Below are positions 1 through 64,000 of a stretch of 64,000 bases of DNA, in pieces. The position numbers and the translations under genes are program-made. Every line of letters begins with the position of its first letter. The first letter of the stretch is position 1. The DNA comes from Rhodocyclaceae bacterium (GTDB lineage: Bacteria > Pseudomonadota > Gammaproteobacteria > Burkholderiales > Rhodocyclaceae): assembly GCA_020445745.1 (NCBI GenBank), contig JAGRGB010000090.1:31307-95306 (forward strand), written 5' to 3'. Below the pieces are notes generated by a model. The model ran no database searches. It was not told the DNA's origin and saw only the letters and a program-made list of their open reading frames with translations.

Positions 1-280
1 GCGCGAGCCGCTGACCCGACTGGCCGCCGACTACCTCGTGCACGCACGCCAGGACGGCCAGCCCTTCGACCCCGTCGCCCGTTTCCACCTCGGCAATGGC
101 GCGCGCATCGAACGCGTGAACTGGCTCGGCGACACCTCGGAAAAGGGCCTCAAGCAGTCGTGGGGCCTGATGGTGAACTACCTCTACGACCCCGCAGCAA
201 TCGAGGTCAATGTCGAGACCTTTGCCCGAGAGGGACGCGTCGCCCGCGCCAGCGCGGTGTCGCGGCTGACCCGCCAGTAG
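1..280 (+). CDS. Malonyl-CoA decarboxylase, C-terminal part (cut by window edge)
   Basis: Only the last 92 residues or so are present; the reading frame is open from base 2 to the stop at 278-280. The segment around FHLGNGARIERVNW, GDTSEKGLKQS and GLMVNYLYD matches the conserved C-terminal end of malonyl-CoA decarboxylases, which turn malonyl-CoA into acetyl-CoA and CO2 in the cytoplasm. The family is distinctive here, so the call is firm although catalytic residues further upstream are outside the window. About 150 bases separate it from the next gene, which has its own promoter candidate, so it is probably the last gene of its own transcript. Confidence 0.88.
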   Translation, partial: REPLTRLAADYLVHARQDGQPFDPVARFHLGNGARIERVNWLGDTSEKGLKQSWGLMVNYLYDPAAIEVNVETFAREGRVARASAVSRLTRQ

Positions 281-318
281 TCGGAAGAGATCACCGCATT
301 TCGTCACTTATGCCGACG

Positions 319-335
319 CGGCACGCGCTTTGCAT
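319..335 (+). promoter_or_regulatory. Sigma-54-type promoter upstream of the EAL/porin/binding-protein trio
   Basis: The bases CGGCACGCGCTTTGCAT match the -24/-12 consensus (TGGCACG-N4-TTGCA) with only the first base different. The GG at 320-321 and GC at 332-333 are separated by exactly ten bases, as sigma-54 requires. The expected start lies near base 346, giving a leader of about 85 bases to the TTG start at 430. No activator gene is visible nearby. A chance match is possible in a G+C-rich genome. Confidence 0.5.
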
Positions 336-429
336 TAAAGTTCGCCCGGAACGGACCGATTTCTGCAGGGCGTCCGCGACGCATTAGCGATGACGCCCGC
401 CACGAGCCAGCACGGACACCAATACCGAC

Positions 430-2880
430 TTGTTCAACCTGCTACCGCGACTATCGATCAGATTCCGTCTGCTGCTGGCCAGCACCGCCGTCCAGGTGGT
501 GCTGCTCAGCCTGCTGCTCTACAACAGCGTCCGATTGATGGACGAGGCCACCACCGCCAGCCTCAAGACGGTGGTCGAGCAGAACGCGATCATGTTGCAC
601 ACCGTGGCCACCGCGTACGGTGAACGCGGCGATTATTCGGTGCTGCAGGACACCCTCGGCGAATTGCTGTCGGAAGCCGGCGAGGGCCTGGTTTACGTGC
701 GCATCGTGTCTGCCCGCGGCGAATCCCTGCTGACCGCGGGCATGCCCGAACTGGTCGAATTGCCACCGCCCGATCCCGACGACGAGTCCGGCCTGGCGGC
801 AGCGCTGGAGCGCAGCGTCGTGCACGTCAGGAGGCCGTTGCTGCTGCCCGACAACGAGGTCGGCTTCCTGCATTTCGGGGTGTCGGCTTCGGTACTGGGC
901 AGCGCCCGCCAGGCAATCCTGAAGCAGGGCGCGATGATCGCCGCCTCCGAGATCCTGCTGACCTTCATCCTGCTGTCCGGCATCGGATACTTCCTGACGC
1001 GCAACTTCGCGGCCTTGCTGAAGGGCAGCCGCGCGATCGCCGAGGGCCGGCTCGACCACCGCCTGCCGGAGACCGGCAACGACGAGCTGACCCAGCTTTC
1101 GCGCGATTTCAACATCATGGCGAGCACGCTCAGCGACCGCATCGGAGAACTCCAGAACACCGCCCGCATGCTGCACCAGAGCGAACAGCGTTATGCACTG
1201 GCGATGCGCGGCGCCAATGACGGTCTGTGGGACTGGGACCTGGACAACGGCAGCCTCTACGTGGCGCCACGATTCATCGAGATCTGTGGCCTCAGCGAGA
1301 ATGCCGGAAGCCTCGATGGCGACAGATTCTTCGAAGCCATCCATCCCGACGACCAGCAGAACTACCGGCAGAAGCTGGTCGAGCACCTCAAGGGGCTGAC
1401 GCCCCAGTTCATGGTCGAACACCGCATCCGATGGCCGGACGGTGGCTACCGCTGGGTGCTGGTCCGCGGTGTCGCCCAGCGGCACGAAGGCGGCAAGCGC
1501 GCCTTCCGCATGGCCGGATCGATCAGCGACATCCACCAGCGCAAGCTCGCCGAAGAGCGGCTGATGCGCGATGCCCTCTACGACAGCCTGACCGGCCTGA
1601 CCAATCGCGGCCTGCTGCTCGCCCACCTCAAGAGCGCCCTTGGCCAGTTGCGCCGGCGACAGGACTTCCGCTTTGCCGTGATGGTGCTGAAGATCGAGCG
1701 ATTCCGGCTGGTCAACGACAGCCTCGGCCACGCCAGTGGCGACCACCTGCTGCGAATCACTGCTGAGCGCATTCGCAATGTGCTGCGCGAGGGCGACGTC
1801 GCCGCCCGCCTTGGCGGAGACCAGTTCGCGGTGCTGCTCAACGGCATACCCGACGAACACGATGCGCAGCAGCTCGCGGGACGGCTGCGGGTCGATCTCG
1901 GCAAGCCCGTCTCCCTCGCCGGTCAGACGGTCTACCCCGACGTCCGGGTCGGCATCGCGCTGTCGGGCGCCGTGCATCTGGAAGCCGAGGCCATGCTGCG
2001 CGACGCAGACAACGCGCTCAACCAGGCGCGCAAGGACAGCGACCACCCGGTGGCGCTGTTCCAGGCCGACATGCATGCCCGCACCATGCAGAACCTGCAG
2101 CGCGAGGCGGAATTGCGGGAGGCCCTGCAGCGGGGCCAGATGACCGTCCATTTCCAGCCCATCGTCTCACTCGGCGACCGCAGCCTGCGCAGCCTCGAGG
2201 CCCTGGTGCGATGGAATCATCCGGCCGAGGGCGTGCTCGGCCCCTACCACTTCATCCCGCTCGCCGAGCAGCTCGATCTGGTCCATGTGCTGTGCATGCA
2301 GGTGGTGGCCCAGGTGTGCGGCCAGATCAGGCAGTGGGAGAACGACTACGGCAGCTCGCCACCGGTCAGCATCAATCTGTCGGCGCGCCAGTTCGCGAGG
2401 CCGGATCTGGCCGCCGAGATCATCGCCAAGGTGCGCGACAGCGGCGTCTCGCCGCAGACGCTGTGCTTCGAGGTCACGGAAAGCACGCTCGCCAATCCCG
2501 ACGGACGCGCCTACGAGATCCTCAGCGAATTGCGGGGTGCCGGTATGTCGGTCTACATCGACGACTTCGGCACCGGTTATTCGGCGCTGTCGTACCTGCA
2601 CACGATGCCGTGCGACGTGATCAAGCTGGATGGCTCGTTCGTGCGTTCGATCAACGAAGACGAGCGTCTGCGGGCGATCGTTGGCAGGAGCATCGAACTG
2701 GCCCACGACCTCGGCATGTCGGTGGTCGCCGAATGTATCGAGTCGGATCAGCAGGCCAGCCTGCTGGCCGAGCTCGGCTGCGATTTCGGGCAGGGCTATC
2801 TCTATTCCAGACCCGTGCCGCCGATCGAGATCGGCGCACAACTGGCCGGCCGGGAGCCGGCCATGGGAGATACCGAATGA
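430..2880 (+). CDS. Membrane c-di-GMP phosphodiesterase receptor (HAMP-PAS-GGDEF-EAL)
   Basis: The 816-residue inner-membrane protein has a first membrane segment near residues 12-31, a periplasmic sensor domain to about 165, a second membrane segment near 170-190, HAMP to about 240, PAS at 253-378, GGDEF near 380-545 and EAL from 560 on. The EAL half looks active: EAL at 590-592, the INLSARQF, FEVTES and DDFGTG (711-716) motifs and Lys732 are all present. The GGDEF half is degenerate: the signature reads GGDQF (462-466) and the usual metal-binding aspartate is replaced in LKIERF, so it should not make c-di-GMP. An in-frame stop at 391 leaves TTG 430 as the only start before the first membrane helix. 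Its TGA overlaps the ATG of the next gene, so the two are translationally coupled. Confidence 0.88.
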   Translation: MFNLLPRLSIRFRLLLASTAVQVVLLSLLLYNSVRLMDEATTASLKTVVEQNAIMLHTVATAYGERGDYSVLQDTLGELLSEAGEGLVYVRIVSARGESLLTAGMPELVELPPPDPDDESGLAAALERSVVHVRRPLLLPDNEVGFLHFGVSASVLGSARQAILKQGAMIAASEILLTFILLSGIGYFLTRNFAALLKGSRAIAEGRLDHRLPETGNDELTQLSRDFNIMASTLSDRIGELQNTARMLHQSEQRYALAMRGANDGLWDWDLDNGSLYVAPRFIEICGLSENAGSLDGDRFFEAIHPDDQQNYRQKLVEHLKGLTPQFMVEHRIRWPDGGYRWVLVRGVAQRHEGGKRAFRMAGSISDIHQRKLAEERLMRDALYDSLTGLTNRGLLLAHLKSALGQLRRRQDFRFAVMVLKIERFRLVNDSLGHASGDHLLRITAERIRNVLREGDVAARLGGDQFAVLLNGIPDEHDAQQLAGRLRVDLGKPVSLAGQTVYPDVRVGIALSGAVHLEAEAMLRDADNALNQARKDSDHPVALFQADMHARTMQNLQREAELREALQRGQMTVHFQPIVSLGDRSLRSLEALVRWNHPAEGVLGPYHFIPLAEQLDLVHVLCMQVVAQVCGQIRQWENDYGSSPPVSINLSARQFARPDLAAEIIAKVRDSGVSPQTLCFEVTESTLANPDGRAYEILSELRGAGMSVYIDDFGTGYSALSYLHTMPCDVIKLDGSFVRSINEDERLRAIVGRSIELAHDLGMSVVAECIESDQQASLLAELGCDFGQGYLYSRPVPPIEIGAQLAGREPAMGDTE

Positions 2881-4076
2881 CAAGAAGCCTGCTCGGGGCA
2901 ACGCTGGCCCTGGCACTGGTTGCAGCACAAGCTTACGGCGACGAGGGCGCGTGGCGATTATCGGGGTTCGGCACGATAGGGCTGGTGCGGCCTGCCGAGA
3001 GCGACGCTTCGCTGCTGCGCAACGGCATCAATACACCGGGTCGCGACGGCATCGATTTCGGTGCCGATACGGTGATCGGATTGCAGGCCAGCCACAGTCT
3101 CACCCCGGGCATGGACGCGACCGCCCAGTTGGTCGTTCGGGAGGACCAGACCGGCAACGTCGAACCACGACTGGCCTGGGCATTCGTGCGCTTCACGCCG
3201 CTCGCCAATCTCGAGTTCCGGCTGGGCCGGATGCGCGCGCCGTTCTTCATGTACTCCGAGACGCTGTCGATCAACTACGCCAACCCCTGGGTGAGGCCAC
3301 CGACCGAAGTCTACGGCCTCAACCCGTTCAGCGATCTCGATGGCGCCGACCTGATGTGGCATTCCCGCGTCGCCGACTACGATCTTGAGGTGCGCCCCTA
3401 CGTTGGCCGAAGCACGCTGGAACGACTCACCGAGCCGGCAACGCTGAAACGCATCTTCGGCGCCAACCTGACCGTCTATCACGACGACTTCTCGTTCTTT
3501 GCCGGACATGCCGAGACCCCGTTCACATTGCCCGTCAGCGATCCGCTGTTCCAGATCGTCGCCGGCGCGCTGCGTGCCACACCGTTCGCGGCGGTCACCG
3601 AGGACCTGTCGGGCAAGGACGGCTACGCGCGATTCGATTCGGTGGGCATGCAATGGGACAACGGCGACTACCTGGTGAGCGCCGAATACGCGCGACGCGA
3701 GACCAATCGCTACATCCCCAGCGCCCACGGCTGGCAGGTGACGTTCGGCAGACGATTCGGGACGATCACCACCTACGGAGTGCTCGCGAAACAGACCGAG
3801 GATTCTCCGGTGTCCGATGCGGACCTGTCCTCGGTTCCGCAACTGCAGGCGCTGCTCGACTTGTATAACGGCTTTCGCAACACGGCGCAGAAGAGTGCCA
3901 CGATCGGCACACGCTGGGACTTTCACCGCAACGCGGCGCTGAAGCTGGAGTTCACCCACGCCAAGGTGGCAGACAATGCCCTCGGCAGCTTCTTTCCGGT
4001 GATCGACTCCGGCACGCTGCTGTTCAGCGGCAGGCGCGTCAACCTGTTCTCGGCTTCGGTCGACGTAAGCTTTTGA
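2877..4076 (+). CDS. Outer-membrane beta-barrel (porin-like) protein
   Basis: The 399-residue protein begins with a Sec signal peptide (MTRSLLGATLALALVAAQAYG) and ends in phenylalanine (SASVDVSF), the usual C-terminal signal for barrel assembly. In between are alternating amphipathic strands rich in aromatic residues, and the opening LSGFGTIGLVRP is typical of the first strand of proteobacterial porins. It overlaps the EAL receptor by four bases (ATGA), and the next gene starts eight bases after its stop. I infer a passage for, or an outer-membrane partner of, the ligand read by the receptor. The substrate cannot be told from the sequence. Confidence 0.72.
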   Translation: MTRSLLGATLALALVAAQAYGDEGAWRLSGFGTIGLVRPAESDASLLRNGINTPGRDGIDFGADTVIGLQASHSLTPGMDATAQLVVREDQTGNVEPRLAWAFVRFTPLANLEFRLGRMRAPFFMYSETLSINYANPWVRPPTEVYGLNPFSDLDGADLMWHSRVADYDLEVRPYVGRSTLERLTEPATLKRIFGANLTVYHDDFSFFAGHAETPFTLPVSDPLFQIVAGALRATPFAAVTEDLSGKDGYARFDSVGMQWDNGDYLVSAEYARRETNRYIPSAHGWQVTFGRRFGTITTYGVLAKQTEDSPVSDADLSSVPQLQALLDLYNGFRNTAQKSATIGTRWDFHRNAALKLEFTHAKVADNALGSFFPVIDSGTLLFSGRRVNLFSASVDVSF

Positions 4077-4084
4077 GGTCCCGA

Positions 4085-4513
4085 ATGGCTTACTTCAACC
4101 AAGTCCTCGCAGCACTGGTGCTCTCGCTGGCCGTCCATGGCGGCGCGTGGGCTCAACTGGTGATCGTCAGCGGCAAGAACGGCGCCATTACCGAACTTTC
4201 CCGGTCTCAGGCCGAGAGGCTGTTTCTCGGCCGCGCCACGACACTCCCGGACAACACCCCGGTGACCTTGATCGACCTGCCGCCGGGGCCGGACAGGGAT
4301 ACCTTCTATCTGAAGCTGACCGGCAAGAATCCGGTCCAGACCCGCGCCTACTGGTCGCGGCAGGTGTTCACCGGGCGGGCGCTGCCGCCGAGGCAGGCCT
4401 CGTCGATCGAAGAACTCCGGCGATGGCTGGTCGATGACGACAACGCGATCGGCTACCTGCCCGAAGAGCAGGTCGACAATCATCTGAGGATCCTGCTCGG
4501 GGTCACCGACTAA
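4085..4513 (+). CDS. PstS-like periplasmic substrate-binding protein
   Basis: The 142-residue product has a signal peptide ending near AHGGAWA/Q and then a compact phosphate-binding-protein-like domain. Typical blocks are LSRSQAERLFLGR, RDTFYLKLTGKNP, TRAYWSRQVFTGRA and AIGYLPEEQV, as in the short single-lobed PstS-like proteins often called phosphate ABC transporter substrate-binding protein although no transporter is present. A TTG codon at 4073 is also in frame, but GAGG at 4075-4078 sits six bases before ATG 4085, so that start is preferred. Third gene of the trio; I infer that it hands a periplasmic ligand to the EAL receptor. Confidence 0.72.
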   Translation: MAYFNQVLAALVLSLAVHGGAWAQLVIVSGKNGAITELSRSQAERLFLGRATTLPDNTPVTLIDLPPGPDRDTFYLKLTGKNPVQTRAYWSRQVFTGRALPPRQASSIEELRRWLVDDDNAIGYLPEEQVDNHLRILLGVTD

Positions 4514-4810
4514 CGCAAGCGCCGGTGGGGGGGGACCACATGACCCCACGCACGCCGCCAGGCCGGCGCGGCTGCCGGGCGGCTGGGTCCGATCACGGCG
4601 CGGTGGCGCGCGGACGCGCGTGCGGGTTCGCGCGTTGCTCGCCACGCCGATGGTCGAGCCCGCGGCATGACGCGGCAGCCGAGGATGCCCGGCGGGGCAG
4701 CCCGGGCCCGCGATGGGCGGCGGAATAAACCGGACCTCGGTCGCAGTCCTCGACGGCGGCAACACGGGTGGCCCGCACCATAGCGGGGCCGGTCCGGCGA
4801 CGCGTCCATG
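4514..4810. other. Non-coding stretch, nothing recognised
   Basis: About 300 bases between two convergent genes, with very high G+C and a run of eight G near 4528. No reading frame here looks like a real protein, and I found no clear hairpin followed by a T-run. Confidence 0.6.
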
Positions 4811-5518
4811 TCAGGCGCGTTCGCCGATTGCCAGTCGCAAGCCTGGCAGGCCGGCGATGCGGCCTTCCAGACGGTTGCCGACCGCAACCGGACCGACGCC
4901 TTCCGGCGTGCCGGTGAACACCAGATCGCCAGCCTTCAGTTCGAACAGCCTGGACAACGCCGCGACGACCTCGGGTACGGACCAGATCATGTCCGCCAGG
5001 TCACCTCTTTGACGCGTTTCGCCATCCACGTCGAGTTCGATGCCGCCGCGCTCGAGCCAGCCACAGGCGGCGAGCGGCGTGAGCGCCCCGACCGGAGCTG
5101 CGGCATCGAAGGCCTTGGCCACATCCCATGGCCGGCACGCCTTCTTGGCCTCGGCCTGGAGATCGCGCCGCGTCATGTCGAGCCCCGGCGCATAGGCCCA
5201 GACACAGCGTCTCGCCTGGTCGAGATTCAGTTCGACTCCGCCGGATCCGAGCGCCACGACCAGCTCGAATTCGTGGTGCACGTCACGGCTCGCCATCGGG
5301 TAGGGCCAAACCGAGGAGCCGTCGGCCGCCACCGGGAATACCGAATCCGCCGGCTTGGTGAAGAAGAACGGCGGCTCGCGTTCGGGGTCCTGGCCCATCT
5401 CGCGGGCGTGCGCCGCGTAGTTGCGAGCCACGCAAAACACCCGCCGCACCTGAAACTTGCGCGAGTCGCCCACCACATCCAGCGCAGTCGCCGGAATCGC
5501 CTCGAAAATCGGTTCCAT
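4811..5518 (-). CDS. Fumarylacetoacetate hydrolase family protein (fumarylpyruvate hydrolase-like)
   Basis: The 235-residue cytoplasmic enzyme has the C-terminal FAH fold: FCVARNYAAHAREMG, PPFFFTKPADSV, HHEFELVVALG with the metal-binding Glu pair, and GDLVFTGTPEGVGPV near the end. The HxxE.E and TGTPxG motifs are intact, so it should be a metal-dependent hydrolase that splits C-C bonds in dioxo acids. Length and the FFFTKP block fit the fumarylpyruvate hydrolase/isomerase branch, but no other aromatic-degradation gene is nearby to fix the substrate. The frame stays open upstream, but ATG 5518 has GAGGGAG about eight bases before it and fits homologue length. It stands alone, divergent from the iron operon. 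Confidence 0.82.
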   Translation of the reverse strand: MEPIFEAIPATALDVVGDSRKFQVRRVFCVARNYAAHAREMGQDPEREPPFFFTKPADSVFPVAADGSSVWPYPMASRDVHHEFELVVALGSGGVELNLDQARRCVWAYAPGLDMTRRDLQAEAKKACRPWDVAKAFDAAAPVGALTPLAACGWLERGGIELDVDGETRQRGDLADMIWSVPEVVAALSRLFELKAGDLVFTGTPEGVGPVAVGNRLEGRIAGLPGLRLAIGERA

Positions 5519-5625
5519 CGTGTCGCTCCCTCGCGATGTCGGGCGCCGGGTCCGACCCGGCGGCTCGACTATCGCACGAATCGTGCTTGCGAGAGACATG
5601 TCTCGGCAAACCGGCCCATCGGGTC

Positions 5626-5654
5626 TTGACAATTCACCGGCAATCCACTTAAAT
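5626..5654 (+). promoter_or_regulatory. Sigma-70 promoter of hemP-bfd-bfr
   Basis: TTGACA at 5626-5631 and TTAAAT at 5649-5654 are separated by 17 bases. The -35 is perfect and the spacing optimal. The -10 overlaps the Fur-type palindrome and lies about 30 bases before the hemP start. Confidence 0.72.
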
Positions 5655-5670
5655 GCGAATCATTCGCATT
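5652..5670 (+). promoter_or_regulatory. Fur box
   Basis: AATGCGAAT-C-ATTCGCATT is a perfect 9-1-9 inverted repeat of the kind seen in Fur operators of proteobacterial heme-uptake genes. It covers the promoter -10, so Fur-Fe(II) would block RNA polymerase. The next gene is hemP, a classic Fur target, which supports the call. Confidence 0.75.
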
Positions 5671-5682
5671 ACAGTTGTTGTG

Positions 5683-5874
5683 ATGAACAAGCCAATCCTG
5701 TCGGATTCGATCGACACCCGCTGCGGCAAGGACGTCCCCGGGACTTCGGCCGGCAAGCGCGTGCTGGCCAGCGAAGCGCTGCTGGCCGGCCACCGGAAGC
5801 TGGTGATCGAGCACCGCGGCGAGCGCTATTGCCTGCGCGAGACGCGACAAGGGAAGCTGATTCTGACCAAGTGA
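5683..5874 (+). CDS. hemP: Hemin uptake protein HemP
   Basis: The 63-residue product ends with HRGERYCLRETRQGKLILTK, the defining C-terminal block of the HemP family, preceded by VLASEALLAGHRKLVIEH. HemP proteins are small cytoplasmic factors tied to heme and siderophore acquisition in beta- and gammaproteobacteria; the exact mechanism is not settled. ATG 5683 lies about 30 bases after the -10 element; an ATG at 5653 lies inside the promoter and cannot be used. The Fur palindrome just upstream implies induction under iron limitation. bfd follows after 19 bases. Confidence 0.85.
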   Translation: MNKPILSDSIDTRCGKDVPGTSAGKRVLASEALLAGHRKLVIEHRGERYCLRETRQGKLILTK

Positions 5875-5893
5875 CGCTACCAGGAAGCCAACC

Positions 5894-6121
5894 ATGTACG
5901 TATGCGTTTGCAGGGCAGTGACCGATCGCCAGGTACGGCAAGCCGTCGCCCAGGGCGCCCGTTCCTTGCGCGACCTGCGCAGGCAGCTCGGCATCATCGA
6001 AGAGTGCGGCCGCTGCGCCGGTTGTGCACGGCAATGCCTCGACTCCGCCGCACCGCCGCCGACCGCAGCGCTCGATATGGCGTTACAATGCCGCACAGCA
6101 GCAATTTCGGAGTGTGCATAA
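5894..6121 (+). CDS. bfd: Bacterioferritin-associated ferredoxin Bfd
   Basis: The 75-residue [2Fe-2S] protein has the Bfd pattern: [11 protein letters not shown] at the start (Cys4, Cys6) and [13 protein letters not shown] further on, giving the ligand cysteines of the helix-turn-helix BFD fold. Bfd binds bacterioferritin and passes electrons through its heme to release stored iron. The Ala/Pro-rich C-terminal tail past the cluster is longer than in E. coli Bfd. AGGAAG lies about seven bases before ATG 5894. Its stop is one base before the bfr start, so the two are tightly coupled. Confidence 0.88.
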
Positions 6122-6122
6122 C

Positions 6123-6599
6123 ATGAAAGGCGACAAGAAGATCATCCAGTTGCTGAACAAGCAGCTCGGCAACGAACTGACCGCGATCAACCAATATTTC
6201 CTGCATGCGCGGATGTACAAGAACTGGGGACTCGAAGGGCTCGGCAAGCACGAGTACGAGGAGTCGATCGAGGAAATGCACCACGCCGACAAGCTGATCG
6301 AGCGCATCCTGTTCCTCGAAGGCCTGCCGAACCTGCAGAGCCTCAACAAGCTGATGATCGGCGAGAACGTCAAGGAATGCATCGAGGGCGATCTCAAGCT
6401 GGAACTGGGTTCGCGCACCGACCTGGTGGCCGCCGTCGCGTCATGCGAGGAACACAAGGACTACGTCTCCCGTGAAATCCTCGAGGAGATCCTGTCCGAC
6501 ACCGAAGAACACATCGACTGGCTCGAGACCCAGTTGGAACTGATCGCCAAGGTCGGCACCGAAAACTACCTCCAGTCGCAGATGCACGCCTGTAGCTGA
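6123..6599 (+). CDS. bfr: Bacterioferritin
   Basis: The 158-residue iron-storage protein has the normal family length. The ferroxidase-centre residues Glu18, Glu51 and His54 are visible, and Met52, the heme-bridging residue, is present, so this is a heme-type Bfr. [16 protein letters not shown] carries the second Glu/His pair. It oxidises Fe(II) and stores ferric iron in a 24-subunit cage. The start at 6123 follows GGAG in the end of bfd. As the last gene of hemP-bfd-bfr it seems to share the Fur-type promoter, which is unusual because storage is normally wanted when iron is plentiful; a separate internal promoter is possible. Confidence 0.92.
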
Positions 6600-6615
6600 A
6601 CGACACCTTCCGGGC

Positions 6616-6864
6616 GTGTCCGATGACGCGCCCGCGCCAGCCAGCCCGCATGCACCGGGCCAGCCAGCCAAGCGCAAACTGGATGGCTTGCCGACGGAGC
6701 ATGCAATGGGCGAACCCCGCCGAATCGAAGACCCCTATCCGCTCAGGCGCCTGATCGCCTATCTGCTGGCCGCCGCGGTCGGCCTTGCGCTGATGCTCGG
6801 GGGCGATCCACCCCGCAGGGCAAGCGGTGCCGGTGCCACCACGAGCGCTGCCGACGACACGTGA
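6616..6864 (+). CDS. Possible small single-pass membrane protein
   Basis: A GTG-started frame of 82 residues, or 53 residues from ATG 6706, with one clear hydrophobic segment (LIAYLLAAAVGLALML) between a charged N-terminal part and a Ser/Ala/Thr-rich tail. No family is recognised and there is no strong ribosome-binding site at either start. It follows bfr by 16 bases on the same strand. It could be a real hypothetical membrane protein or chance reading of G+C-rich DNA. Confidence 0.3.
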   Translation: MSDDAPAPASPHAPGQPAKRKLDGLPTEHAMGEPRRIEDPYPLRRLIAYLLAAAVGLALMLGGDPPRRASGAGATTSAADDT

Positions 6865-7201
6865 TCCATCAACGCAGCGGATCCGACCCTGGCGCTGCAG
6901 CCGGGCGCCAGCGCGAGAGCCTGCCGGCGCACCGGCCGGGCGGCCCGCCGCGGCGGCAGCCACGACGGCCGCAGGCGGCCAGCCAGCGTGTCACCGACTT
7001 GTCGCGGGCGCTGGCCCTGGGCGCCGATGCGTGGATGGTCGGCCGACCGCAGATCCCCGGCCTGGCGGTGGCCGGCGCCCGCGGCGCCACCCATGTCATC
7101 CGCCCATCGCGCGACGCGTGTACATCGCGATCGCCTTGTGGGGTTGCGCGACGATCGCCGACGTCGATTCGGCGCCGCCGGCCGGCTTGACGCCGCGAAG
7201 C
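6865..7201. other. Gene-free stretch containing a dehydrogenase remnant
   Basis: No intact gene. The central part holds the pseudogene fragment described separately; the rest has no recognisable coding content. Confidence 0.6.
6978..7110 (+). pseudogene. Remnant of an FMN-dependent alpha-hydroxy-acid dehydrogenase (LldD-like)
   Basis: Translation of this short segment gives SRALALGADAWMVGRPQIP and GLAVAGARGATHVI. This is close to the conserved C-terminal part of lactate/glycolate oxidase-family enzymes, where a block like ALALGADAVxIGRPxLxGLAVxG closes the FMN-binding TIM barrel. Nothing upstream in this frame resembles the rest of the roughly 380-residue enzyme, and the frame runs on into unrelated sequence. 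It is best read as the surviving scrap of a deleted gene. Confidence 0.55.
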
Positions 7202-7531
7202 TCAGGCGCGACCGAGCCAGACGATACCCATGCCGATCACGAACGGCAGCCACGGATTGCGCCACCGCAATGCCACGACAAACGCCATCGCCCCGGCCAG
7301 CAGCTTCGGATTGAACGGATCGATGCGGCCGTCCACCAGCAGCATGTCCGGGAACACCAGCGACGCCAGCGCCGCTGCGGGCGCATAGCGCAGGGCGCGC
7401 TGCAACTGTTCGGGCAGTCGAACCCGGCTGCCGGCGACGATGAAGCTGCCGCGGGGCACGTGGGTCGCCAGCGCGATCAGCACGAAGGCCAGCCACAGCC
7501 AGCCACCCGACAACAGCGCCTCGTCGTTCAT
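7202..7531 (-). CDS. azlD: AzlD family branched-chain amino acid exporter subunit
   Basis: The 109-residue, very hydrophobic protein has three to four membrane segments and the AzlD pattern: THVPRGSF near the start, LRYAPAAALASLVFPDML in the middle and GMGIVWLGRA at the end. AzlD is the small partner of AzlC in a two-part exporter of branched-chain and related amino acids. Its ATG (7531) overlaps the azlC stop by four bases, showing translational coupling. Confidence 0.86.
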   Translation of the reverse strand: MNDEALLSGGWLWLAFVLIALATHVPRGSFIVAGSRVRLPEQLQRALRYAPAAALASLVFPDMLLVDGRIDPFNPKLLAGAMAFVVALRWRNPWLPFVIGMGIVWLGRA

Positions 7532-8232
7532 CGACCCTCCCCGGGCGAATGCCGGCGCTCGGCGACGAAGCCGGCCGCGATGCCGAGCAGGATGCCGACG
7601 ATCATGCCGAGCTTGAGCGGCATGTCCTTCAACACGACCGTCGCGAGGCCGCCGACCAGCGCTGCGAGCATCATCGGGCGCGCCCTGGCGATCGGCACCA
7701 GCAAGGTGATCAGGGCGATCGTCGCCATGAATTCGAGGGACCAGTCGCGTGGCAGCGCACCCGCACCGAGCACGCCACACAATACGAAGACCTGCCACGA
7801 TGCCCAGGCGTAGACCGAGGGTGCCAGGAAGAACCCCATCCGCCAATCCCGATCCGTGCTCGCCAGCATCCGCTCGGCACCGATCGCGAACACCCCGTCG
7901 ACCAGCAGATAGCCGCACAGCAGGCGTTGCAGCACGGGCACCCGCTCGAAGGCCGGCGCGAGCGCCGCGGAGAAGATCACGAAGCGCAGGTTGAGCACCA
8001 GCGCGGTGACGGCGATCAGCCACAACGGCGCGCCGGCACCGATCAGCGGCAGGGTGCCGAGCTGTGCCGTGCCGGCAAACACGATCAGGTTCATGCCGAC
8101 CGATTCGAGCACCGACAAACCGGTCGAGCGCATCGCCACACCGGTCACCAGCGCCCATGGTATCAATCCCACCGAAAGCGGCAGGAAGGCATGGAATCCC
8201 TCGCGCGCGCCGCGGCGGAACGCTTCGTTCAC
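7528..8232 (-). CDS. azlC: AzlC family branched-chain amino acid exporter subunit
   Basis: The 234-residue inner-membrane protein has about six membrane segments and the AzlC signatures GLIPWALVTGVAM, FAGTAQLGTLPLI and NLRFVIFSAALAP. The frame stays open further upstream, but GTG 8232 gives the expected N-terminus (VNEAFRRGAREGF), lies just after the stop of the preceding gene and has GGAG about eleven bases before it. It pairs with azlD; the closeness of the unknown gene at 8240-9160 makes a three-gene unit likely. Confidence 0.85.
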   Translation of the reverse strand: MNEAFRRGAREGFHAFLPLSVGLIPWALVTGVAMRSTGLSVLESVGMNLIVFAGTAQLGTLPLIGAGAPLWLIAVTALVLNLRFVIFSAALAPAFERVPVLQRLLCGYLLVDGVFAIGAERMLASTDRDWRMGFFLAPSVYAWASWQVFVLCGVLGAGALPRDWSLEFMATIALITLLVPIARARPMMLAALVGGLATVVLKDMPLKLGMIVGILLGIAAGFVAERRHSPGEGR

Positions 8233-8239
8233 AGTGCGG

Positions 8240-9160
8240 CTACTGCTCCGGACGATCGCCGGTCGGCGGGAACGGGTCGACCCACACGCCACCGTCCTCG
8301 GCACGCCGGATGCGCAGCCCGAAGGCGGCGAAGAGCGCGCTGACGTCCGGTTGCAGGGCGAGGTAGATCGACTCGGTGGAGCGCGACGGGCTCGCGAACA
8401 GGACCCCGAACCGATGCATCAGCGGCGCCCAGATCGGCCCCAGCGGGCTGGCGTCGAGCAGCGTCTGGTACTCCGGTCCGATCTTGGCCAGCGAGCGCTC
8501 CAGCCCCGCCAGGTATCCTTGGCTATGGGCCACGGTCTGCGCCAGGTGTGCGATCCGGCCACAGCTCCTGGCGAACAGGCCATCGATGTCGTTGGTGCCC
8601 AGATGGAGCACGATCTCCTCGCTCATCGCCGGTGGCAGCGCCTCGAGCAGATCCGCCAGATGGGTGAGCATCAGGTCCGAGCCCTGGGGCAGCGACCACA
8701 CCGCGCGGCGCGTCGAGAAGTATTCGGCCCACATCGATTCTGCGATCGGCAACAACTGGCGGTCGAACTCGCAGTCGAGCAGCAAGTCGAGCGAGGCCGA
8801 ATGACCGAGGCGTTCCCTGGCGTCGTGGATACGGCATAGCTCACGGTGGAAGAGGTGGACGAATCCGGCCACCTGGTCGGCGTCGCCGGCCAGCGCCGAA
8901 GCCATGTGGCCGGCATCGATCAGCAGGCATACCGAATCCGGGCGATGCAGGGCGCGGACCACGCCGGCCGACATCTGCTCACCGGTCTCGACGCGCAGCG
9001 CGTCGGCAAAATCGTCGGCGAGGATGATGGTGTCCAGTTCGTCGAGGGAAAGATCCCTGTCCCGCTCAGTGATGCGCGCCAGCAGCGTGTCGAGCACCTG
9101 AGTCAACATACCGCCAGCCTCGCCGATCTGCGCCCCCCGGCACTCGACCTTGATTTCCAT
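8240..9160 (-). CDS. Conserved-looking protein of unknown function
   Basis: The 306-residue soluble protein has no signal peptide or membrane segment. It is rich in acidic and leucine residues with mixed helix/strand character: an N-terminal LSLDELDTIILADDFADAL, a central HLFHRELCRIHDARERLGH segment containing several histidines, and a C-terminal WVDPFPPTGDRPEQ. I recognise no family or catalytic motif. ATG 9160 has GGAG upstream. It ends eight bases before azlC, so it may be co-transcribed with the exporter, though a functional link is only a guess. Confidence 0.7.
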   Translation of the reverse strand: MEIKVECRGAQIGEAGGMLTQVLDTLLARITERDRDLSLDELDTIILADDFADALRVETGEQMSAGVVRALHRPDSVCLLIDAGHMASALAGDADQVAGFVHLFHRELCRIHDARERLGHSASLDLLLDCEFDRQLLPIAESMWAEYFSTRRAVWSLPQGSDLMLTHLADLLEALPPAMSEEIVLHLGTNDIDGLFARSCGRIAHLAQTVAHSQGYLAGLERSLAKIGPEYQTLLDASPLGPIWAPLMHRFGVLFASPSRSTESIYLALQPDVSALFAAFGLRIRRAEDGGVWVDPFPPTGDRPEQ

Positions 9161-9378
9161 TGCCGCGCTCCATCCCGCAATCGTCAAAGACGATCTGTCA
9201 TTGTAGTCGGCTTCGATCGCAACGGCCCACGCCGCAGCCCCGCCCACGGCGAACCGCCGCCTGCTTCACGAACAACTGAAACAAGACATGGGCATGATGC
9301 CGCACGCCGCCACCGACGTGTTTTCAAGCCGTGACCGGTCGGGTATGGCGAATCGGCAATCGATCAGGAGATCGGCAG

Positions 9379-9699
9379 ATGGATGCAGCGACGAAACCGA
9401 CCCGACCGGCCACTTGGCTGGATCTGGTCCGCGCGGCCAGCGACGAGCTTGCCAGCGTGAAACTACACCGGCTCGACCTGTGCGGCGGCGACCCACGGCT
9501 CGCGATCTCGCTGGCTTCCCGGGTCGTTCACTCCAACGACGGCAGCATGACCGTATTCACCGACCACGCCGCCGCTGCACGCTTCCTGGCGCTGGCCGGC
9601 ATCCGGCGCTGGCAGTCGGGCGAAACACTTCCGGTGGCGCGGCTGGCTGCCGGTCGCGTGCAGTGCCTGGGGCTGCGCGGCGGACGCCTGCACGGCTGA
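9379..9699 (+). CDS. Small protein of unknown function
   Basis: The 106-residue frame starts at ATG 9379 with an AGGAG ribosome-binding site at 9366-9370, good evidence that it is translated. It is soluble, with a helical N-terminus (WLDLVRAASDELASVKLHRL) and a Leu/Arg/Gly-rich end (RVQCLGLRGGRLHG). No family is recognised. It is divergent from the unknown gene at 8240-9160 across about 220 bases that must hold both promoters. Confidence 0.55.
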   Translation: MDAATKPTRPATWLDLVRAASDELASVKLHRLDLCGGDPRLAISLASRVVHSNDGSMTVFTDHAAAARFLALAGIRRWQSGETLPVARLAAGRVQCLGLRGGRLHG

Positions 9700-9780
9700 G
9701 CGCCATCCCCCCCGGAGCGCGCCGGTGGGTCGCAAGCGCCGGTGCCGGCCCGACGCCTTGCGATCCCGCCGGGATGCGAC

Positions 9781-10929
9781 TTACAGCGTCAGTTGCGAAC
9801 GCAGCTTGTCGAGCAGCTTGGGTCCGAGCCCCTTGACCCGGGTGAGCTCATCCACCTTGGCGTACGGGCGGCCGGCGACCACGGATTCCGCGAGCTTTTT
9901 CGAAACGCCCTTCAAGGCAGCCAGTTCCGCCGCCCTCGCCTTGTTGATCGACACCGTCTCGATCGGCGCCGCGGCCTTCTTGCTGTTGACCGGTTCGGCA
10001 GCCTTGCTGACGGCCGCCTTCTTCGCGGCGGCCTCCTTGCTGGGCGCAGCCGCGGTTGCGGCCGGCTCGCTCGGCTTGGCGACGGGCGCCGGCTTGGCGA
10101 CAGACGTCGGCTTCGCGCTGGGCGCCGGCTTGGCAGCGGGCGCCGGCTCTTCGGCTAGCGCCGGCTTCGCCGCAGGCACCTCGGTCACCGCTTCGGCCTT
10201 GGCTTCGACGCGATAGGTCTGGGCAAAGCGCGAAAAATCACGGGTCACGAAGCCGCTGGGCGTCCATTCGCGCAGCATCAGCGTCATGTGCCACTCGCCC
10301 GGCGGCAGCTGCGAGGCCGGCAACGAGAAGTTCAGATCGACGAAGGCGTCCTGACCAGCCAGCGAGCCGAGCTGAATGCCTGCCACCGGGACGCCCTGGA
10401 AGTCACCGCCGAGGTAGGCCACCGGCAGCGCCCACAGTTCGAGCGACAAGGTGCCGCTGAGGTTGCTGGCCTCGCGCGGGTTGGCGATCTGGGCCACGCT
10501 GAGTTCGACTTCCTCGCCCTCGAAACGATATCCGACCGTGCCGCCGAGGCGCGGCAACTGGAAATGCTGGGGATGGGAGAAGGTCGAGAAATCGTGCTGT
10601 TCCTCGCCATCGGGGCCGGCGCAGGCCAGGCGCAAGCCGACACGGTGGGCCTGGTCGCCGGCCGGCAGGCTGGCGAGTGCGGAGCCACCGACCGGAACGA
10701 CCGCGCCCTGGGCCGCCGACACGGCGCCGAGCGGCACCTCGGCGATGCACACGGCCGGGCCACCATCGTCGGTCCAGAATTGCAGCTTCCAGTCGGCGAC
10801 CGCGGCACGCGCCGGGTCGCAGACCCTCAGGTCGGCTTCGAAGTGGGCCACATCGCCTTCGATCCGGTAATTCATCGGGCCGGCGAAACGCATCGCCGCG
10901 GCCTCGGGTGCAACAATTTGACTCATCAT
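9781..10929 (-). CDS. Beta-domain protein with a low-complexity linker and C-terminal helix-hairpin-helix domain
   Basis: The protein (382 residues) starts at one of two adjacent ATG codons (10929 or 10926). Residues 1 to about 215 form a strand-rich domain of unknown type. About 90 residues of Ala/Pro/Lys-rich linker follow, with near-repeats of AKPAPxAKPxx. The last 60 or so residues (SINKARAAELAALKGVSKKLAE and TRVKGLGPKLLDKLRSQLTL) form a double helix-hairpin-helix as in ComEA-type DNA-binding domains. There is no signal peptide, so it should act in the cytoplasm, perhaps on DNA. The linker resembles those of proteins tethering two domains. Function unknown. Confidence 0.72.
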   Translation of the reverse strand: MMSQIVAPEAAAMRFAGPMNYRIEGDVAHFEADLRVCDPARAAVADWKLQFWTDDGGPAVCIAEVPLGAVSAAQGAVVPVGGSALASLPAGDQAHRVGLRLACAGPDGEEQHDFSTFSHPQHFQLPRLGGTVGYRFEGEEVELSVAQIANPREASNLSGTLSLELWALPVAYLGGDFQGVPVAGIQLGSLAGQDAFVDLNFSLPASQLPPGEWHMTLMLREWTPSGFVTRDFSRFAQTYRVEAKAEAVTEVPAAKPALAEEPAPAAKPAPSAKPTSVAKPAPVAKPSEPAATAAAPSKEAAAKKAAVSKAAEPVNSKKAAAPIETVSINKARAAELAALKGVSKKLAESVVAGRPYAKVDELTRVKGLGPKLLDKLRSQLTL

Positions 10930-10957
10930 TCTGCTCGGGTGATTTCGACGGACCCGG

Positions 10958-10988
10958 ATTATAGTCAGAGCATGAAAAGATTGTGCAA
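10958..10988 (-). promoter_or_regulatory. Putative promoter of the helix-hairpin-helix gene
   Basis: On the minus strand a perfect TATAAT (plus-strand 10958-10963) lies about 30 bases before the start. TTGCAC (10983-10988) is a plausible -35 with a 19-base gap, or TGCACA with 18. The -10 is convincing; the spacing is long. Confidence 0.45.
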
Positions 10989-11051
10989 TCGCCGAAGATT
11001 TGTAGTTTTGACGACAGCTTAGACGACTTTTTTGCACCAATCAGGTGCAGC

Positions 11052-14000
11052 TCAGCGGGCCTGGAAGCGTCTCATCGCGAATCCGTAGATCAGCGGAATC
11101 ACGAACAGCGTCAGCACAGTCGAGAATCCCAGGCCCCATACGATGCTGGCCGCCACCGGACCCCACATCAGCGACTTGCCGCCGAGCCCGACGGCCAGCG
11201 AAAACAGGCCGCCGATGGTCGTCGCCGAGGTGATCAGGATCGGCACCACGCGCCGCCGGGCCGCGTACAGGATCGCATGCAGCACGCTCATGCCGCCGCG
11301 CAGCCGCTCGTTGGCGGCATCGATCAGGACGATCGCCGCATTCACCGAAATCCCGGTCAGCGCGATCACGCCATACAGCGTGTACAGGGACATCGGATTG
11401 CCCGATACCAGCAGCCCAAGCACGACGCCGGTGAAGGCCAGCGGCACCGTGACGAGAATGATCAGCGGCTGGAAATAGCTGCGGAACTGGGTGGCCAGGA
11501 TCAGGTAGATCAGCCCGATGCCGAGCCCGAACAGCCTGGTCATCGCGTCGATGCTTTCCTGGATGTCGTCGAGTTCGCCTGAAAAGTCGAGCGACGCAGC
11601 CGGATGGGCGCCCTGCAGGCCGGCCCAGGCGACCTTCAGCGCGTCATTGGCGGCGACCGTGTCGGTGAGCGCCTGATCGATGTCGGCTTCCACGGTGATC
11701 GCGCGCTTCAGCGCGTAGTGGCGAATGTATCCCTTGGCCAGCCGCGGTTCGGCATCCACCACGGCGGAAAGGGGGACGCTGCCACCGCCGGCGACCGGCA
11801 CCTGGCGCTGCAGGATGGCGCCGACATCCACCAGTGCCCCGGGTCGTGCGCGCACCACGACCTCGACCTTCTCGCCGCCATCGCGGGTGCTGGCGACCAC
11901 CTCCCCTTCGCCGTAGAGGCGCAGCACCCGCGCCACCCGGCCGGCGTCCGCCCCGGCCAGCGCCAGCCGCTCGCGGTTCAGGCGCAGGCGGAGTTCGTGA
12001 CGCCCCGGCGTGTCGTCGTCGCTGATGTTGCGCACGCCCTCGACGCGCCCCAACGCCTCGATCAGGTCGTCGGCAGCCGCCCGCAGGGCCGGGTAGTCGT
12101 CGGCCTTGACCTTGACGCTGATCGCCCGCGCGGTCGGTGGCCCGCCCTTGAGTTCGAGAAACGACACCCGCGCCCCGTCGCCGGCCTCCCGGGTGAGCGG
12201 TTCGAGCGCGTCGATGATCTGGGCGGTATCCCGCATTGCGCCGCGCCGTGGTTGCAGCGAGACCAGCACCTGGGCGTAGTGATCTCCGTACAGCGGTTCC
12301 GTCTCGGAGAACTTCAGGCCCGCATAGGCCGTGACCGAGCGCATCTCGCCTTGGGCCAGCTCGCGCCGCACGGCCGTCGCCACCCGGTCCGCCGCCGCCA
12401 GGGAGCGTTCCAGCACCACGCCGGGCGGCATGTCCACATTGACGTAGAACAGCCGGAACGAATCGAACGCGAAGAACTGCATGCGGACCAGCCCGCCAGT
12501 GACCGCGCCGCCGGCACCGACGACCAGCAGCAGGGCCACCACCAGTGCAGTCCGCGGCCAACGCATCACCCGCAGCAGCAGGCGCCCGTACAGCCGGCGC
12601 AGGCGCTGCGTCAGGCGCGCCCGTCGGCGCTGGCCGGCACCACCCCGGGCACCGGCCCGGGCGCGGATCGCCAGCACGTGCACCGGCAGCATCCAGAACG
12701 CCTCGGCCAGACTCACCGCCAGCGCCACCGTGACGACGAAGGGCACCACGAACATGAACTTGCCGAGGATTCCCGGCAGCAACATCAGCGGCAGGAATGC
12801 CGCCATCGTGGTCAGCACCGAACTGGTCACCGGCAGCCACACTTCGCGTACACCGTCGCGCACCGCCTGCACCGCCTCGGCGCCCCGGCTGAGACGGTAA
12901 TGGATGGCCTCGACGACCACCACCGCGTCATCGACCAGCATGCCGAGGGCGATCACGACGCCGAGCAGGACCGTGAGATTGAGCGTCGAGCCGCTCGCCG
13001 CCACCACCAGGAAGGTGCCCGCCAGCGAGAACGGCACGCCGACGCCGACCAGCACTGCCAGTCGCGGCCCGAGGAACAGCCAGCACGCCAGCAGCACCGC
13101 GAGCAGGCCGAGCAAGGCGTTGGATTCCATCACCGAGATCGCGCTGCGCGTCACGTAGGTCTGGTCGTCGAGCATCGTCAGCTGCAGCCCCTGACCGGCC
13201 AATAGCGGTTGCTGGCTGTCGACGAAGCCCTTGAGCCGGTCCACCAGTTCAAGTGTATTGACGCGTGGCTGCTTGGTCACCGACAGCATCACGCTCGGCT
13301 GACCGTTGTAGCTGACCAGTTGGCTCGAGCGCTCGTGGCCGCGGCTGACCCGCGCCACCTCGCCCAGCGAGATCCGCCCCGAGTCGGTCGGAATCGGCAC
13401 CCGCGCCAGTTGCTGGGGATCCGGCGTCTTGCCCTCGAGGCGCACCAGCCATTCCTCGTCCTTCACCCGCACCCGCCCGGCGAGCGTGTTGCGGAACCAC
13501 GCCGACACCGCGTCCGACACGCGGTCGGGCGACAGCCTGCGGGCTGCCAGCGCCGACGGGTCGAACTCGACGTGCAGTTCGGCATCGTCGAGGCCCGCGG
13601 CGATGACCTGGTCTACGCCGGGCAGGCGCTCCAGATCCTTCTTCATGCGGAACGCTGCTGCCCGCAGGTTCTCGCCGCCCGCCTCGCCGTGCAGGGCCAG
13701 GATCGCCGACGGGAAACCGTTCGAACTGGTGATCTCGACGACCCGGGGATCGTCCGCCTCCGGCGGCAGTTCGTCGGAGGCCTTGCTCTGGATCTCGCGG
13801 CGCAGATCGTTCACGCGCTTGTCGAACGCCGCATCCGACAATTCGTTGAATCGCACCAGGATCGAGGACACCGATTCGCGGCTGCTCGACGACACGAACT
13901 TGACGTCCTTGACGCGGGCGATCGCATCCTCGAGCGGAGCGGTCACCTCGTGCTCTACGTCCTCGGCCGAGGCACCGGGCAATACCGTCAGGATGCTGAC

Positions 14001-14132
14001 CCAGTTGAAATTGATCTCCGGGTCCTGGGCCCGGGGCATGGTCAGATAGCTGACCAGGCCGCCGACGAGCACCAGCGCGAACGCGATGTTGGCCAGCGGA
14101 TGGTTGTCCAGCAGGCGATCGTAGAACCTCAT
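11052..14132 (-). CDS. RND-family efflux transporter, inner-membrane permease
   Basis: The 1,026-residue protein has normal RND length, with one membrane helix near the N-terminus, two large periplasmic loops and two blocks of helices. VIALGMLVDDAVVVVEAIHY carries the paired aspartates of transmembrane helix 4 that relay protons. The fourth conserved block and a second GIGLIYLILATQF helix set follow. It works as a trimer driven by the proton gradient with the adaptor encoded just upstream (70-base gap); no outer-membrane channel gene is adjacent. ATG 14132 (MRFYDRLLDNHPLANIAF) is preferred over an in-frame TTG at 14165. Substrate unknown; the absence of a local regulator gives no hint. Confidence 0.9.
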   Translation of the reverse strand: MRFYDRLLDNHPLANIAFALVLVGGLVSYLTMPRAQDPEINFNWVSILTVLPGASAEDVEHEVTAPLEDAIARVKDVKFVSSSSRESVSSILVRFNELSDAAFDKRVNDLRREIQSKASDELPPEADDPRVVEITSSNGFPSAILALHGEAGGENLRAAAFRMKKDLERLPGVDQVIAAGLDDAELHVEFDPSALAARRLSPDRVSDAVSAWFRNTLAGRVRVKDEEWLVRLEGKTPDPQQLARVPIPTDSGRISLGEVARVSRGHERSSQLVSYNGQPSVMLSVTKQPRVNTLELVDRLKGFVDSQQPLLAGQGLQLTMLDDQTYVTRSAISVMESNALLGLLAVLLACWLFLGPRLAVLVGVGVPFSLAGTFLVVAASGSTLNLTVLLGVVIALGMLVDDAVVVVEAIHYRLSRGAEAVQAVRDGVREVWLPVTSSVLTTMAAFLPLMLLPGILGKFMFVVPFVVTVALAVSLAEAFWMLPVHVLAIRARAGARGGAGQRRRARLTQRLRRLYGRLLLRVMRWPRTALVVALLLVVGAGGAVTGGLVRMQFFAFDSFRLFYVNVDMPPGVVLERSLAAADRVATAVRRELAQGEMRSVTAYAGLKFSETEPLYGDHYAQVLVSLQPRRGAMRDTAQIIDALEPLTREAGDGARVSFLELKGGPPTARAISVKVKADDYPALRAAADDLIEALGRVEGVRNISDDDTPGRHELRLRLNRERLALAGADAGRVARVLRLYGEGEVVASTRDGGEKVEVVVRARPGALVDVGAILQRQVPVAGGGSVPLSAVVDAEPRLAKGYIRHYALKRAITVEADIDQALTDTVAANDALKVAWAGLQGAHPAASLDFSGELDDIQESIDAMTRLFGLGIGLIYLILATQFRSYFQPLIILVTVPLAFTGVVLGLLVSGNPMSLYTLYGVIALTGISVNAAIVLIDAANERLRGGMSVLHAILYAARRRVVPILITSATTIGGLFSLAVGLGGKSLMWGPVAASIVWGLGFSTVLTLFVIPLIYGFAMRRFQAR

Positions 14133-14202
14133 CGCCGGGCCCCGCCGTAGCCGCGCCCGCGCCAACCGGGCACTCGGTAGCGGATCCCTGGTGCGATCAC
14201 GT

Positions 14203-15183
14203 TCATCGCCCGCGCGCCGATTCCAGGCCGAGACGCCCCTCGTCGACCACCTCGGTGGTCAACGGCCAATCGACCGCGGCCGGACGCCCGAACTCGGCGC
14301 CGTCGATCGGCACGAATACCGGCTCGCCGGCTTCGATGACGAAAGCGCCGAGGTGGCCGCCGCGCAGTTGCAGGAAGCCCGCCGGCAGGTGGGGCAACGG
14401 CGAGCGCCACCGCAACTCTCCGGCCAGGCCGGGCGGCAGGCCTTCGTCGCCGCGGAGTACTACTTCCCGCGTCTGCCCTTCCGTATCGACGACTCCGGAC
14501 ACGCGGACGATGCGGACTTCACGCTCGCGCCCACCGGCGGCCAGCAGCAGGCGCTCGGCGGCCCTCAATTCGGCGAGTTGGGCGATCGGCACGGCGGCCC
14601 GGATCTCGGCCTGATCGGTGGCGGCGAGGATCAGCAGCGCAGTGCCCGGTGCGGCCAGTTCACCGACGCTGGCCAGGCGCTCGCGCACGACGCCGTCGAA
14701 CGGCGCACGAATCGTCGTGCGCGCGAGTTCCAGCTGCGCCGCGGCCAGCGCCTGCACGGCCGCCTCGCGCTCGGCCGACAGCACTTCGAGTTCGGTCCGC
14801 TGGACCTTCAGCGCGTCATCGCTGACGAAGTTCTCGTCGGCCAGGCGTTCGGAGCGCGCAAGCTGCGATTCGGCCAGCCGGATCCGCTTGTCCACCAGGC
14901 TCAGCGCGGCCCGGGCGCGACGCACCTCGATGCGGTGGGAGCGATCGTCGAGGTGCGCCAGCACCGCTCCCTCGTCGATCGCCTGACCGACCCTCGCCGC
15001 CAACTCCTCGATGCGCCCGGCGACTTCCGCCGATATGCGCGCTTCATCGCGGGCATGTACCGTCGCCGGCACACTGTAGCCGGGGTAGGCCGCCAGCTCC
15101 GCCAACGGCCGGCTGCTCCACCCACCAGCATATGCCGCGCTGCTCACCAACAACAGGATCGTGACCAGTGACTTCACCGTCAT
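14203..15183 (-). CDS. RND efflux periplasmic adaptor (membrane fusion protein)
   Basis: The 326-residue exported protein has a signal peptide (LLLVSSAAYA), a split lipoyl/barrel-sandwich domain (DEARISAEVAGRIEEL with the partner half TIRAPFDGVVRERL), a helical hairpin of about 80 residues between them and a beta-barrel domain after. ATG 15183 has GAGGTGG four bases upstream. It should bridge the RND permease encoded downstream to an outer-membrane channel. It is shorter than AcrA because the C-terminal membrane-proximal domain is reduced. Confidence 0.88.
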   Translation of the reverse strand: MTVKSLVTILLLVSSAAYAGGWSSRPLAELAAYPGYSVPATVHARDEARISAEVAGRIEELAARVGQAIDEGAVLAHLDDRSHRIEVRRARAALSLVDKRIRLAESQLARSERLADENFVSDDALKVQRTELEVLSAEREAAVQALAAAQLELARTTIRAPFDGVVRERLASVGELAAPGTALLILAATDQAEIRAAVPIAQLAELRAAERLLLAAGGREREVRIVRVSGVVDTEGQTREVVLRGDEGLPPGLAGELRWRSPLPHLPAGFLQLRGGHLGAFVIEAGEPVFVPIDGAEFGRPAAVDWPLTTEVVDEGRLGLESARGR

Positions 15184-15415
15184 GCCACCTCGACGAATGG
15201 ACGACCGATGTCGCCGGATCAGGAAGCCGCGGCGCCAGTCCCGGCGCACCGGCGGCCCTTCCCTGTGACGTTCCGCCGCACCCCACGGGCCGGCAGACCA
15301 CGCTCGATCAGTCGCGACTCCAATAGGCAAAGCTTGCCAGATTCTGCGGTCGGTCGCCCGCTGCGCGAACGACCAGCGGCGACACGATAAAGAATTCGCC
15401 GGGGGAGCCGTTCCA

Positions 15416-17083
15416 ATGCTTGGCGGGCTCGACACCGCCCTCCGACGCATGGATATCGAGGAAATCATGAAGCGGCTCGCCGATACCCCGATCTGGTTGC
15501 GATTGACCGCCGCGGTCTGGCTGCTGCTGCTGATCGCCTGGGGATCATTCATCTATTGGGAGACTCGCGTCAGCCGCGAAATCGCGATCGATCAGTCCGA
15601 ACTGTTTGCCGCCAGCCTGAGCGAGACCACAGTCGCCGGCCTGACCGGCATGATGATCAATGGCACCATCGGCCGTCGCCGGATGTTTCTCGAGCAGATC
15701 GAGCAACTGGATGCGGTCCGGGAACTGCGCGTCCTGCGCGCCCCCGCGGTATCCGAAGTTTTCGGACGCCCCGACGACGAACCGCGACCGGACGAGCTCG
15801 AACGCCGGGCGATGGACCGTGGCGAGGCCTGGCGAGGGGTCAGCGAGGAGGGCGGCACCCGCCATCTGCGGATGATATTTCCGATCCTCGCCCAGCAGGA
15901 CTACCTCGGCAAGAATTGCCTGAGCTGCCATCAGGTACCGGCCGGCACTCCGCTGGGGGCGGTCAGCATGCGGATCACGCTGGATCGCGTCGACGCCGCG
16001 GTGGCCAGGTTCCGGGACACCAGCATCCTGTTCTCGATCCTCGCCTCGCTCGGTGTGCTGCCGATCGTGTTCCTGTTCGTCCGCCGCTTCGTCAGCCGCC
16101 CACTCGACGGGATGGCCGAAGGCCTCACCGAACTGGCCCGCGGCGAGGGCGACCTGACCCGACGCCTTGCGATTGACGGCGAGGACGAGATCGGGCGGGT
16201 CGCGAGTCTGTTCAACCAGATGCTGGCGTCGATCGCGCACCTGGTCGAGGAGGTCGGCACTTCGGCCAACGCCATCGCCGGCGCCTCGCAGAGCCTCAGC
16301 AGCGACGCCCGCCAGCTGGCTGACGGTTCGACCGAGCAGCACAGCAGGGCAGCGGACGCCAAAGACACCGTCGATGGTCTGGTGGCCAGCGCCGACAAGG
16401 TGGCCGAGGATGCCGGCAGCGTCAGCGAGCTGTCGCGGGAAAGCGAGTCCCGTGCCGCCGAAGGCCGCACCCGCGTCGACGGGCTGATCGACGACGTCGG
16501 CCAGGTCGCGAACGCGGTCAGCGAGATCGGCGACTCGGTACGCAGCTTCGTCGATGCCGCGGGCCAGATATCGGCGATGACGCAGGAAGTTCGCGAGATT
16601 GCCGATCAGACCAATCTGCTCGCCCTGAACGCGGCGATCGAGGCCGCCCGCGCCGGAGAACACGGTCGCGGATTTGCAGTGGTTGCCGACGAGGTCCGCA
16701 GGCTCGCCGAGAAATCCGCGAATTCGGCGTCCGCGATCGACGAAATCACGCGCTCGATAGGCGAGAAGGCGGCCGTCGTCGACCGCTCGCTGCAGTCGGG
16801 CGAGCAGCATCTCGAGCAGAGTCGCGGTGCCGCCGGGGAGGTCTCATCGGTGCTGGCCGGTGCGGTCGACACGGTGGTCGCCGTGCGCGCGGGCCTCGAC
16901 AGGATCACCGGCGAGACCGAGCAGCAACGTCGCGGTGGCCACCTCGTGCGCGACAGCATGACCGCCATCGAGCAGATGGCGAGCGCCAACCAGAGCGCGG
17001 TGATGCGTACCGCGAAAGGCGCCGGCCAACTGGACGAACTGGCCCGGCGGCTGCAGCAGCGCGTTTCGCGCTTCCGCGTCTAG
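15416..17083 (+). CDS. Methyl-accepting chemotaxis protein with periplasmic heme-c motif
   Basis: The 555-residue receptor has membrane segments near residues 28-48 and 203-224, HAMP after the second, and a long coiled-coil signalling domain with the conserved tip [19 protein letters not shown] and [16 protein letters not shown]. The periplasmic domain (about 50-200) contains CLSCH at 168-172, a c-type heme-binding motif, so the receptor probably senses redox state, oxygen, NO or another heme ligand and relays this to CheA/CheW, not encoded here. ATG 15416 has GGGGAG upstream. ATG 15467 ([13 protein letters not shown]) has GAGGA five bases before it and is an equally good start. Confidence 0.9.
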
Positions 17084-17105
17084 TCGTGCTCGCCGGGCAG
17101 GCCGC

Positions 17106-18431
17106 TCAGCGCCTCTCGGGACCCGCGTCGACCGGGATCGTGATCGTCACGCACAACCCGCCGCCCTCGACATTGACCGCCGACACCCGGCCGCCTTGGG
17201 CGGCTACCGCGCGGCGGGCGATGGCGAGACCGAGCCCGAAGCCCTCGGCACCGGCGCCGGCACTGCGGTAGAAGGGCTCGAAGATCGCCTCCAGCTCGGC
17301 TGCCGGCACTCCCGGCCCGTGGTCCGCCACGCTCAGCACGAAGTTCCCGTCGTCCAGATGTGCCACCACCTCGACCCGGCCACCGACCGGCGAAAACTTG
17401 ACCGCGTTTCGTGTCACGTTCTCGAACGCCCGCTGCAGGCGCGCGCCGTCGGCGACCAGGGCCGCCTGCCCGTCGCCCCGGAACACCAGCGTACGGCCGG
17501 ACACTTCCGCCTCGAACGCCGCGTCCTGGGCAACGCCGGCCGCCAGGTCGAACAGATCGAGCGCCTCCATCGGTGTATCGCCGGCACCGGAATCGAGCCT
17601 GGCCAGGGTAAGCAATTCGCCCACCAGGCGATCGAGCCGACCGGCCTCGCGCTCGACCCGCTCCATCAGCTCGAGGCTGCGCGCGGGATTCTGCCGCGCC
17701 AGCCCGATCGCGGCCTGCAGCCGTGCGAGAGGCGACCGCAGTTCATGGGAGACGTCGTGAAGCAGTCGTCGCTGGGCCGCCACCAGCGCCTGCAAACGGT
17801 TGGCCATGTGGTCGAAATCCTTGCCGAGATCGGTGATCTCGTCGCGCCAGCTGCCCATCCGCGCGCCCACCCGGGTATCGAGCCGTCCGTCGGCCATCGA
17901 GCCGAAGGCGCTGCGCAGCTTGCGCACCGGGCGCGCGAGATAGCCGGCCATGACGCCGCTGAAGGCCAGGCTGGCGAGCAGACCGGAGACCAGCGGCAGC
18001 CACGGCGACGGCGCACCCCGACCGCCGCGCCGTCGTTCGTGGCGTGGCGGGGCGACCGTCACCACCCGATACTCGGCACCGTCGGGTCCGCTCGTCGCGA
18101 GGGTGTCGCTGTCCAGCCCGTGCGCCCGGGCCTCGTCGGCGGACGGCACGCTGCGGCCGCGAATTTCGCGGCCGGCCGCGTCGACGACATAGACGCGCGT
18201 GCGCGCCCCGCGGCCCTCCCATTCGTCCAGCATCGCGCGAACGGCTGCGGGTCCGCCATGGTGCAGTACCGCGGCGAACGAGCCGGCCACGAAGCCGCCC
18301 CGCCTGGCGCTGTCCTCGGCCGCGTCCAGGTCGACCTGCCGGTACAGCCAGACCGCAACGCCGACACCACCCGCGGCCAGCACCAGGCTCAGCCAGAAGG
18401 CGACGAACAGCTTCCAGAACAGGCGCCCCAC
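17106..18431 (-). CDS. Cpx-like sensor histidine kinase
   Basis: The 441-residue inner-membrane kinase has transmembrane helices near residues 5-32 and 150-175 around a periplasmic domain of about 115 residues, then HAMP, the phospho-acceptor block LLHDVSHELRSPLARLQAA and an ATPase domain with NAVKFSP, DHGPGVP and FGLGLAIARR. All catalytic boxes are intact. GTG 18431 lies four bases after the regulator stop. Gene order, the CpxR-type box upstream of the regulator and the divergent Spy/CpxP gene make an envelope-stress role likely. Confidence 0.88.
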   Translation of the reverse strand: MGRLFWKLFVAFWLSLVLAAGGVGVAVWLYRQVDLDAAEDSARRGGFVAGSFAAVLHHGGPAAVRAMLDEWEGRGARTRVYVVDAAGREIRGRSVPSADEARAHGLDSDTLATSGPDGAEYRVVTVAPPRHERRRGGRGAPSPWLPLVSGLLASLAFSGVMAGYLARPVRKLRSAFGSMADGRLDTRVGARMGSWRDEITDLGKDFDHMANRLQALVAAQRRLLHDVSHELRSPLARLQAAIGLARQNPARSLELMERVEREAGRLDRLVGELLTLARLDSGAGDTPMEALDLFDLAAGVAQDAAFEAEVSGRTLVFRGDGQAALVADGARLQRAFENVTRNAVKFSPVGGRVEVVAHLDDGNFVLSVADHGPGVPAAELEAIFEPFYRSAGAGAEGFGLGLAIARRAVAAQGGRVSAVNVEGGGLCVTITIPVDAGPERR

Positions 18432-18435
18432 CGGG

Positions 18436-19122
18436 TCAGACCTTGACCAGCTGGTAGCCCTGGCCGCGCACCGTCTGGATCCACGACTGACCGTCCTCGC
18501 GCGGGCCGAGCTTGTGACGGATGCTGGAGACATGCACGTCGATGCTGCGGTCGAAGCGGGTCAACGGGCGGCCCAGGCCATGCTCGGACAGCTCGTCCTT
18601 GGCGACCACGTGGCCTGCCTTGCGAGCCAGCAACTCGAGCAGATTGAACTCGGTACTGGTCAGCTCCAGCGCCTGGCCCTGCCAGCGCGCCTCGCGACGC
18701 TCCGGCCACATCGTCAGCGGACCGGCCTGCACCGGGCCATCGTCCGCCTCGTCCGCGACGCCAGCGCTGCGCCGCAGGATGGCGCGGATCCGCGCGACCA
18801 GTTCGCGCGGCGTGCACGGCTTCGGCACATAGTCGTCGGCCCCCAGTTCGAGACCGACGATGCGATCCACGTCGTCGCCCCGCGCGGTCAGCATGATCAC
18901 CGGCATGCGGCTGCCCTGGCGGATCCGGCGCAGGGTCTCGACGCCGTTCATGCGCGGCATCATCACATCCAGCACCGCGATCGCGTAGGCGCCGCTCAGC
19001 GCCGCCTCGACACCGGCCTCGCCATCGTGTTCGGCGTGGATCTCGAAGCCTTCCTGCTGCAGGTACTCGGCCAGCATCGAGACCAGTTCGACATCATCGT
19101 CCACGAGCAGCACCTTGCTCAT
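18436..19122 (-). CDS. Cpx-like OmpR-family response regulator
   Basis: The 228-residue protein has a receiver domain with the acidic cluster DDD at 8-10, phospho-acceptor Asp52 (LDVMMPRMNG), the Thr in MLTARGDD and the conserved Lys-Pro (VPKPCTPREL), followed by an OmpR/PhoB winged-helix ending in SSIRHKLGPREDG and RGQGYQLVKV. ATG 19122 has GAGGAGGG seven bases upstream. It is first in a two-gene unit with the kinase, so it probably controls itself and the divergent Spy/CpxP gene through the box at 19274-19288. Confidence 0.9.
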   Translation of the reverse strand: MSKVLLVDDDVELVSMLAEYLQQEGFEIHAEHDGEAGVEAALSGAYAIAVLDVMMPRMNGVETLRRIRQGSRMPVIMLTARGDDVDRIVGLELGADDYVPKPCTPRELVARIRAILRRSAGVADEADDGPVQAGPLTMWPERREARWQGQALELTSTEFNLLELLARKAGHVVAKDELSEHGLGRPLTRFDRSIDVHVSSIRHKLGPREDGQSWIQTVRGQGYQLVKV

Positions 19123-19200
19123 CGAACGCCCTCCTCGCGCTTGCAACTCGGTGATCCATCATACGGTCCACGCTCGCACGCACATCAGCATTTTCCACTC

Positions 19201-19215
19201 TTAACCCGCCTTTAC
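19201..19215. promoter_or_regulatory. Second CpxR-type half-match
   Basis: TTAAC-N5-TTTAC differs by one base from the TTTAC-N5-TTTAC form of the CpxR consensus. It lies about 80 bases before the regulator start, in the same divergent region as the perfect site, and would suit autoregulation. Confidence 0.45.
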
Positions 19216-19273
19216 ATGGCATTGACCGGGCTTAACGCGACATTCGCGACAATCACCGCAAGCGGCTCCGGGC

Positions 19274-19288
19274 TTTACGCCGATTTAC
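19274..19288. promoter_or_regulatory. CpxR box
   Basis: TTTACGCCGATTTAC is an exact match to the tandem CpxR site (GTAAA-N5-GTAAA on the other strand). It lies in the 257-base divergent region, about 90 bases before the Spy/CpxP start. This is the expected place for activation of a cpxP-like gene by the neighbouring regulator. Confidence 0.75.
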
Positions 19289-19379
19289 CCGGCAATAACC
19301 GCATTTCACGGTGGGCAGCGGCACACTGCAGTCGTCCGGCCAGCGCCGGAAACAGCAATGCACGTGACAGGAGAACATC

Positions 19380-19919
19380 ATGAAAACGCGAAACAAGATC
19401 ATTGCCGGCATCGTCGCGGCCAGTGCCCTGGCCGTCGCCGTTCCGTTCGTCGCCCATGCCGATCCGATGGCGGGCGGCTGCTTCGAAGGTGCCCGCCACG
19501 GCGGCCAGCACCGCATGTTCGGTGGCCACGAGGGCAGGCACCATGGCGGCCACATGGGCGGCAGCGAGCACATGCTGCGCCGCCTCGATCTGGACGAGGC
19601 CCAGCGTGACCGGATCTTCGAACTGCGCCATGCCCAGGCACCGCAGATGCGAGCCAAATGGAAGGAGGCCCGCAACGCGCGCAAGGCCTTGCAGGAGCTT
19701 GCCTGGTCGGGCGAGTACGACGCGACCAAGGCCGCTGGCCTGGCGCGACAGGGCGCCGATGCGATGGCCGAGATCGCCGGCATGCGGGCACAGATGCAGG
19801 CCGACATCTACCAGTTGCTGAATGCGGATCAGCGCACCCGATTGGCCGAATTGCGGTCGCAGGTGACGCACGGTGGCGATCAACCGATGCACTGGCGTCA
19901 CGGCCACCGTGACGATTGA
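19380..19919 (+). CDS. Spy/CpxP-family periplasmic protein, His/Met-rich
   Basis: The 179-residue protein has a signal peptide cleaved near AHA/DP. The mature start is packed with His, Gly and Met (about residues 35-64, including GRHHGGHMGG), which could bind copper or zinc. The helical remainder has two LTxxQ-like motifs, LDLDEAQRDRIFEL and LLNADQRTRLAEL, as in Spy and CpxP. Such proteins are periplasmic chaperones, and some dampen the Cpx kinase. AGGAG precedes ATG 19380. It faces the Cpx-like genes across a perfect CpxR box. Confidence 0.82.
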   Translation: MKTRNKIIAGIVAASALAVAVPFVAHADPMAGGCFEGARHGGQHRMFGGHEGRHHGGHMGGSEHMLRRLDLDEAQRDRIFELRHAQAPQMRAKWKEARNARKALQELAWSGEYDATKAAGLARQGADAMAEIAGMRAQMQADIYQLLNADQRTRLAELRSQVTHGGDQPMHWRHGHRDD

Positions 19920-19960
19920 CGGACCGTGAGCCGCGGGCATCCGCCACAGGAGGGCACGTC

Positions 19961-20536
19961 ATGAACACTCAGACATCGCGAAGCGGCGCGCGCGCGGGTG
20001 CGACGGTGTTGCTGGCGGCAGGGCTGCTGGCCGCCTGCGCAAGTCCGCCGCTGGTGCGCGAGTACCCCAGCCGGGTACCACCGGCGGCGAGCGCCCCCGC
20101 GCCGCTGGCGATCTACCCGGCCCGCGGCCAGGATGCCCGCCAGCTCGCACGGGACCGCTTCGAGTGCTACGGCTGGGCGGTCCAGCAGAGCGGTTTCGAT
20201 CCTGCGCGCTCGCTGGTGCGGCTGCCGCGACCGGCGGTGCGGGTCGACGCCGACCCGCCGGCCGGGGTCGGCACCGCGGCCGGCGTGCTGACCGGCGCGG
20301 CAATCGGAGCTGCGGTGTCCAGTCCGCACCACAGCGGCGAAGCGGCAGTGGTCGGCGCGGTGCTGGGCGGCATCGTCGGCGCGGCATCCGACTCGGCGCG
20401 CGCTGCCGAGGCTCGCAGCCTCGAATCGGAACTCAATCGCCAGGCCGCCCGCGACAACGCGCTCGACGCCCGCGGCCAGGCCTATCAGCGCGCGTTCTCG
20501 GCCTGCCTCGAGGGGCGCGGCTATACCGTCAAGTGA
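19961..20536 (+). CDS. Lipoprotein with glycine-zipper segment
   Basis: The 191-residue product has a lipoprotein signal ending in LLAAC (Cys26). A motif DRFECYGWAVQQSGFDP (about 65-81) follows, then a glycine/alanine-rich hydrophobic hairpin (about 102-141, GVGTAAGVLTGAAIGAAV) as in glycine-zipper proteins, and finally a tail ACLEGRGYTVK. The ECxxW and CLEGRGYTV blocks recur in the next protein. AGGAGGG precedes ATG 19961. It probably sits in the outer membrane; its position behind the Spy/CpxP gene suggests it belongs to the same envelope-stress unit. Confidence 0.75.
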   Translation: MNTQTSRSGARAGATVLLAAGLLAACASPPLVREYPSRVPPAASAPAPLAIYPARGQDARQLARDRFECYGWAVQQSGFDPARSLVRLPRPAVRVDADPPAGVGTAAGVLTGAAIGAAVSSPHHSGEAAVVGAVLGGIVGAASDSARAAEARSLESELNRQAARDNALDARGQAYQRAFSACLEGRGYTVK

Positions 20537-20546
20537 GGAGGGCGCC

Positions 20547-21473
20547 ATGAGACCGATTCGATTCGCCATCTGCTGGCTGCTTGCAGCCCTGGCCGTCGGC
20601 ACGCTGCCGACGGCCCAGGCCGACGATCGGCGCGGCGAGATCCGCTTCAGCGGGCAGCACCAGAGTGCCGGCGACAACAAGCCGTTCCGCAGCCGCGACG
20701 ACGGCTGGCAGACCCAGCGCAAGGGCCGGCCCGCCGCCGACGACAGCCACCGCAAGGGCGGCAAGCCCTACGTGCGCAGCGGCCCGCGCCGGGAAGAGGT
20801 GTGGCGACCGGGTGGTCGTCAGGACCAGCAGCGCTGGACCGGCGATCGCGGGCACGACAATCGTCGCGACTGGCGCGACAGCGGCCGCGATCGCCGCGAT
20901 CATCGCCGCGACTGGCGCGACAACCGCAGCGACTGGCGGGATCACCGCCACCACGCGCCGCGCATCGGCGTCGTCGTCACCACGCTGCCGTGGGGCTATC
21001 GCGAGATCCACCACCGCCGCCACAGCTATTTCTACGCCAGCGGCCTGTGGTACGGCCCGTGGGGCGGCAGCTATGTGCGCATCGCCGCGCCGATCGGCGC
21101 GGTCGTCGCAAGCTTGCCGTTCGGCTACACCACCATCGGCATCGGCACGACCTTGTACTACCGCTACGACGATGCCTGGTACCTGCCTCACCGCCAAGGC
21201 TATGTCGTGGTCGAGCCGCCGGACCAGTACGACCGCAGCGACCGCCTGCAGGACGCCGACGACACCTTGTTCGCCTATCCGAACGCGGGCCAGGATGAAG
21301 CGACCCAGGCGGAAGACCGCTTCGAGTGCCACCGCTGGGCGGCCGAGCAGACCGGCTACGATCCGTCGCTGATCCCCGCCGCCGGCGCGACGCCGGACGA
21401 TCTGAAGCGGCGACCGGACTACCTCCGTGCGCTGACCGCCTGCCTCGAGGGACGCGGCTACACGGTACGATAG
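20547..21473 (+). CDS. Exported DUF6515-like protein with Arg/Asp-rich repeats
   Basis: The 308-residue protein has a signal peptide (residues 1-25) and then a highly charged, low-complexity region (about 95-138) with repeats of RDWRD and RRDHRRDWRD. A small hydrophobic beta-rich domain follows with LPWGYREIHHRRHSYFYAS and LYYRYDDAWYLP, typical of the DUF6515 group. The C-terminal 80 or so residues repeat the motif pair of the preceding lipoprotein (DRFECHRWAAEQTGYDP and TACLEGRGYTVR). GAGGAGG precedes ATG 20547, ten bases after the lipoprotein stop. Envelope location is likely; function unknown. Confidence 0.72.
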   Translation: MRPIRFAICWLLAALAVGTLPTAQADDRRGEIRFSGQHQSAGDNKPFRSRDDGWQTQRKGRPAADDSHRKGGKPYVRSGPRREEVWRPGGRQDQQRWTGDRGHDNRRDWRDSGRDRRDHRRDWRDNRSDWRDHRHHAPRIGVVVTTLPWGYREIHHRRHSYFYASGLWYGPWGGSYVRIAAPIGAVVASLPFGYTTIGIGTTLYYRYDDAWYLPHRQGYVVVEPPDQYDRSDRLQDADDTLFAYPNAGQDEATQAEDRFECHRWAAEQTGYDPSLIPAAGATPDDLKRRPDYLRALTACLEGRGYTVR

Positions 21474-21500
21474 GCGGGTTTGCCGGCAGGGAACGCGCAC

Positions 21501-22331
21501 GTGGAAAAGCCCCGTATCAATCTCGTCGGCTGCGGGCGCGTCGCCCGCAGCCTGGGAAGGCTGTGGTCGTCGAGCGGCACGCTGGCGATCGGCGGCCTGT
21601 ACTCGCGCAGTGCCTCGAGCGCACGCTCGGCGGCCGAATTCATCGGCGCGGGGCGCCCCTGCGATCGGCTGGCAGAGATCGGCACGGCCGACCTGTGGCT
21701 GATCGCGACGCCGGATTCGGCCCTCGCCGTGGCCGCGTCGGCGCTTGCCGCCGAAGCGCCCCTGCGGGACGGGGACTGCGTCTTTCATTGCAGCGGGGCC
21801 TGCACCAGCGAGCTGCTGGCGCCGGCGCGGGCGGCCGGCGCGATGACTGCCAGCGCCCACCCGGTGTTGAGCTTTGCGGTTCCCGAGGCCGCTTGTCGCG
21901 GGTTTTCCGGCAGCCACGTCGGCATCGAGGGTGAGCTGGCGGCCATCGCCCGGCTCGAGCGGGTGTTCACGGCGATCGGTGCCAGCTGTTTCACGATCGA
22001 CGCCCGCCACAAGATGCTCTACCACGCCGGCTCGGTGTTCGCGTCCAATTTCACCGTGGTCCTGCTCGACGTGGCGCTGCAATGCTACCGAAGCGCCGGC
22101 ATCGAGCCGGAGACCGCCGCCGCCCTGATGCGGCCGCTGGTCGAGGCGGCGATCGGCAACGCGCTGCGCGCCGGTCCGGCTGCGGCATTGTCGGGCCCCG
22201 CTGCCCGTGGCGACCTCGAACTGGTCGCGCGCCAGCGACAGGCGGTCGGCGACTGGGCGGAGGACCCCGGTCGCGCCTACGAAGTGCTGTCGCGGCTGGC
22301 CATCGAGCTGGCCGCCCGCGCCCCCCGCTGA
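21501..22331 (+). CDS. Rossmann-like and DUF2520 domain protein
   Basis: The 276-residue cytoplasmic protein begins with a Rossmann nucleotide-binding motif (INLVGCGRVARSLGRLW) and continues with DLWLIATPDSALA, FHCSGAC and ASAHPVLSFA. The C-terminal DUF2520 part holds KMLYHAGSVFASNFTVVLL and LSGPAARGDLELV. The fold is that of NADP-dependent oxidoreductases related to pyrroline-5-carboxylate and ketopantoate reductases, but the substrate is not known. GTG 21501 has AGGGA eight bases before it and is preferred over TTG 21480. Confidence 0.82.
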   Translation: MEKPRINLVGCGRVARSLGRLWSSSGTLAIGGLYSRSASSARSAAEFIGAGRPCDRLAEIGTADLWLIATPDSALAVAASALAAEAPLRDGDCVFHCSGACTSELLAPARAAGAMTASAHPVLSFAVPEAACRGFSGSHVGIEGELAAIARLERVFTAIGASCFTIDARHKMLYHAGSVFASNFTVVLLDVALQCYRSAGIEPETAAALMRPLVEAAIGNALRAGPAAALSGPAARGDLELVARQRQAVGDWAEDPGRAYEVLSRLAIELAARAPR

Positions 22332-22422
22332 ACCCGGGCGGCCCGTCATAAAGATTGGCCGAATGGCGCCGTTGATGGCGTAGATCCCGTACCGGACGCG
22401 TTCGTCACTGCGAATTCACTCC

Positions 22423-25332
22423 ATGAGCATCACCCGGACTCCGACGCCCGGACGCCATCGGGCCTTCGTGCTCGGGGCGTGGCTGCTGCTCGGCCTGGCC
22501 TGTTATGCACTGGTCGCCATCGAACTCGGCCGCATCCAACAGGCTGCCCTGAGGGCGGCACGCGAGCGCGGGGCGACCCTGGTCGGCATGGTCGCGGCCG
22601 TGCACGAGTGGAACGCCCGGATCGACGGCGGGCATGCCGCATCGGGCGGCACGACGGCACTGCCAGCCCCTGCGGCTGCACCGCAGCGCACGACGCCGAC
22701 CACCGCAGGACATCCCCCGACCGCGGCCGCCCCGCCCTTCACGACTACGGACATCGCCCGGCGTCTGGTGGACGGGAGCGGCGCACGGGTCCGGCTCTTC
22801 GGCCTCGCTACGCGCCATCCGCGGGACGCGGCAGATGCGACGGCGCAGGCTGCGATCCAGGCCTTCGCCGAATCCGGTGCCGATGCCCGTGTCGAGCTCA
22901 TCGAAGAGCAGGGCGCTCCAGCCTATCGCTACTATGCGCCGCTGCGCGTGGGGGAGCGCTGCCTCGGCTGCCATGGTGCCGAGGGTTACGCGGTGGGCGA
23001 AGTGCGCGGTGTGGTCGACCTGTCGATTTCGGCGCACGAAGCCCAGGCACGCGCTGCGGCGGACGCCCGCGCGACGGTGCTCGGCGGCCTGATCGGCTTC
23101 CTGCTGCTCGGCAGCGTCGGCCACGTCTTCCTGCAGCGCCAGCGCGCGATGCTGCAGCGGCTGTCGGTCGTCGCCCAGTCGCGGGCCGACGAGGTTGCGG
23201 TACGCAGCAGCGAACTCGCACGCCAGCGCGAGCGCTACCAGACCGTCGCGGAACTGTCGTCCGACTGGTTCTGGGAACAGGACGAGCAGTTCCGCTTCGT
23301 CGCGTTCTCGGGCGATCACTACAGCAAGGGCGCCCTGCCCACCGACCAGATGCTCGGCAAGACCCGCTGGGAGCTGGATCTGCTCGGCGTCAGCGCGGAC
23401 GAGATCGCCCACCACCGGTCGATCGTCGAAGGCCATCGCGAATTCGTCGGATTCGAGTATCAACTGGTCAATTGCAACAAGGAGCTGCGCTGGTACTCGG
23501 TCTCCGGCCGGCCGCAGTTCGATGCCCGGGGGGCCTTCATCGGCTACATCGGCACCGGCGTCGACGTGACCACGCGCAAGCGTCGGGAACAGATGCTGCA
23601 GACCCTCACCGGCGAGACCGCGGCGGTGTTCGGTGCGGCATTCTTCGAGGCCCTGGCCGAGAGCCTGCGCAAGCTGCTGGACGCCCGCTATTGCCTGGTC
23701 AGCCGCCTGCCGGAACATTCCTCACTGGCGCGGGTCGTGACCCTCAGCGACGCGGCCGGGGAACTCACCCTCAGCGAATTTCCGATCGAGGACTCACCCT
23801 GCAGCTGGGTCCTCGATGGCGACATCTGCATCTTTCCGGACAGCGCCGACCAGGCCTTCCCGAAGTCCGCGCTGCTGCGCGAACTCGGCGCCACCAGCTA
23901 TGTCGGCGTGCCGATCGGCGCCGCCGGCGCGAGACCGCTCGGCATCCTCGCGGTGATGGACCCCGGGCCACTGCGGCTGGAGCGGGATCTCACCGAACTG
24001 GTGCGCATCTTTGCCGCCCGCGCGATGCTGGAGTTCGAACGCATGGATGCCGAGCACGCCTTGCGCGAGGGCGCCCGGCTGCTGAATCTCGCCGAGAAAA
24101 TGGCCCATGTCGGGAGTTGGGAATTCGATATCGGCAACCGCTTGCTGCTGTGGTCGCAGGAGACCTACCGGATCTTCGGCGTCGACCGACGGACCTTCGA
24201 CTGCAATTTCGACAACTACCTGGCCTGCGTGCACCCCGACGACCGCGCCCTGGTCCGCGAAACCTTCGCGGCCAGCGTCGCCAATGGCAACGCGTTCGAA
24301 CTCGAGCACCGCATCCTGCTGGCGGACGGCAGCGTCCGCACGGTACTGAAGCGTGGGGAAATTCGCGTCGGCGACGACGGGCGACCGGCCAGCGTCCAGG
24401 GCATGATGCAGGACATCAGCGAACAGCGCGAATCCGAGCAGAAACTCATGCTGGCGGCCAGCGTGTTCTCCGCCGCCCATGACGGCGTGCTGATCACCGA
24501 CCCCGACGGGAGCATCATCGACGCCAATCCGTCGATCTGCCTGGCCAGCGGCTACCAGTACCAGGAACTGGTGGGAAGCAATCCGCGCATCTTCCAGTCG
24601 GGCCGGCAGGATCGCGATTTCTACCGTGACCTCTGGCAGACGCTGGCGAAGCATGGCTACTGGGAGGGAGAAATCTGGAATCGCCGCAAGGAAGGGCAAC
24701 TGGTGCCGGAGCGCGTCAGCATTTCGGCAGTCTGCGACGATCGCGGCGGCGTCACCCACTACATCGGTGTCTACACGGACATCTCGGAGCTGAAGGCGCA
24801 TCAGCGGGAACTCGAGCGCCAGGCCAACAACGATCCCCTGACCGGCCTGCCCAACCGCCGCCTGCTGATGGACCGGATCAAGCTCGCGCTGGCCCAGGCG
24901 AAACGCGCCGGCAACCGGCCGGCGGTGGCCTTCGTCGATCTCGACGGCTTCAAGCCGGTCAATGACCGCTTCGGGCACGACGCCGGTGACGAACTGCTGA
25001 TCGAGGTGGCGCGGCGATTGAGTCACGCCGTGCGCGCCGGCGACACGGTCGCCAGGCTGGGCGGGGATGAATTCGTGCTGCTGCTGGTCGGCATGACGTC
25101 GGCCCAGGAAATCGAAACCACGCTCGACCGGGTGCTGGCGCAGATCCGGCGGCCGGTAAGCATTTCCGGCAGCGACATCTCCCTCAGCGCCAGCATCGGC
25201 GTGGCCCTCTATCCGCGCGACGGCACCGACCCGGAAGCCTTGCTGCAACATGCCGACGCGGCGATGTATGCGGCCAAGCACGGCGGCCGGGATCGCTACA
25301 ACCCGTTCCGCGAAGGTCTCGTCGAATCCTGA
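22423..25332 (+). CDS. Heme-c sensing diguanylate cyclase (DUF3365-like/PAS/GAF/PAS/PAS/GGDEF)
   Basis: The 969-residue membrane protein has a transmembrane helix at about 15-34 and a periplasmic domain containing CLGCH at 180-184 in a setting (RVGERCLGCHGAEGYAVGE) typical of DUF3365/Tll0287-type c-heme sensors. A second membrane helix lies near 218-237. Cytoplasmic domains follow: PAS (about 265-390), GAF (about 400-545), PAS (about 560-670), PAS (about 675-800) and GGDEF. The cyclase is intact: VDLDGFKPVNDRFGHDAGDE and ARLGGDEFVLLL, with an inhibitory-site RxxD (RAGD) just before it. It should make c-di-GMP in response to redox or gas signals. An Ala/Pro/Thr-rich insert (about 73-108) interrupts the periplasmic domain. 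Confidence 0.88.
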   Translation: MSITRTPTPGRHRAFVLGAWLLLGLACYALVAIELGRIQQAALRAARERGATLVGMVAAVHEWNARIDGGHAASGGTTALPAPAAAPQRTTPTTAGHPPTAAAPPFTTTDIARRLVDGSGARVRLFGLATRHPRDAADATAQAAIQAFAESGADARVELIEEQGAPAYRYYAPLRVGERCLGCHGAEGYAVGEVRGVVDLSISAHEAQARAAADARATVLGGLIGFLLLGSVGHVFLQRQRAMLQRLSVVAQSRADEVAVRSSELARQRERYQTVAELSSDWFWEQDEQFRFVAFSGDHYSKGALPTDQMLGKTRWELDLLGVSADEIAHHRSIVEGHREFVGFEYQLVNCNKELRWYSVSGRPQFDARGAFIGYIGTGVDVTTRKRREQMLQTLTGETAAVFGAAFFEALAESLRKLLDARYCLVSRLPEHSSLARVVTLSDAAGELTLSEFPIEDSPCSWVLDGDICIFPDSADQAFPKSALLRELGATSYVGVPIGAAGARPLGILAVMDPGPLRLERDLTELVRIFAARAMLEFERMDAEHALREGARLLNLAEKMAHVGSWEFDIGNRLLLWSQETYRIFGVDRRTFDCNFDNYLACVHPDDRALVRETFAASVANGNAFELEHRILLADGSVRTVLKRGEIRVGDDGRPASVQGMMQDISEQRESEQKLMLAASVFSAAHDGVLITDPDGSIIDANPSICLASGYQYQELVGSNPRIFQSGRQDRDFYRDLWQTLAKHGYWEGEIWNRRKEGQLVPERVSISAVCDDRGGVTHYIGVYTDISELKAHQRELERQANNDPLTGLPNRRLLMDRIKLALAQAKRAGNRPAVAFVDLDGFKPVNDRFGHDAGDELLIEVARRLSHAVRAGDTVARLGGDEFVLLLVGMTSAQEIETTLDRVLAQIRRPVSISGSDISLSASIGVALYPRDGTDPEALLQHADAAMYAAKHGGRDRYNPFREGLVES

Positions 25333-25336
25333 TCGC

Positions 25337-25611
25337 CACCCCCTTCGGGCGGCCGGGCGGGGGTGCCTACTGCACAGCCCTCGCGTCGCTGCGCGGGCGT
25401 TCCGGGCTGGCTTTGCACGGCCAGCCCGTTCGGCGGGCGCGAAGCGGTGCTTCGCGAAACCCCCGCCTCACCCCCGAGGGAGGATGAGCACCCCCTTCGG
25501 GCGGCCGGGCGGGAGTGCCTACTGCACGGCCCTCCCGTCGCTGCGCGACACCCTCCCCGAGGGAGGATGTGCACCCCCATCGGGCGGCCGGGCGGGGGTG
25601 CTCATTGCCGC
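25337..25611. repeat. Three copies of a G+C-rich intergenic repeat
   Basis: Units beginning CACCCCC(T/A)TCGGGCGGCC followed by GGGCGGG start at 25337, 25489 and 25572. The first two continue through TGCCTACTGCAC and CCCTC-CGTCGCTGCGCG, so the shared unit is about 60 bases. Copies two and three are each preceded by GAGGGAGGATG(A/T)G. The units carry internal palindromes (CCGCC/GGCGG, CCCC/GGGG). The block sits between two convergent genes and supplies the last codons of the HDOD gene. It looks like a REP-type element, not a CRISPR. Confidence 0.7.
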
Positions 25612-26466
25612 CGCGAGACCGGCGATCTCGGCGACCTGGGCCTGGACCCGCCTGAGCATGCGCTCGAATTCGGCTCCGTCGATCTCGAACAGCGCCCCGA
25701 CCTCCGCTGCGAGCGCCTCGGGGTCGGGCGCGATGCCGGCGAAGAGGCTGCCGAGATCGCCCGGAAACGCCTCCGTGACATCCGCGAGCCGGGCGAAATG
25801 CTCGGCCGTCGCCACCACGCTGGCCAGCGATGCCGGCGATGGCGGCAGCCGGTGGTGATCGCGAAACAACTCGACCAGTGCCCGTGGCAGCTTCCAGTAG
25901 GTCAGCAGCTCGCCGGTGATCTCGCCGTGGCCGCAGCCGAGCACGGAGGCCTCGAGCAGGTCGATCGTGGTCTCCTGGTCGATCGCCAGCGCTTCGAGGC
26001 GAGCCAGCACGCCGGGTTCGCGAAGCTCCGCGAACATGTAGCCGATGTCGTGCAGCAGACCGGCAAGATACGCCTTGCCGGGGTCGATGCCCTGCCGGCG
26101 CGCCAGTTCCGCGGCGACCACTGCGGTGGTCAGCGCGTGCCGCCACAGATGCATCCGCTGCTCTGGCCGCAGGCCCACCTCGAGCGGCTGCCCGACCAGC
26201 GCCGCGGTACACAGCTGGATCGACCGGCGCAGGCCGATGCGCCTGATCGCCAGCGGCACGGTGCCGAAGCGCACCCGCGACAGGCCGAAGGCCGCCGAGT
26301 TGGCGGCGCCGATCAGCTTCGCGGCAAGCGGGGGTTCGCCATTGACCACATGCAGCAGATGCGACTCGGCATCGGCGTCCTCGATTTGCAGATCGAGCAG
26401 TTCGATCGCGTGCGGCGACAGCGACGGCAGCGCATCTATTGCGACAAGTACCCGGTTCTCGGCCAT
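25519..26466 (-). CDS. HDOD domain protein
   Basis: The 315-residue cytoplasmic protein matches the HDOD signalling domain: LLHVVNGEPPLAAKLIGAAN near the start, RRIGLRRSIQLC, WRHALTTAVVAAELAR, then LAGLLHDIGYMFAEL with the remaining HD-like residues, and GHGEITGELLTYWKLP. HDOD proteins often work with c-di-GMP and chemosensory pathways, and the neighbour is a diguanylate cyclase. The C-terminal 30 or so residues (from MSTPARPPDGGAHPPSG) are encoded by the repeat block, so the original stop has probably been lost and the tail is not part of the domain. Confidence 0.82.
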   Translation of the reverse strand: MAENRVLVAIDALPSLSPHAIELLDLQIEDADAESHLLHVVNGEPPLAAKLIGAANSAAFGLSRVRFGTVPLAIRRIGLRRSIQLCTAALVGQPLEVGLRPEQRMHLWRHALTTAVVAAELARRQGIDPGKAYLAGLLHDIGYMFAELREPGVLARLEALAIDQETTIDLLEASVLGCGHGEITGELLTYWKLPRALVELFRDHHRLPPSPASLASVVATAEHFARLADVTEAFPGDLGSLFAGIAPDPEALAAEVGALFEIDGAEFERMLRRVQAQVAEIAGLAAAMSTPARPPDGGAHPPSGRVSRSDGRAVQ

Positions 26467-26588
26467 ATTCCGGCGTAGCGTTGGTGTCCCAGTTGAACCC
26501 GGGTTTACGGCTGCAGCGGCCGGACCTGAAGCGTCATCGGCTGCGTGCCGGCCCTACAATGGGCGATCCCATACGGAGAGCCGAACCG

Positions 26589-27278
26589 ATGAGCGCAACC
26601 CCACCCGCCCTGCTTTCGTGCGTCGAGATCGAGACCGGCGAGTCACCCCGCCACGCCGTGATCTGGTTGCACGGCCTGGGGGCCGACGGCCACGACTTCG
26701 AACCGATCGTCGGCGAGTTCGACACCGAGTTGCTGCCGCCACTGCGCTTCGTGTTTCCCCACGCACCGGCGCGGCCGGTGACGATCAACGGCGGCTTCGT
26801 GATGAGGGCATGGTACGACATCGTCTCGGCCGACTTTTCTGCGCGCCGCGAAGACCCGGCCGGGGTGCGCGAATCGGCGCTGCAGGTCGAGGCACTGATC
26901 GCTCGCGAGAACGCGCGCGGCGTCGAAGACCATCACCTGATCCTCGCCGGCTTTTCCCAGGGCGGGGCGATCGCACTCCACACCGGCCTGCGTCACCCCC
27001 GTCCACTGGCCGGCATCATGGCACTGTCGACCTATGTGCCGCTGGCCGACAGCTTGGCGGCCGAGGCGAACGACGCCAACCGCAAGGTGCCGATCTTCCA
27101 GGCCCACGGCCGCTACGATGGTGTCATACCGCACGATTTCGGCAAGCAATCCGGCGCACTGCTGGAATCGATGGACTACCCCGTCGAGTGGCACAGCTAC
27201 CCGATGGAGCACGGGCTGTGCCTCGACGAGGTGCGCGACATCGAGGCCTGGATGTCGCGCTGCCTGTCCGGCCGCTAG
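26589..27278 (+). CDS. Carboxylesterase of the phospholipase/carboxylesterase family
   Basis: The 229-residue cytoplasmic alpha/beta hydrolase has the nucleophile elbow GFSQGG, HGLGADGHDFEP near the N-terminus (oxyanion hole), Asp in GRYDGVIP and His in PMEHGLC, giving a full Ser-Asp-His triad. The size fits the small EstB-like carboxylesterases that act on short acyl esters. ATG 26589 has GGAG upstream; an in-frame ATG at 26559 lacks one. It stands alone between two genes on the other strand, and its stop directly abuts the dispersed repeat. Confidence 0.88.
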   Translation: MSATPPALLSCVEIETGESPRHAVIWLHGLGADGHDFEPIVGEFDTELLPPLRFVFPHAPARPVTINGGFVMRAWYDIVSADFSARREDPAGVRESALQVEALIARENARGVEDHHLILAGFSQGGAIALHTGLRHPRPLAGIMALSTYVPLADSLAAEANDANRKVPIFQAHGRYDGVIPHDFGKQSGALLESMDYPVEWHSYPMEHGLCLDEVRDIEAWMSRCLSGR

Positions 27279-27443
27279 TGGCCTGCCTGGTCAATCAAGG
27301 GACATGACGAAGGTGATGCATCGGGCCTCGTGGCAAGGCGCGCGTCACAGCGATGGCTGGGCCTAGCGCACGGACGAGCAACGCCGCCACGGGGCGCGAG
27401 GCGCGCTTTCGTGTTCCGGCATTTGCGAAGCGCACCACCAGGA
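27279..27443 (+). repeat. Dispersed intergenic repeat, copy 1
   Basis: About 160 bases that recur in inverted orientation at 62932-63087. Shared blocks include GGCAAGGCGCG, CGGACGAGCAACGCCG and CTTTCGTGTTCCGGCATT with nearby GCGAAGCG-ACCAC. The copy lies between convergent genes and starts at the stop codon of the esterase. It encodes the tail of the PEP-CTERM protein. Function unknown; a REP-like element or a transcription-stop region is possible. Confidence 0.75.
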
Positions 27444-28043
27444 TCGACCACGCAGCCGCAAGCCGAGCACGCCGAGACCGGCCAGCAGCATCATCGCCGC
27501 CGGCGGCTCCGGCACCGCAGCCGCCACCAGACGGAAGGCAGCCGGCTCGAACAAGGTCCCTGCGCTGCCGACGGCCTGCAGCGTGCGGCCATCCCAGCTG
27601 CCCTCGTAGGCGAGCGGATTCGGCATCGACACGCAGGAGCAGATCTGGCCGGGCGGCGTCGGAAACGGCGTCGCCGACGAAAAATGCCCGGCGTCCAGCA
27701 CCTCGGCCACCAGCGACTGCGCGAAGCTGCCGCGCCCCGCCGCGTCGATCAGGATGTCGGAGAAGCGGATCACGTCGTAGGCCGGCGTACCGAGCAGGTC
27801 GGCATCGACGTGGATCACCTCGACACGCAGCTTGCCGCTCAGTGCGTGCGTCGTCGGAACGGAGGGACCGCAATTGCCGGCGGAGTCGCAGACGGCGAAC
27901 GCGGGCGTGATCGTGACCCAGCTCTGCGCCGGGTCCACGACGAGCCACGCCGGCGTCGCCGAGGCCAGCAACGGCAGCGACACGCCGAGAGCGACTGCAA
28001 GCGCACGCAGCCAGCCGGCCGCAGCCCGTTCGAACGACATCAT
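27363..28043 (-). CDS. PEP-CTERM sorting-domain protein with repeat-derived tail
   Basis: The 226-residue exported protein has a signal peptide (residues 1 to about 32), a beta-rich domain with several cysteines (FAVCDSAGNCGP, GQICSCVSM) and the PEP-CTERM anchor VPEPPAAMMLLAGLGVLGLR followed by the arginine cluster RGR. Such proteins are recognised by an exosortase (not in this window) and are linked to exopolysaccharide. The normal protein should end soon after RGR, but about 27 more residues (from SWWCASQMPEHE) are read from the dispersed repeat before a stop at 27363. ATG 28043 has GGAGGGA upstream. Confidence 0.8.
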   Translation of the reverse strand: MMSFERAAAGWLRALAVALGVSLPLLASATPAWLVVDPAQSWVTITPAFAVCDSAGNCGPSVPTTHALSGKLRVEVIHVDADLLGTPAYDVIRFSDILIDAAGRGSFAQSLVAEVLDAGHFSSATPFPTPPGQICSCVSMPNPLAYEGSWDGRTLQAVGSAGTLFEPAAFRLVAAAVPEPPAAMMLLAGLGVLGLRLRGRSWWCASQMPEHESAPRAPWRRCSSVR

Positions 28044-28256
28044 CGCGATCCCTCCGGAAAGTTCGCACCTGCATGCCGGAAGGCATGGGTAGCGCATTCT
28101 CGCCGATCCGCCGGACCGGCGCATATGACATGATCAATGATATTTCGCAATCCGCCGGACGCGCCCGATAGCGGCACCGGATCACCCGGATACCGCCATC
28201 GACCCGCCGCCAGCAGAGTAAGCTGCACACCCCATGGCAACGAATCGGGAGGCCCC

Positions 28257-28550
28257 ATGTGCCGCGTCCAACTCGTCAAACTGCTGAGCCTGCGCTGGTG
28301 GCTGGTGTTCCTGCTCGCCGGCTTCCTGTTCATGGCCTTCGGCGCCGTCTCCTACAACCTGTTCCGCTTGCTGCAGGCCAATATTTCGCTGTTCGCCGAG
28401 TACGGCGTGATGGTGATCGCCGAAGGCGCGCTGCAGCAACTCGTCGAACTCACCCTGCTGGGCTACGCAAGCCTGTTGCTGTGGCTCGGCTTCAAGGCAT
28501 GCGAAGGCTGGCTGGTTGCGTCCCTGATGGATGAGCCGTTCCGTGAATAA
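28257..28550 (+). CDS. Small two-helix membrane protein of unknown function
   Basis: The 97-residue protein has two hydrophobic segments, LRWWLVFLLAGFLFMAFGAV and LTLLGYASLLLWLGFKAC, separated by a short loop. ATG 28257 has GGGAGG six bases upstream. No family is recognised. It lies about 145 bases before the bufferin operon on the same strand and might be part of it. Confidence 0.62.
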   Translation: MCRVQLVKLLSLRWWLVFLLAGFLFMAFGAVSYNLFRLLQANISLFAEYGVMVIAEGALQQLVELTLLGYASLLLWLGFKACEGWLVASLMDEPFRE

Positions 28551-28695
28551 ATTCGCCCATGCGCTGTAAGTCCGCGAGACCCTGCGCGGTCTAGCAACAC
28601 GAGCAACACGATTTCGCCGGCAACCCAGCGGCGGCATCGAAGTCCGCTTCCGGCCTGTCGGCCGGCACCCCTGAAACCCGTACGGAGACTCAACC

Positions 28696-28959
28696 ATGAA
28701 CAAACGCCAGTTCCTCGTCGCCGCCGCCATCGCCGGCATCGCCGCTGCTGCCGCCAATCCCACCATGGCCGCCGATGAGGGCAAGGAGAAGTGCTTCGGC
28801 ATCGCCAAGGCCGGCGCCAACGACTGCGCCAGCGCCACCGGCGGCCATGCCTGCGCCGGCCAGGCCAAGAAGGACAACGACCCGCACGACTGGAAGTTCG
28901 TCGCCAAGGGCACTTGCACCGAGATGGGCGGATCCCTCAAGGCCGGCGGCAAGGGCTGA
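28696..28959 (+). CDS. bufA: Bufferin precursor, DUF2282 family (copper-binding RiPP)
   Basis: The 87-residue precursor has a Sec signal peptide (residues 1-25, ending PTMA/AD) and a mature part with exactly four cysteines: Cys33 ([10 protein letters not shown]), Cys44 (NDCASATGG), Cys53 (GHACAGQAK) and Cys74 ([10 protein letters not shown]). This spacing is the DUF2282/BufA1 signature. In known bufferins the two middle cysteines are rebuilt into thiooxazoles by the DUF692 enzyme with its partner, and the exported peptide binds copper and protects against it. GGAG precedes ATG 28696. The next three genes supply the modifying and membrane functions. Confidence 0.88.
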
Positions 28960-29044
28960 CGAAGGCGTCCTCGGCGCGGCGCCCGGCGCGCCGCGCCGGG
29001 CCGCGGCCCTCGCCTTCCTCCCGGAACTGCTCCCGACACGCGAC

Positions 29045-29893
29045 ATGAACCCCACGACCAGACTGTCCGGCTACGGCATCGGCCTGCGCGGCTGCCACTA
29101 TCGCGACTTTCTCGATCTCCGCCCGGCGGTGGATTGGATCGAGGTCCATAGCGAGAACTTCTTCGGCGACGGCGGCTGGGATCTGCACGTGCTCGACCGC
29201 CTTCGTGCCGACTATCCGGTGAGCCTGCACGGCGTCGGTCTCGGCATCGGGTCGGCTTCCGCCGAACACTTCGACGCTCATCTGACGTGCATCGCGCGGC
29301 TCGTCGCGCGCTTCGAACCGGCGCTGGTCTCGGAGCACCTGAGCTGGGCCGCGATTCCCGGACGGCACCTCAACGACCTGTTGCCGATGCCGCTGACCTT
29401 CGAGGCGCTCGACCTGGTCAGCGAACGCGTCGACCGGGCCCAGAGCCGGCTGGGCAGGCAGCTCCTGCTCGAGAACGTGTCTTCCCACCTGCGCTTCGCC
29501 GCCGACTGCCTGGAGGAGACCGAGTTTCTCGAGCGCCTGCGCCAACGCACCGGCTGTGGCCTGCTGCTCGACGTCAACAACCTCTACGTCAATCAGTGCA
29601 ACCACGGCGAGGACGCCATCGCGGCGATGGCCGCGCTGCAGTCGGCGCCGGCCGAAATTCATCTCGCCGGCCACCTGGTGACCGAGGATTCGGTGGTCGA
29701 CCACCACGGCGATCATGTCGCCGAGCCGGTATGGGCGCTGTACATGGCGGCAGTGCGTCGCTTCGGCGAGGTGCCGACGCTGATCGAATGGGACACCGAC
29801 ATCCCGGCGCTCGAAGTGCTGGTCGCCGAGGCCGACAAGGCGCGCGCCGCCGCGGCGCACGCCGTGGCAATGGGTGAGCTGTGCCATGGCTGA
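29045..29893 (+). CDS. bufB: Bufferin-modifying multinuclear iron oxygenase, DUF692 (MNIO)
   Basis: The 282-residue TIM-barrel enzyme has the DUF692 metal motifs in order: HSENFF (35-40), His62 in [15 protein letters not shown] (97-101), ENVSS (143-147), DVNNLYVN (176-183), HLAGH (206-210), DHHGDH (219-224) and EWDTD (248-252). All iron ligands expected for an MbnB-type oxygenase are present. It should convert precursor cysteines to thiooxazole-type groups. ATG 29045 follows the bufA stop by about 85 bases. Its last eight bases overlap the next start. Confidence 0.9.
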
Positions 29894-30677
29894 CGGTCTC
29901 GCGGCGATCCAGCGGCGCATGGCCGACGGCCTGCTCGATGGCGGCGCCGACCCGGTCGAGCTGTTTCGTGGCCCGCCGGCGGCCTGCGCGAGGCGCCTGG
30001 CACTGTACCGCGGCAATCTCACCGCCAACTGGCAGCGTGCCCTGGCGGGCGCCTACCCGGTCCTCGAAGCGCTGGTCGGCGAAGAGTTCTTCCGCGCGAT
30101 GGCGCGGGAATACGGGCGCAGCCATGACTATCGGGACGGCGACCTGAATCGTTTCGGTGCCGCTCTCGCCGACTTCCTGGCCGGGTTCGAACCCCTCGCC
30201 GGCCATCCCTATATGCCCGATGTCGCACGCCTCGAATGGGCGCTTCATGTCGCCCATTACGGAGCCGACGAGGCGGCGATGTCGCTGGCCGAACTGGCGG
30301 CGATCGCACCACAGTCACTGGTCGAAGCACGTGTCCATCTGCACCCCAACGTCGCGCTGATCGCCTCCCAGTGGGCGATCGGCCGCATCTGGCAGGCCCA
30401 CCAGCCCGGAGCCGGCGTCACGCTGCCGTCCGATCCCCGCGGCACCAGCCGGCTGATCGTGTATCGCCCGCGCTGGCGCGCCGAATGTCGCGACGCGGGA
30501 GCCGGCGAGTTCGCCGCCCTGCTGGCCCTGGCCAGCGGCGAATGCCTCGGCGACGCACTCGAGCAGGCCAGCGCCGCGCAGCCGGATTTCGACCCCGGCG
30601 ACGCCGTGCCACGCTGGCTCGAAGAAGGGCTGTGGCTCGCCGCGACGCCCCCGACACGATACGGAGAACAACGATGA
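29886..30677 (+). CDS. bufC: DUF2063 partner protein of the bufferin maturation enzyme
   Basis: The 263-residue protein starts with [19 protein letters not shown] and continues [34 protein letters not shown], the DUF2063 (putative DNA-binding) fold that pairs with DUF692 enzymes. In related systems the partner binds the precursor and presents it to the oxygenase. It overlaps bufB by eight bases and the next gene by four (ATGA), so expression is tightly coupled. Confidence 0.88.
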
Positions 30678-31135
30678 ATGCCGCGCTGCGCCTGCACCGC
30701 CTGACCACCGCCTTCGACCGGCCCTTGAGCGATTGGGGCGGATCCCTGCTGTCACTGGCAATACGACTCAGCGTGGGCTGGGACTTCTTCAAGTCCGGAC
30801 TGACCAAGATCGGCGACTGGGACACCACCCTGTACCTGTTCGAGGAGGAATACCAGGTGCCGCTGCTGCCGCCGGAGCTGGCGGCGTGGATGGGCGCCGC
30901 CGGTGAACTGGTGCTGCCGCTGCTGCTGTTCGTCGGCCTGTTCTCCAGGCCCGCCGCGCTGGGATTGTTCATCCTCAACGCGACGGCGTTGATCTCCTAC
31001 CCGGCGCTGTTCGAGTTCGAGTGCCCGGCCGCGGTGAAGGACCACTTCCACTGGGGCGCCCTGCTGCTGGTGATCACCGCGTTCGGTCCCGGCCGGCTGT
31101 CCCTCGATGCGCTGATCGCGTCACGCACCCGCTGA
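30674..31135 (+). CDS. DoxX-family membrane protein of the bufferin operon
   Basis: The 153-residue inner-membrane protein has four hydrophobic segments and DoxX features (LSVGWDFFKSGLTKI, GAAGELVLPLLLFVGLFSR, DHFHWGALLLVITAFGPG). DoxX proteins close many bufferin operons; their exact role is unclear, possibly electron transfer or peptide handling at the membrane. The start overlaps the bufC stop (ATGA). Confidence 0.85.
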   Translation: MNAALRLHRLTTAFDRPLSDWGGSLLSLAIRLSVGWDFFKSGLTKIGDWDTTLYLFEEEYQVPLLPPELAAWMGAAGELVLPLLLFVGLFSRPAALGLFILNATALISYPALFEFECPAAVKDHFHWGALLLVITAFGPGRLSLDALIASRTR

Positions 31136-31169
31136 CAGCCAGGCCGGGGACGGCACCGGCGGCCTCCGA

Positions 31170-31676
31170 TCAATCCACCGGCACCTGGATCGCCCGCGGC
31201 CGGCCGGGCTCGGCCTTCGGCAATTCGATGCGCAGCACGCCGCTGCGGTAGCTGGCTTTCGAGGCCTCGGCGCGAACCGCCACCGGCAGCGCCACCGCCC
31301 TGCGGAAGCTGCCGTAGGCGCACTGCATGACCCGCCAGCGGCCGCTGCTGCTCTCGCGCTCGAAGCGTTTCTCACCCTGCACGACGAGGGTGTCGTCCTC
31401 GACCTGGATATCGAAATCCTCCTTGCTCATGCCCGGCACTTCGAGGCGGACGACGACGCGCTCGTCGTCCTCGAACACCTCGCCGCCGAGCATCGACCAG
31501 CTGCGGGTCGGCGTGAACAATCCGTCGTCCACCTCGTGCTCGGCCGGCAGACGGGTGTTCTCGTCGCTCGAGAATCGCGTCAAGGCGCTCGCCGCCGACT
31601 CGCGCAGGCGCTGCCAGCCGTCGGCCAGCGAGTGGCGCAGGTGGTCGATGCCGGTCCTGATGTCGTCGATCTTCAT
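31170..31676 (-). CDS. Hsp20 small heat-shock protein (copy 3)
   Basis: The 168-residue protein has an N-terminal helical arm and an alpha-crystallin domain (VFEDDERVVVRLEVPGMSKEDF, LVVQGEKRFERESSSGRW, YGSFRRAVALP, YRSGVLRIELPK). It should hold unfolded proteins during heat shock. It is the last of three Hsp20 genes in a row on this strand, about 30 bases after the previous one, and presumably shares their sigma-32 promoter. Confidence 0.88.
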   Translation of the reverse strand: MKIDDIRTGIDHLRHSLADGWQRLRESAASALTRFSSDENTRLPAEHEVDDGLFTPTRSWSMLGGEVFEDDERVVVRLEVPGMSKEDFDIQVEDDTLVVQGEKRFERESSSGRWRVMQCAYGSFRRAVALPVAVRAEASKASYRSGVLRIELPKAEPGRPRAIQVPVD

Positions 31677-31706
31677 GACTGACTCCTTGCCAACAGAAAT
31701 GCTGCC

Positions 31707-32075
31707 TTACGCCACGTCGATGCGGATCCGCCGCGGCTGGGTCTGTTGCACGCGCGGAATGCGCAGTCGCAGCACACCATTGTCGAACGCCGCGCCGACC
31801 CGTTCCGCATCGAGTTCCTTCGACAGCGTGAACACGCGCCGGTACTTCAGCGACGGCAGTTCGCGGTGGGTGAGCTGCATGCCTTCCGGCGCCGGCAGCC
31901 GCACTTCGCCCTCGATGGTCAGCTGATCGGCCTCGATGTGCAGGTTCAGGCCGTCCTTCGGCACGCCCGGCAGATCCGCGATCAGCGTGATGCCGCCCGC
32001 ATCCTCGGTGACGTCGACGGCCGGCGACATCGCCTCCTCGCGGGTGCCCGTGTTCTTGGTGTCCATTTCGTTCAT
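31707..32075 (-). CDS. Hsp20 small heat-shock protein (copy 2)
   Basis: The 122-residue protein is almost only an alpha-crystallin domain (DVTEDAGGITLIADLPGVPK, LTIEGEVRLPAPEGM, LKYRRVFTLSKELD, NGVLRLRIPRVQ). An ATG at 32087 overlaps the stop of the preceding Hsp20 gene (ATGA), but ATG 32075 has GAGG at the right distance and is preferred. Confidence 0.86.
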   Translation of the reverse strand: MNEMDTKNTGTREEAMSPAVDVTEDAGGITLIADLPGVPKDGLNLHIEADQLTIEGEVRLPAPEGMQLTHRELPSLKYRRVFTLSKELDAERVGAAFDNGVLRLRIPRVQQTQPRRIRIDVA

Positions 32076-32083
32076 GTCGGTCC

Positions 32084-32524
32084 TCATTGCACGCTGATCC
32101 GCCGCGGCCGGCTGGCGGCGCGACGGGTGACTCGGATGTGCAGCACGCCGTCGCGGTAGGTCGCGGACACCGACTCGGGATCGGCGTCCTCGGGCAGGTT
32201 GACGACCCGCCGGAAGCGGCCGGCAAAGCGCTCGCCGATGTGCACGGTGGTTCGCGAATCCTCCGCCGGCAGCTCGGCCGGGCGCTCGCCACTGAGCGTC
32301 AGCACGCCGCGATCGAGGGTCAGCTCGATCGCCGCCGGATCGAGACCGGGCGCGAACGCGTAGATCTCCACCGACTCCGGCGTGCCGCCGACGTCGAGCG
32401 CCGGAAAGCGGCTTCCACCGCTGCCGCGGATGCTCGCCGGCTGTTCGAGCGGGTGGCCGCCGAAATCGCGCTGCAGGCGCTCGAGCTCGGCCATCAGATC
32501 CCTCGGAAAAACGTTCCAGACCAT
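32084..32524 (-). CDS. Hsp20 small heat-shock protein (copy 1)
   Basis: The 146-residue protein opens MVWNVFPRDLMAELERLQRD, as in Hsp20 proteins of the IbpA-like group, and has a full alpha-crystallin domain (ESVEIYAFAPGLDPAAIEL, GVLTLSGERPAE, GRFRRVVNLPEDADPE, YRDGVLHIRVTRR). ATG 32524 has GGAGGGA nine bases before it. It is the first gene after the minus-strand sigma-32 promoter. Confidence 0.88.
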   Translation of the reverse strand: MVWNVFPRDLMAELERLQRDFGGHPLEQPASIRGSGGSRFPALDVGGTPESVEIYAFAPGLDPAAIELTLDRGVLTLSGERPAELPAEDSRTTVHIGERFAGRFRRVVNLPEDADPESVSATYRDGVLHIRVTRRAASRPRRISVQ

Positions 32525-32554
32525 GGGGTTCCCTCCGCGTTGTCCATGTCGCCG

Positions 32555-32583
32555 ATATGGGGTGGGCCGTGGCGGCTTTCAAG
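32555..32583 (-). promoter_or_regulatory. Sigma-32 promoter of the three hsp20 genes
   Basis: On the minus strand CTTGAAA (32577-32583) is followed after 14 bases by CCCCATAT (32555-32562), an exact match to the heat-shock consensus. The start codon of the first hsp20 lies about 30 bases further on. Confidence 0.88.
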
Positions 32584-32585
32584 AC

Positions 32586-32614
32586 CTTGAGAGCCGGGCA
32601 CGGTGGACCCATAT
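32586..32614 (+). promoter_or_regulatory. Sigma-32 promoter of cbpA-cbpM
   Basis: CTTGAGA (32586-32592), 14 bases, then ACCCATAT (32607-32614): two mismatches to the heat-shock consensus. Its -35 begins three bases from the -35 of the opposite promoter, so the two stand back to back. Transcription should start near 32621, which leaves no leader for ATG 32627 and favours TTG 32660 as the cbpA start. Confidence 0.78.
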
Positions 32615-32659
32615 TAGAAGAGAACGATGCATCGACCACCATTGCCGGGAGAGCCGACC

Positions 32660-33613
32660 TTGGAATACAGGGACTACTACCAGACGCTCGGGGTGGAACG
32701 GGACGCCACCGCCGACCAGATCCGCAAGGCCTTTCGCAAGCTCGCACGCAAGTACCATCCCGACGTCTCGAAGGAGCCCGACGCCGACGAGCGCATGAAG
32801 GCGGTCAACGAAGCCTATGCCGTGCTCGGCGACGCCGAGAAGCGCGCCGCCTACGACCAGCTCGGCCGCGGTTTCGCCCAGGGCCAGGACTTCTCGCCGC
32901 CGCCGGGCTGGGACGACGGATTCGAATGGTCCGGGCGCCAGTTCCATGCCCGCGATGCGGGCGAATTCAGCGACTTCTTTGCCGAGTTGTTCGGCCGCAT
33001 GGGCCGGGCCGGGCCGGGCCGGCCCGACCATCACGAGTTCGACGGGCGCGGCGAAGACCACCTCGCGCGGGTGCAACTGGACCTCGAGGACGCCTACCGC
33101 GGCGCCCAGCGGCAGATCACCCTGCGCTCGCCGCGGATCGATGCCGAGGGCCGAGTGCACCTCGACAGCCGCACCCTCGAGGTGCGCATTCCCAAGGGGG
33201 TGCGGGAAGGCCAGATCATCCGCCTCGCCGGCCAGGGCCACCCGGGCTTCGGTGCCGGCCGCGCCGGCGACCTGCTGCTCGAGGTCCATTTCCGGCCCCA
33301 CCCGCGCTTCCGCGCGGACGGCCGCGATGTGCACATGAACCTGCCGGTGGCGCCGTGGGAGGCGGCGCTCGGCGCGGTGATCGATGTCGACGCCCCGGAC
33401 GGCAAGCTGCGCGTGCGCATCCCCGCCGGTGCGCAGGGCGGGCGGAAATTGCGGGTGCGCGGCCACGGCCTGCCGGGAAAGGTGCCCGGCGACCTGCTGC
33501 TCGAGCTGCAGGTGGTGCTGCCGCCGGCCGACGACGCCAAGGCCCGGGCACTGTACGAGCGCATGGCCGAGGAGCTCGACTTCGACCCGCGCGGGAGTGC
33601 GGGCCATGGCTGA
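32660..33613 (+). CDS. cbpA: DnaJ-type co-chaperone CbpA
   Basis: The 317-residue protein (from TTG 32660, LEYRDYYQTLGVERD) has a J domain with the HPD tripeptide (RKYHPDVSKE), a Gly/Phe-poor linker, and two C-terminal substrate-binding domains (RIPKGVREGQIIRLAGQGHP, RIPAGAQGGRKLRVRGHGLP) without the zinc-finger cysteines of DnaJ. This is the CbpA class, which works with DnaK. GGGAGAG lies about eight bases before TTG 32660. ATG 32627 is in frame but falls only a few bases after the predicted transcript start. Overlaps cbpM by eight bases. Confidence 0.88.
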   Translation: MEYRDYYQTLGVERDATADQIRKAFRKLARKYHPDVSKEPDADERMKAVNEAYAVLGDAEKRAAYDQLGRGFAQGQDFSPPPGWDDGFEWSGRQFHARDAGEFSDFFAELFGRMGRAGPGRPDHHEFDGRGEDHLARVQLDLEDAYRGAQRQITLRSPRIDAEGRVHLDSRTLEVRIPKGVREGQIIRLAGQGHPGFGAGRAGDLLLEVHFRPHPRFRADGRDVHMNLPVAPWEAALGAVIDVDAPDGKLRVRIPAGAQGGRKLRVRGHGLPGKVPGDLLLELQVVLPPADDAKARALYERMAEELDFDPRGSAGHG

Positions 33614-33917
33614 TCACATCCATCCGCCAGCCGACGACGTCGGCGATGAAGCGCGGTTCACGATCGAACAACTGGCCGCCATCTGCGCCCGCGACGGCAC
33701 GTGGGTAAGGCTGCGGCTGGCCGAAGGACTGCTCCACGCCGAACATGCCGTCGCCAGATCGACGCATTTCACCGCCGCCGAGCTGCGACGTGCGCGCCGG
33801 ATGGCCGCCCTGGAGCAGGATTTCGATGCCGTGCCGGAACTCGCCGCGCTGGTGGCCGACCTGCTCGACGAAATGGACCGTCTGCGCACGCGCCTGCGCA
33901 GCCACGGCCTGGAGTAG
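33606..33917 (+). CDS. cbpM: CbpA modulator CbpM
   Basis: The 103-residue protein has a MerR-like helical fold: FTIEQLAAICARDGTWVRLRLAEGLLH, FTAAELRRARRMAALEQDFDA and a final helix ALVADLLDEMDRLRTRLRSHGLE. CbpM binds the J domain of CbpA and blocks it. The start at ATG 33606 lies inside the end of cbpA, the usual arrangement for this pair. Confidence 0.85.
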   Translation: MADHIHPPADDVGDEARFTIEQLAAICARDGTWVRLRLAEGLLHAEHAVARSTHFTAAELRRARRMAALEQDFDAVPELAALVADLLDEMDRLRTRLRSHGLE

Positions 33918-33923
33918 CGCGCC

Positions 33924-34793
33924 ATGGGCGACTTCGGCCAGCCGCGGCACCGCTGGAGCAATCGGCTGCAGACCGCGCTCCTGATCGTCACGATGCTGGC
34001 GATCAGCGCCGCCGCGGGCACGCTGCTGCTCGGCGACCTCGGCCTGTGGCTGACCGTCGGCGTCGCCGCCACGGCGATGCTGGCCGAGCCGGCCGCCGGA
34101 GCCGAGTGGACCCTGAGGCTGGTCCGCGCCCGTCCGCTGTCGCCGGCCGAGGCGCCGGGCCTGTGGCACAAGCTGGAGTCGCTGGCGGCGCGCGCCGGTC
34201 TGCCGGCGACGCCCCGGCCCTACTATGTGCCGAGCCGGACGATCAACGCGTTCGCGGTCGGCCAGCGGGAGCGCTCGGCGATCGCGGTCACCGACGGCAT
34301 GCTGCAGCAGCTCGACCGGCGGGAGCTCACCGGCGTGCTTGCCCACGAGGTCGCCCACATCGCCCACGACGACCTCCGGGTGATGAACCTGGCCGCCCAC
34401 GTCGGTCGCATCACGACGGTCTTTTCGGTGGCCGGGCAAGTCCTGCTGCTGCTGGCACTGCCGAGCCTGTTCGGCACCGGCTGGTGGCAGGTGAACTGGC
34501 TGGCGGTGGCGCTGCTGCTGTTTTCGCCGCAGATCGCGCTGCTGGCCCAGCTCGGCCTGTCGCGGGTCCGCGAGTACGACGCCGACGCGACGGCGGCGTC
34601 GCTGACCGGCGATCCTCGAGGTCTGGCGCTGGCTCTGGCGCGAATCGAACAGGCCGGGCGCCCGTGGCTCGAGCGCCTGCTGCCGGGTGCCTACGAGCGG
34701 CAGCCGCTTTGGCTGCGCAGCCATCCCGAGACCCGCCGGCGCATCCGTCGGCTGCAGGCGCTCGCCACGACCTCGCCATGGCATGCGACATGA
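33924..34793 (+). CDS. M48-family membrane zinc metalloprotease (HtpX-like)
   Basis: The 289-residue inner-membrane protease has two N-terminal membrane helices, then HEVAH (141-145) for zinc binding and the catalytic Glu, two more hydrophobic segments (about 162-185 and 190-210), and EYDAD (217-221) holding the third zinc ligand. It resembles HtpX, which destroys misfolded membrane proteins. It lies six bases after cbpM and is probably under the same sigma-32 promoter, fitting a heat-shock role. Confidence 0.87.
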   Translation: MGDFGQPRHRWSNRLQTALLIVTMLAISAAAGTLLLGDLGLWLTVGVAATAMLAEPAAGAEWTLRLVRARPLSPAEAPGLWHKLESLAARAGLPATPRPYYVPSRTINAFAVGQRERSAIAVTDGMLQQLDRRELTGVLAHEVAHIAHDDLRVMNLAAHVGRITTVFSVAGQVLLLLALPSLFGTGWWQVNWLAVALLLFSPQIALLAQLGLSRVREYDADATAASLTGDPRGLALALARIEQAGRPWLERLLPGAYERQPLWLRSHPETRRRIRRLQALATTSPWHAT

Positions 34794-35004
34794 CCGCCTA
34801 CGTATCCACCGGGACTCGCCTCGGCGGATTCGCCTGCACGATCGGGTGAGTCGCCCGCGACGGGCGCATTTCCCCGCGGCGCAAGCCTCGGGTCGGACTC
34901 CGCGTGGCCCGCTTTTCGGTGGCACCGGCCCCGCAGCCACTGTTCCCGGGCACCGAGCTGGGCAACAATAGGGCCCGCGCAATTCATGACAAACGATCGT
35001 CCTC

Positions 35005-37302
35005 ATGCCCAACGAAAGACTCCGGCCGCAATGGCTGCCCCGGACAATCGACGCACGGCTGCTCGCCGGCTTCGCCCTGATCGCCCTGCTGCCGCCTCTC
35101 TTGGCCGGCACCATCGGCATCCGCCTGCTGCGCGGCTCGTTGCAGGACGAAGCCATCCGCCATGCGTCCGCTCACGTCGAAGCCGCCGCGATCGTGCTGG
35201 CGAGCGAACTCGAGCACCACGCGCTGGCGCTGCGCGCCGCGGCCGACGGCAGTGGACTGCGCGCGATGCTGGCCAGCGCCCCACCAGCCCCCGCGGTGTC
35301 CTCCAGACGGGCGGCGGCAGCCGAGAGAGCGGCGGCAGCAGCGCGCGCCGCGGCGGCCGACCGGGTGTCCGAGGAGCTGGGCGACCTGCTGCGCGGGCAG
35401 CCGCTGTGGCAGCGGCTGCGGCTGGTGGGCCGTGACGGCGGTGTGTTGCTGCAGGTGGATCGCGGCGTCCCGCAGCCCGGCGGCGCGGTTGCCCCGGCGA
35501 TCGCCGACGACGACCAGGAAGCGCTGCGCATCGTGCTCGACGCTGCGCCCGGCCAGTTGTTCGTGTCGCCGCTGCACGATGACGCCGCCAACCGCGTCAG
35601 CCTCGCCGCCGCGGTGCGCGACGCGAGCGGCCAGACCGTCGCCGCACTGCTCGTCGAACTACCCGAGTCGGCACTGATCGGCCGCCTGCCGGTGCCTCAG
35701 CCGCTGCGCGCCGCACGCTGGCATCTGCTCGATCGTTCCGGCCGCGTGCTGCGCTGGCAGGGGCGGCCCGGCGCCGCCGAGACACCGCGGCTGCTGCCGG
35801 CGATCCAGGTCGGCGACAGCCTGCCCCGCACCGTCGCCGACCGCGTCATGCGCGGCGACAGCGGCCAGCTCGAGGATGGCAATCGCTCGGTGCTGTTCGC
35901 CGGCGTCGACGCGAAGCTCGCCCTGATCTCCAACGCCGCGTCTCCGCTGCGCTGGAGCCTGGCGGTATCGGCACCGACCACCGAGCTGCGTGGCGCCGCC
36001 GCGGCACCGACGCTGTGGTATCTCGCCCTCGCCGTGCTGCTGGTCGGGATGACGGCAGCCGGCCTGGTGTTCGCGCGGCGCCTGCTGCGGCCGTGGCATC
36101 GCCTCCAGCAGCACGCCGCCGAGATCGCCGACGGTCACTTCGAACAGCGCATCGAGATCCCCCGCGGTGGCGCGCTGGCACCGATCGCCGGCAGCATCAA
36201 CCGCCTTGCCGAGCGACTCCAGGAAGCCCGCGAGAACAAGGAGGCGCTCGAGCGGCGCGCCTCGCAACAGCAAGCCCTGGCGGCGCGGCGTGGCCAGGAG
36301 CTCGCTGCCGCGCTGGAGGAGGCCATCGCCGATCTGCCCCACGGCGTCATCCTCGCGGACCACCGGGGTCAGGTCGCCCACGCCACTGCCCGCGCGGCCG
36401 AATTGCTCGGCATCGCAGCGGAACGCCTCGACGACAGCTGGCTGCCGGCCTTGCTGCCGCCGATCGAAGCCACCCTGGATGCCGCCGAGGCCGCCCAACT
36501 CCGGATCCGGCGGCCACGAGGAGTCCTCCTGGTCGCGGTCCGGCCGCTGGCTACACGTGCCGACGGTCCGCTGCGTTTCGCCATCACCCTCACCGAGGTC
36601 GACGACAGCGCCGACAGCCACCCGCCGGTGGTGATCCCGCCGGCCCTGGTCGGCGAACTGGCAGGCGCAACCACCGAGGCTCTGGCCCGTCCGCTCGGCG
36701 GGCTGATCAAGATGGCCCAGGCCCTGCTGCGCAACGACGCACTGCCGCCGGAACCTCGCAAGCATCTCTCCCGCCTGGCCGACGAACTCGGCAAGCTGGC
36801 CGATCGGCTGGCGCCGCTGGCCGACCGCTCGATGCCGATCGAGCCGGCCCGTCAGGCGATCGATGCGGCCGACACGATCGACCGCTCGTTGGCCGCATGG
36901 GCGACCAGCGCGACGCGGCGCAATCTGACCTTCGACGTCTCCGGCCTGCTTCGCGACGACACCCGCATCGACGCCGATCCCGACCTGTTCGAAAGGCTGC
37001 TTCACCACCTGATCGCCAATGCCATGGACGCGATACCGGAAGGCGGCCGGCTGGCAGTGTCGTCGGAAGGTCGCGCGCAGCACCTCGAGATCGTCCTCGA
37101 GGACGATGGCGAGGGCATCGAAGGTAGCGCGCTGCCGAAGCTCTTCGACGCCTTCCAGGGCAGCCGCGACGACCACGCCGGCCTGGGCCTCGCCAGCGCA
37201 CGCCGCATTCTCGCCGCCCACGGTGCCGAGGTCGCGGTCGCCAGCGCACCCGGCAAGGGCACCCGTATCCGCATGTCCTGGCCGCTGGCCGGCGCCGCCT
37301 GA
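35005..37302 (+). CDS. Sensor histidine-kinase-like protein with degenerate phospho-acceptor region
   Basis: The 765-residue inner-membrane protein has a membrane helix near 22-43, a periplasmic domain with an Ala/Arg-rich coiled segment (about 100-122), a second membrane helix near 335-355 and HAMP, then a coiled coil, a PAS-like region (ADLPHGVILADHRGQVAHATA) and an ATPase domain (LLHHLIANAMDAIPEGG, DDGEGIEG, AGLGLASARRI). Where the H-box should be, the sequence reads TTEALARPLGGLIKMAQALL with no histidine, so normal autophosphorylation is doubtful. It may act as a regulatory pseudokinase. No response regulator is adjacent. Confidence 0.8.
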   Translation: MPNERLRPQWLPRTIDARLLAGFALIALLPPLLAGTIGIRLLRGSLQDEAIRHASAHVEAAAIVLASELEHHALALRAAADGSGLRAMLASAPPAPAVSSRRAAAAERAAAAARAAAADRVSEELGDLLRGQPLWQRLRLVGRDGGVLLQVDRGVPQPGGAVAPAIADDDQEALRIVLDAAPGQLFVSPLHDDAANRVSLAAAVRDASGQTVAALLVELPESALIGRLPVPQPLRAARWHLLDRSGRVLRWQGRPGAAETPRLLPAIQVGDSLPRTVADRVMRGDSGQLEDGNRSVLFAGVDAKLALISNAASPLRWSLAVSAPTTELRGAAAAPTLWYLALAVLLVGMTAAGLVFARRLLRPWHRLQQHAAEIADGHFEQRIEIPRGGALAPIAGSINRLAERLQEARENKEALERRASQQQALAARRGQELAAALEEAIADLPHGVILADHRGQVAHATARAAELLGIAAERLDDSWLPALLPPIEATLDAAEAAQLRIRRPRGVLLVAVRPLATRADGPLRFAITLTEVDDSADSHPPVVIPPALVGELAGATTEALARPLGGLIKMAQALLRNDALPPEPRKHLSRLADELGKLADRLAPLADRSMPIEPARQAIDAADTIDRSLAAWATSATRRNLTFDVSGLLRDDTRIDADPDLFERLLHHLIANAMDAIPEGGRLAVSSEGRAQHLEIVLEDDGEGIEGSALPKLFDAFQGSRDDHAGLGLASARRILAAHGAEVAVASAPGKGTRIRMSWPLAGAA

Positions 37303-37832
37303 GGAAGCGCGCCACTGGCGGCGAACGCATTCCCTCGGCCGTTGCAGGCCAATGCCCGCGCCTGCACCAGCCAACCGAGCAGGCGTTGCAGTCGCGGTCA
37401 GGCGGGATTCGCGAAAGGGACTGCGCAAGGCGGAAATCGCCAGGAGCCGTGCTCGCCAGCAGGCACGGCCAGTTGCGCCGAAGATGAAATCGGCGCTGCA
37501 GGATCGGCCGCGACCTGGGCGAGTTACCAGTGGCAGACGTTCTTCAAGACCGCTGTTTCCCTCTTCCCGGGAGCAAGAGGAGTCATGCACCCCAATTCCG
37601 CGGCGCCTCCCGATCCGGGTCAGCCTTTCGCGTGCTCGCCATCGGATACCAGCTCGAAGGGTCGGAGCCGGAAAGGTACTGCCCGTCACCCAGACGTCGG
37701 ACCGGGTATCTGAACGGCGGGAGACCGTTGAAAGCTGCCGGGCGATCTAATTCAGCAAGTCGGCCTGAGCTGTCATTGGAGTCCCTCTTGCGTGATGTCA
37801 GCAATTGGCCTGATTTCAGCCAGTGGCTCTGG
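37303..37832. other. Gene-free left border of the defense island
   Basis: About 530 bases. No convincing reading frame, tRNA, integrase or clear direct repeat was found. This is the junction between the chromosomal kinase-like gene and the lower-G+C island. Confidence 0.55.
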
Positions 37833-38927
37833 TCAAGAAACCAGTTGTGCGGCGTTGAAAATACCTGTGGCGTGGCATCCGTCAAGAAAGGCTTTTTTGA
37901 GGAAGTTGCAGTCCGCGTAGGGGCTGCACTGTGTATGCCATGCCAACGCTGCCATGTAGTCGCTTGGGTCCCGACCGAGATACCTCCACTCGCCCAGCAT
38001 TTGGTCCAGCCAATATCTGCCACCGTTTTGCTTCCCGCAAAACTTGGCCTTGTAGCGCTCGTCAATTCCGTACACGTTCCGCCAGGTTTCGATCTTTTCA
38101 CTCAGATCGTCAGGGCCGAACTGAAGATCCAGGTCTGCTGGCGTCAGCTTCTCGATGTCGGATTGCAGCAGGGTGACCCTCAATTGAATGGCGTACGGCG
38201 CTTCCGCGTAAGGGTAGAAGGCTGCACGGCGGTGAGCACCACCGGCGGGATCCTTCGGGGTGTAGGCAGGGTCTTTGCTGGTCTTGTAGCTGCTATTGCA
38301 GTGATGGCAGGCAGGGACGAGATTCTTGAAGTTGGCCGAATTAAACGGGTAGAGCGCCTTGGGCAGGTAGTGGTCGTAGGCATCCCGCTTTGAGTGGTAT
38401 TCGCCCAGCAAGTCAGCGATGCCGCAGAACGGGCAAACGTCCGCCTGGTTGGCGGCCATGAAGGCTCGGTAGTGATCATCGATCGCCCCGGTCTTTGCCT
38501 TCAGTGCCGCCACATCGAGATAGGAATAGACCCGTTTGAAAAATGACGCCAGCTGATCCCGCACATCCTCCAGTTCGCCCGGGAAGTCGGCATATCGCAT
38601 CACCGACGCGGCCGGGTCATTGGCGCATACGCTTTCGATGTCGTTATTCGCTCGATACCGCTGACGGAACTGGTCGATCTGGCCAGCGCTCAGCACAGCA
38701 AATAGTCCGTAGATGCGCTCCACGTGTCCAGAAAAGAATTCCGCCCCCCTGCTGTCGTCGTAGTGAAACGCCGTCATCACTTCATGCAGTTCGGGGTTCG
38801 GATTGAACAAATCCAGGCTGAATGGTCCGCTTACCGGCGCTTGGCACCACACCTCGAAAAAGATGAAGTCGATGAAGGCCTGCATCTTCTCTATCGGGTG
38901 CGGCACGTGGGTGTAAGGAAACAGCAT
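37833..38927 (-). CDS. HNH endonuclease (PtuB-like partner of the adjacent ATPase)
   Basis: The 364-residue protein carries an HNH domain near residues 160-220: CPFC (165-168), YHSKRDAYDHYLPKA with the catalytic-type Asp-His, NLVPACHHCNSSYK with Cys207 and Cys210 completing a zinc site and Asn211 after. N-terminal 150 residues are helical and unlike known domains. Its ATG overlaps the ATPase stop by one base (TGATG), so the two are surely made together, as in the Septu system (PtuA ATPase, PtuB HNH nuclease). It is the last gene of the hsd operon. I infer a DNA or tRNA/plasmid-cutting effector; the target cannot be seen. Confidence 0.82.
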   Translation of the reverse strand: MLFPYTHVPHPIEKMQAFIDFIFFEVWCQAPVSGPFSLDLFNPNPELHEVMTAFHYDDSRGAEFFSGHVERIYGLFAVLSAGQIDQFRQRYRANNDIESVCANDPAASVMRYADFPGELEDVRDQLASFFKRVYSYLDVAALKAKTGAIDDHYRAFMAANQADVCPFCGIADLLGEYHSKRDAYDHYLPKALYPFNSANFKNLVPACHHCNSSYKTSKDPAYTPKDPAGGAHRRAAFYPYAEAPYAIQLRVTLLQSDIEKLTPADLDLQFGPDDLSEKIETWRNVYGIDERYKAKFCGKQNGGRYWLDQMLGEWRYLGRDPSDYMAALAWHTQCSPYADCNFLKKAFLDGCHATGIFNAAQLVS

Positions 38928-40738
38928 CAGCCCTGCGCCCCCCCGTTGCCTTGTTGGCCATGGTCGAGAATGGCATTGATCAGCAGGATCTTCTCCACCG
39001 AGTCGCCCAACTCGCGATGGATGTCGTCGATCAGCTCGTCCGATGCCTCGCCTTGCTCAAAGCGGGCGCGGAAGCTCTCCAGCACCGCGTGCGCCCGCCC
39101 GCCGATGGTCTCGCGCTTGCCAAAGACTTCACTCATCGTGATCTTGTTGATCGAGGCGCCGAGCGTGTTGAATTCGGGGTGCGTGATTTGCACTTTGCCG
39201 TCGTTAGGGTCGCGATTGAAGACCAGCACCTTGTCCCGCGTACTGTCGGAAATCAAGAAGGGCGAGTGCGTGGTGATCAGCATTTCCTGACTCACGCCCT
39301 CTCGGTCTTTAAGGCTCTCGCGCAGGCGGCTGATGAAATTGGCGCGCCAGTCGGGGTTGAAATGGGTTTCCGGCTCGTCCAGCAGGAACAGGCTGTTGGT
39401 GCCCCGAAACAATAGGCACAGGCCCAGGCTGTGCAGCAACTGGTGCTCGCCGTCGGACAGGTTCCTGAGCATCAGAGGGCCGGGCGCACCGAGCTTGCGG
39501 AAGCGGACAAACTTGAAACGCATCACCCGCTCGTCAGAGGCCAGTGTCGGCACGGTTTCGCTGACGTATTCGCTGTGCGAGCGGTAAAGGTCGGCCTTGA
39601 GGCCGTCGCTCACCGTGTACAGGTTAAGCGTCAGCAGCACCTGGAAGGCCTGAAAGAGCGCGCGCGGGTTACCCTCAAAGTTCTGCTGAAAGGCCTTTTG
39701 CGTGGCGTCGTTGACCCAATAGTCGAGGATCAGCGTGTCGGTGGCTTCATCCTGGTATTCGAGCGTGGCGCAGCGCCGCAACGCATCCAGCGCCAGCGAC
39801 GAGTGCTGGGCTTTGTCCGGCCTCTGCTCTTCCATCAAGCGCAACACGTTCAGCCGCCAGCGCCCGGTCTCTTCGTCCTGGCTCACCACCGGCTGGGCGG
39901 CCTGGAATGCCGTATCGCTGGCGAATGCTGCCCTCTCGATCGGCGCCATGAAACCGCGGGCCTGCGCTTCGTCCAGCTGCACACTGCGGCGCAGCACGAT
40001 GCGAAACTCCTGCAACGCGTCGATGCCTACGTCCTCGCGGAATGGCTGCAGGGTTTCATCACTCTCGAACAGCAGATTGCATAGCAGTACAGCCTGGCTG
40101 AAACCGCTGTCCGCATACACCAGCCGGGCATCCGGGCGGCCGGAGTATTGCGATTGGGTGCGCAGGCGGTCCCAGTATTCGTCGAACTGCACGAAGCGCG
40201 TCTTAAAAAAGGGCAGGCTTAGGATCTCGTTCTCGCCCGACGAGTAGCCCAGCACGTGTTCCGGCAGCAGAAACTCGCGGTGCTGCTCGGCGCATAGACC
40301 ATCCTTACCCAAGGCCTCAGCGTGGTCGCCGAACTCTTCGGGGTTGAGCCAATGCATACGCGGAGAACTGTCTGGCGTCTTCAGCACCCGCACATGGGCG
40401 AAACACATTGCGTTCTGCCGGGACTGGAGGGGAAGGTAGATCAGGTACTCCAGTTCAAAGCCGCGCGGCGCCCCCAAGTGTTCCAGTTCATCGAGTGCCT
40501 CGGGCAGAAAAGTGCGCTGCACGCGCTGCAGCTCAAGCTGGAAGAAGATCGCCGCCAGCGCCTCCAGCAGGTTGGACTTGCCGCTGCCGTTGCGCCCGGC
40601 GCAGACGAAGGGCGCGAAGTCGTCGCCTTTGACCTGTTCGTCCTGCAAGCTCCATTCGGTGCGGAAATGGTGCTCGAAGCCGGCTGGCAAGCTGCGAAAG
40701 CCGGCCGGATCGGTGATCTTCAGGCGCAGCAGCTTCAT
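38927..40738 (-). CDS. Restriction-system-associated AAA/OLD-like ATPase (PtuA-like)
   Basis: The 603-residue SMC/ABC-type ATPase has Walker A GRNGSGKS (48-55), a signature-like LSDGEHQLLHSLGLC, Walker B SLFLLDEPETHFNPDW and a switch His in ITTHSPFLISD. The middle (about 100-400) is a large helical insert instead of a long coiled coil. The pattern is that of ATPases found next to type I restriction systems and of PtuA from Septu. It lies three bases after hsdS and overlaps the HNH gene. I infer that nucleotide binding keeps the HNH nuclease inactive until phage infection. Confidence 0.85.
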   Translation of the reverse strand: MKLLRLKITDPAGFRSLPAGFEHHFRTEWSLQDEQVKGDDFAPFVCAGRNGSGKSNLLEALAAIFFQLELQRVQRTFLPEALDELEHLGAPRGFELEYLIYLPLQSRQNAMCFAHVRVLKTPDSSPRMHWLNPEEFGDHAEALGKDGLCAEQHREFLLPEHVLGYSSGENEILSLPFFKTRFVQFDEYWDRLRTQSQYSGRPDARLVYADSGFSQAVLLCNLLFESDETLQPFREDVGIDALQEFRIVLRRSVQLDEAQARGFMAPIERAAFASDTAFQAAQPVVSQDEETGRWRLNVLRLMEEQRPDKAQHSSLALDALRRCATLEYQDEATDTLILDYWVNDATQKAFQQNFEGNPRALFQAFQVLLTLNLYTVSDGLKADLYRSHSEYVSETVPTLASDERVMRFKFVRFRKLGAPGPLMLRNLSDGEHQLLHSLGLCLLFRGTNSLFLLDEPETHFNPDWRANFISRLRESLKDREGVSQEMLITTHSPFLISDSTRDKVLVFNRDPNDGKVQITHPEFNTLGASINKITMSEVFGKRETIGGRAHAVLESFRARFEQGEASDELIDDIHRELGDSVEKILLINAILDHGQQGNGGAQG

Positions 40739-40741
40739 GAC

Positions 40742-42322
40742 CTACCACGTGCCCCAATCGGGCGAACAGCTAGTCAGCGTAACGCGGTTGTCGGCATCGG
40801 CATAGCCCTGCCTCAGCCGGCCGCTGGCCAAGGCCGCGAACACCCATGCCTTGACCTGTTCGTAGGCTTCGGCCCCGAGCTCGAAATCGCTGTCCGGGTG
40901 CAGTTCGCCAATGCGCGTCTGCGCGTCGGCGAGGAAGCCCTGCTCCGAGAAGGTAGCGCCGTTCAACTGGGCGCGGTACGCCTCCAGCCAGAAGGGCAGC
41001 AGTTCCTTGAGGCGGGCGCGGTCGTCCAGCGCGGCCAACAGCAGTTCGGTGTCGGGCAGATGGATGGCGTTTTGCGGTTCAACGGGTGAAGGGCCGGCGG
41101 CCGGCATGGCGGTTTGCGGCTCCTGAGGCTCGGCATCGGGCAGCGGCACGCGGGACAGATCGAGCTCGCCCTTGAAGGCCTTCTGGCTCAGGGCGCCGTA
41201 GAGGGCTTCGAGATCGTGGAGGCTTTGCTGGTAGCTGAACTTCGTGGACTCGATCCTTTCGCCGACCTGGGCGAATTCCCGCTGCAACTCGAACGATGGT
41301 TTGATCATCGTGATTTGCTCGAAGTCACCTTTGGTCAGGATCTTCTTCATCCCCTTGCTGGCGTGACTCTGAATGTATGAGCGAGACAGCTTGAACAAAC
41401 CGTACAGAAATAATGGGCTGACATCATTCGCCGGCTGAATGGCGTTGATCTGTTGATTGAACGCCACCTTTCTGTCGGTCAGTGCGGCGCGTCCGATCGA
41501 TTCCACACTGCCGGCAATGCATGCGACGAGCAGCGCGCCTTTGGACACAGTGCGTGCACGCTTTACCCCAGACTCGGATATGTACTCGGCCGCCGTGGTG
41601 ACAAACACGGAATCAGCATCGATGTTGTCGGTCTTGATCCATTCGATGTACTGACCTCCATAGTTAGAGGCGTCATTGCGCGGCGGCGTGTTTCCGGTCG
41701 ATATCTTGCCGAAAGCTCGGAGCGAAGGCTTGTCCCACCCTTTTTCATTCCGCACCGGGTCGCCAAACATCTCCAGAAACACGCTCTTGAGCAGATCGTC
41801 GAGCTGTTGCAGTTGCTGCTGACGCTGGGCCATCAGCCCTTCCACCTTGCCGAGTAGATGGGCAATGCGGATTTGGTAGTCGTGGGGCGGAAAAGGTATC
41901 TCCAGCTGCTGGAAGTCTGCCTTTGTCAGACTGCGACGCCGTGCTACTGCACCTTGCATGCGCGAGGCGTACAGGCGCCTGGCCTGAGTTGAGCGCAGGT
42001 AACGTTCCAGGTAGGGGATATGGCAGCGAGTTTCGTTCTTGAGGCGCCAAACATCGTAGGCAGGGCTGACGATCGCTGCCGGGTATTTCGTTTGAAATCC
42101 CAGCACGCCTTCGTCAATCGGGAAGCCCACTACAAGCTCATTGCGGTAAACGACGCGGTAGTTGGACGTGTCCTGACTGGCCACGCGCTTCTTGAACTTG
42201 TCAGCTTGGTCAACCAGGCCCTGTTTCATCGTGATCGACAAGACGGGATAGTCGTTCATGCCAGCGCGATGCTGGCCGGATGGAGCCAAGAGGTCACCAA
42301 GCGACGCTTTGCTCGTGCTCAT
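40742..42322 (-). CDS. hsdS: Type I restriction-modification specificity subunit with C-terminal extension
   Basis: The 526-residue protein has two target-recognition domains, each followed by a conserved helix. The first half-repeat ends near QIRIAHLLGKVEGLMAQRQQQ and the second near REFAQVGERIESTKFSYQQS, so a two-part DNA sequence is recognised. From about residue 395 there is a Pro/Gln-rich linker (EPQEPQTAMPAAGPSPVEPQ) and an extra domain of about 110 residues not found in ordinary HsdS proteins. Its ATG overlaps the hsdM stop (ATGA). G+C is low: bases 41341-41400 contain 29 G+C of 60, against 46 of 60 at 34021-34080. Confidence 0.88.
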   Translation of the reverse strand: MSTSKASLGDLLAPSGQHRAGMNDYPVLSITMKQGLVDQADKFKKRVASQDTSNYRVVYRNELVVGFPIDEGVLGFQTKYPAAIVSPAYDVWRLKNETRCHIPYLERYLRSTQARRLYASRMQGAVARRRSLTKADFQQLEIPFPPHDYQIRIAHLLGKVEGLMAQRQQQLQQLDDLLKSVFLEMFGDPVRNEKGWDKPSLRAFGKISTGNTPPRNDASNYGGQYIEWIKTDNIDADSVFVTTAAEYISESGVKRARTVSKGALLVACIAGSVESIGRAALTDRKVAFNQQINAIQPANDVSPLFLYGLFKLSRSYIQSHASKGMKKILTKGDFEQITMIKPSFELQREFAQVGERIESTKFSYQQSLHDLEALYGALSQKAFKGELDLSRVPLPDAEPQEPQTAMPAAGPSPVEPQNAIHLPDTELLLAALDDRARLKELLPFWLEAYRAQLNGATFSEQGFLADAQTRIGELHPDSDFELGAEAYEQVKAWVFAALASGRLRQGYADADNRVTLTSCSPDWGTW

Positions 42323-43980
42323 CCCACCATCCCCTTCAGTTCCAGCAACTCCCGCACGATGCCACTCGGCACCTTGTCCAGGTCGGCCTCAGCCACGTCA
42401 CCCACCTCGGCCTCAATCAGCCGGTCCAAGATCACGCCGGGCTTGTCGTATTTGAGTTCCTCGAACACATCCTCCCGGTAGCGCGAGAGCGAGAGGTCGT
42501 AGCCCTCGACCTCGATCTCGGCACGCGGCACCATGAAGCATTGGGCTGTGCGGTCGGTGTCGGTAGCGGCCTTGCGGGCGTGATAGCGGGCGACAATGTC
42601 CTGCAGATCGCCGTAGCCCGCCTGCTTGCTGCGCTTGTCGTCGAGGCTATAGCCGTCTGCGCGCATGTCGTAGAACCACACGTGCTCGGTGGCAGATTTT
42701 GTCACCTTGTCCTTGGGCCCCCAGACCTTGGTGAACAGCAGGATGGCGGTGGCCACGCCGGCGTAGGGCTTGAACACGCCGCTGGGTAGCGCAATCACGG
42801 CCTTGAGGTCGCAGCGTTCCACCAGCTTCTGGCGCAGTTCCTTGAAGGCCTTGGCGCCACCGAACAATACCCCCTGCGGCACGATTACGCCGGCGGTACC
42901 GCCTTTCTTGAGCAGGCGGTAGATGTTCTCGACGAAGAGCAACTCGGTCTTCGTGGTACCGAGGCTGAGGTTCTCATTCATGTCGCCCTTGTCGATGCTG
43001 CCGGTGAAGGGCGGGTTGGCCATAACGATGTCGTATTCGGCTTCCTCGTTGTAGCTCTTGGAGAGAGTGTCCTTGTAGTCGATGTGCGGCTCGTCGATAC
43101 CGTGCATCATCAGGTTCATCAGCCCCAGGCGCACCATGGTGGCGTCGATGTCGTAGCCGTAGAGGGATTCCTGCAAAACGGTCTGGGCCTTGGCGGTGAG
43201 GCCGGCTGCCACCGAGGTACGCACGAAGCCGTCTTCATCGGGCTGCAGTTGCTTTGCGCCCTTCTTCTTTCTCGCCAGTTCGGTGACGATGTACTGGTAG
43301 GCGCCGAGCAGGAAGCCGCCGGAGCCGCAGGCCGGGTCGGCGATCCGATGGCCCAGCTGCGGCTGCACCAGTTCGGCGATCAGCTTAATGATGTGGCGCG
43401 GGGTGCGGAACTGACCGTTCTTGCCGGCGGTGGCGATCTCGGATAGCAGCATTTCATAGACATCACCCTGGATGTCCTGAAAGGCCTGGCCTTTTTCCTG
43501 CGAGTCCTTCTCCATTACCTCAAAGATCTCGTCGATGGTCTTCACCGCCTCGACCAGCAGGGCCGGCTTGGGGATGATGAACACCGCGTTCTTCATGTGG
43601 TGGGTGAAGCTGGAGTCGGCGCCGTTCAAGTCCTTAAGGAAGGGGAAGACCTTGGTCTGCACGTGCTGCAGCATCTCTTCGGCCTGCATGCGCTTGAATT
43701 CGCTCCAGCGCAGGCTGCTGCGCTCGATGGCGAATTTTTCGGGTTCACTCTGGTTGCGGTATTCCGGTGGAATCCAGGTGCCGGCGAACCTCGATGTGTA
43801 GGCTTCGCCCGTAAATTCGGCATCGGCCTGGCGTTTGAGATCCAGTTCGTCGAGGCGCTTCATGAACAGCAGGTAGGTGATCTGCTCGATGGCGGTGAGC
43901 GGGTTGCTGATGCCGCCGGACCAGAACTTGTTCCAGAGCTGGTCGATCCTGCTCTTGAGTTCGGGGTTGTTCTGCAACAT
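42319..43980 (-). CDS. hsdM: Type I restriction-modification DNA methyltransferase subunit
   Basis: The 553-residue N6-adenine methyltransferase has the HsdM N-terminal helical region (residues 1-150), the AdoMet motif DPACGSGGFLLGAY (215-228) and the catalytic motif NPPF (322-325). It methylates the host recognition sites together with HsdS. GAGGA lies upstream of ATG 43980. It overlaps hsdS by four bases and follows the DinD gene by about 50 bases. Confidence 0.93.
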   Translation of the reverse strand: MLQNNPELKSRIDQLWNKFWSGGISNPLTAIEQITYLLFMKRLDELDLKRQADAEFTGEAYTSRFAGTWIPPEYRNQSEPEKFAIERSSLRWSEFKRMQAEEMLQHVQTKVFPFLKDLNGADSSFTHHMKNAVFIIPKPALLVEAVKTIDEIFEVMEKDSQEKGQAFQDIQGDVYEMLLSEIATAGKNGQFRTPRHIIKLIAELVQPQLGHRIADPACGSGGFLLGAYQYIVTELARKKKGAKQLQPDEDGFVRTSVAAGLTAKAQTVLQESLYGYDIDATMVRLGLMNLMMHGIDEPHIDYKDTLSKSYNEEAEYDIVMANPPFTGSIDKGDMNENLSLGTTKTELLFVENIYRLLKKGGTAGVIVPQGVLFGGAKAFKELRQKLVERCDLKAVIALPSGVFKPYAGVATAILLFTKVWGPKDKVTKSATEHVWFYDMRADGYSLDDKRSKQAGYGDLQDIVARYHARKAATDTDRTAQCFMVPRAEIEVEGYDLSLSRYREDVFEELKYDKPGVILDRLIEAEVGDVAEADLDKVPSGIVRELLELKGMVG

Positions 43981-44031
43981 GGTGGGGTGATCCTCGGTCG
44001 GCGGCGTGTGCGGGCTGTGGCGCTTGGCAGC

Positions 44032-44889
44032 CTAATTCTTCGGGGGTGGCAGGGTACCTGATTGCCGGACGAGCTTCTTTTCGTCGGCCTTGACGCGTCG
44101 CTCCAGCTTCTTGATGTCATCTTCCGGCGGCAGTTTTTCGGGTTTAATGCCGCGCTGCCCCAGCATGTCGCGCACGCTTTCATTGTTCTGCACATGCTCA
44201 CGGGTGATGGCGTGCTCGCCCTGCAGGTCGTCCTGGCTGACGTTGTGATTGGTGATTTCTGTGGCCAGGTTCTTCGCGGCAATGGTCAGGGTGGGCAGGA
44301 AGTCGGCCAGCGGACGGGTCTTGGTGATGCCGAATCGGTCCTTCATGGCCTGGGTGGTGTGGCCGCCGAAGAGTGCTGCGTCGCCCCTCGAGCGGATGCG
44401 TCCGAAGCCGGCATCGTCAACGCCGCGTTCGTATATGTTCTGGGACAGCATCTTTTCGGATTCACGCAGGCGCTCGCGGGCATCCAGCCGGGCTTGCAGG
44501 CGCATGCGGTCTTCGATCAGCTCCTGCTTGCGCGTCTGGATGGCAAAGTAGCTTTGGGCGAAGGCGATGGGTTCCTTGCGCGGGTCGCCGTTCTGCGCGA
44601 CGAGATAGCAGGCGTAGCGGGTCAGCATGAAGTCGTCGACGGGCCGCTGGCCACCCTTGCCGATCTCGATCATTTTCGTGACGCCACGAAAATGATCGTC
44701 AACCGGATAGCCGGTTGTTTCGCAAGACTCAATGGCGCGCTGGATGGCGGTTTGAAAGTTCTCCCAGCGTGCGTATCCGAGCGGCTCCATGAGGTCGCGG
44801 GCAAACCAAAACTCGACGTTGTCGTCAGGCGTGCGCTGACTGAGAGCGTCGAATTGGTCTTTCATCAGTTGAACGGCACCGGGTTGCAT
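44032..44889 (-). CDS. dinD: DNA damage-inducible protein D family (DinD)
   Basis: The 285-residue protein has a Bro-N-like start (NVEFWFARDLMEPLGYARWENF), the DDFMLTRYACYLVAQNGDP block and a C-terminal part with DMLGQRGIKPEKLPPEDDIKKLERRV, all as in DinD. In E. coli DinD is SOS-induced and inhibits RecA filaments. DinD genes are often found inside type I RM operons, where they may tie restriction to DNA repair. AAGGAG precedes ATG 44889. It sits between hsdR and hsdM, separating the cutting and methylating genes. Confidence 0.85.
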   Translation of the reverse strand: MQPGAVQLMKDQFDALSQRTPDDNVEFWFARDLMEPLGYARWENFQTAIQRAIESCETTGYPVDDHFRGVTKMIEIGKGGQRPVDDFMLTRYACYLVAQNGDPRKEPIAFAQSYFAIQTRKQELIEDRMRLQARLDARERLRESEKMLSQNIYERGVDDAGFGRIRSRGDAALFGGHTTQAMKDRFGITKTRPLADFLPTLTIAAKNLATEITNHNVSQDDLQGEHAITREHVQNNESVRDMLGQRGIKPEKLPPEDDIKKLERRVKADEKKLVRQSGTLPPPKN

Positions 44890-44918
44890 GCTGACTCCTT
44901 GTCCCTTCCGACTCGCAA

Positions 44919-47717
44919 TCACGCGGCCAGACTTTCGGTGAGTTGAAGGATCTCGTTGATTTCGGCAGGGCCGAATACGCCGCGTATACCTTGCGGATGA
45001 ATGACGGTGAAGGGCGCATTGATCAGGTCCTTCTTCTCAACCTTTTCGCGCTCGACAATAAAATCCCTGAGAAGATTAAGGAACTCCAGCTGGCGGCTGC
45101 CGAGCGTGGTGTGGGCGCGGATGAACTGGTCGAACGCCGCACCGACTTCGTCGGGGAAACTCTGCAGCATTTCGATGCCGAGAATGTGGCGGATGAACTG
45201 GATGAAGCGCGCCTTGCGGTTCTTGTAGACTTGGCGCAGCAGGTCTTCGGTGATGTGCGGATGCTCTCCGTGCAGCAACTCGGCCAAAGCTTTGGCTTCT
45301 TCGGCACTGACCGCCTCGCCGGCCTTGAGCTTCTGCAGCACCGGGTTATGTTCGGTCAGCTCGGCAATTAGGGCCTCGACCATCTCACGGTAGCGGGTGA
45401 TGCTCGCGGCTTCGTGCTGCGGCCCGAACTCGACCATCTCCTTTCGGTGCAGCTCGTCGGTGAGGTCCAGATGGACCGGCCCAGGGCCGATCATGGCTTC
45501 GCGGAAGTTCATCAGCGAGCCGAGCCTGGCCGCCAGCGCGTCAAACTCGTCCTCACCGGCCTTGGCCCAGTAGTGGTTGCTTTGCGCGGCGCGGATCAGC
45601 GCCTCTTCCTGTTTGACGAAGGGCACGGACAGCGGCAGTTCGCTGATCTGCTCGACAATCCCATCTTTGAGCGTGTCAGCCTGTTCCTTCTCCTCGCACA
45701 GCACAGCGAGCGAGTATTCGAGCAGGTCGCGCTCGAAGCGCATGGCCTTGAAGTCGGCCTCGGACACGGTGCGGAACAGCGGCTTGATCTCGGCCCGCAG
45801 GAATTCCAGCTTCTGCGGCGTGAGGCCGATCCAAAAGTTCTCTTCCTGCAACCGAGCGAGGGCCGGCGCGGCCTCCTTGATGATCACCGAGTGCTTGGGG
45901 AGCGTGGCGATCTGCCAGCGCAGCTTGGCGACTTCGCGCTCGGCGATGTCAGCATGGCCGATAGCGATGGCTTTCTCGATCTTTTCCAGGCGCAGGCCCA
46001 CGAGTTTGACGGGTAGCGGCAGCTGAGCCTTGAGCTCCTTGCCCTTGGGTTGCAGCTTGAAGTATTCGAAGTTGTCCCAGCAGTCGAGGATGAGGAACAC
46101 ATCCTTTTCGGCGCACCAAGGCTTGGGTTTGCTGGCTTCCAGCAGGCGTGTGCCGCGCCCGATCATCTGCCAGAACTTGGTGTAGGAATAAACCGGCTTG
46201 ACAAAGACCAGGTTGACGATTTCACGCACGTCGATGCCGGTGTCGAGCATGTCCACGCTGATGGCGATGCGCGGCATGTCGTTGTTGGTGAACTGGTCGA
46301 GAAGGCCACCCTTGCCGTACACGCGTGGGTCGTCCGACACCAGCACCTTGGCCAGCTCACCGTGGTGCTGCGGATAGAGCTTGTCGAAGATCTCTTCGAT
46401 GCGGCGGGCGTGGGCCTTGGACGAGCAGAAGAATATCGTCTTTCCGGGCAGCACGCCGGTACTGTCCTTGATGCTCTCTTCCATGAACTCCCGGACGATC
46501 AGGGTGTTGGTGCCAGTGTTGACGACCTCCTTTTCGAGCTGGGTGCCTTCGAAGTTGATTTCTTCGACGTCTTTGCCCTGGAGGATGAGCTTCTTCTGGT
46601 CTTCCAGCGAGATGGTGCGCTTGCTGATACCTTCCATCTGGAACCGTGTCTGGATCTTCATGACCTGGAAGCTGCAGAGGTAAGGCGGCTCGCGGTTGAC
46701 CGCTTCTTCGAAGGTATAGGCGAAGGTGGGGAGGCCGTCCTCGCAGTGGAAGAGCTGGAAAGTGTTGTGATCGATGATGTCGGTTGGGGTGGCCGTCAGC
46801 CCGAGGGTGATGGTCTTGAAATAGTCAAGGACCTCGCCGTAGGTGTTGTAGATGGAACGGTGACTTTCATCGACGACGATGAAGTCGAAAAAATGCGGTG
46901 AGAGATGCTGCACTTCATCGCGAATGATGTTTAGCATCGTCGGGTAGGTGGCGACATAAATGCGGCGATCCTTCGCTACGAGCTTTTCGCCAACGTTGGG
47001 CCAGCGCGGCTCGTCGGGCATGTGTTCCTTGAAGGCGGCCAGGGCTTGCTCGCGCAACGCGATGCGGTCGACCAGGAAAAGCACCCTCTCAGCATAGCCG
47101 GCGCGCATTAGCGCATCGACCATGGCGATGCACGTGCGGGTCTTGCCAGTGCCAGTGGCCATGACCAGCAGGAAGTTGCGCTTCTTCTGCTCGATGCCTT
47201 CAAGCACAGCGCGGATGGCGCGGATCTGATAGTCGCGCCCGGCGATGGACGTGTTGATGAACTCCTGCGTCAGCGGCTTGCGGTTGCGGCGGATGTAGGC
47301 GAAGCGCTCCAGATCGTCGCGCGTGGGAAAGCCGACCACCTTGTGGGGTGGTGCGTTACCCAGATCCCAGAAGTAGGTCTCGAGACCGTTGGTGTAGAAG
47401 CAGAACGGAAGCTCGCCGCCGAGTTGCTTCTGGATGTTGTGGCAGTACTGCTTGGCCTGCTCGCGGCCGATGGCGGCATCACGGCTGGTCTTCTTGGCCT
47501 CGATCACGGCCAGCGGCCTGCCGTCCTTGCCGAGCAGGACATAGTCGCTGAACTGATGGCCTTCGTAGGGCGTGCGAGGCTCAGCCACGCCTAGGGGCAG
47601 GCCGACGAGGATGTCGAACTCTTCAACCACCTGCGTGGGGTCCTTGACGTTCCAGCCGGACAGGGCAAGCTGCTGATCAATAAGCTCTGACCGCGTTTGT
47701 GCTTCGGTTTTCAACAT
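44919..47717 (-). CDS. hsdR: Type I restriction endonuclease subunit R
   Basis: The 932-residue subunit has an N-terminal PD-(D/E)xK nuclease (Asp58 in FSDYVLLGKDGRPLAVIEAKK, Glu73 and Lys75), then a translocating helicase with ATGTGKT (187-193), DESH (283-286), GLTATP and a second RecA-like domain (DTGIDVREIVNLVF, QMIGRGTR). An EcoEI-type C-terminal domain follows. All motifs for ATP-driven DNA translocation and cleavage are intact. It is the first gene of the six-gene operon; its ATG 47717 has no strong ribosome-binding site. Confidence 0.92.
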   Translation of the reverse strand: MLKTEAQTRSELIDQQLALSGWNVKDPTQVVEEFDILVGLPLGVAEPRTPYEGHQFSDYVLLGKDGRPLAVIEAKKTSRDAAIGREQAKQYCHNIQKQLGGELPFCFYTNGLETYFWDLGNAPPHKVVGFPTRDDLERFAYIRRNRKPLTQEFINTSIAGRDYQIRAIRAVLEGIEQKKRNFLLVMATGTGKTRTCIAMVDALMRAGYAERVLFLVDRIALREQALAAFKEHMPDEPRWPNVGEKLVAKDRRIYVATYPTMLNIIRDEVQHLSPHFFDFIVVDESHRSIYNTYGEVLDYFKTITLGLTATPTDIIDHNTFQLFHCEDGLPTFAYTFEEAVNREPPYLCSFQVMKIQTRFQMEGISKRTISLEDQKKLILQGKDVEEINFEGTQLEKEVVNTGTNTLIVREFMEESIKDSTGVLPGKTIFFCSSKAHARRIEEIFDKLYPQHHGELAKVLVSDDPRVYGKGGLLDQFTNNDMPRIAISVDMLDTGIDVREIVNLVFVKPVYSYTKFWQMIGRGTRLLEASKPKPWCAEKDVFLILDCWDNFEYFKLQPKGKELKAQLPLPVKLVGLRLEKIEKAIAIGHADIAEREVAKLRWQIATLPKHSVIIKEAAPALARLQEENFWIGLTPQKLEFLRAEIKPLFRTVSEADFKAMRFERDLLEYSLAVLCEEKEQADTLKDGIVEQISELPLSVPFVKQEEALIRAAQSNHYWAKAGEDEFDALAARLGSLMNFREAMIGPGPVHLDLTDELHRKEMVEFGPQHEAASITRYREMVEALIAELTEHNPVLQKLKAGEAVSAEEAKALAELLHGEHPHITEDLLRQVYKNRKARFIQFIRHILGIEMLQSFPDEVGAAFDQFIRAHTTLGSRQLEFLNLLRDFIVEREKVEKKDLINAPFTVIHPQGIRGVFGPAEINEILQLTESLAA

Positions 47718-48222
47718 GGCCCGCTGTCAATTAAAGGCGCTGCAAGGTGTTCTGATCGGGAGTTGGCGCGGCGAAATGGGATGGTAATTGAATGTCTGCA
47801 AATTCCGAAGGCATGGTAGGCGTGTTTGATGGCGAACTCGCACGCACCGATGCCGCCGGCTTGATGAGCCAGAGCCTACAGATCGACGACGTTTAGCGCC
47901 GTGCGGCAGGTGTTGGCGGAAGTGCCGCCGCTCAGTTTGTGCGAGCTGGCCGGCAGCTCAGGCCGATCAACTGTAGGTCGGTTGCTGCACGGAACGACTG
48001 CTCGAATCTGGAACCAGACATTTGAAGATTAGCGACGACTACCTGGAATAGGTCGGTCGCAATCCGCCGACTGCAACGGTTCAACAGTTCCTCCTCTGTA
48101 GTCCCAGCCGGGCCGCCAGACATCGAAGTTGTGAAAATGGTGGGCAAAGCGCAATGTGACGGCGCAGAAACTGCGCCGCTGCCGATACGATCAGATGATC
48201 CCGTCCGATCCGATCACCGCAT
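47718..48222. other. Gene-free right border of the defense island
   Basis: About 500 bases upstream of hsdR. It should contain the operon promoter, but I see no clear -35/-10 pair. A 35-codon frame starting MSANSEGMVGVFD at about 47792 and a 71-codon minus-strand frame at 47932-48147 are too weak to call genes. An 8-bp hairpin (48160-48178) is described separately. Confidence 0.55.
48160..48178 (-). terminator. Strong hairpin downstream of the HAF-repeat gene
   Basis: CGGCGCAG-AAA-CTGCGCCG is a perfect 8-bp stem with a three-base loop, about 45 bases after the stop at 48223. No T-run follows on the minus strand, so it is at best a transcript-end or stability hairpin. Confidence 0.4.
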
Positions 48223-49206
48223 CTAATTGCATAGGGTCGATGGGGTCAAGACAAAGCCCACCTGCTTAAAGGAAAAGACCGAAAGATCAATCTCCAGCAT
48301 GGCTCCGACGATTTGCCCGGCATCGTTGATTCCAGTGACCTTATGGGACATGCGGAAAATGCCGTCCGTGCCTTCGCCGACGTACTCAGGCGGCAGCAGA
48401 TCCGCAGCCGGGGTGAAGACACCTTCGCTGTAAAGACCGTCGCTGGTAACGAACTGCCCCAAATTGTTCATCTGGATCTGGATGGTCTGCGCGACCAGGA
48501 CCGTATTCCAGGGTACGCCGGTATCGGTCAACACGCCGTTTTCCCAGAACTGGAATGTCGAAGTATTTCCGTCGCCCTGGACGATGACCAAGACCTGGCC
48601 TGCGTCGTTGATCGCCGCCCCCTGCGAAATGCCCCCATTCGGAGACGGAATCGTGTCGATCGTTCCGTCGACATGGCGCACGAAGGCGAGGCGCTCACTA
48701 CCGTTGACCATGTGCGCAGTTCCAACCACGGCACCTGCATTGTTGATGTCGATGGCAAATGCCTGGTCGCGGCCATCGATAGTGAAGGCTTCGACGATCC
48801 CGTCTTTGTAGATGAAGGCGCCGCCCGAGTTGGCCTCACCCACTACCGTGCCGGCCTCATTCACGTCCCAGGCGACCGCAGCCCCGGGGATTGGTGTTTC
48901 GATTCCGTCTTCGAACACGTAGCCGGCGCCAAAGCCACCGGCGACGGTACCTTGACTGTTCAGGCCAAAACCGGGGCCGTCGGCGAGCACGCCAAGGATA
49001 CTATCCTTGTATAAGAACGATTTGGCGCCGACACCCGGAATACTCAGCGAGCCGGTTACCGCGCCGCTTGCCGCAATGGCATTTGGACTTATCGACTCGC
49101 CGGGCTGCATCGGAATGGCCTGGAAGGCATAACTGCCCGCATTGGCGCTTCCGACCAGGCCGGCCAGGGCCACCGCAACTGAAATTCGGAGCTTCGTGAG
49201 CTTCAT
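48223..49206 (-). CDS. Exported HAF-repeat protein
   Basis: The 327-residue protein has a signal peptide (AVALAGLVGSANAG) and a run of HAF-type repeats: LNSQGTVAGG, VNEAGTVVGEA, INNAGAVVGTA, INDAGQVLVIV and INDAGQIVGAM, which form a beta-propeller-like structure in extracellular proteins. Most other HAF proteins carry a PEP-CTERM anchor; this one ends in VLTPSTLCN without one, so it may be fully secreted or the end may be lost. ATG 49206 has AAGGATC upstream. No close partner genes. Confidence 0.72.
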   Translation of the reverse strand: MKLTKLRISVAVALAGLVGSANAGSYAFQAIPMQPGESISPNAIAASGAVTGSLSIPGVGAKSFLYKDSILGVLADGPGFGLNSQGTVAGGFGAGYVFEDGIETPIPGAAVAWDVNEAGTVVGEANSGGAFIYKDGIVEAFTIDGRDQAFAIDINNAGAVVGTAHMVNGSERLAFVRHVDGTIDTIPSPNGGISQGAAINDAGQVLVIVQGDGNTSTFQFWENGVLTDTGVPWNTVLVAQTIQIQMNNLGQFVTSDGLYSEGVFTPAADLLPPEYVGEGTDGIFRMSHKVTGINDAGQIVGAMLEIDLSVFSFKQVGFVLTPSTLCN

Positions 49207-50417
49207 GATCGATCCTTGTCTATCAGAGGGATTGCTACATCTTTCGTGGTGTACGGGTGGAGGGAACGCCTCCAACTGCCGCGAGTCATTACTACCGCAG
49301 CCCCCCACCCGCCGTCGGCTGCGGAAACTTGCTGCAAACGTTGGATCCGTTGAAAAACGCGGATCTCGGACATCGGACCTGTGCGGTTGGATGGCCCCTT
49401 GCCGGCAGCGACGCGCCGGCCTTCCTGGCTTGGAACCACCGAATCGGAATGACTACGCGAACGGTCCATGCCATACGCGTAGGCGAGAATCCAGATCAGC
49501 AGCACCGGTTCCCAGCCAACGCGGCACATGCGGGGCCGTTTTCATGTCGAAGCAGGCGGCATCCAAAATAAGCAGGGCGCATGATCCGCAGTCGCACGGC
49601 TCGGCGCCACGCGGGCCGTTTTCGGCACATCGGCAATGCATGTAGCATAGCACTTATGCCGAAGGGATGTTGCCCGGCTCGAATATGGACAGGCTGATCA
49701 TCGTTGCGTGTTGCCCGCCACGATCCCTGGTGCGGCGACCGGTCGTCACGCAAACGCGCCACTCATTGACCCGCCAAGCCCCATGCGGCTTCAATGGCGG
49801 CGATCGGGCGTCGGCCGTAGCGGCGCGCCGCCCCTTTGAAAACATGCGCCGGACGGTATGGTTCGAACCTTGTCCCACGCCTGAACAGAGCGTTGCCGGC
49901 CATCGCTTGCCAGTGAGCGACGGCTCGCGTGCGGCGCCACCAGGCGCCAGGTTTCGGCCGAAGGGTATCGCCAGATGGTAAGTCCGTTGATGCCAATGAT
50001 GCCGCCGATTCATTCCGTCCCGTCTGCCCAGGCGACAGCCGTGCAGGAGTCGGGACACGATGAATCGTTCGACGATCGTTTCCGGTACGACCCGCGTGAT
50101 CGTATCGACACCGTCGGTCCCGGGAATAGGTCGCCCTCCGCCATGATGATGCCGTGGAATTCGAGGCGCCCTTGCTTGACAGTCTTCCACCAGGCGCTGC
50201 AATCGCATGACCACGGACGCTGCCCAACATCGCATGCACTTCAGCCTGGTCGCGGCTCATCGCCGGGTTGGCGGCCCGCTCTGCGCCGACGTCTTCATCA
50301 AGCTCGGCCCAGCGCGGACAGCCCGGGGAAGAGGGATCGGTCGCCGTGCGGCGGCTGACGGATTCGAGCCGGGCGATGCGCCAGAATTCGAAGATCATTG
50401 ACCGACGCCAGCAAGTG
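49207..50417. other. 1.2-kb stretch without a supportable gene
   Basis: Several overlapping frames exist on both strands but none shows a family motif, a good start or a coherent composition. Basic segments such as AARRYGRRPIAAIEAAWGLAG (minus strand, about 49790-49850) gave a weak impression of an old mobile-element gene that I could not confirm. It is probably decayed DNA. Confidence 0.5.
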
Positions 50418-51065
50418 ATGATCCGTGCCGGTCTGTGGTGCGGGGTTGCCGCGCCCATCCTCTGGGCCACGGTCATCATCGTTGCCGGCGAACTACGCCC
50501 CGGATTCGACCATGTCGGGCAATACATCAGCGAACTCGGCGAACGCGGAAGTTCCCATTCGGCTTTCATGCGCTTGGCTGGCTTCGCTGCGACCGGGCTC
50601 ATGCACATCTGCTATGCAGTGGCCTTTTACGCCGCCGTCAGGCGGATGTCGGGCCGCACCCGCCTGGCGCTCCTGGTCGCCGTGCTGGTCGCGCTGGACG
50701 GTGCGGGCCGCATCGGTGCCGGCCTTTTTTCCTGTGAGCCCGGCTGTCGGGGCCCGGATACCGCCGCCCAGCATCTCCATCATCTTTCGGCGACCGTGGC
50801 GTTCCTTTCGATTGCCTCGGCTGCGTGCCTGGGGGGCATCCTTTTCCGCAGCAGCCAGCGTCTGCGCTGTCTGGCCCTCTACTCGCTCATTTCCGGTCTT
50901 GCTGGCCTGGCATTCCTTGGGCTGATGCAGACGGGTGGCGCCTTCCATGCCTATGTCGGCCTGTTCGAACGACTGGCTTCGGGTGTCTTCACGCTGTGGG
51001 TATCGATCACCGCGCTGCGATTGTCGGCCGTCAGCGTCCGGGCGGCCGGGGCGCCGCCGGGCTAG
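50418..51065 (+). CDS. DUF998 family membrane protein
   Basis: The 215-residue protein has six membrane segments (for example LWCGVAAPILWATVIIVAG, RLALLVAVLVALDGAGRIGA and LYSLISGLAGLAFLGLM) and the DUF998 features HVGQYISELGERGSSH and FSCEPGC. Function unknown. ATG 50418 is chosen because the protein from there matches family length. There is no strong ribosome-binding site; an in-frame ATG at 50376 is an alternative. It stands alone in gene-poor DNA. Confidence 0.75.
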   Translation: MIRAGLWCGVAAPILWATVIIVAGELRPGFDHVGQYISELGERGSSHSAFMRLAGFAATGLMHICYAVAFYAAVRRMSGRTRLALLVAVLVALDGAGRIGAGLFSCEPGCRGPDTAAQHLHHLSATVAFLSIASAACLGGILFRSSQRLRCLALYSLISGLAGLAFLGLMQTGGAFHAYVGLFERLASGVFTLWVSITALRLSAVSVRAAGAPPG

Positions 51066-51695
51066 CTCCACAGCGACCGCGCCGTCGTGCTTGTCGCAAT
51101 GGCCAGGTCTGGCCATGGACGATCCGCTTCGGTTGAGCAATCGCCTACGCTGGTGGCGCCGGCGTGGGTCGGCGACCAGCGCGTCCTCGTTCGGTCGCCG
51201 AAGCACTGGAGCGGTCGCCGGGCCGGCGCCACTCACAGGTGGAGCTCGCCACGGGGCGACCGCGCCCGGGAGCGAAGGGGGGCCGGGCGGCGCTGACGGA
51301 CTCCGATTCCGTCTGCAAGGCGGCGGCAGATCGACCGTCCGAAGCGGACCGGATGCCGTCCGGTCATCCCTGCAAAGCGGGAGCGGACCGATGGACGGGC
51401 GATCCCGGACGCGCCTTGAAGCCGCGAGTCGACCGACGTCGTGGGCTTGCGCACAGGTCAGCGCAGACTGCCAGGATGCCATGCGGGCCACCAGGATCGA
51501 CGGCGTCATCAGTCATCGCCAGCGGCCTCGCCGCGACGACCAGACCATCTCCACCGCCGCTTGCTGCCGCCGGGCTCGGGTCTATATTTTCAATGCGCGC
51601 CCGGAGCATGGCGGCAGAGGCGCGAATCGGCAGGAGCCGGAATGTCCGTCGATCGTCGCGGAACGACCGGCGCCAGGCACCGAAGGGGGTGTGCG
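51066..51695. other. 630-base stretch without a supportable gene
   Basis: Very G+C-rich, open in several frames at once, no recognisable motif or ribosome-binding site. It contains short loosely repeated sequence (GACCG, GGAGCGG) near 51310-51400. Confidence 0.5.
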
Positions 51696-52112
51696 ATGAA
51701 GAAATTCGCTGGGATGCTGTCGATGTCGTTCGCACTGACGGGGATCGCATTGCCGGCCGGCGCGGCGGCCGCTCTCGATGGTCCCGCCTGCGACGACGAG
51801 GAAGTGCTCGAGTTCGTCATCGACGCCTTCGATGCCGTGCAACAGGCCGAGCAGCGATCGCCCGTGTCGCTCGAAGCACTGGACGGGGTGCGGGAGCTCG
51901 GTGCCGTGAAGCGGGCCGACGGCGAGTGGCGCCAGCTTCGCAACTGCAGCGCCCGGGCCAGGCTGTCGAACGGCGAGACGATATCCGCCTGGCATCAGAT
52001 CCGCCTGCCGCGGGTGGACGACGCCATCGGCTACCGGGTCAAGGTCTGCTTCGAGAAGTACGATCGCATCAGCGGCGGCAACTGCGCCGCCTTCGCGCGC
52101 ACGCCGTCCTGA
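51696..52112 (+). CDS. Small exported protein of unknown function
   Basis: The 138-residue protein has a clear signal peptide (MKKFAGMLSMSFALTGIALP, cleaved near AGA/AA). The mature domain has four cysteines (GPACDDEEV, QLRNCSARA, YRVKVCFEK and GGNCAAFA), probably two disulfides, and DGEWRQLRNC/ETISAWHQIRL beta strands. No family is recognised. A GAAGGGGG ribosome-binding site precedes ATG 51696. It is isolated in gene-poor DNA. Confidence 0.62.
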   Translation: MKKFAGMLSMSFALTGIALPAGAAAALDGPACDDEEVLEFVIDAFDAVQQAEQRSPVSLEALDGVRELGAVKRADGEWRQLRNCSARARLSNGETISAWHQIRLPRVDDAIGYRVKVCFEKYDRISGGNCAAFARTPS

Positions 52113-53716
52113 GGTGCTGGAATCGGCATCGCCGCCATCGCCGCCATCGCTGTCACCGCTGCGATGGCGACACCCGCCATGCCGCTGTGCGCGGGGCCCA
52201 CGATGGTCACCGCGGTCACCTGGAAAGCGGCGGCAACGAGTCGATCAAGCGCCGAGGCGAAGTCGGAACCGGGCCGGTCACCCTGCATCGATCCAACGAG
52301 CGCCGGGTGGGGACCTGCAATCGGGCGCCCCCCCACGCGCGAGCGCAACGAGATGGTTCGCACGGTGCGCACGGCGGACCTCGAGGACGCCGCGCTCGAG
52401 TCACAGAAGGTCGACCGGCTGCTGCCGCCATTGCTATTCGGCACCACCACGATTTCGACTTCCCGCCGGTTGTCGCACCGCCCGAGGGACGGCGAAGCGG
52501 TCGAACCGGAATTGTTCCTGCCCATCACTCAGCAAGCCTCGCTGGACCGCGATGTCCATCCCGAGGTGGGGGACAGCGCTCGGGTGGCGCCGCCAAGCCA
52601 CACTCGGCCGGCACCGATCGCATGACCGGTGATGGACGATTCGAAGCCCGCGCTCCTGCCGGCGATCGAGGTCGACGGCGACTATTTCGGCGATCCGACC
52701 CGCCTGCCGGCACCCGACGACCAGCGCCATCCGCTCCTGCTGCAGAAACCCTTCGGGATCGCCAATTGCGGCGCCGATCCGGCGCGGGCGACCGCGCTCG
52801 GGATCGATGCGTCGGCACCGGCCCGACCTTGAATGCGGTGTTGGCGATCGCACCGACGCTGTTTCCGGGCAGCGCGCACGTCGTTCCGGCGCGCGCCCTG
52901 ACCGGCCCGAATGCCGCGGAACCAAGGTCGACTACGGCCAGTGCCACGACAAGCTCGGTGCCCGTGTCCGCCTTAACCACTGGTGCGAGGCCGGGCGCGA
53001 GGCCCTGCAGTGGACCGGCACGCGGGACTTCGCGGTCCGTCGGGTCGTCGTCGAGTTCCCCCAACGCGCCGGCCGGCACGATCGTGATCCGGCCCTCACC
53101 CTCACCGCGCATCGATGACCGCCAATTCGACGAATCGGCGACGCCGCGCCGAGCCCTGGCCTGTCTCGAACGCTGGAAGCCTGTCACATGCCTGGCTCGA
53201 GGCGCCGCTGGCTCCATCCCGGGCGCGCCGCGCGCCGGTCTGCCAAGGGGTGCGGGGAGGGGCGGTCACGTCCGTCGTGGCAAGGGGTCGGGCGGGCGCA
53301 AGCAGCGCGGCCGCGGCTCGCCACCCTGGCGGTCCGAAGCGGCACGCTTTGCCCCGCACCTCGCCAAAAAAACCCGGCAATCGCTCGCCGGTGCTTGAAT
53401 AGAGCGCCGCATTTGCCATTAAATGTGTGCGGTCTTGCGCTCCGACGAATATCACCAGCTTCCACCGACACCCGATCACGATGCCCGCCGACGAGGCTAC
53501 CGAACCGGTCACCGTTGCGCCGCAGTACAGCAGCTTGCCACCGATGGGCGGCACCGATTGCGTGCGGGTTCCAGCGCACCCAGCGGCCCTGCCGGCGCCC
53601 GGCCGGGCGTTCGCGGCATCGACATCGAAAATGCGCCGCCCGGGCCAGGGCGTGGGCGCCGTCGGCTGCCACGCCAGGATTCGCCGGCGCGCCGACTTTG
53701 GCCCCGAGGACATCGC
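52113..53716. other. 1.6-kb stretch without a supportable gene
   Basis: Long open frames exist because of high G+C, but none has a family match, good start or protein-like composition. A short tandem of GCCGCCATC occurs near 52131-52149. The last 300 bases form the upstream region of the hyf operon; only a weak promoter-like pair is seen there. Confidence 0.5.
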
Positions 53717-55717
53717 TTGCTCCCCCTCGACTGGATTCTGCTGATCCTCGCCGCCTGGCTGCTGATCGGCCTGGCCGGCGTGGCCGCCCTTCGCAATACG
53801 AGCTTCGTCGCCCGCGTGCTGTTCCCGCTCGGTGCCGCCGGTGCGCTGGCCGTCGCCGCCGCGGCGCTGGCCGCGCTGTTCGCCGGACCGCAGACGACGA
53901 TCCTGCCGATCGGCCTGCCCGGCCTGCCCTTCCACCTGCGCCTCGACGCGCTGGCGGCCTTCTTCCTGCTGGTGATCGGCGTCGCGACGGCGGGCATCTC
54001 GATCTTCGCTGCCGGCTATTTTCGCCAGGGCGAGGGCACCCCGCCCGGCCTGATGTGCCTCGAATACCACGTCTTCGTCGCCAGCATGTGCCTGGTGGTG
54101 CTGGCCGACGACGCCTACGCCTTCATGGTGATGTGGGAGACCATGGCGCTGTCCTCGTTCTTCCTGGTGACCGCCAACCACCGCGTCGAGGCGATCCGCC
54201 GGGCCGGCTTCCTGTATCTGCTGGTGGCGCACATCGGCGCGATCGCGATCCTGCTGTGCTTCGGCGTGCTGCAGGCCAACACCGGCGACTACAGCTTCGC
54301 CAACATGCGCGCGCAGCAGCTCTCGCCGTTGTGGAGCTCGGCCGCCTTCCTGCTGGCGATCTTCGGCTTCGGCGCCAAGGCCGGCATCCTGCCGCTGCAC
54401 GTATGGTTGCCGGAAGCCCACCCGGCGGCGCCCTCGCCGGTGTCGGCGCTGATGAGCGGGGTGATGCTGAAGACCGCGATCTACGCGCTGATGCGAGTCG
54501 CCTTCGACCTCCTGCCGCTGCCGCTGTGGTGGTGGGGCGTGGTACTGCTCGGCCTGGGCCTCGCCACCGCCCTGTTCGGCGTCGTGTTCAGTGCGGTGCA
54601 GACCGACATGAAGCGCCTGCTGGCGTATTCCTCGATCGAGAACATCGGCCTGCTGTTCGTCGGTATCGGCCTGGGCCTGCTGTTCAAGGCCCACGACATG
54701 GGCGCGCTGTCGGCGCTGGCGCTGACCGCGGCGCTCTACCACGTGATCAGCCATGCCTTCTTCAAGAGCCTGCTGTTCCTGGCCACCGGCTCGGTGCTGC
54801 ATGCCACCGGCGAGCGCAGCCTCGGCAAGCTCGGCGGGCTGATCCGCCGCATGCCCTGGGTCGCCTGGCTGTCGCTGATCGGCGTGCTGGCCAGCGCCGG
54901 GCTGCCGCCTTTTTCCGGCTTCGTCGCCGAGTGGCTGCTGCTGCAGAGTTTCCTGTTCACCACCGGACTGCCCAGTTCCTTCCTGAACATGCTGATCCCG
55001 CTGGTGGCCGCCGCGGTGGCGCTGGTGGCGGCGCTCGCCGGATATGTGATGGTCAAGTTCTACGGCGTGATCTTCCTCGGCCAGCCGCGCGAACCGAAGC
55101 TCGGCGAGGCTCACCCGGCGTCACCGCTGGAGCGCCTCGGCCTGCTGTGGCTGGCGGCCGGCTGCGTGCTGCTGGGCCTCGTCCCGGTCCCGCTGATCGA
55201 GCTGATCGACCGCGTCACCCGGGTGCTGACGCAGGACGGCATCGCTGCCACCGTGAGTGCCCACGGCTGGCTGCTGCTGTCGCCGACCTCGCTCGAGCGT
55301 GCCAGCTACAGTCCGCTGGTGTTCCTGCTGGCGGTGCTGGCAGTGGTCTATCTGACGATGTTGGTGGTGCACCGCTTCTATCACGGCCAACTGCGCACCG
55401 CACCGCCGTGGGATTGCGGCTATCCCGCCCAGACCGCGCGCATGCAGGACAGCGCCGAGGGCTTCGGCCAGCCGATCCGGCAGATCTTCGGGCCGGTGTT
55501 CCGGCTCGAACGGCAGCTGCCGACGCCCTTCGACCCGCGCCCGGTGTACCGGGTCAAGGTCGAGGACCACTTCTGGCACTGGCTGTATCGACCGCTGGCA
55601 AGCCTCACCGATCGGCTCGCGCGGGCCTTCGCGGTGCTGCAGCAGGGACGCATCGCGATCTACCTGCTGTTCAGCTTCGTGACCCTGATCCTGACGCTGC
55701 TGGTGGCCCGATGGTGA
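53717..55717 (+). CDS. hyfB: Hydrogenase-4-like membrane subunit B (proton-translocating antiporter-type)
   Basis: The 666-residue inner-membrane protein has about 15 helices and is homologous to HyfB/HycC and complex I NuoL. LIGVLASAGLPPFSGFVAEW and KAGILPLHVWLPEAHPAAPSPVSALMSG carry the conserved Lys, His and Pro of the antiporter module. TTG 53717 (LLPLDWILL) has GAGG six bases before it and gives a length close to E. coli HyfB (672). The frame stays open upstream but is not membrane-like there. It overlaps hyfC by seven bases. Confidence 0.87.
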   Translation: MLPLDWILLILAAWLLIGLAGVAALRNTSFVARVLFPLGAAGALAVAAAALAALFAGPQTTILPIGLPGLPFHLRLDALAAFFLLVIGVATAGISIFAAGYFRQGEGTPPGLMCLEYHVFVASMCLVVLADDAYAFMVMWETMALSSFFLVTANHRVEAIRRAGFLYLLVAHIGAIAILLCFGVLQANTGDYSFANMRAQQLSPLWSSAAFLLAIFGFGAKAGILPLHVWLPEAHPAAPSPVSALMSGVMLKTAIYALMRVAFDLLPLPLWWWGVVLLGLGLATALFGVVFSAVQTDMKRLLAYSSIENIGLLFVGIGLGLLFKAHDMGALSALALTAALYHVISHAFFKSLLFLATGSVLHATGERSLGKLGGLIRRMPWVAWLSLIGVLASAGLPPFSGFVAEWLLLQSFLFTTGLPSSFLNMLIPLVAAAVALVAALAGYVMVKFYGVIFLGQPREPKLGEAHPASPLERLGLLWLAAGCVLLGLVPVPLIELIDRVTRVLTQDGIAATVSAHGWLLLSPTSLERASYSPLVFLLAVLAVVYLTMLVVHRFYHGQLRTAPPWDCGYPAQTARMQDSAEGFGQPIRQIFGPVFRLERQLPTPFDPRPVYRVKVEDHFWHWLYRPLASLTDRLARAFAVLQQGRIAIYLLFSFVTLILTLLVARW

Positions 55718-56661
55718 GTCTCGGCGGCGTCCTCGCCCAGTTGCTGGAGATCGTGCTGGCGCTCTTGCTGGCGCCGCTGCTGAGCGGCTGGGTCAACCAG
55801 TGGCGGGCCTGGCTGCAGGGGCGGCAGGCGCCGGGCCTGCTGCAGCCGTTCCGAGTGCTGCACAAGCTGTTCGTCAAGGAATCGGTGGTGGCCGAATCGG
55901 CTTCGCCGCTGTTCCGCCTGGCCCCCTATGCGATCTTCGGCTGCATGGCGCTGGCCTGCGCGATCGCGCCGACGCTGGCCACCGACCTGCCGCTCGGCCC
56001 GGCGGCCGACGCCATCGCGCTGGTCGGCCTGTTCGCGCTGGCGCGGGTCTTCATCTCGCTGGCGGCGATGGACATCGGCACCGCCTTCGGCACGCTGGGC
56101 GCCCGGCGCGAGATGATGATCGGCTTCCTGGCCGAGCCGGCGCTGCTGATGGTGCTGTTCGCGGCCTCGCTGATCAGCCGGTCGACCTCGCTGGCGCGCA
56201 TCGTCGAGGCCCTGGCCGGACAGGACTTCGCGATCCATCCCAGCCTGGCGGTCGCCGGGGTGGCGTTCACGATGGTGTCGCTGGCCGAGAACGCCCGCGT
56301 GCCGGTGGACAACCCGAGCACCCACCTCGAACTGACGATGATCCACGAGGCCCTGATCCTCGAGTATTCGGGGCGCCACCTGGCGCTGATCGAGTGGGCC
56401 GCCTCGCTCAAGCTGTTCGCCTATTCGAGCATCGGCCTGGCGCTGTTCGTGCCGTGGGGCATCGCCGCGGGCGCCGCGCCGCTGGCGATCCTGCTCGCCA
56501 TCCCGGTGCTGGTGGCGAAGCTCGCGGTGGGTGGCATGCTGCTGGCGCTGATCGAGACCATCAACGCCAAGATGCGCCTCTTCCGGGTACCGGAATTCCT
56601 CGCCACCGCCTTCCTGCTGGCGGTCATCGCGCTGCTGGTGCATGTCCTGCTGGGAGCCTGA
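55711..56661 (+). CDS. hyfC: Hydrogenase-4-like membrane subunit C (complex I NuoH-like)
   Basis: The 316-residue membrane protein belongs to the NuoH/HyfC family, with LAPLLSGWVNQWRAWLQGRQ at the start, GTAFGTLGARREMM, FTMVSLAENARVPVDNPSTHL and HEALILEYSGRHLALIEWA. These carry the acidic residues at the quinone/proton interface. It couples the soluble arm to the antiporter subunits. ATG 55711 lies inside the end of hyfB and the stop touches hyfE. Confidence 0.9.
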   Translation: MVSLGGVLAQLLEIVLALLLAPLLSGWVNQWRAWLQGRQAPGLLQPFRVLHKLFVKESVVAESASPLFRLAPYAIFGCMALACAIAPTLATDLPLGPAADAIALVGLFALARVFISLAAMDIGTAFGTLGARREMMIGFLAEPALLMVLFAASLISRSTSLARIVEALAGQDFAIHPSLAVAGVAFTMVSLAENARVPVDNPSTHLELTMIHEALILEYSGRHLALIEWAASLKLFAYSSIGLALFVPWGIAAGAAPLAILLAIPVLVAKLAVGGMLLALIETINAKMRLFRVPEFLATAFLLAVIALLVHVLLGA

Positions 56662-57327
56662 ATGAACGCCCACGCCCTGCTCGGCCAATCGATCAACCTG
56701 TGCGCGGTGACGCTGCTGGTGCTCGCCTTCGCGATGATCGCCCAGCGCCGCATCCTGACCCTGATCCACCTGTTCACACTGCAGGGCCTGGCGCTGGTGG
56801 TCGCCACGGTGCTGGTCGCCCACCTCACCGGCGACCACCACCTGTACTTCTCGGCCGCCATCACCCTGGTGCTCAAGGTGGTGCTGATCCCGATCCTGCT
56901 GCACCGGGTAATCGACCGCCTGCACGTGCGCTGGGATGTCGAGACCCTGTTCAACATCCCGACCACGATGCTGATCGGCATCGTGCTGGTGGTCTTCGCC
57001 TTCCAGCTCGCCGACCCGATCGCCAGCCTGTCGGCGTCGATCGCGCGCGGCACCCTCGGCATCGCGCTGGCCTGCGTGCTGCTCTCCTTCCTGATGATGA
57101 TCGTCCGCGCCAAGGCGGTGCCGCAGGTGATCGGCTTCCTGTCGATGGAGAACGGGCTGTTCTTCGCCGCCACCGCGGCCACCAGCGGGATGCCGATGAT
57201 CGTCGAGCTGGGCATCGCCTTCGACGTGCTGGTGGGCATCCTGATCCTCGGCGTGTTCATGTTCCAGATCCGCGAGCAGTTCGACAGTCTGGACATCCGC
57301 CACCTCGAACGGCTCAAGGACGACTGA
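56662..57327 (+). CDS. hyfE: Hydrogenase-4-like membrane subunit E (NuoK-like)
   Basis: The 221-residue protein has about seven hydrophobic helices; the central LVLKVVLIPILLHRVI and the C-terminal SMENGLFFAATAATSGMPMIVELGIAFD are typical of HyfE. ATG 56662 follows the hyfC stop directly. Its TGA overlaps the hyfF ATG by one base. Confidence 0.88.
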   Translation: MNAHALLGQSINLCAVTLLVLAFAMIAQRRILTLIHLFTLQGLALVVATVLVAHLTGDHHLYFSAAITLVLKVVLIPILLHRVIDRLHVRWDVETLFNIPTTMLIGIVLVVFAFQLADPIASLSASIARGTLGIALACVLLSFLMMIVRAKAVPQVIGFLSMENGLFFAATAATSGMPMIVELGIAFDVLVGILILGVFMFQIREQFDSLDIRHLERLKDD

Positions 57328-58778
57328 TGGATGCGCTGACGCTGCTGCTGGCCATGCCGCTCGCCGGCGGGCTGACCCTCGGCGCCCTCGGCCACCGCCG
57401 CGTCGCCCAGGACATCAACGCCCTGTTCAGCCTGGCCACCTTGCTGGCCGCCGCCGCGCTCACCGCGCGGGTGATGGGCGAGGGGCCGTTCGAGGCCTGG
57501 GGCGAGTGGTTCTTCGTCGATGCGCTGAACGTCTTCCTGGTCACCCTGACCGCCTTCGTCGGCTTCACCACGGCGCTGTTCTCGCGCCCCTACATGCGCG
57601 TCGAGTGCGACCACGGCAAGATGACGCCGGGCAGGATGCGTCTCTATCACAGCATGTACCAGCTGTTCACCGGCATGATGCTGGTGGCGCTGACCACCAA
57701 CAACCTGGGCATCCTGTGGGTGGCGATGGAGGCGGCGACGCTCACCACGGTGCTGCTGGTGTCGGTGTACCGCACCGCCGCCAGCCTCGAGGCGGCGTGG
57801 AAGTACTTCATCCTGTGCGGCGTCGGCATCGCCCAGGCGCTGTTCGGCACGATCCTGATCTACCTCGCCGCCGAGCGCAGCATCGGCGGCAGCGACGCGC
57901 TGCTGTGGACCCACTTGTCGACCGCCAAGGCCCTGCTCGATCCGCAGGTCCTGACACTGGCCTTCGTCTTCCTGTTGATCGGCTACGGCACCAAGGTCGG
58001 CCTGGTGCCGGTGCACAACTGGCTGCCCGACGCCCACGCCGAGGGCCCGACGCCGATCTCGGCGGTGCTCTCGGGCCTGCTGCTGAACGTCGCGCTGTAC
58101 GCCGTGCTGCGGGTCAAGGTGCTGGCCGACGGAGCCCTGCAGAACGGCCTGCCGGGCCACATGATGGTCGGCTTCGGCCTGCTCACGGTGCTCGCCGCGG
58201 CCTTCTTCCTGATGCGCCAGAAGGACGTCAAGCGCATGTTCGCGTACTCGTCGATCGAGCACATGGGGCTGATGACCTTCGCCTTCGGCATGGGCGGCGC
58301 GGTGGCGAATTTCGCCGGCTTGCTCCACATGACGGTGCATGCGCTGATCAAGTCGGCGATCTTCTTCGCGGTCGGCCACGCCGCCCAGAAGGCCGGCTCG
58401 CAGGCGATGGAGGACATCCGCGGGCTGCTCAAGCTCAGCCCGACGGTGGGCTGGGGGCTGATGCTGGGTTCGCTGGCGATCCTCGGCATGCCGCCGTTCG
58501 GTGTCTTTGCCAGCGAGTTCCTGATCCTCACCTCGGCGATGCAAAGTCTCCCGTGGGCCACGCCGGTGCTGCTGGTGGCGCTCGGCGTGGCCTTCGCGGC
58601 GATCTTCAGCCGGGTCCAGGCGATGGTCTTCGGCGACACCGAACTGCGTCCGCTGGCCCATCCGCCGGCCCTGCTGCCGGTCTTCATTCATCTGGGCCTG
58701 GGGCTGATGCTGGGCCTCTACATACCGCCGTTCCAGACTGCCTGGTACCGCCAGGCGGCGGCGATGCTGGGGGGCTGA
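57327..58778 (+). CDS. hyfF: Hydrogenase-4-like membrane subunit F (antiporter-type)
   Basis: The 483-residue antiporter-type protein is homologous to HyfF and NuoM/N. VGLVPVHNWLPDAHAEGPTPISAVLSG, MRQKDVKRMFAYSSIEHMG and LAILGMPPFGVFASEFLIL hold the proton-channel lysines, histidine and prolines. It forms the second ion-pumping module with HyfB. Confidence 0.9.
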   Translation: MDALTLLLAMPLAGGLTLGALGHRRVAQDINALFSLATLLAAAALTARVMGEGPFEAWGEWFFVDALNVFLVTLTAFVGFTTALFSRPYMRVECDHGKMTPGRMRLYHSMYQLFTGMMLVALTTNNLGILWVAMEAATLTTVLLVSVYRTAASLEAAWKYFILCGVGIAQALFGTILIYLAAERSIGGSDALLWTHLSTAKALLDPQVLTLAFVFLLIGYGTKVGLVPVHNWLPDAHAEGPTPISAVLSGLLLNVALYAVLRVKVLADGALQNGLPGHMMVGFGLLTVLAAAFFLMRQKDVKRMFAYSSIEHMGLMTFAFGMGGAVANFAGLLHMTVHALIKSAIFFAVGHAAQKAGSQAMEDIRGLLKLSPTVGWGLMLGSLAILGMPPFGVFASEFLILTSAMQSLPWATPVLLVALGVAFAAIFSRVQAMVFGDTELRPLAHPPALLPVFIHLGLGLMLGLYIPPFQTAWYRQAAAMLGG

Positions 58779-58782
58779 GGCG

Positions 58783-60321
58783 ATGCGACCGGCCGGACTG
58801 GAAGTGGACTTCGCGGCGCTCGCCGCGCCGCTGCCGATGCACCGCGGGCGCACCGACGCGGACGGCTGGAGCGCCTGTGCGCGCCACATCGCCGAGGCCG
58901 GCGGTCGCCTGGTGAGCCTGTGGGGCAGCGACACGAGTCGCGACGAACCCTATGTCGCTGCCGCCTACGCTAGCGCCGAAGGCCTGCTGTGGGTCGAGTT
59001 TGAGCTCGACCGGGCGGCGCCGGCCTATCCCGACATCGCCCGCCTGTTCCCGGCTGCCGGACGCATGCAGCGCGCCCTGTTCGATCTGCTCGGCTTCCGC
59101 GCCGAGCAGGCGATCGATGTCCGGCCGTGGCTGCGCCACGCGGCCTGGCCGGAGGACGTGTTTCCGCTGCGGCGCGACTTCGACCCCGCGAGACGCTTCC
59201 CGGCGGCCGGCGATGCCTACCCCTTCGTCACGGTGGAGGGTGACGGCGTGCACGAGATCGCGGTCGGCCCGGTCCATGCCGGCATCATCGAACCGGGCCA
59301 TTTCCGCTTTTCGGTGGTCGGCGAGAAGGTGCTGCGCCTCGAGCAGCGCCTCGGCTACAAGCACAAGGGCATCGAGCGGCGCTTCATCGGCATGGACCTG
59401 GGCCAGGGCGCGCAGCTCGCCGGCCGCGTCTCCGGCGACAGCACGGTGGCCTACGCCTGGGCCTTCGCGATGGCGGCCGAGACGCTTGCCGGCGTCGAGC
59501 CGCCGCCACGGGCGCTGTGGCTGCGGGCGCTGCTGCTGGAACGCGAGCGCGTCGCCAACCACCTCGGCGATCTCGGCGCGCTGGGCAACGACGCCGCCTT
59601 CGGCTTCGCGCTGGCGCGCTTCTCCGGACTGCGTGAAGACTGGCTGCGCGACAACGGCGAGGCCTTCGGCCATCGCCTGCTGATGGACCGCATCTGCCCG
59701 GGCGGTGTCGCCTGCGAGCTGGACGCGGCCGGCCGCGAGCGGCTGCTGGCGCGCGCCGACGCGGCCACCGGCGAGCTCGCGCGGATGCGGCGCATCTTCG
59801 ACGAGCACGCCGGTCTGCAGGACCGCTTCGTCACCACCGGCCGGGTGACGCCGGCGCTCGCCGCACAGCTGGGCCTGTGCGGGCTGGCCGGCCGCGCCAG
59901 CGGCCAGGCCTTCGACCTGCGCGCGGACTTCCCATGGCCGCCCTACGATCGGCTCGCGGTGCGCAAGTGCGGACACCACAACGGCGACGTCGCCGCGCGC
60001 GTCGAGCTCCGCTTCGACGAGCTGTTCGAGTCGCTGCGGCTGATCCGCGCGCTGCTCGTCGGCCTGCCCGACGGCCCGCTGCGCAGCGAGCTGGCCTTGC
60101 CGGCCCTCGCCAGCGGTGCCGGCTGGGTCGAAGGCTGGCGCGGGGAAGTGTTCGTCGCCCTCGACAGCGACGCCCACGGGCGCATCGCGCGCTGCCACTG
60201 CCACGACCCGTCCTGGCAGAACTGGCCGCTGCTCGAACACGCGGTGATCGGCAACATCGTTCCGGACTTCCCGCTGATCAACAAGTCCTTCAACCTCAGC
60301 TATTCCGGGCAGGATCTGTGA
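58783..60321 (+). CDS. hyfG: Hydrogenase-4-like large subunit lacking NiFe-site cysteines
   Basis: The 512-residue protein fuses an N-terminal NuoC-like domain (about 1-150) with a NuoD/HyfG-like domain (GVHEIAVGPVHAGIIEPGHF, LGYKHKGIERRF). In true [NiFe] hydrogenases the first ligand motif reads RxCGxC; here it is RVSGDS (215-220), so both cysteines are gone. The protein ends with HDPSWQNWPLLEHAV and FPLINKSFNLSYSGQDL and has no C-terminal DPCxxC. It therefore cannot hold a NiFe centre, as in energy-converting hydrogenase-related complexes and complex I. Its substrate is unknown. Confidence 0.85.
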   Translation: MRPAGLEVDFAALAAPLPMHRGRTDADGWSACARHIAEAGGRLVSLWGSDTSRDEPYVAAAYASAEGLLWVEFELDRAAPAYPDIARLFPAAGRMQRALFDLLGFRAEQAIDVRPWLRHAAWPEDVFPLRRDFDPARRFPAAGDAYPFVTVEGDGVHEIAVGPVHAGIIEPGHFRFSVVGEKVLRLEQRLGYKHKGIERRFIGMDLGQGAQLAGRVSGDSTVAYAWAFAMAAETLAGVEPPPRALWLRALLLERERVANHLGDLGALGNDAAFGFALARFSGLREDWLRDNGEAFGHRLLMDRICPGGVACELDAAGRERLLARADAATGELARMRRIFDEHAGLQDRFVTTGRVTPALAAQLGLCGLAGRASGQAFDLRADFPWPPYDRLAVRKCGHHNGDVAARVELRFDELFESLRLIRALLVGLPDGPLRSELALPALASGAGWVEGWRGEVFVALDSDAHGRIARCHCHDPSWQNWPLLEHAVIGNIVPDFPLINKSFNLSYSGQDL

Positions 60322-60842
60322 TGTGGCGCATTCTCAGGGAAGTGGCGAGACACCGGCGGGTGAGCGAGGCGCTGCCCGAGCCGGCTTGCGAATGGCAGCG
60401 CGAGGGCCAGCGCATCCAGCACGAGATCCTGCGAGTGCTGGGCCGCGCGCTGGCGATCCGCGAGGTCGATGCGGGTTCGTGCAACGGCTGCGAGCTGGAG
60501 ATCCATGCGCTGAACAACCCCTACTACAATCTGGAAGGCGCCGGCATCCGCTTTGTCGCCAGCCCGCGCCACGCCGACCTGCTGCTGGTGACCGGGCCGG
60601 TGTCGCGCCACATGGAGACCGCCCTGCGCCGCACCTACGAGGCCACGCCGGCGCCGAAGCTGGTGGTGGCGGTCGGCGACTGCGGCTGCGACGGCGGCAT
60701 CTTCGGTGAGCAGAGCTATGCGAGCTGCGGTGGCGTGGCCAGGGTCATTCCGGTCGATGTCGCGATTACCGGCTGTCCGCCGGCGCCGATCGATCTGATG
60801 CGAGGCATTCTGGCGGCCGTCACCGCCCGCCCGCCCGATTGA
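60321..60842 (+). CDS. hyfI: Hydrogenase-4-like small subunit (NuoB-like FeS protein)
   Basis: The 173-residue protein keeps the [4Fe-4S] ligands: GSCNGCE (Cys54, Cys57), GDCGCDGG (Cys121) and TGCPPAP (Cys152). It passes electrons at the junction with the membrane arm. Start and stop of the previous gene share one base (TGATG). It is the last gene; no hyfH-type ferredoxin or formate dehydrogenase gene follows. Confidence 0.9.
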   Translation: MWRILREVARHRRVSEALPEPACEWQREGQRIQHEILRVLGRALAIREVDAGSCNGCELEIHALNNPYYNLEGAGIRFVASPRHADLLLVTGPVSRHMETALRRTYEATPAPKLVVAVGDCGCDGGIFGEQSYASCGGVARVIPVDVAITGCPPAPIDLMRGILAAVTARPPD

Positions 60843-60889
60843 GGACGGACTGGCCGGCGAGCTGCCGGCGATAGTGCCGCCGGCAAGGC

Positions 60890-60923
60890 CGCCGCCAGGC
60901 GCTCAGCGCGCTGCCTGGCGGCG
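60890..60923. terminator. Strong hairpin between convergent hyfI and esterase genes
   Basis: CGCCGCCAGGC (60890-60900) pairs perfectly with GCCTGGCGGCG (60913-60923), an 11-bp stem with a 12-base loop. It overlaps the stop of the esterase gene (60903) and lies about 50 bases after hyfI, so it could end both transcripts. No T-run is present. Confidence 0.5.
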
Positions 60924-61997
60924 ACGCAGCTCCGGCGCGAACCAGCTCCAGGCCAGGCGCAGCGCGTCCGGCCCCAAGGCGTCGGCATAGGCCTGGCCGG
61001 CAGCCCCGCCGCTCCACGCATGACCCAGGCCGCGGATCACGAGCAGGCGCACGTAGGGATCGCCGTTGCGCCGCCAGTCGGTGCGCACGAAGGCGTGGCG
61101 CCCGCCGCGGGCCACTTCGGTCGGCTCCATGCCGCGTACCCGATCGGAAGCATGGCAAAGGCCGATCCACAAGTGGGCGGCTGCCTGGGCATTGGCGGGC
61201 GCCACGAAGGGATCGCAATCGCCCTGGATCAGCACCAGCGGGGGCAGCGGATGGCGGCCAAGCCGGCGATGGACAAGCTCGACGTCGGGCCCCGGCCGCC
61301 CGTGCAGCACCTGGCCGTCCTGGCGCAGGTTGTGGCCGCTGTCCGCCACCGCACCCGAGTGGCTGCCGACCGCCACGAATCGCTGCGGATAGCGCAGCGC
61401 CAGCGTCATCGACATCGCGCCGCCGGCCGACATGCCGAAGGCGAACAGCGCATCGTCGCGTACCGGCGCCGTGCTGGACACATGGTCGACGATGCTCATC
61501 AGGATCGCCGACTCCGCCGCCACCAGATGCTCGACGCCGAACCAGTTCCAGCAGCGCTGCGGGTTGGCTTCCAGGGCCTGCTCGGGCATCAGCACCGCCA
61601 CGCCCTTCTGCCGCGCGAAGGCACTGACGTGGCTGCAGGCGGCAAAGCTGGCGCTGTCCTGCTGGCAGCCGTGCAGCAGCAGCAGCAGGGGGACGCGATG
61701 CTCCGGCCCGGCCCCGGGCGGCAGGTAGAGCCGGTAGCGGCGCGTGGCGAACGGTCCCGGCCCCCAGCGCGCCTCGTGCCACAGGCCACCCCCCTCGCAG
61801 GCGCTCGGAGGCGGCGCCGGCGAGGCGACCGCGTCCAGCGCCTGGCGGGTGGCCTCGGCTGCGTATTCTGCCTGGGCAGCGAGGGCGTCGCTGGCGATCC
61901 GGCTGGCGTGGCCCGCCGACCTGCCCATTGCCCGGCCGGCGCTGCGGCCGAGGCGGAGCATTGCGGTCGCGAGCGAGCTTTTCGTGCGGCGTGTCAT
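60903..61997 (-). CDS. PHB-depolymerase-family esterase
   Basis: The 364-residue alpha/beta hydrolase has LLLLLHGCQQDSASFAACSH (oxyanion region), the lipase box GMSAGG, Asp in GDCDPFVAP and His in GLGHAWSG, a full triad. It belongs to the short-chain polyhydroxyalkanoate depolymerase/LpqC group. The N-terminal 60 residues are basic then Ala-rich helices without a normal signal peptide, so it may be cytoplasmic and act on stored polymer or other esters. No ribosome-binding site is clear at ATG 61997; the frame is open further upstream. Confidence 0.8.
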   Translation of the reverse strand: MTRRTKSSLATAMLRLGRSAGRAMGRSAGHASRIASDALAAQAEYAAEATRQALDAVASPAPPPSACEGGGLWHEARWGPGPFATRRYRLYLPPGAGPEHRVPLLLLLHGCQQDSASFAACSHVSAFARQKGVAVLMPEQALEANPQRCWNWFGVEHLVAAESAILMSIVDHVSSTAPVRDDALFAFGMSAGGAMSMTLALRYPQRFVAVGSHSGAVADSGHNLRQDGQVLHGRPGPDVELVHRRLGRHPLPPLVLIQGDCDPFVAPANAQAAAHLWIGLCHASDRVRGMEPTEVARGGRHAFVRTDWRRNGDPYVRLLVIRGLGHAWSGGAAGQAYADALGPDALRLAWSWFAPELRRRQAAR

Positions 61998-62223
61998 CGT
62001 TGCGATGGAGATCGAGTGAAGGATGGCGTTCGAAACCGGGAGTCTTCCACCACTGGCCGGATGCGGCAAGGAACAATGGCGGGATTGCCGGAGGCGGGCG
62101 TGGCGGCGGGCGCATCGTGCTACTGTGATGGCATGCGCCAGGCGGCTCGGAGGCCAGGCCCAAGGGCACGGTCTGCCGCGGTGCCGGCTACTGCTTGCGC
62201 ATCGCCGTCCGGGAGGAAATCCC

Positions 62224-62931
62224 ATGATCGTCCTGCACCAATTCGCGCCGGCCTTCGGCCTGCCCAACGCCAGCCCGTTCTGCATGAAGGTCGAGACCTG
62301 GCTGCGCATCGCGGGCTTGCCGTTCGAACTCGACAATCGGGCGTCGCCGCTGAAGGCGCCGAAGGGCAAGCTGCCCTACATCGACGACGACGGCGACACG
62401 ATCGCCGATTCCGGGCTGATCATCGCCCACCTCGTGCGCAGGCACCGGGTCGATCCCGACGCCGGTCTCGATGCCGCCCAGCGGGCAGTGGCGACCGCGT
62501 TCACGCGCCTGCTCGAAGAGCATCTGTACTGGGCGGCGATCTATACCCGCTGGATCGACGAAGCCGGCTGGCAGCACACGCGGGAGGCCTTCTTCGGCCG
62601 CCTGCCGGCGCCGATGCGCCAGCTCCTGCCGGTGCTGGTGCGGCGGAACATGCGACGCCAGCTTTGGGACCACGGCATCGGGCGGCACAGCCGCGACGAG
62701 ATCATGGCGCTCGGCGCCGCCGACATCGACGCGATCGCCGATTTTCTCGCCGACAAGCCCTATCTGATGGGCGAGCGCGTCAGCAGCGTCGATGCCACGG
62801 CCCATGCCTTCCTCGCCAACCTGCTGTGGGCGCCGGTGGATTCACCGCTGCGCGCCCACGCGCGCCGGCGGCCGAACCTGGAAGCTTATTGCGAGCGGAT
62901 GCGCAAGGCCTGGTTCGAGCCGGGCGTCTAG
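62224..62931 (+). CDS. Glutathione S-transferase family protein (metaxin/Fax-like)
   Basis: The 235-residue protein has a thioredoxin-like N-terminal domain (IVLHQFAPAFGLPNASPFCM, GKLPYIDDDGDTIADSG) and a helical C-terminal domain (KPYLMGERVSSVDATAHAFL). The CDR/Fax-type sequence and lack of a normal catalytic Ser/Cys position suggest the metaxin-like GST group. GGGAGGAAAT precedes ATG 62224. Its stop abuts the second copy of the dispersed repeat. Confidence 0.83.
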   Translation: MIVLHQFAPAFGLPNASPFCMKVETWLRIAGLPFELDNRASPLKAPKGKLPYIDDDGDTIADSGLIIAHLVRRHRVDPDAGLDAAQRAVATAFTRLLEEHLYWAAIYTRWIDEAGWQHTREAFFGRLPAPMRQLLPVLVRRNMRRQLWDHGIGRHSRDEIMALGAADIDAIADFLADKPYLMGERVSSVDATAHAFLANLLWAPVDSPLRAHARRRPNLEAYCERMRKAWFEPGV

Positions 62932-63087
62932 TGGTCCGCTTCGCCAATGCCGGAACACGAAAGCACGCCTCGTGACGGCGTTGCTCGTCCGCGCGACGGT
63001 CCCGGCCATCGCTTCGGCTCGCGCCTTGCCATGACGCCCGATGCAGCACTTTCGTCCTGCAACTTGATTGACGGAGCAGGCCACCAG
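62932..63087 (-). repeat. Dispersed intergenic repeat, copy 2 (inverted)
   Basis: Reverse complement of the repeat at 27279-27443, with matching blocks including GGCAAGGCGCG, CGGACGAGCAACGCCG and CTTTCGTGTTCCGGCATT, and several indels. It too lies between convergent gene ends (GST and the J-domain gene) and begins at a stop codon. Confidence 0.75.
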
Positions 63088-63092
63088 GCGGT

Positions 63093-64000
63093 TCAGGCGG
63101 CCACCGAGCGTGCCATCCCGTCCAGTTCACGCTGCAGCGCCTCGCACTCCAGTTCGAAGCCGCGGCGCGCCGCGTCGAAATACGCGTCCCAGCCGCCACG
63201 GTCGAGGGCCCGGCGGTAGTCCGGCTCGATCTGCAGGGTCTGGATCGCCAGGATCAGCTCGGCGGCGCGCGCCCGCAACGTCGACAGCAGCGCTTCGAGG
63301 GCGGCGGGCTGGTCCGCGGCCGCATCGGCGACCGCCTCAGGCAGCGCGTCGAGCTCCCGCAGCAGTTGGCGCAGCGCCGCCACATCGCGGTCGCGGAAGG
63401 CTTTCTGGACGCGCACGAAGCGCGCCTGCGCCGCCGCCTTGTCGGCGTCGCCGACGCGGTCCGGATGACATCGCATCGCCGCGCTGCGATAGAGGCGCTT
63501 GAGCTCGTCGGCTACGCCCTCGTCGATCTCCGGCGGCGGCTTGGCCTCGCCTTCGACGGTGTCGCGGTAGGCCCGTTCGTCGTCGGCAGCGCTGCGGGCG
63601 GCAGCGATGTCGTCGTCGTCCTGGCTGATCTCGGCGCGGCGGCGGGCGAGCTCGTGGCGGAGGCGCAGGCAGTCGGCGAGGAATTGCCCGAGGGCGCGAA
63701 ACTGGGCGAGCTGGAAGTCCTGCAGCGTGCGTTGCATCTCGGCCTCGCGCTCGGCGAGGGTGACGATGCGGTTCTCGACGTCGGCGATCTTGCGGCGCAG
63801 CTCCTCGCAGACCGGGTCGGGAATCGCGGCCGGCACCAGGATCGGCGCGGCACCGGGCGCCGGCCGAGGCCGAACGGCAAGCTCGGCTTCGGCTTCGGCT
63901 TCGGCTTCGGCTTCGGCTTCGGCTTCGGCTTCGGCTTCGGCTTCGGCTTCGGCTTCGGCTTCGGCTTCGGCTTCGGCTTCGGCTTCGGCTTCGGCTTCGG
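63093..64000 (-). CDS. J-domain protein with N-terminal Glu-Ala repeat (cut by window edge)
   Basis: The C-terminal part reads LRRKIADVENRIVTLAEREAEMQRTL (coiled coil), a J-domain-like region DELKRLYRSAAMRCHPDRVG with the HPD tripeptide, and further helices (LLSTLRARAAELILAIQTLQ). Reading upstream, the frame continues through PILVPAAIPDPV and LAVRPRPAPGAA into at least 19 Glu-Ala pairs encoded by the GGCTTC repeat, and is still open at base 64000. A GTG at 63836 could start a shorter 247-residue protein. The J domain suggests work with a DnaK-type chaperone; the repeat may be a flexible or helical spacer. Confidence 0.7.
   Translation of the reverse strand, partial: EAEAEAEAEAEAEAEAEAEAEAEAEAEAEAEAEAEAEAELAVRPRPAPGAAPILVPAAIPDPVCEELRRKIADVENRIVTLAEREAEMQRTLQDFQLAQFRALGQFLADCLRLRHELARRRAEISQDDDDIAAARSAADDERAYRDTVEGEAKPPPEIDEGVADELKRLYRSAAMRCHPDRVGDADKAAAQARFVRVQKAFRDRDVAALRQLLRELDALPEAVADAAADQPAALEALLSTLRARAAELILAIQTLQIEPDYRRALDRGGWDAYFDAARRGFELECEALQRELDGMARSVAA
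63885..64000. repeat. Hexanucleotide tandem repeat (GGCTTC)n
   Basis: Nineteen or more perfect copies of GGCTTC run to the window edge. On the minus strand this is GAAGCC repeated, in frame as Glu-Ala in the J-domain protein. Because the unit is six bases, changes in copy number keep the frame. Real length is unknown as the edge cuts it. Confidence 0.95.

What the first reader, a model, noticed from the sequence alone, without database searches (positions are those of the whole stretch)
37833..47717. Type I restriction system fused in one operon with DinD and a Septu-like ATPase/HNH pair
Six minus-strand genes run hsdR-dinD-hsdM-hsdS-AAA ATPase-HNH nuclease, with ATGA overlap hsdM/hsdS, a 3-base gap to the ATPase and TGATG at ATPase/HNH. 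The ATPase has intact Walker A and B and the HNH protein has zinc cysteines. Septu is a known ATPase plus HNH defense system, and ATPases near type I RM are known, but a coupled composite with dinD is unusual. It suggests a layered defense: methylation-guided cutting first, then an ATPase-gated nuclease, perhaps triggered when restriction is blocked. The composite and its logic are inference.
Basis: partly seen in the sequence, partly recalled or inferred. Interest (0 to 1): 0.8.

Follow-up and report, generated by a model that had tools for sequence, protein, structure and literature searches.

The report
Restriction operon with second nuclease arm
A bacterial DNA-restriction operon carries, straight after its DNA-recognition gene, an ATPase and nuclease pair related to the Septu phage defence; the same block recurs in many bacteria, often without the usual cutting enzyme, which suggests the recognition proteins can steer a second weapon against phages.

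Summary
In detail: six minus-strand genes (hsdR, dinD, hsdM, hsdS, ATPase, HNH) form a tight, low-GC, probably imported operon. It is not a one-off. The ATPase belongs to a family NCBI already names "restriction system-associated AAA family ATPase" (TIGR04435, 733 bits). In 88 loci with it, hsdS is the next gene upstream in 86 and the HNH gene the next downstream in 84. (1) HsdR is optional: of 74 loci that could be judged, 23 lack it, with at least 12 changes on the ATPase tree; six of 21 such genomes show no recognisable full-size HsdR. (2) HsdS often has an extra C-terminal domain (26 of 52 held-out loci, 0 of 33 controls), a candidate dock. (3) The ATPase is a PtuA relative, but the HNH protein resembles PtuB only in the HNH core. 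DinD appears to be one of several accessory genes. Best reading: HsdM-HsdS marks self and gates a PtuA-type ATPase/HNH effector, beside or instead of HsdR. Trigger, target and docking are unproven. PrrC is the nearest functional precedent. New variant of a known kind.

The parts
44919..47717 (-). hsdR, type I restriction subunit, 932 aa (ResIII, EcoEI_R_C, HSDR_N); PD-ExK residues D58, E73, K75
   Evidence: PADLOC REase_I 528 bits; D/E/K in 48 of 48 aligned HsdR of 850 aa or more
44032..44922 (-). dinD accessory gene, 296 aa (Bro-N; NF008573, PADLOC PDC-S13); likely start 44889
42319..43980 (-). hsdM, N6-adenine methyltransferase, 553 aa, NPPF motif
40742..42322 (-). hsdS specificity subunit, 526 aa
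40760..41068 (-). extra C-terminal domain of HsdS (residues about 419-521), candidate dock for the ATPase/HNH arm
38927..40738 (-). PtuA-type ABC/AAA ATPase, 603 aa, TIGR04435 restrict_AAA_1
40574..40597 (-). Walker A GRNGSGKS (residues 48-55)
39371..39457 (-). ABC signature SDGEHQ to Walker B LLDEP (residues 428-456)
37833..38927 (-). HNH nuclease partner, 364 aa, mostly helical with a central HNH/zinc core; no curated family model over its cut-off
38283..38435 (-). HNH/zinc core, residues 165-215 (C165, C168, D185, H186, N202, C210, N211, K215)
37295..62216 (.). 24.9-kb stretch that is 341 bases in congener G390 and about 3.5 kb in G394; holds the operon; operon GC 0.600 against 0.684-0.686 for the flanks

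Best explanation
The operon is a type I restriction-modification system with a second effector arm. HsdM-HsdS methylates the host's sites and so defines self. The PtuA-type ATPase docks on the M-S complex, probably through the extra C-terminal domain of HsdS, and holds the HNH nuclease latent. When M-S meets unmodified phage DNA, or is blocked by the phage, the ATPase changes state and the HNH nuclease is released or switched on. In the window this runs beside HsdR; in hsdR-less relatives the ATPase/HNH pair would be the only effector of the locus. Shown: gene order, intact motifs, PtuA relationship of the ATPase, recurrence, optional HsdR, the HsdS domain. Inferred: docking, gating, trigger, and whether the target is DNA or tRNA.
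For: hsdS is the next same-strand ORF upstream in 86 of 88 loci and HNH the next downstream in 84 of 88, mostly with short overlaps or gaps. No solo copy with room around it: the two loci without hsdS end 409 and 510 bases upstream. R+ 51, R- 23, unknown 14 of 88, and at least 12 changes of R state on the tree. No full-size HsdR recognised in six of 21 R- genomes. hsdM keeps NPP[FYW] in 22 of 22 R- loci with a full hsdM and HNH residues are the same in 83 of 83 rows, so both activities look selected with or without HsdR. HsdS domain in 26 of 52 held-out loci at E<=0.01 and 0 of 33 controls (Fisher p 1.1e-7). Natural control: G169 has HsdM 85% identical to the window's but HsdS without the domain, followed by a different ATPase, PDC-S46. 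L094 (nuclease scanned as PtuB1-type) and L098 (alike by eye) have short HsdS without it. Distances of ATPase and HsdM correlate (r 0.79, n 67; 0.70 in 20 R- loci).
Against: No interaction or activity was tested. 18 of 52 held-out loci show no match to the HsdS domain profile even at E<=1, so the dock may differ or not exist there; the E<=0.01 line is not clean, since one non-HsdS ORF next to a control hsdS (L134) reached E 0.0095 in a smaller search. Rows are related by descent, and the distance correlations and the Fisher test are not corrected for it; HsdM and HsdR correlate more strongly (0.96) than ATPase and HsdM (0.86) in the 43 R+ loci. All 23 judged rows in the window's own 28-row ATPase clade keep HsdR, so for the window independence from HsdR is not shown. 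R- means none found in the fetched flank; 15 of the 21 R- genomes have an HsdR-like gene elsewhere that could act in trans.
Confidence: 0.5

Rival explanations
1. PrrC-like guard: the ATPase/HNH pair is latent while the restriction enzyme is intact and fires, probably on tRNA, only when a phage anti-restriction protein disturbs the complex, aborting the infection.
For: PrrC sits in a type IC operon, joins an ABC ATPase to a nuclease and is freed by T4 Stp (passages of PMC12707154; PMC3874165; PMC3710099). PtuA/PtuB-type Septu cleaves tRNA-Tyr (abstract and passages of PMC13096335). A sister system has another SMC-type ATPase in the same slot.
Against: 23 loci without hsdR would have no restriction to guard, unless M-S is the guarded part. 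The nuclease is HNH on a separate chain, not HEPN. No anti-restriction trigger tested.
Confidence: 0.25
2. HsdR substitute: the ATPase/HNH pair is itself a DNA restriction enzyme aimed by HsdM-HsdS at unmethylated sites, cutting phage DNA without killing the cell.
For: Repeated absence of hsdR with hsdM, hsdS, ATPase and HNH intact; no full-size HsdR recognised in six of 21 such genomes.
Against: 51 of 74 judged loci keep HsdR, and 48 of 48 aligned HsdR retain PD-ExK, so most would be redundant. The PtuA relatives are assemblies that hold a nuclease rather than translocases (one search shows titles only; mechanism recalled).
Confidence: 0.15
3. Autonomous Septu relative that merely shares the operon (defence-island clustering).
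For: PtuA/PtuB defend without hsd genes in Septu (PMC13096335 passages); three weak viral relatives, L128-L130, stand without hsd genes.
Against: HNH next downstream in 84 and hsdS next upstream in 86 of 88 loci, no solo copy of the family with flanks; HsdS domain seen only with this partner in the sets tested.
Confidence: 0.08
4. Decayed or regulatory passenger without nuclease function.
For: Nothing direct; some single loci look broken (L048, L105, L192).
Against: Catalytic residues the same in 83 of 83 HNH rows and Walker A and signature residues invariant in the 75-row ATPase alignment.
Confidence: 0.02

Closest known systems
TIGR04435 restrict_AAA_1 (NCBIfam 'restriction system-associated AAA family ATPase')
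   Same: Full-length match, 733 bits against a cut-off of 300; the name already ties the ATPase to restriction systems.
   Different: The model gives a name only. The HNH partner is annotated 'hypothetical protein' in the four plasmid records so named that I opened. I saw nothing in print on HsdR being optional.
Septu (PtuA/PtuB) and retron effectors (Ec78/Eco7, Ec83)
   Same: ABC-type ATPase gene followed by an HNH gene; PtuA chains are the ATPase's best solved relatives by profile and by fold.
   Different: Bound to hsdM-hsdS; 364-aa HNH protein with a large helical N-terminal part, PtuB-like only in the HNH core; ATPase at 41 of 500 bits for NCBIfam PtuA.
PrrC in EcoprrI (type IC restriction with an anticodon nuclease)
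   Same: ATPase-linked nuclease embedded in a type I operon as a second line (PMC12707154, PMC3874165, PMC3710099; passages seen).
   Different: PrrC is one chain with a HEPN nuclease (PMC3710099 passages); here ATPase and HNH are separate and HsdR may be missing.
[quoted passage not shown]
   Same: Same idea of an ABC ATPase plus HNH beside a modification system (PMC12839542, passages).
   Different: BREX cores there; the survey it cites (Krishnan 2020) is not held, so whether it describes this exact block could not be checked.
MADS (methylation-associated defence)
   Same: Methyltransferase, S-like and AAA ATPase genes together; weak matches to MAD2, MAD3, MAD5.
   Different: Scores far below cut-off (MAD2 114 of 720, MAD3 33 of 420, MAD5 19 of 400) and no other MAD model listed for the six proteins.

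Membership tests
TIGR04435 restriction-associated ATPase | NCBIfam score over cut-off, full length | tested here: met
   733.4 bits against 300, residues 1-592 on profile 1-565 of 568
Type I restriction-modification | hsdR, hsdM, hsdS present with catalytic motifs | tested here: met
   NPPF in HsdM and D58/E73/K75 in HsdR
Type I restriction-modification | ATP-dependent cutting of unmodified DNA and site methylation | not testable with these tools
   needs methylome and phage plating
Septu (PtuAB) | PtuA-type ATPase | tested here: met
   at superfamily level: PDB profile search, Foldseek, PADLOC PtuA1 195 bits; the NCBIfam PtuA equivalog is not met, 41 of 500 bits
Septu (PtuAB) | PtuB-type HNH protein | tested here: not met
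   best PADLOC PtuB 29 bits, TIGR02646 21.6 of 52.15, hhalign 43% over 59 columns, no PDB fold
Septu (PtuAB) | found as a stand-alone two-gene unit | tested here: not met
   none of 86 loci with an upstream gene lacks hsdS; the other two end at a contig edge
PrrC/RloC anticodon nucleases | ABC ATPase fused to a HEPN nuclease | tested here: not met
   nuclease is a separate HNH protein; no PrrC, RloC or HEPN match (PADLOC one search shows only the best 25 of 124 for the ATPase)
PrrC-like guard (as a function) | activated by inhibition of the restriction enzyme | not testable with these tools
   needs Ocr/Stp expression or phage tests
MADS | MAD genes over cut-off | tested here: not met
   MAD2 114 of 720, MAD3 33 of 420, MAD5 19 of 400 bits
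DinD | NF008573 over cut-off | tested here: met
   381 bits against 242

The most novel reading that the evidence does not exclude
HsdM-HsdS is a general self/non-self sensor that can drive effectors other than HsdR: a distinct class of type I-like systems in which the methylated-site sensor, through an extra domain on HsdS, recruits a PtuA-type ATPase and an HNH nuclease, and in which HsdR has been dispensed with many times.
Probability: 0.35. Interest if true: 0.8.

Novelty: new variant of a known kind. Interest (0 to 1): 0.55.

Why it matters
Type I enzymes are read as HsdM-HsdS-HsdR machines, with PrrC as an add-on. If HsdM-HsdS gates a Septu-like effector, some hsdMS loci that lack hsdR would be complete defence systems rather than orphan methylases, defence catalogues would be missing an HNH family now annotated as hypothetical, and the question of how a restriction complex passes its self/non-self decision to a second weapon becomes testable on a four-gene operon.

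Tried and rejected
Considered and rejected: (a) dinD as a defining partner: rejected, it occurs in 2 of 88 loci plus L201; slots around hsdM elsewhere hold an AlbA_2/Schlafen-type gene or a YhcG-type nuclease (both scanned in L182) and, by eye only from sequence starts, KilA-N-like, RhuM-like, XisH/XisI-like and GxxExxY-like genes. (b) MADS: rejected on score. (c) Upstream genes of R- loci being missed HsdR: only two were scanned against Pfam (L065: SIR2-like, PADLOC SIR2-pAgo; L072: phage integrase); the rest were judged from profile misses and sequence starts, then whole genomes were searched with four HsdR models, two on all 21 and two on nine. (d) Promoter and terminator scan: 1 and 10 sites against 2.6 and 11.0 in shuffles, no signal. 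(e) HNH fold search in the PDB: best E 3.3.

Led nowhere: (wrong argument); one search found no paper with the NCBI family name's phrase, none at all; VIA-align library not on the machine; papers PMC12318543 and PMC7544218 not held. A tblastn of the HsdS domain against plasmids found only one record, Kovacikia, which has the same block. A regex measure of HsdS tail length worked for only 67 of 86 loci (65 of them with 40 residues or more) and 8 of 32 controls (1 with 40 or more), so I rely on the profile test.
Full report
What is there. Family scans name hsdR, dinD, hsdM and hsdS clearly. The ATPase is a full-length member of NCBIfam TIGR04435, 'restriction system-associated AAA family ATPase' (733 bits, cut-off 300). 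The HNH protein reaches no curated cut-off: TIGR02646 21.6 of 52.15 bits, Pfam HNH 15.4 of 21.4. The operon has GC 0.600 against 0.684-0.686 on either side, and it lies in a 24.9-kb stretch that is 341 bases in congener G390 and about 3.5 kb in G394, measured where matches end. It is therefore probably imported. A third congener, G391, has R-dinD-M-S on one contig and an ATPase end and HNH on another (L201, L202).

Recurrence. I called ORFs and labelled them with iterated profiles of the six window proteins. I kept the 88 loci with an ATPase score of 400 or more, the window included; the 12 weaker ones, L035 and L120-L130, are set aside from the counts. hsdS is the next same-strand ORF upstream in 86 (the two misses are 409 and 510 bases from a contig end). 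HNH is the next downstream in 84 (misses: one contig end; L094 and L098 with another nuclease; L105 with none). hsdM lies within 9 kb in 80 (misses: seven with under 1.7 kb upstream, and L072). In a separate search of 369 genomes of the window's class, 3 had a match over the family cut-off, the window's own among them, so the system is rare there.

HsdR is optional. Of the 88, 51 have hsdR in the locus, 23 do not although at least 5.5 kb upstream of hsdM or hsdS was read, and 14 end too early to tell. On the ATPase tree the two known states need at least 12 changes (quick tree, root not inferred, so gain and loss cannot be told apart). In the window's own 28-row clade all 23 judged rows have hsdR. 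For the 21 R- loci from named genomes I searched the whole genomes. HSDR_N matched in 19 of 21, but in six genomes (those of L072, L078, L082, L086, L090, L100) no ORF of 700 aa or more carries it. None of the six is over the cut-off of NF046051, TIGR00348 or EcoEI_R_C; these cut-offs are strict (3 of 21, 0 of 9 and 1 of 9 genomes over them), and HSDR_N alone missed the likely HsdR of G383, which NF046051 and EcoEI_R_C show. Weak helicase matches remain in the six, for example 104 bits in a 1288-aa frame of G381. Completeness of these genomes is not told. The other 15 have HsdR-like genes that could act in trans. HsdM keeps NPP[FYW] in 50 of 50 R+ and 22 of 22 R- loci with an hsdM of 420 aa or more.

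An extra HsdS domain. The C-terminal ~105 residues of the window's HsdS recur at the C-terminus of HsdS in these systems, with Y, F and Q columns nearly invariant in 34 aligned rows. A profile from those rows was tested on loci not used to build it: 19 of 52 at E<=0.001, 26 at 0.01, 34 at 1, so 18 show nothing. Of 34 HsdS of 350 aa or more from loci without the family ATPase, one matched: L201, the congener whose ATPase lies on another contig; leaving it out, 0 of 33 (Fisher p 1.1e-7 for 26/52 against 0/33). Rows are related, so the p value is only a guide, and one non-HsdS ORF beside a control hsdS reached E 0.0095 in a smaller search. G169 is a natural control: HsdM 85% identical to the window's, HsdS of 429 aa without the domain, and after hsdS a 735-aa ATPase that PADLOC calls PDC-S46. 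L094, with a PtuB1-type nuclease (PADLOC 182 bits), and L098, alike by eye, also have short HsdS without the domain. This suggests, but does not prove, that the domain is matched to the ATPase/HNH arm.

What the pair is. AlphaFold2 models: HNH mean pLDDT 94.8, ATPase 90.8. The ATPase's 50 listed PDB rows are all PtuA/Septu or retron entries (best E 5.2e-13; TM by query 0.27-0.41, so domain arrangement differs; 128 rows had E<=0.001). By profile PtuA chains are the best solved relatives (E 7.3e-15 over the C-terminal ATPase half). hhalign with the ATPases of L126 and L127 gives 99.9% over 447 columns; L126's is PtuA-like rather than canonical (PtuA 109 of 500 bits, TIGR04435 105 of 300), L127 was not scanned. 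The HNH model finds nothing in the PDB (best E 3.3), its profile nothing meaningful, and hhalign with seven other HNH proteins of the same slot, three of them scanned as PtuB-type, gives 43% over 59 columns of the HNH core. PADLOC's candidate families PDC-M62B and PDC-M01B match 66 and up to 61 of 77 members; in the window protein the matched stretch is around the core. So the ATPase is a PtuA relative with a different HNH partner. L126 (hsdM, hsdS, PtuA-like ATPase, PtuB-type HNH: PADLOC 220 bits, TIGR02646 55 of 52.15, NCBIfam PtuB 95 of 150) and L120 (ATPase with TIGR04435 143 bits, HNH PADLOC PtuB 359 bits) show that modules of this superfamily have joined hsdM-hsdS with several nucleases.

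Mechanism. What the pair follows is HsdM-HsdS, not HsdR. The likeliest reading is an effector arm gated by M-S: latent while M-S patrols methylated DNA, switched on by unmodified DNA or by disturbance of M-S. Known relatives make tRNA a real possibility as target: Septu Ec-B88 and retron-Eco7 cleave tRNA-Tyr (PMC13096335, passages). PrrC, freed when EcoprrI is inhibited by T4 Stp, is the functional precedent (PMC12707154, PMC3874165, PMC3710099, passages). The guard model and the gated-effector model differ mainly in the trigger; the hsdR-less loci tilt me to the latter. Distances of ATPase and HNH (r 0.88) and of ATPase and HsdM (0.79) correlate in 67 loci; in 43 R+ loci HsdM and HsdR (0.96) go together more closely than ATPase and HsdM (0.86) or ATPase and HsdR (0.79). 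None of this is corrected for descent.

Known or new. That ABC ATPases with nucleases join restriction-like systems is in print (PMC12839542 passages, which cite Krishnan 2020; I could not read the latter). The phrase 'restriction system-associated AAA' occurs in no paper of the library, and in the listings of searches I saw no title or abstract start that describes this block; one listed nothing. Listings were capped and only passages of a few papers were seen. I therefore call it a new variant of a known kind: the optional HsdR, the HsdS domain and the distinct HNH family are, as far as these searches go, not described together.

Noticed in passing
L182 (G169:C21), 5824-8031 minus: A 735-aa SMC_N-type ATPase (PADLOC PDC-S46, 757 bits) sits directly after hsdS in a system whose HsdM is 85% identical to the window's: the post-hsdS slot seems to accept different ATPase effectors.
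   Followed up: partly
L065, 3630-6782 plus: An hsdR-less locus (Chryseobacterium pennae) has a single-chain SIR2-pAgo protein (PADLOC pAgo 1521 bits) directly upstream of hsdM.
   Followed up: partly
L126 (viral contig), 7023-9187 plus; L127 similar by eye: hsdM and hsdS followed by a PtuA-like ATPase and a PtuB-type HNH (PADLOC PtuB 220 bits; NCBIfam PtuB 95 of 150): a Septu-like pair joined to a type I methylase.
   Followed up: partly
L072, 7204-10004 plus: hsdS-ATPase-HNH without hsdM or hsdR, preceded by a tyrosine recombinase; by eye the HsdS starts with a helix-turn-helix-like stretch, perhaps a recombining or broken system.
   Followed up: no
L005 and L192 (G365:C1): The ATPase is split into two ORFs (289 and 308 aa) while HsdS, HNH and HsdM remain; frameshift or true split not decided.
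   Followed up: no
window 37295-62216: Insertion hotspot next to a sensor kinase gene (35005-37302): 24.9 kb here, about 3.5 kb in G394, 341 bases in G390; only about 37-51 kb is low in GC.
   Followed up: partly
L048 (Pectobacterium sp. PL152): The only other locus of the 88 with dinD; its hsdR, hsdM, hsdS and HNH frames look broken or incomplete while the ATPase frame is whole.
   Followed up: no
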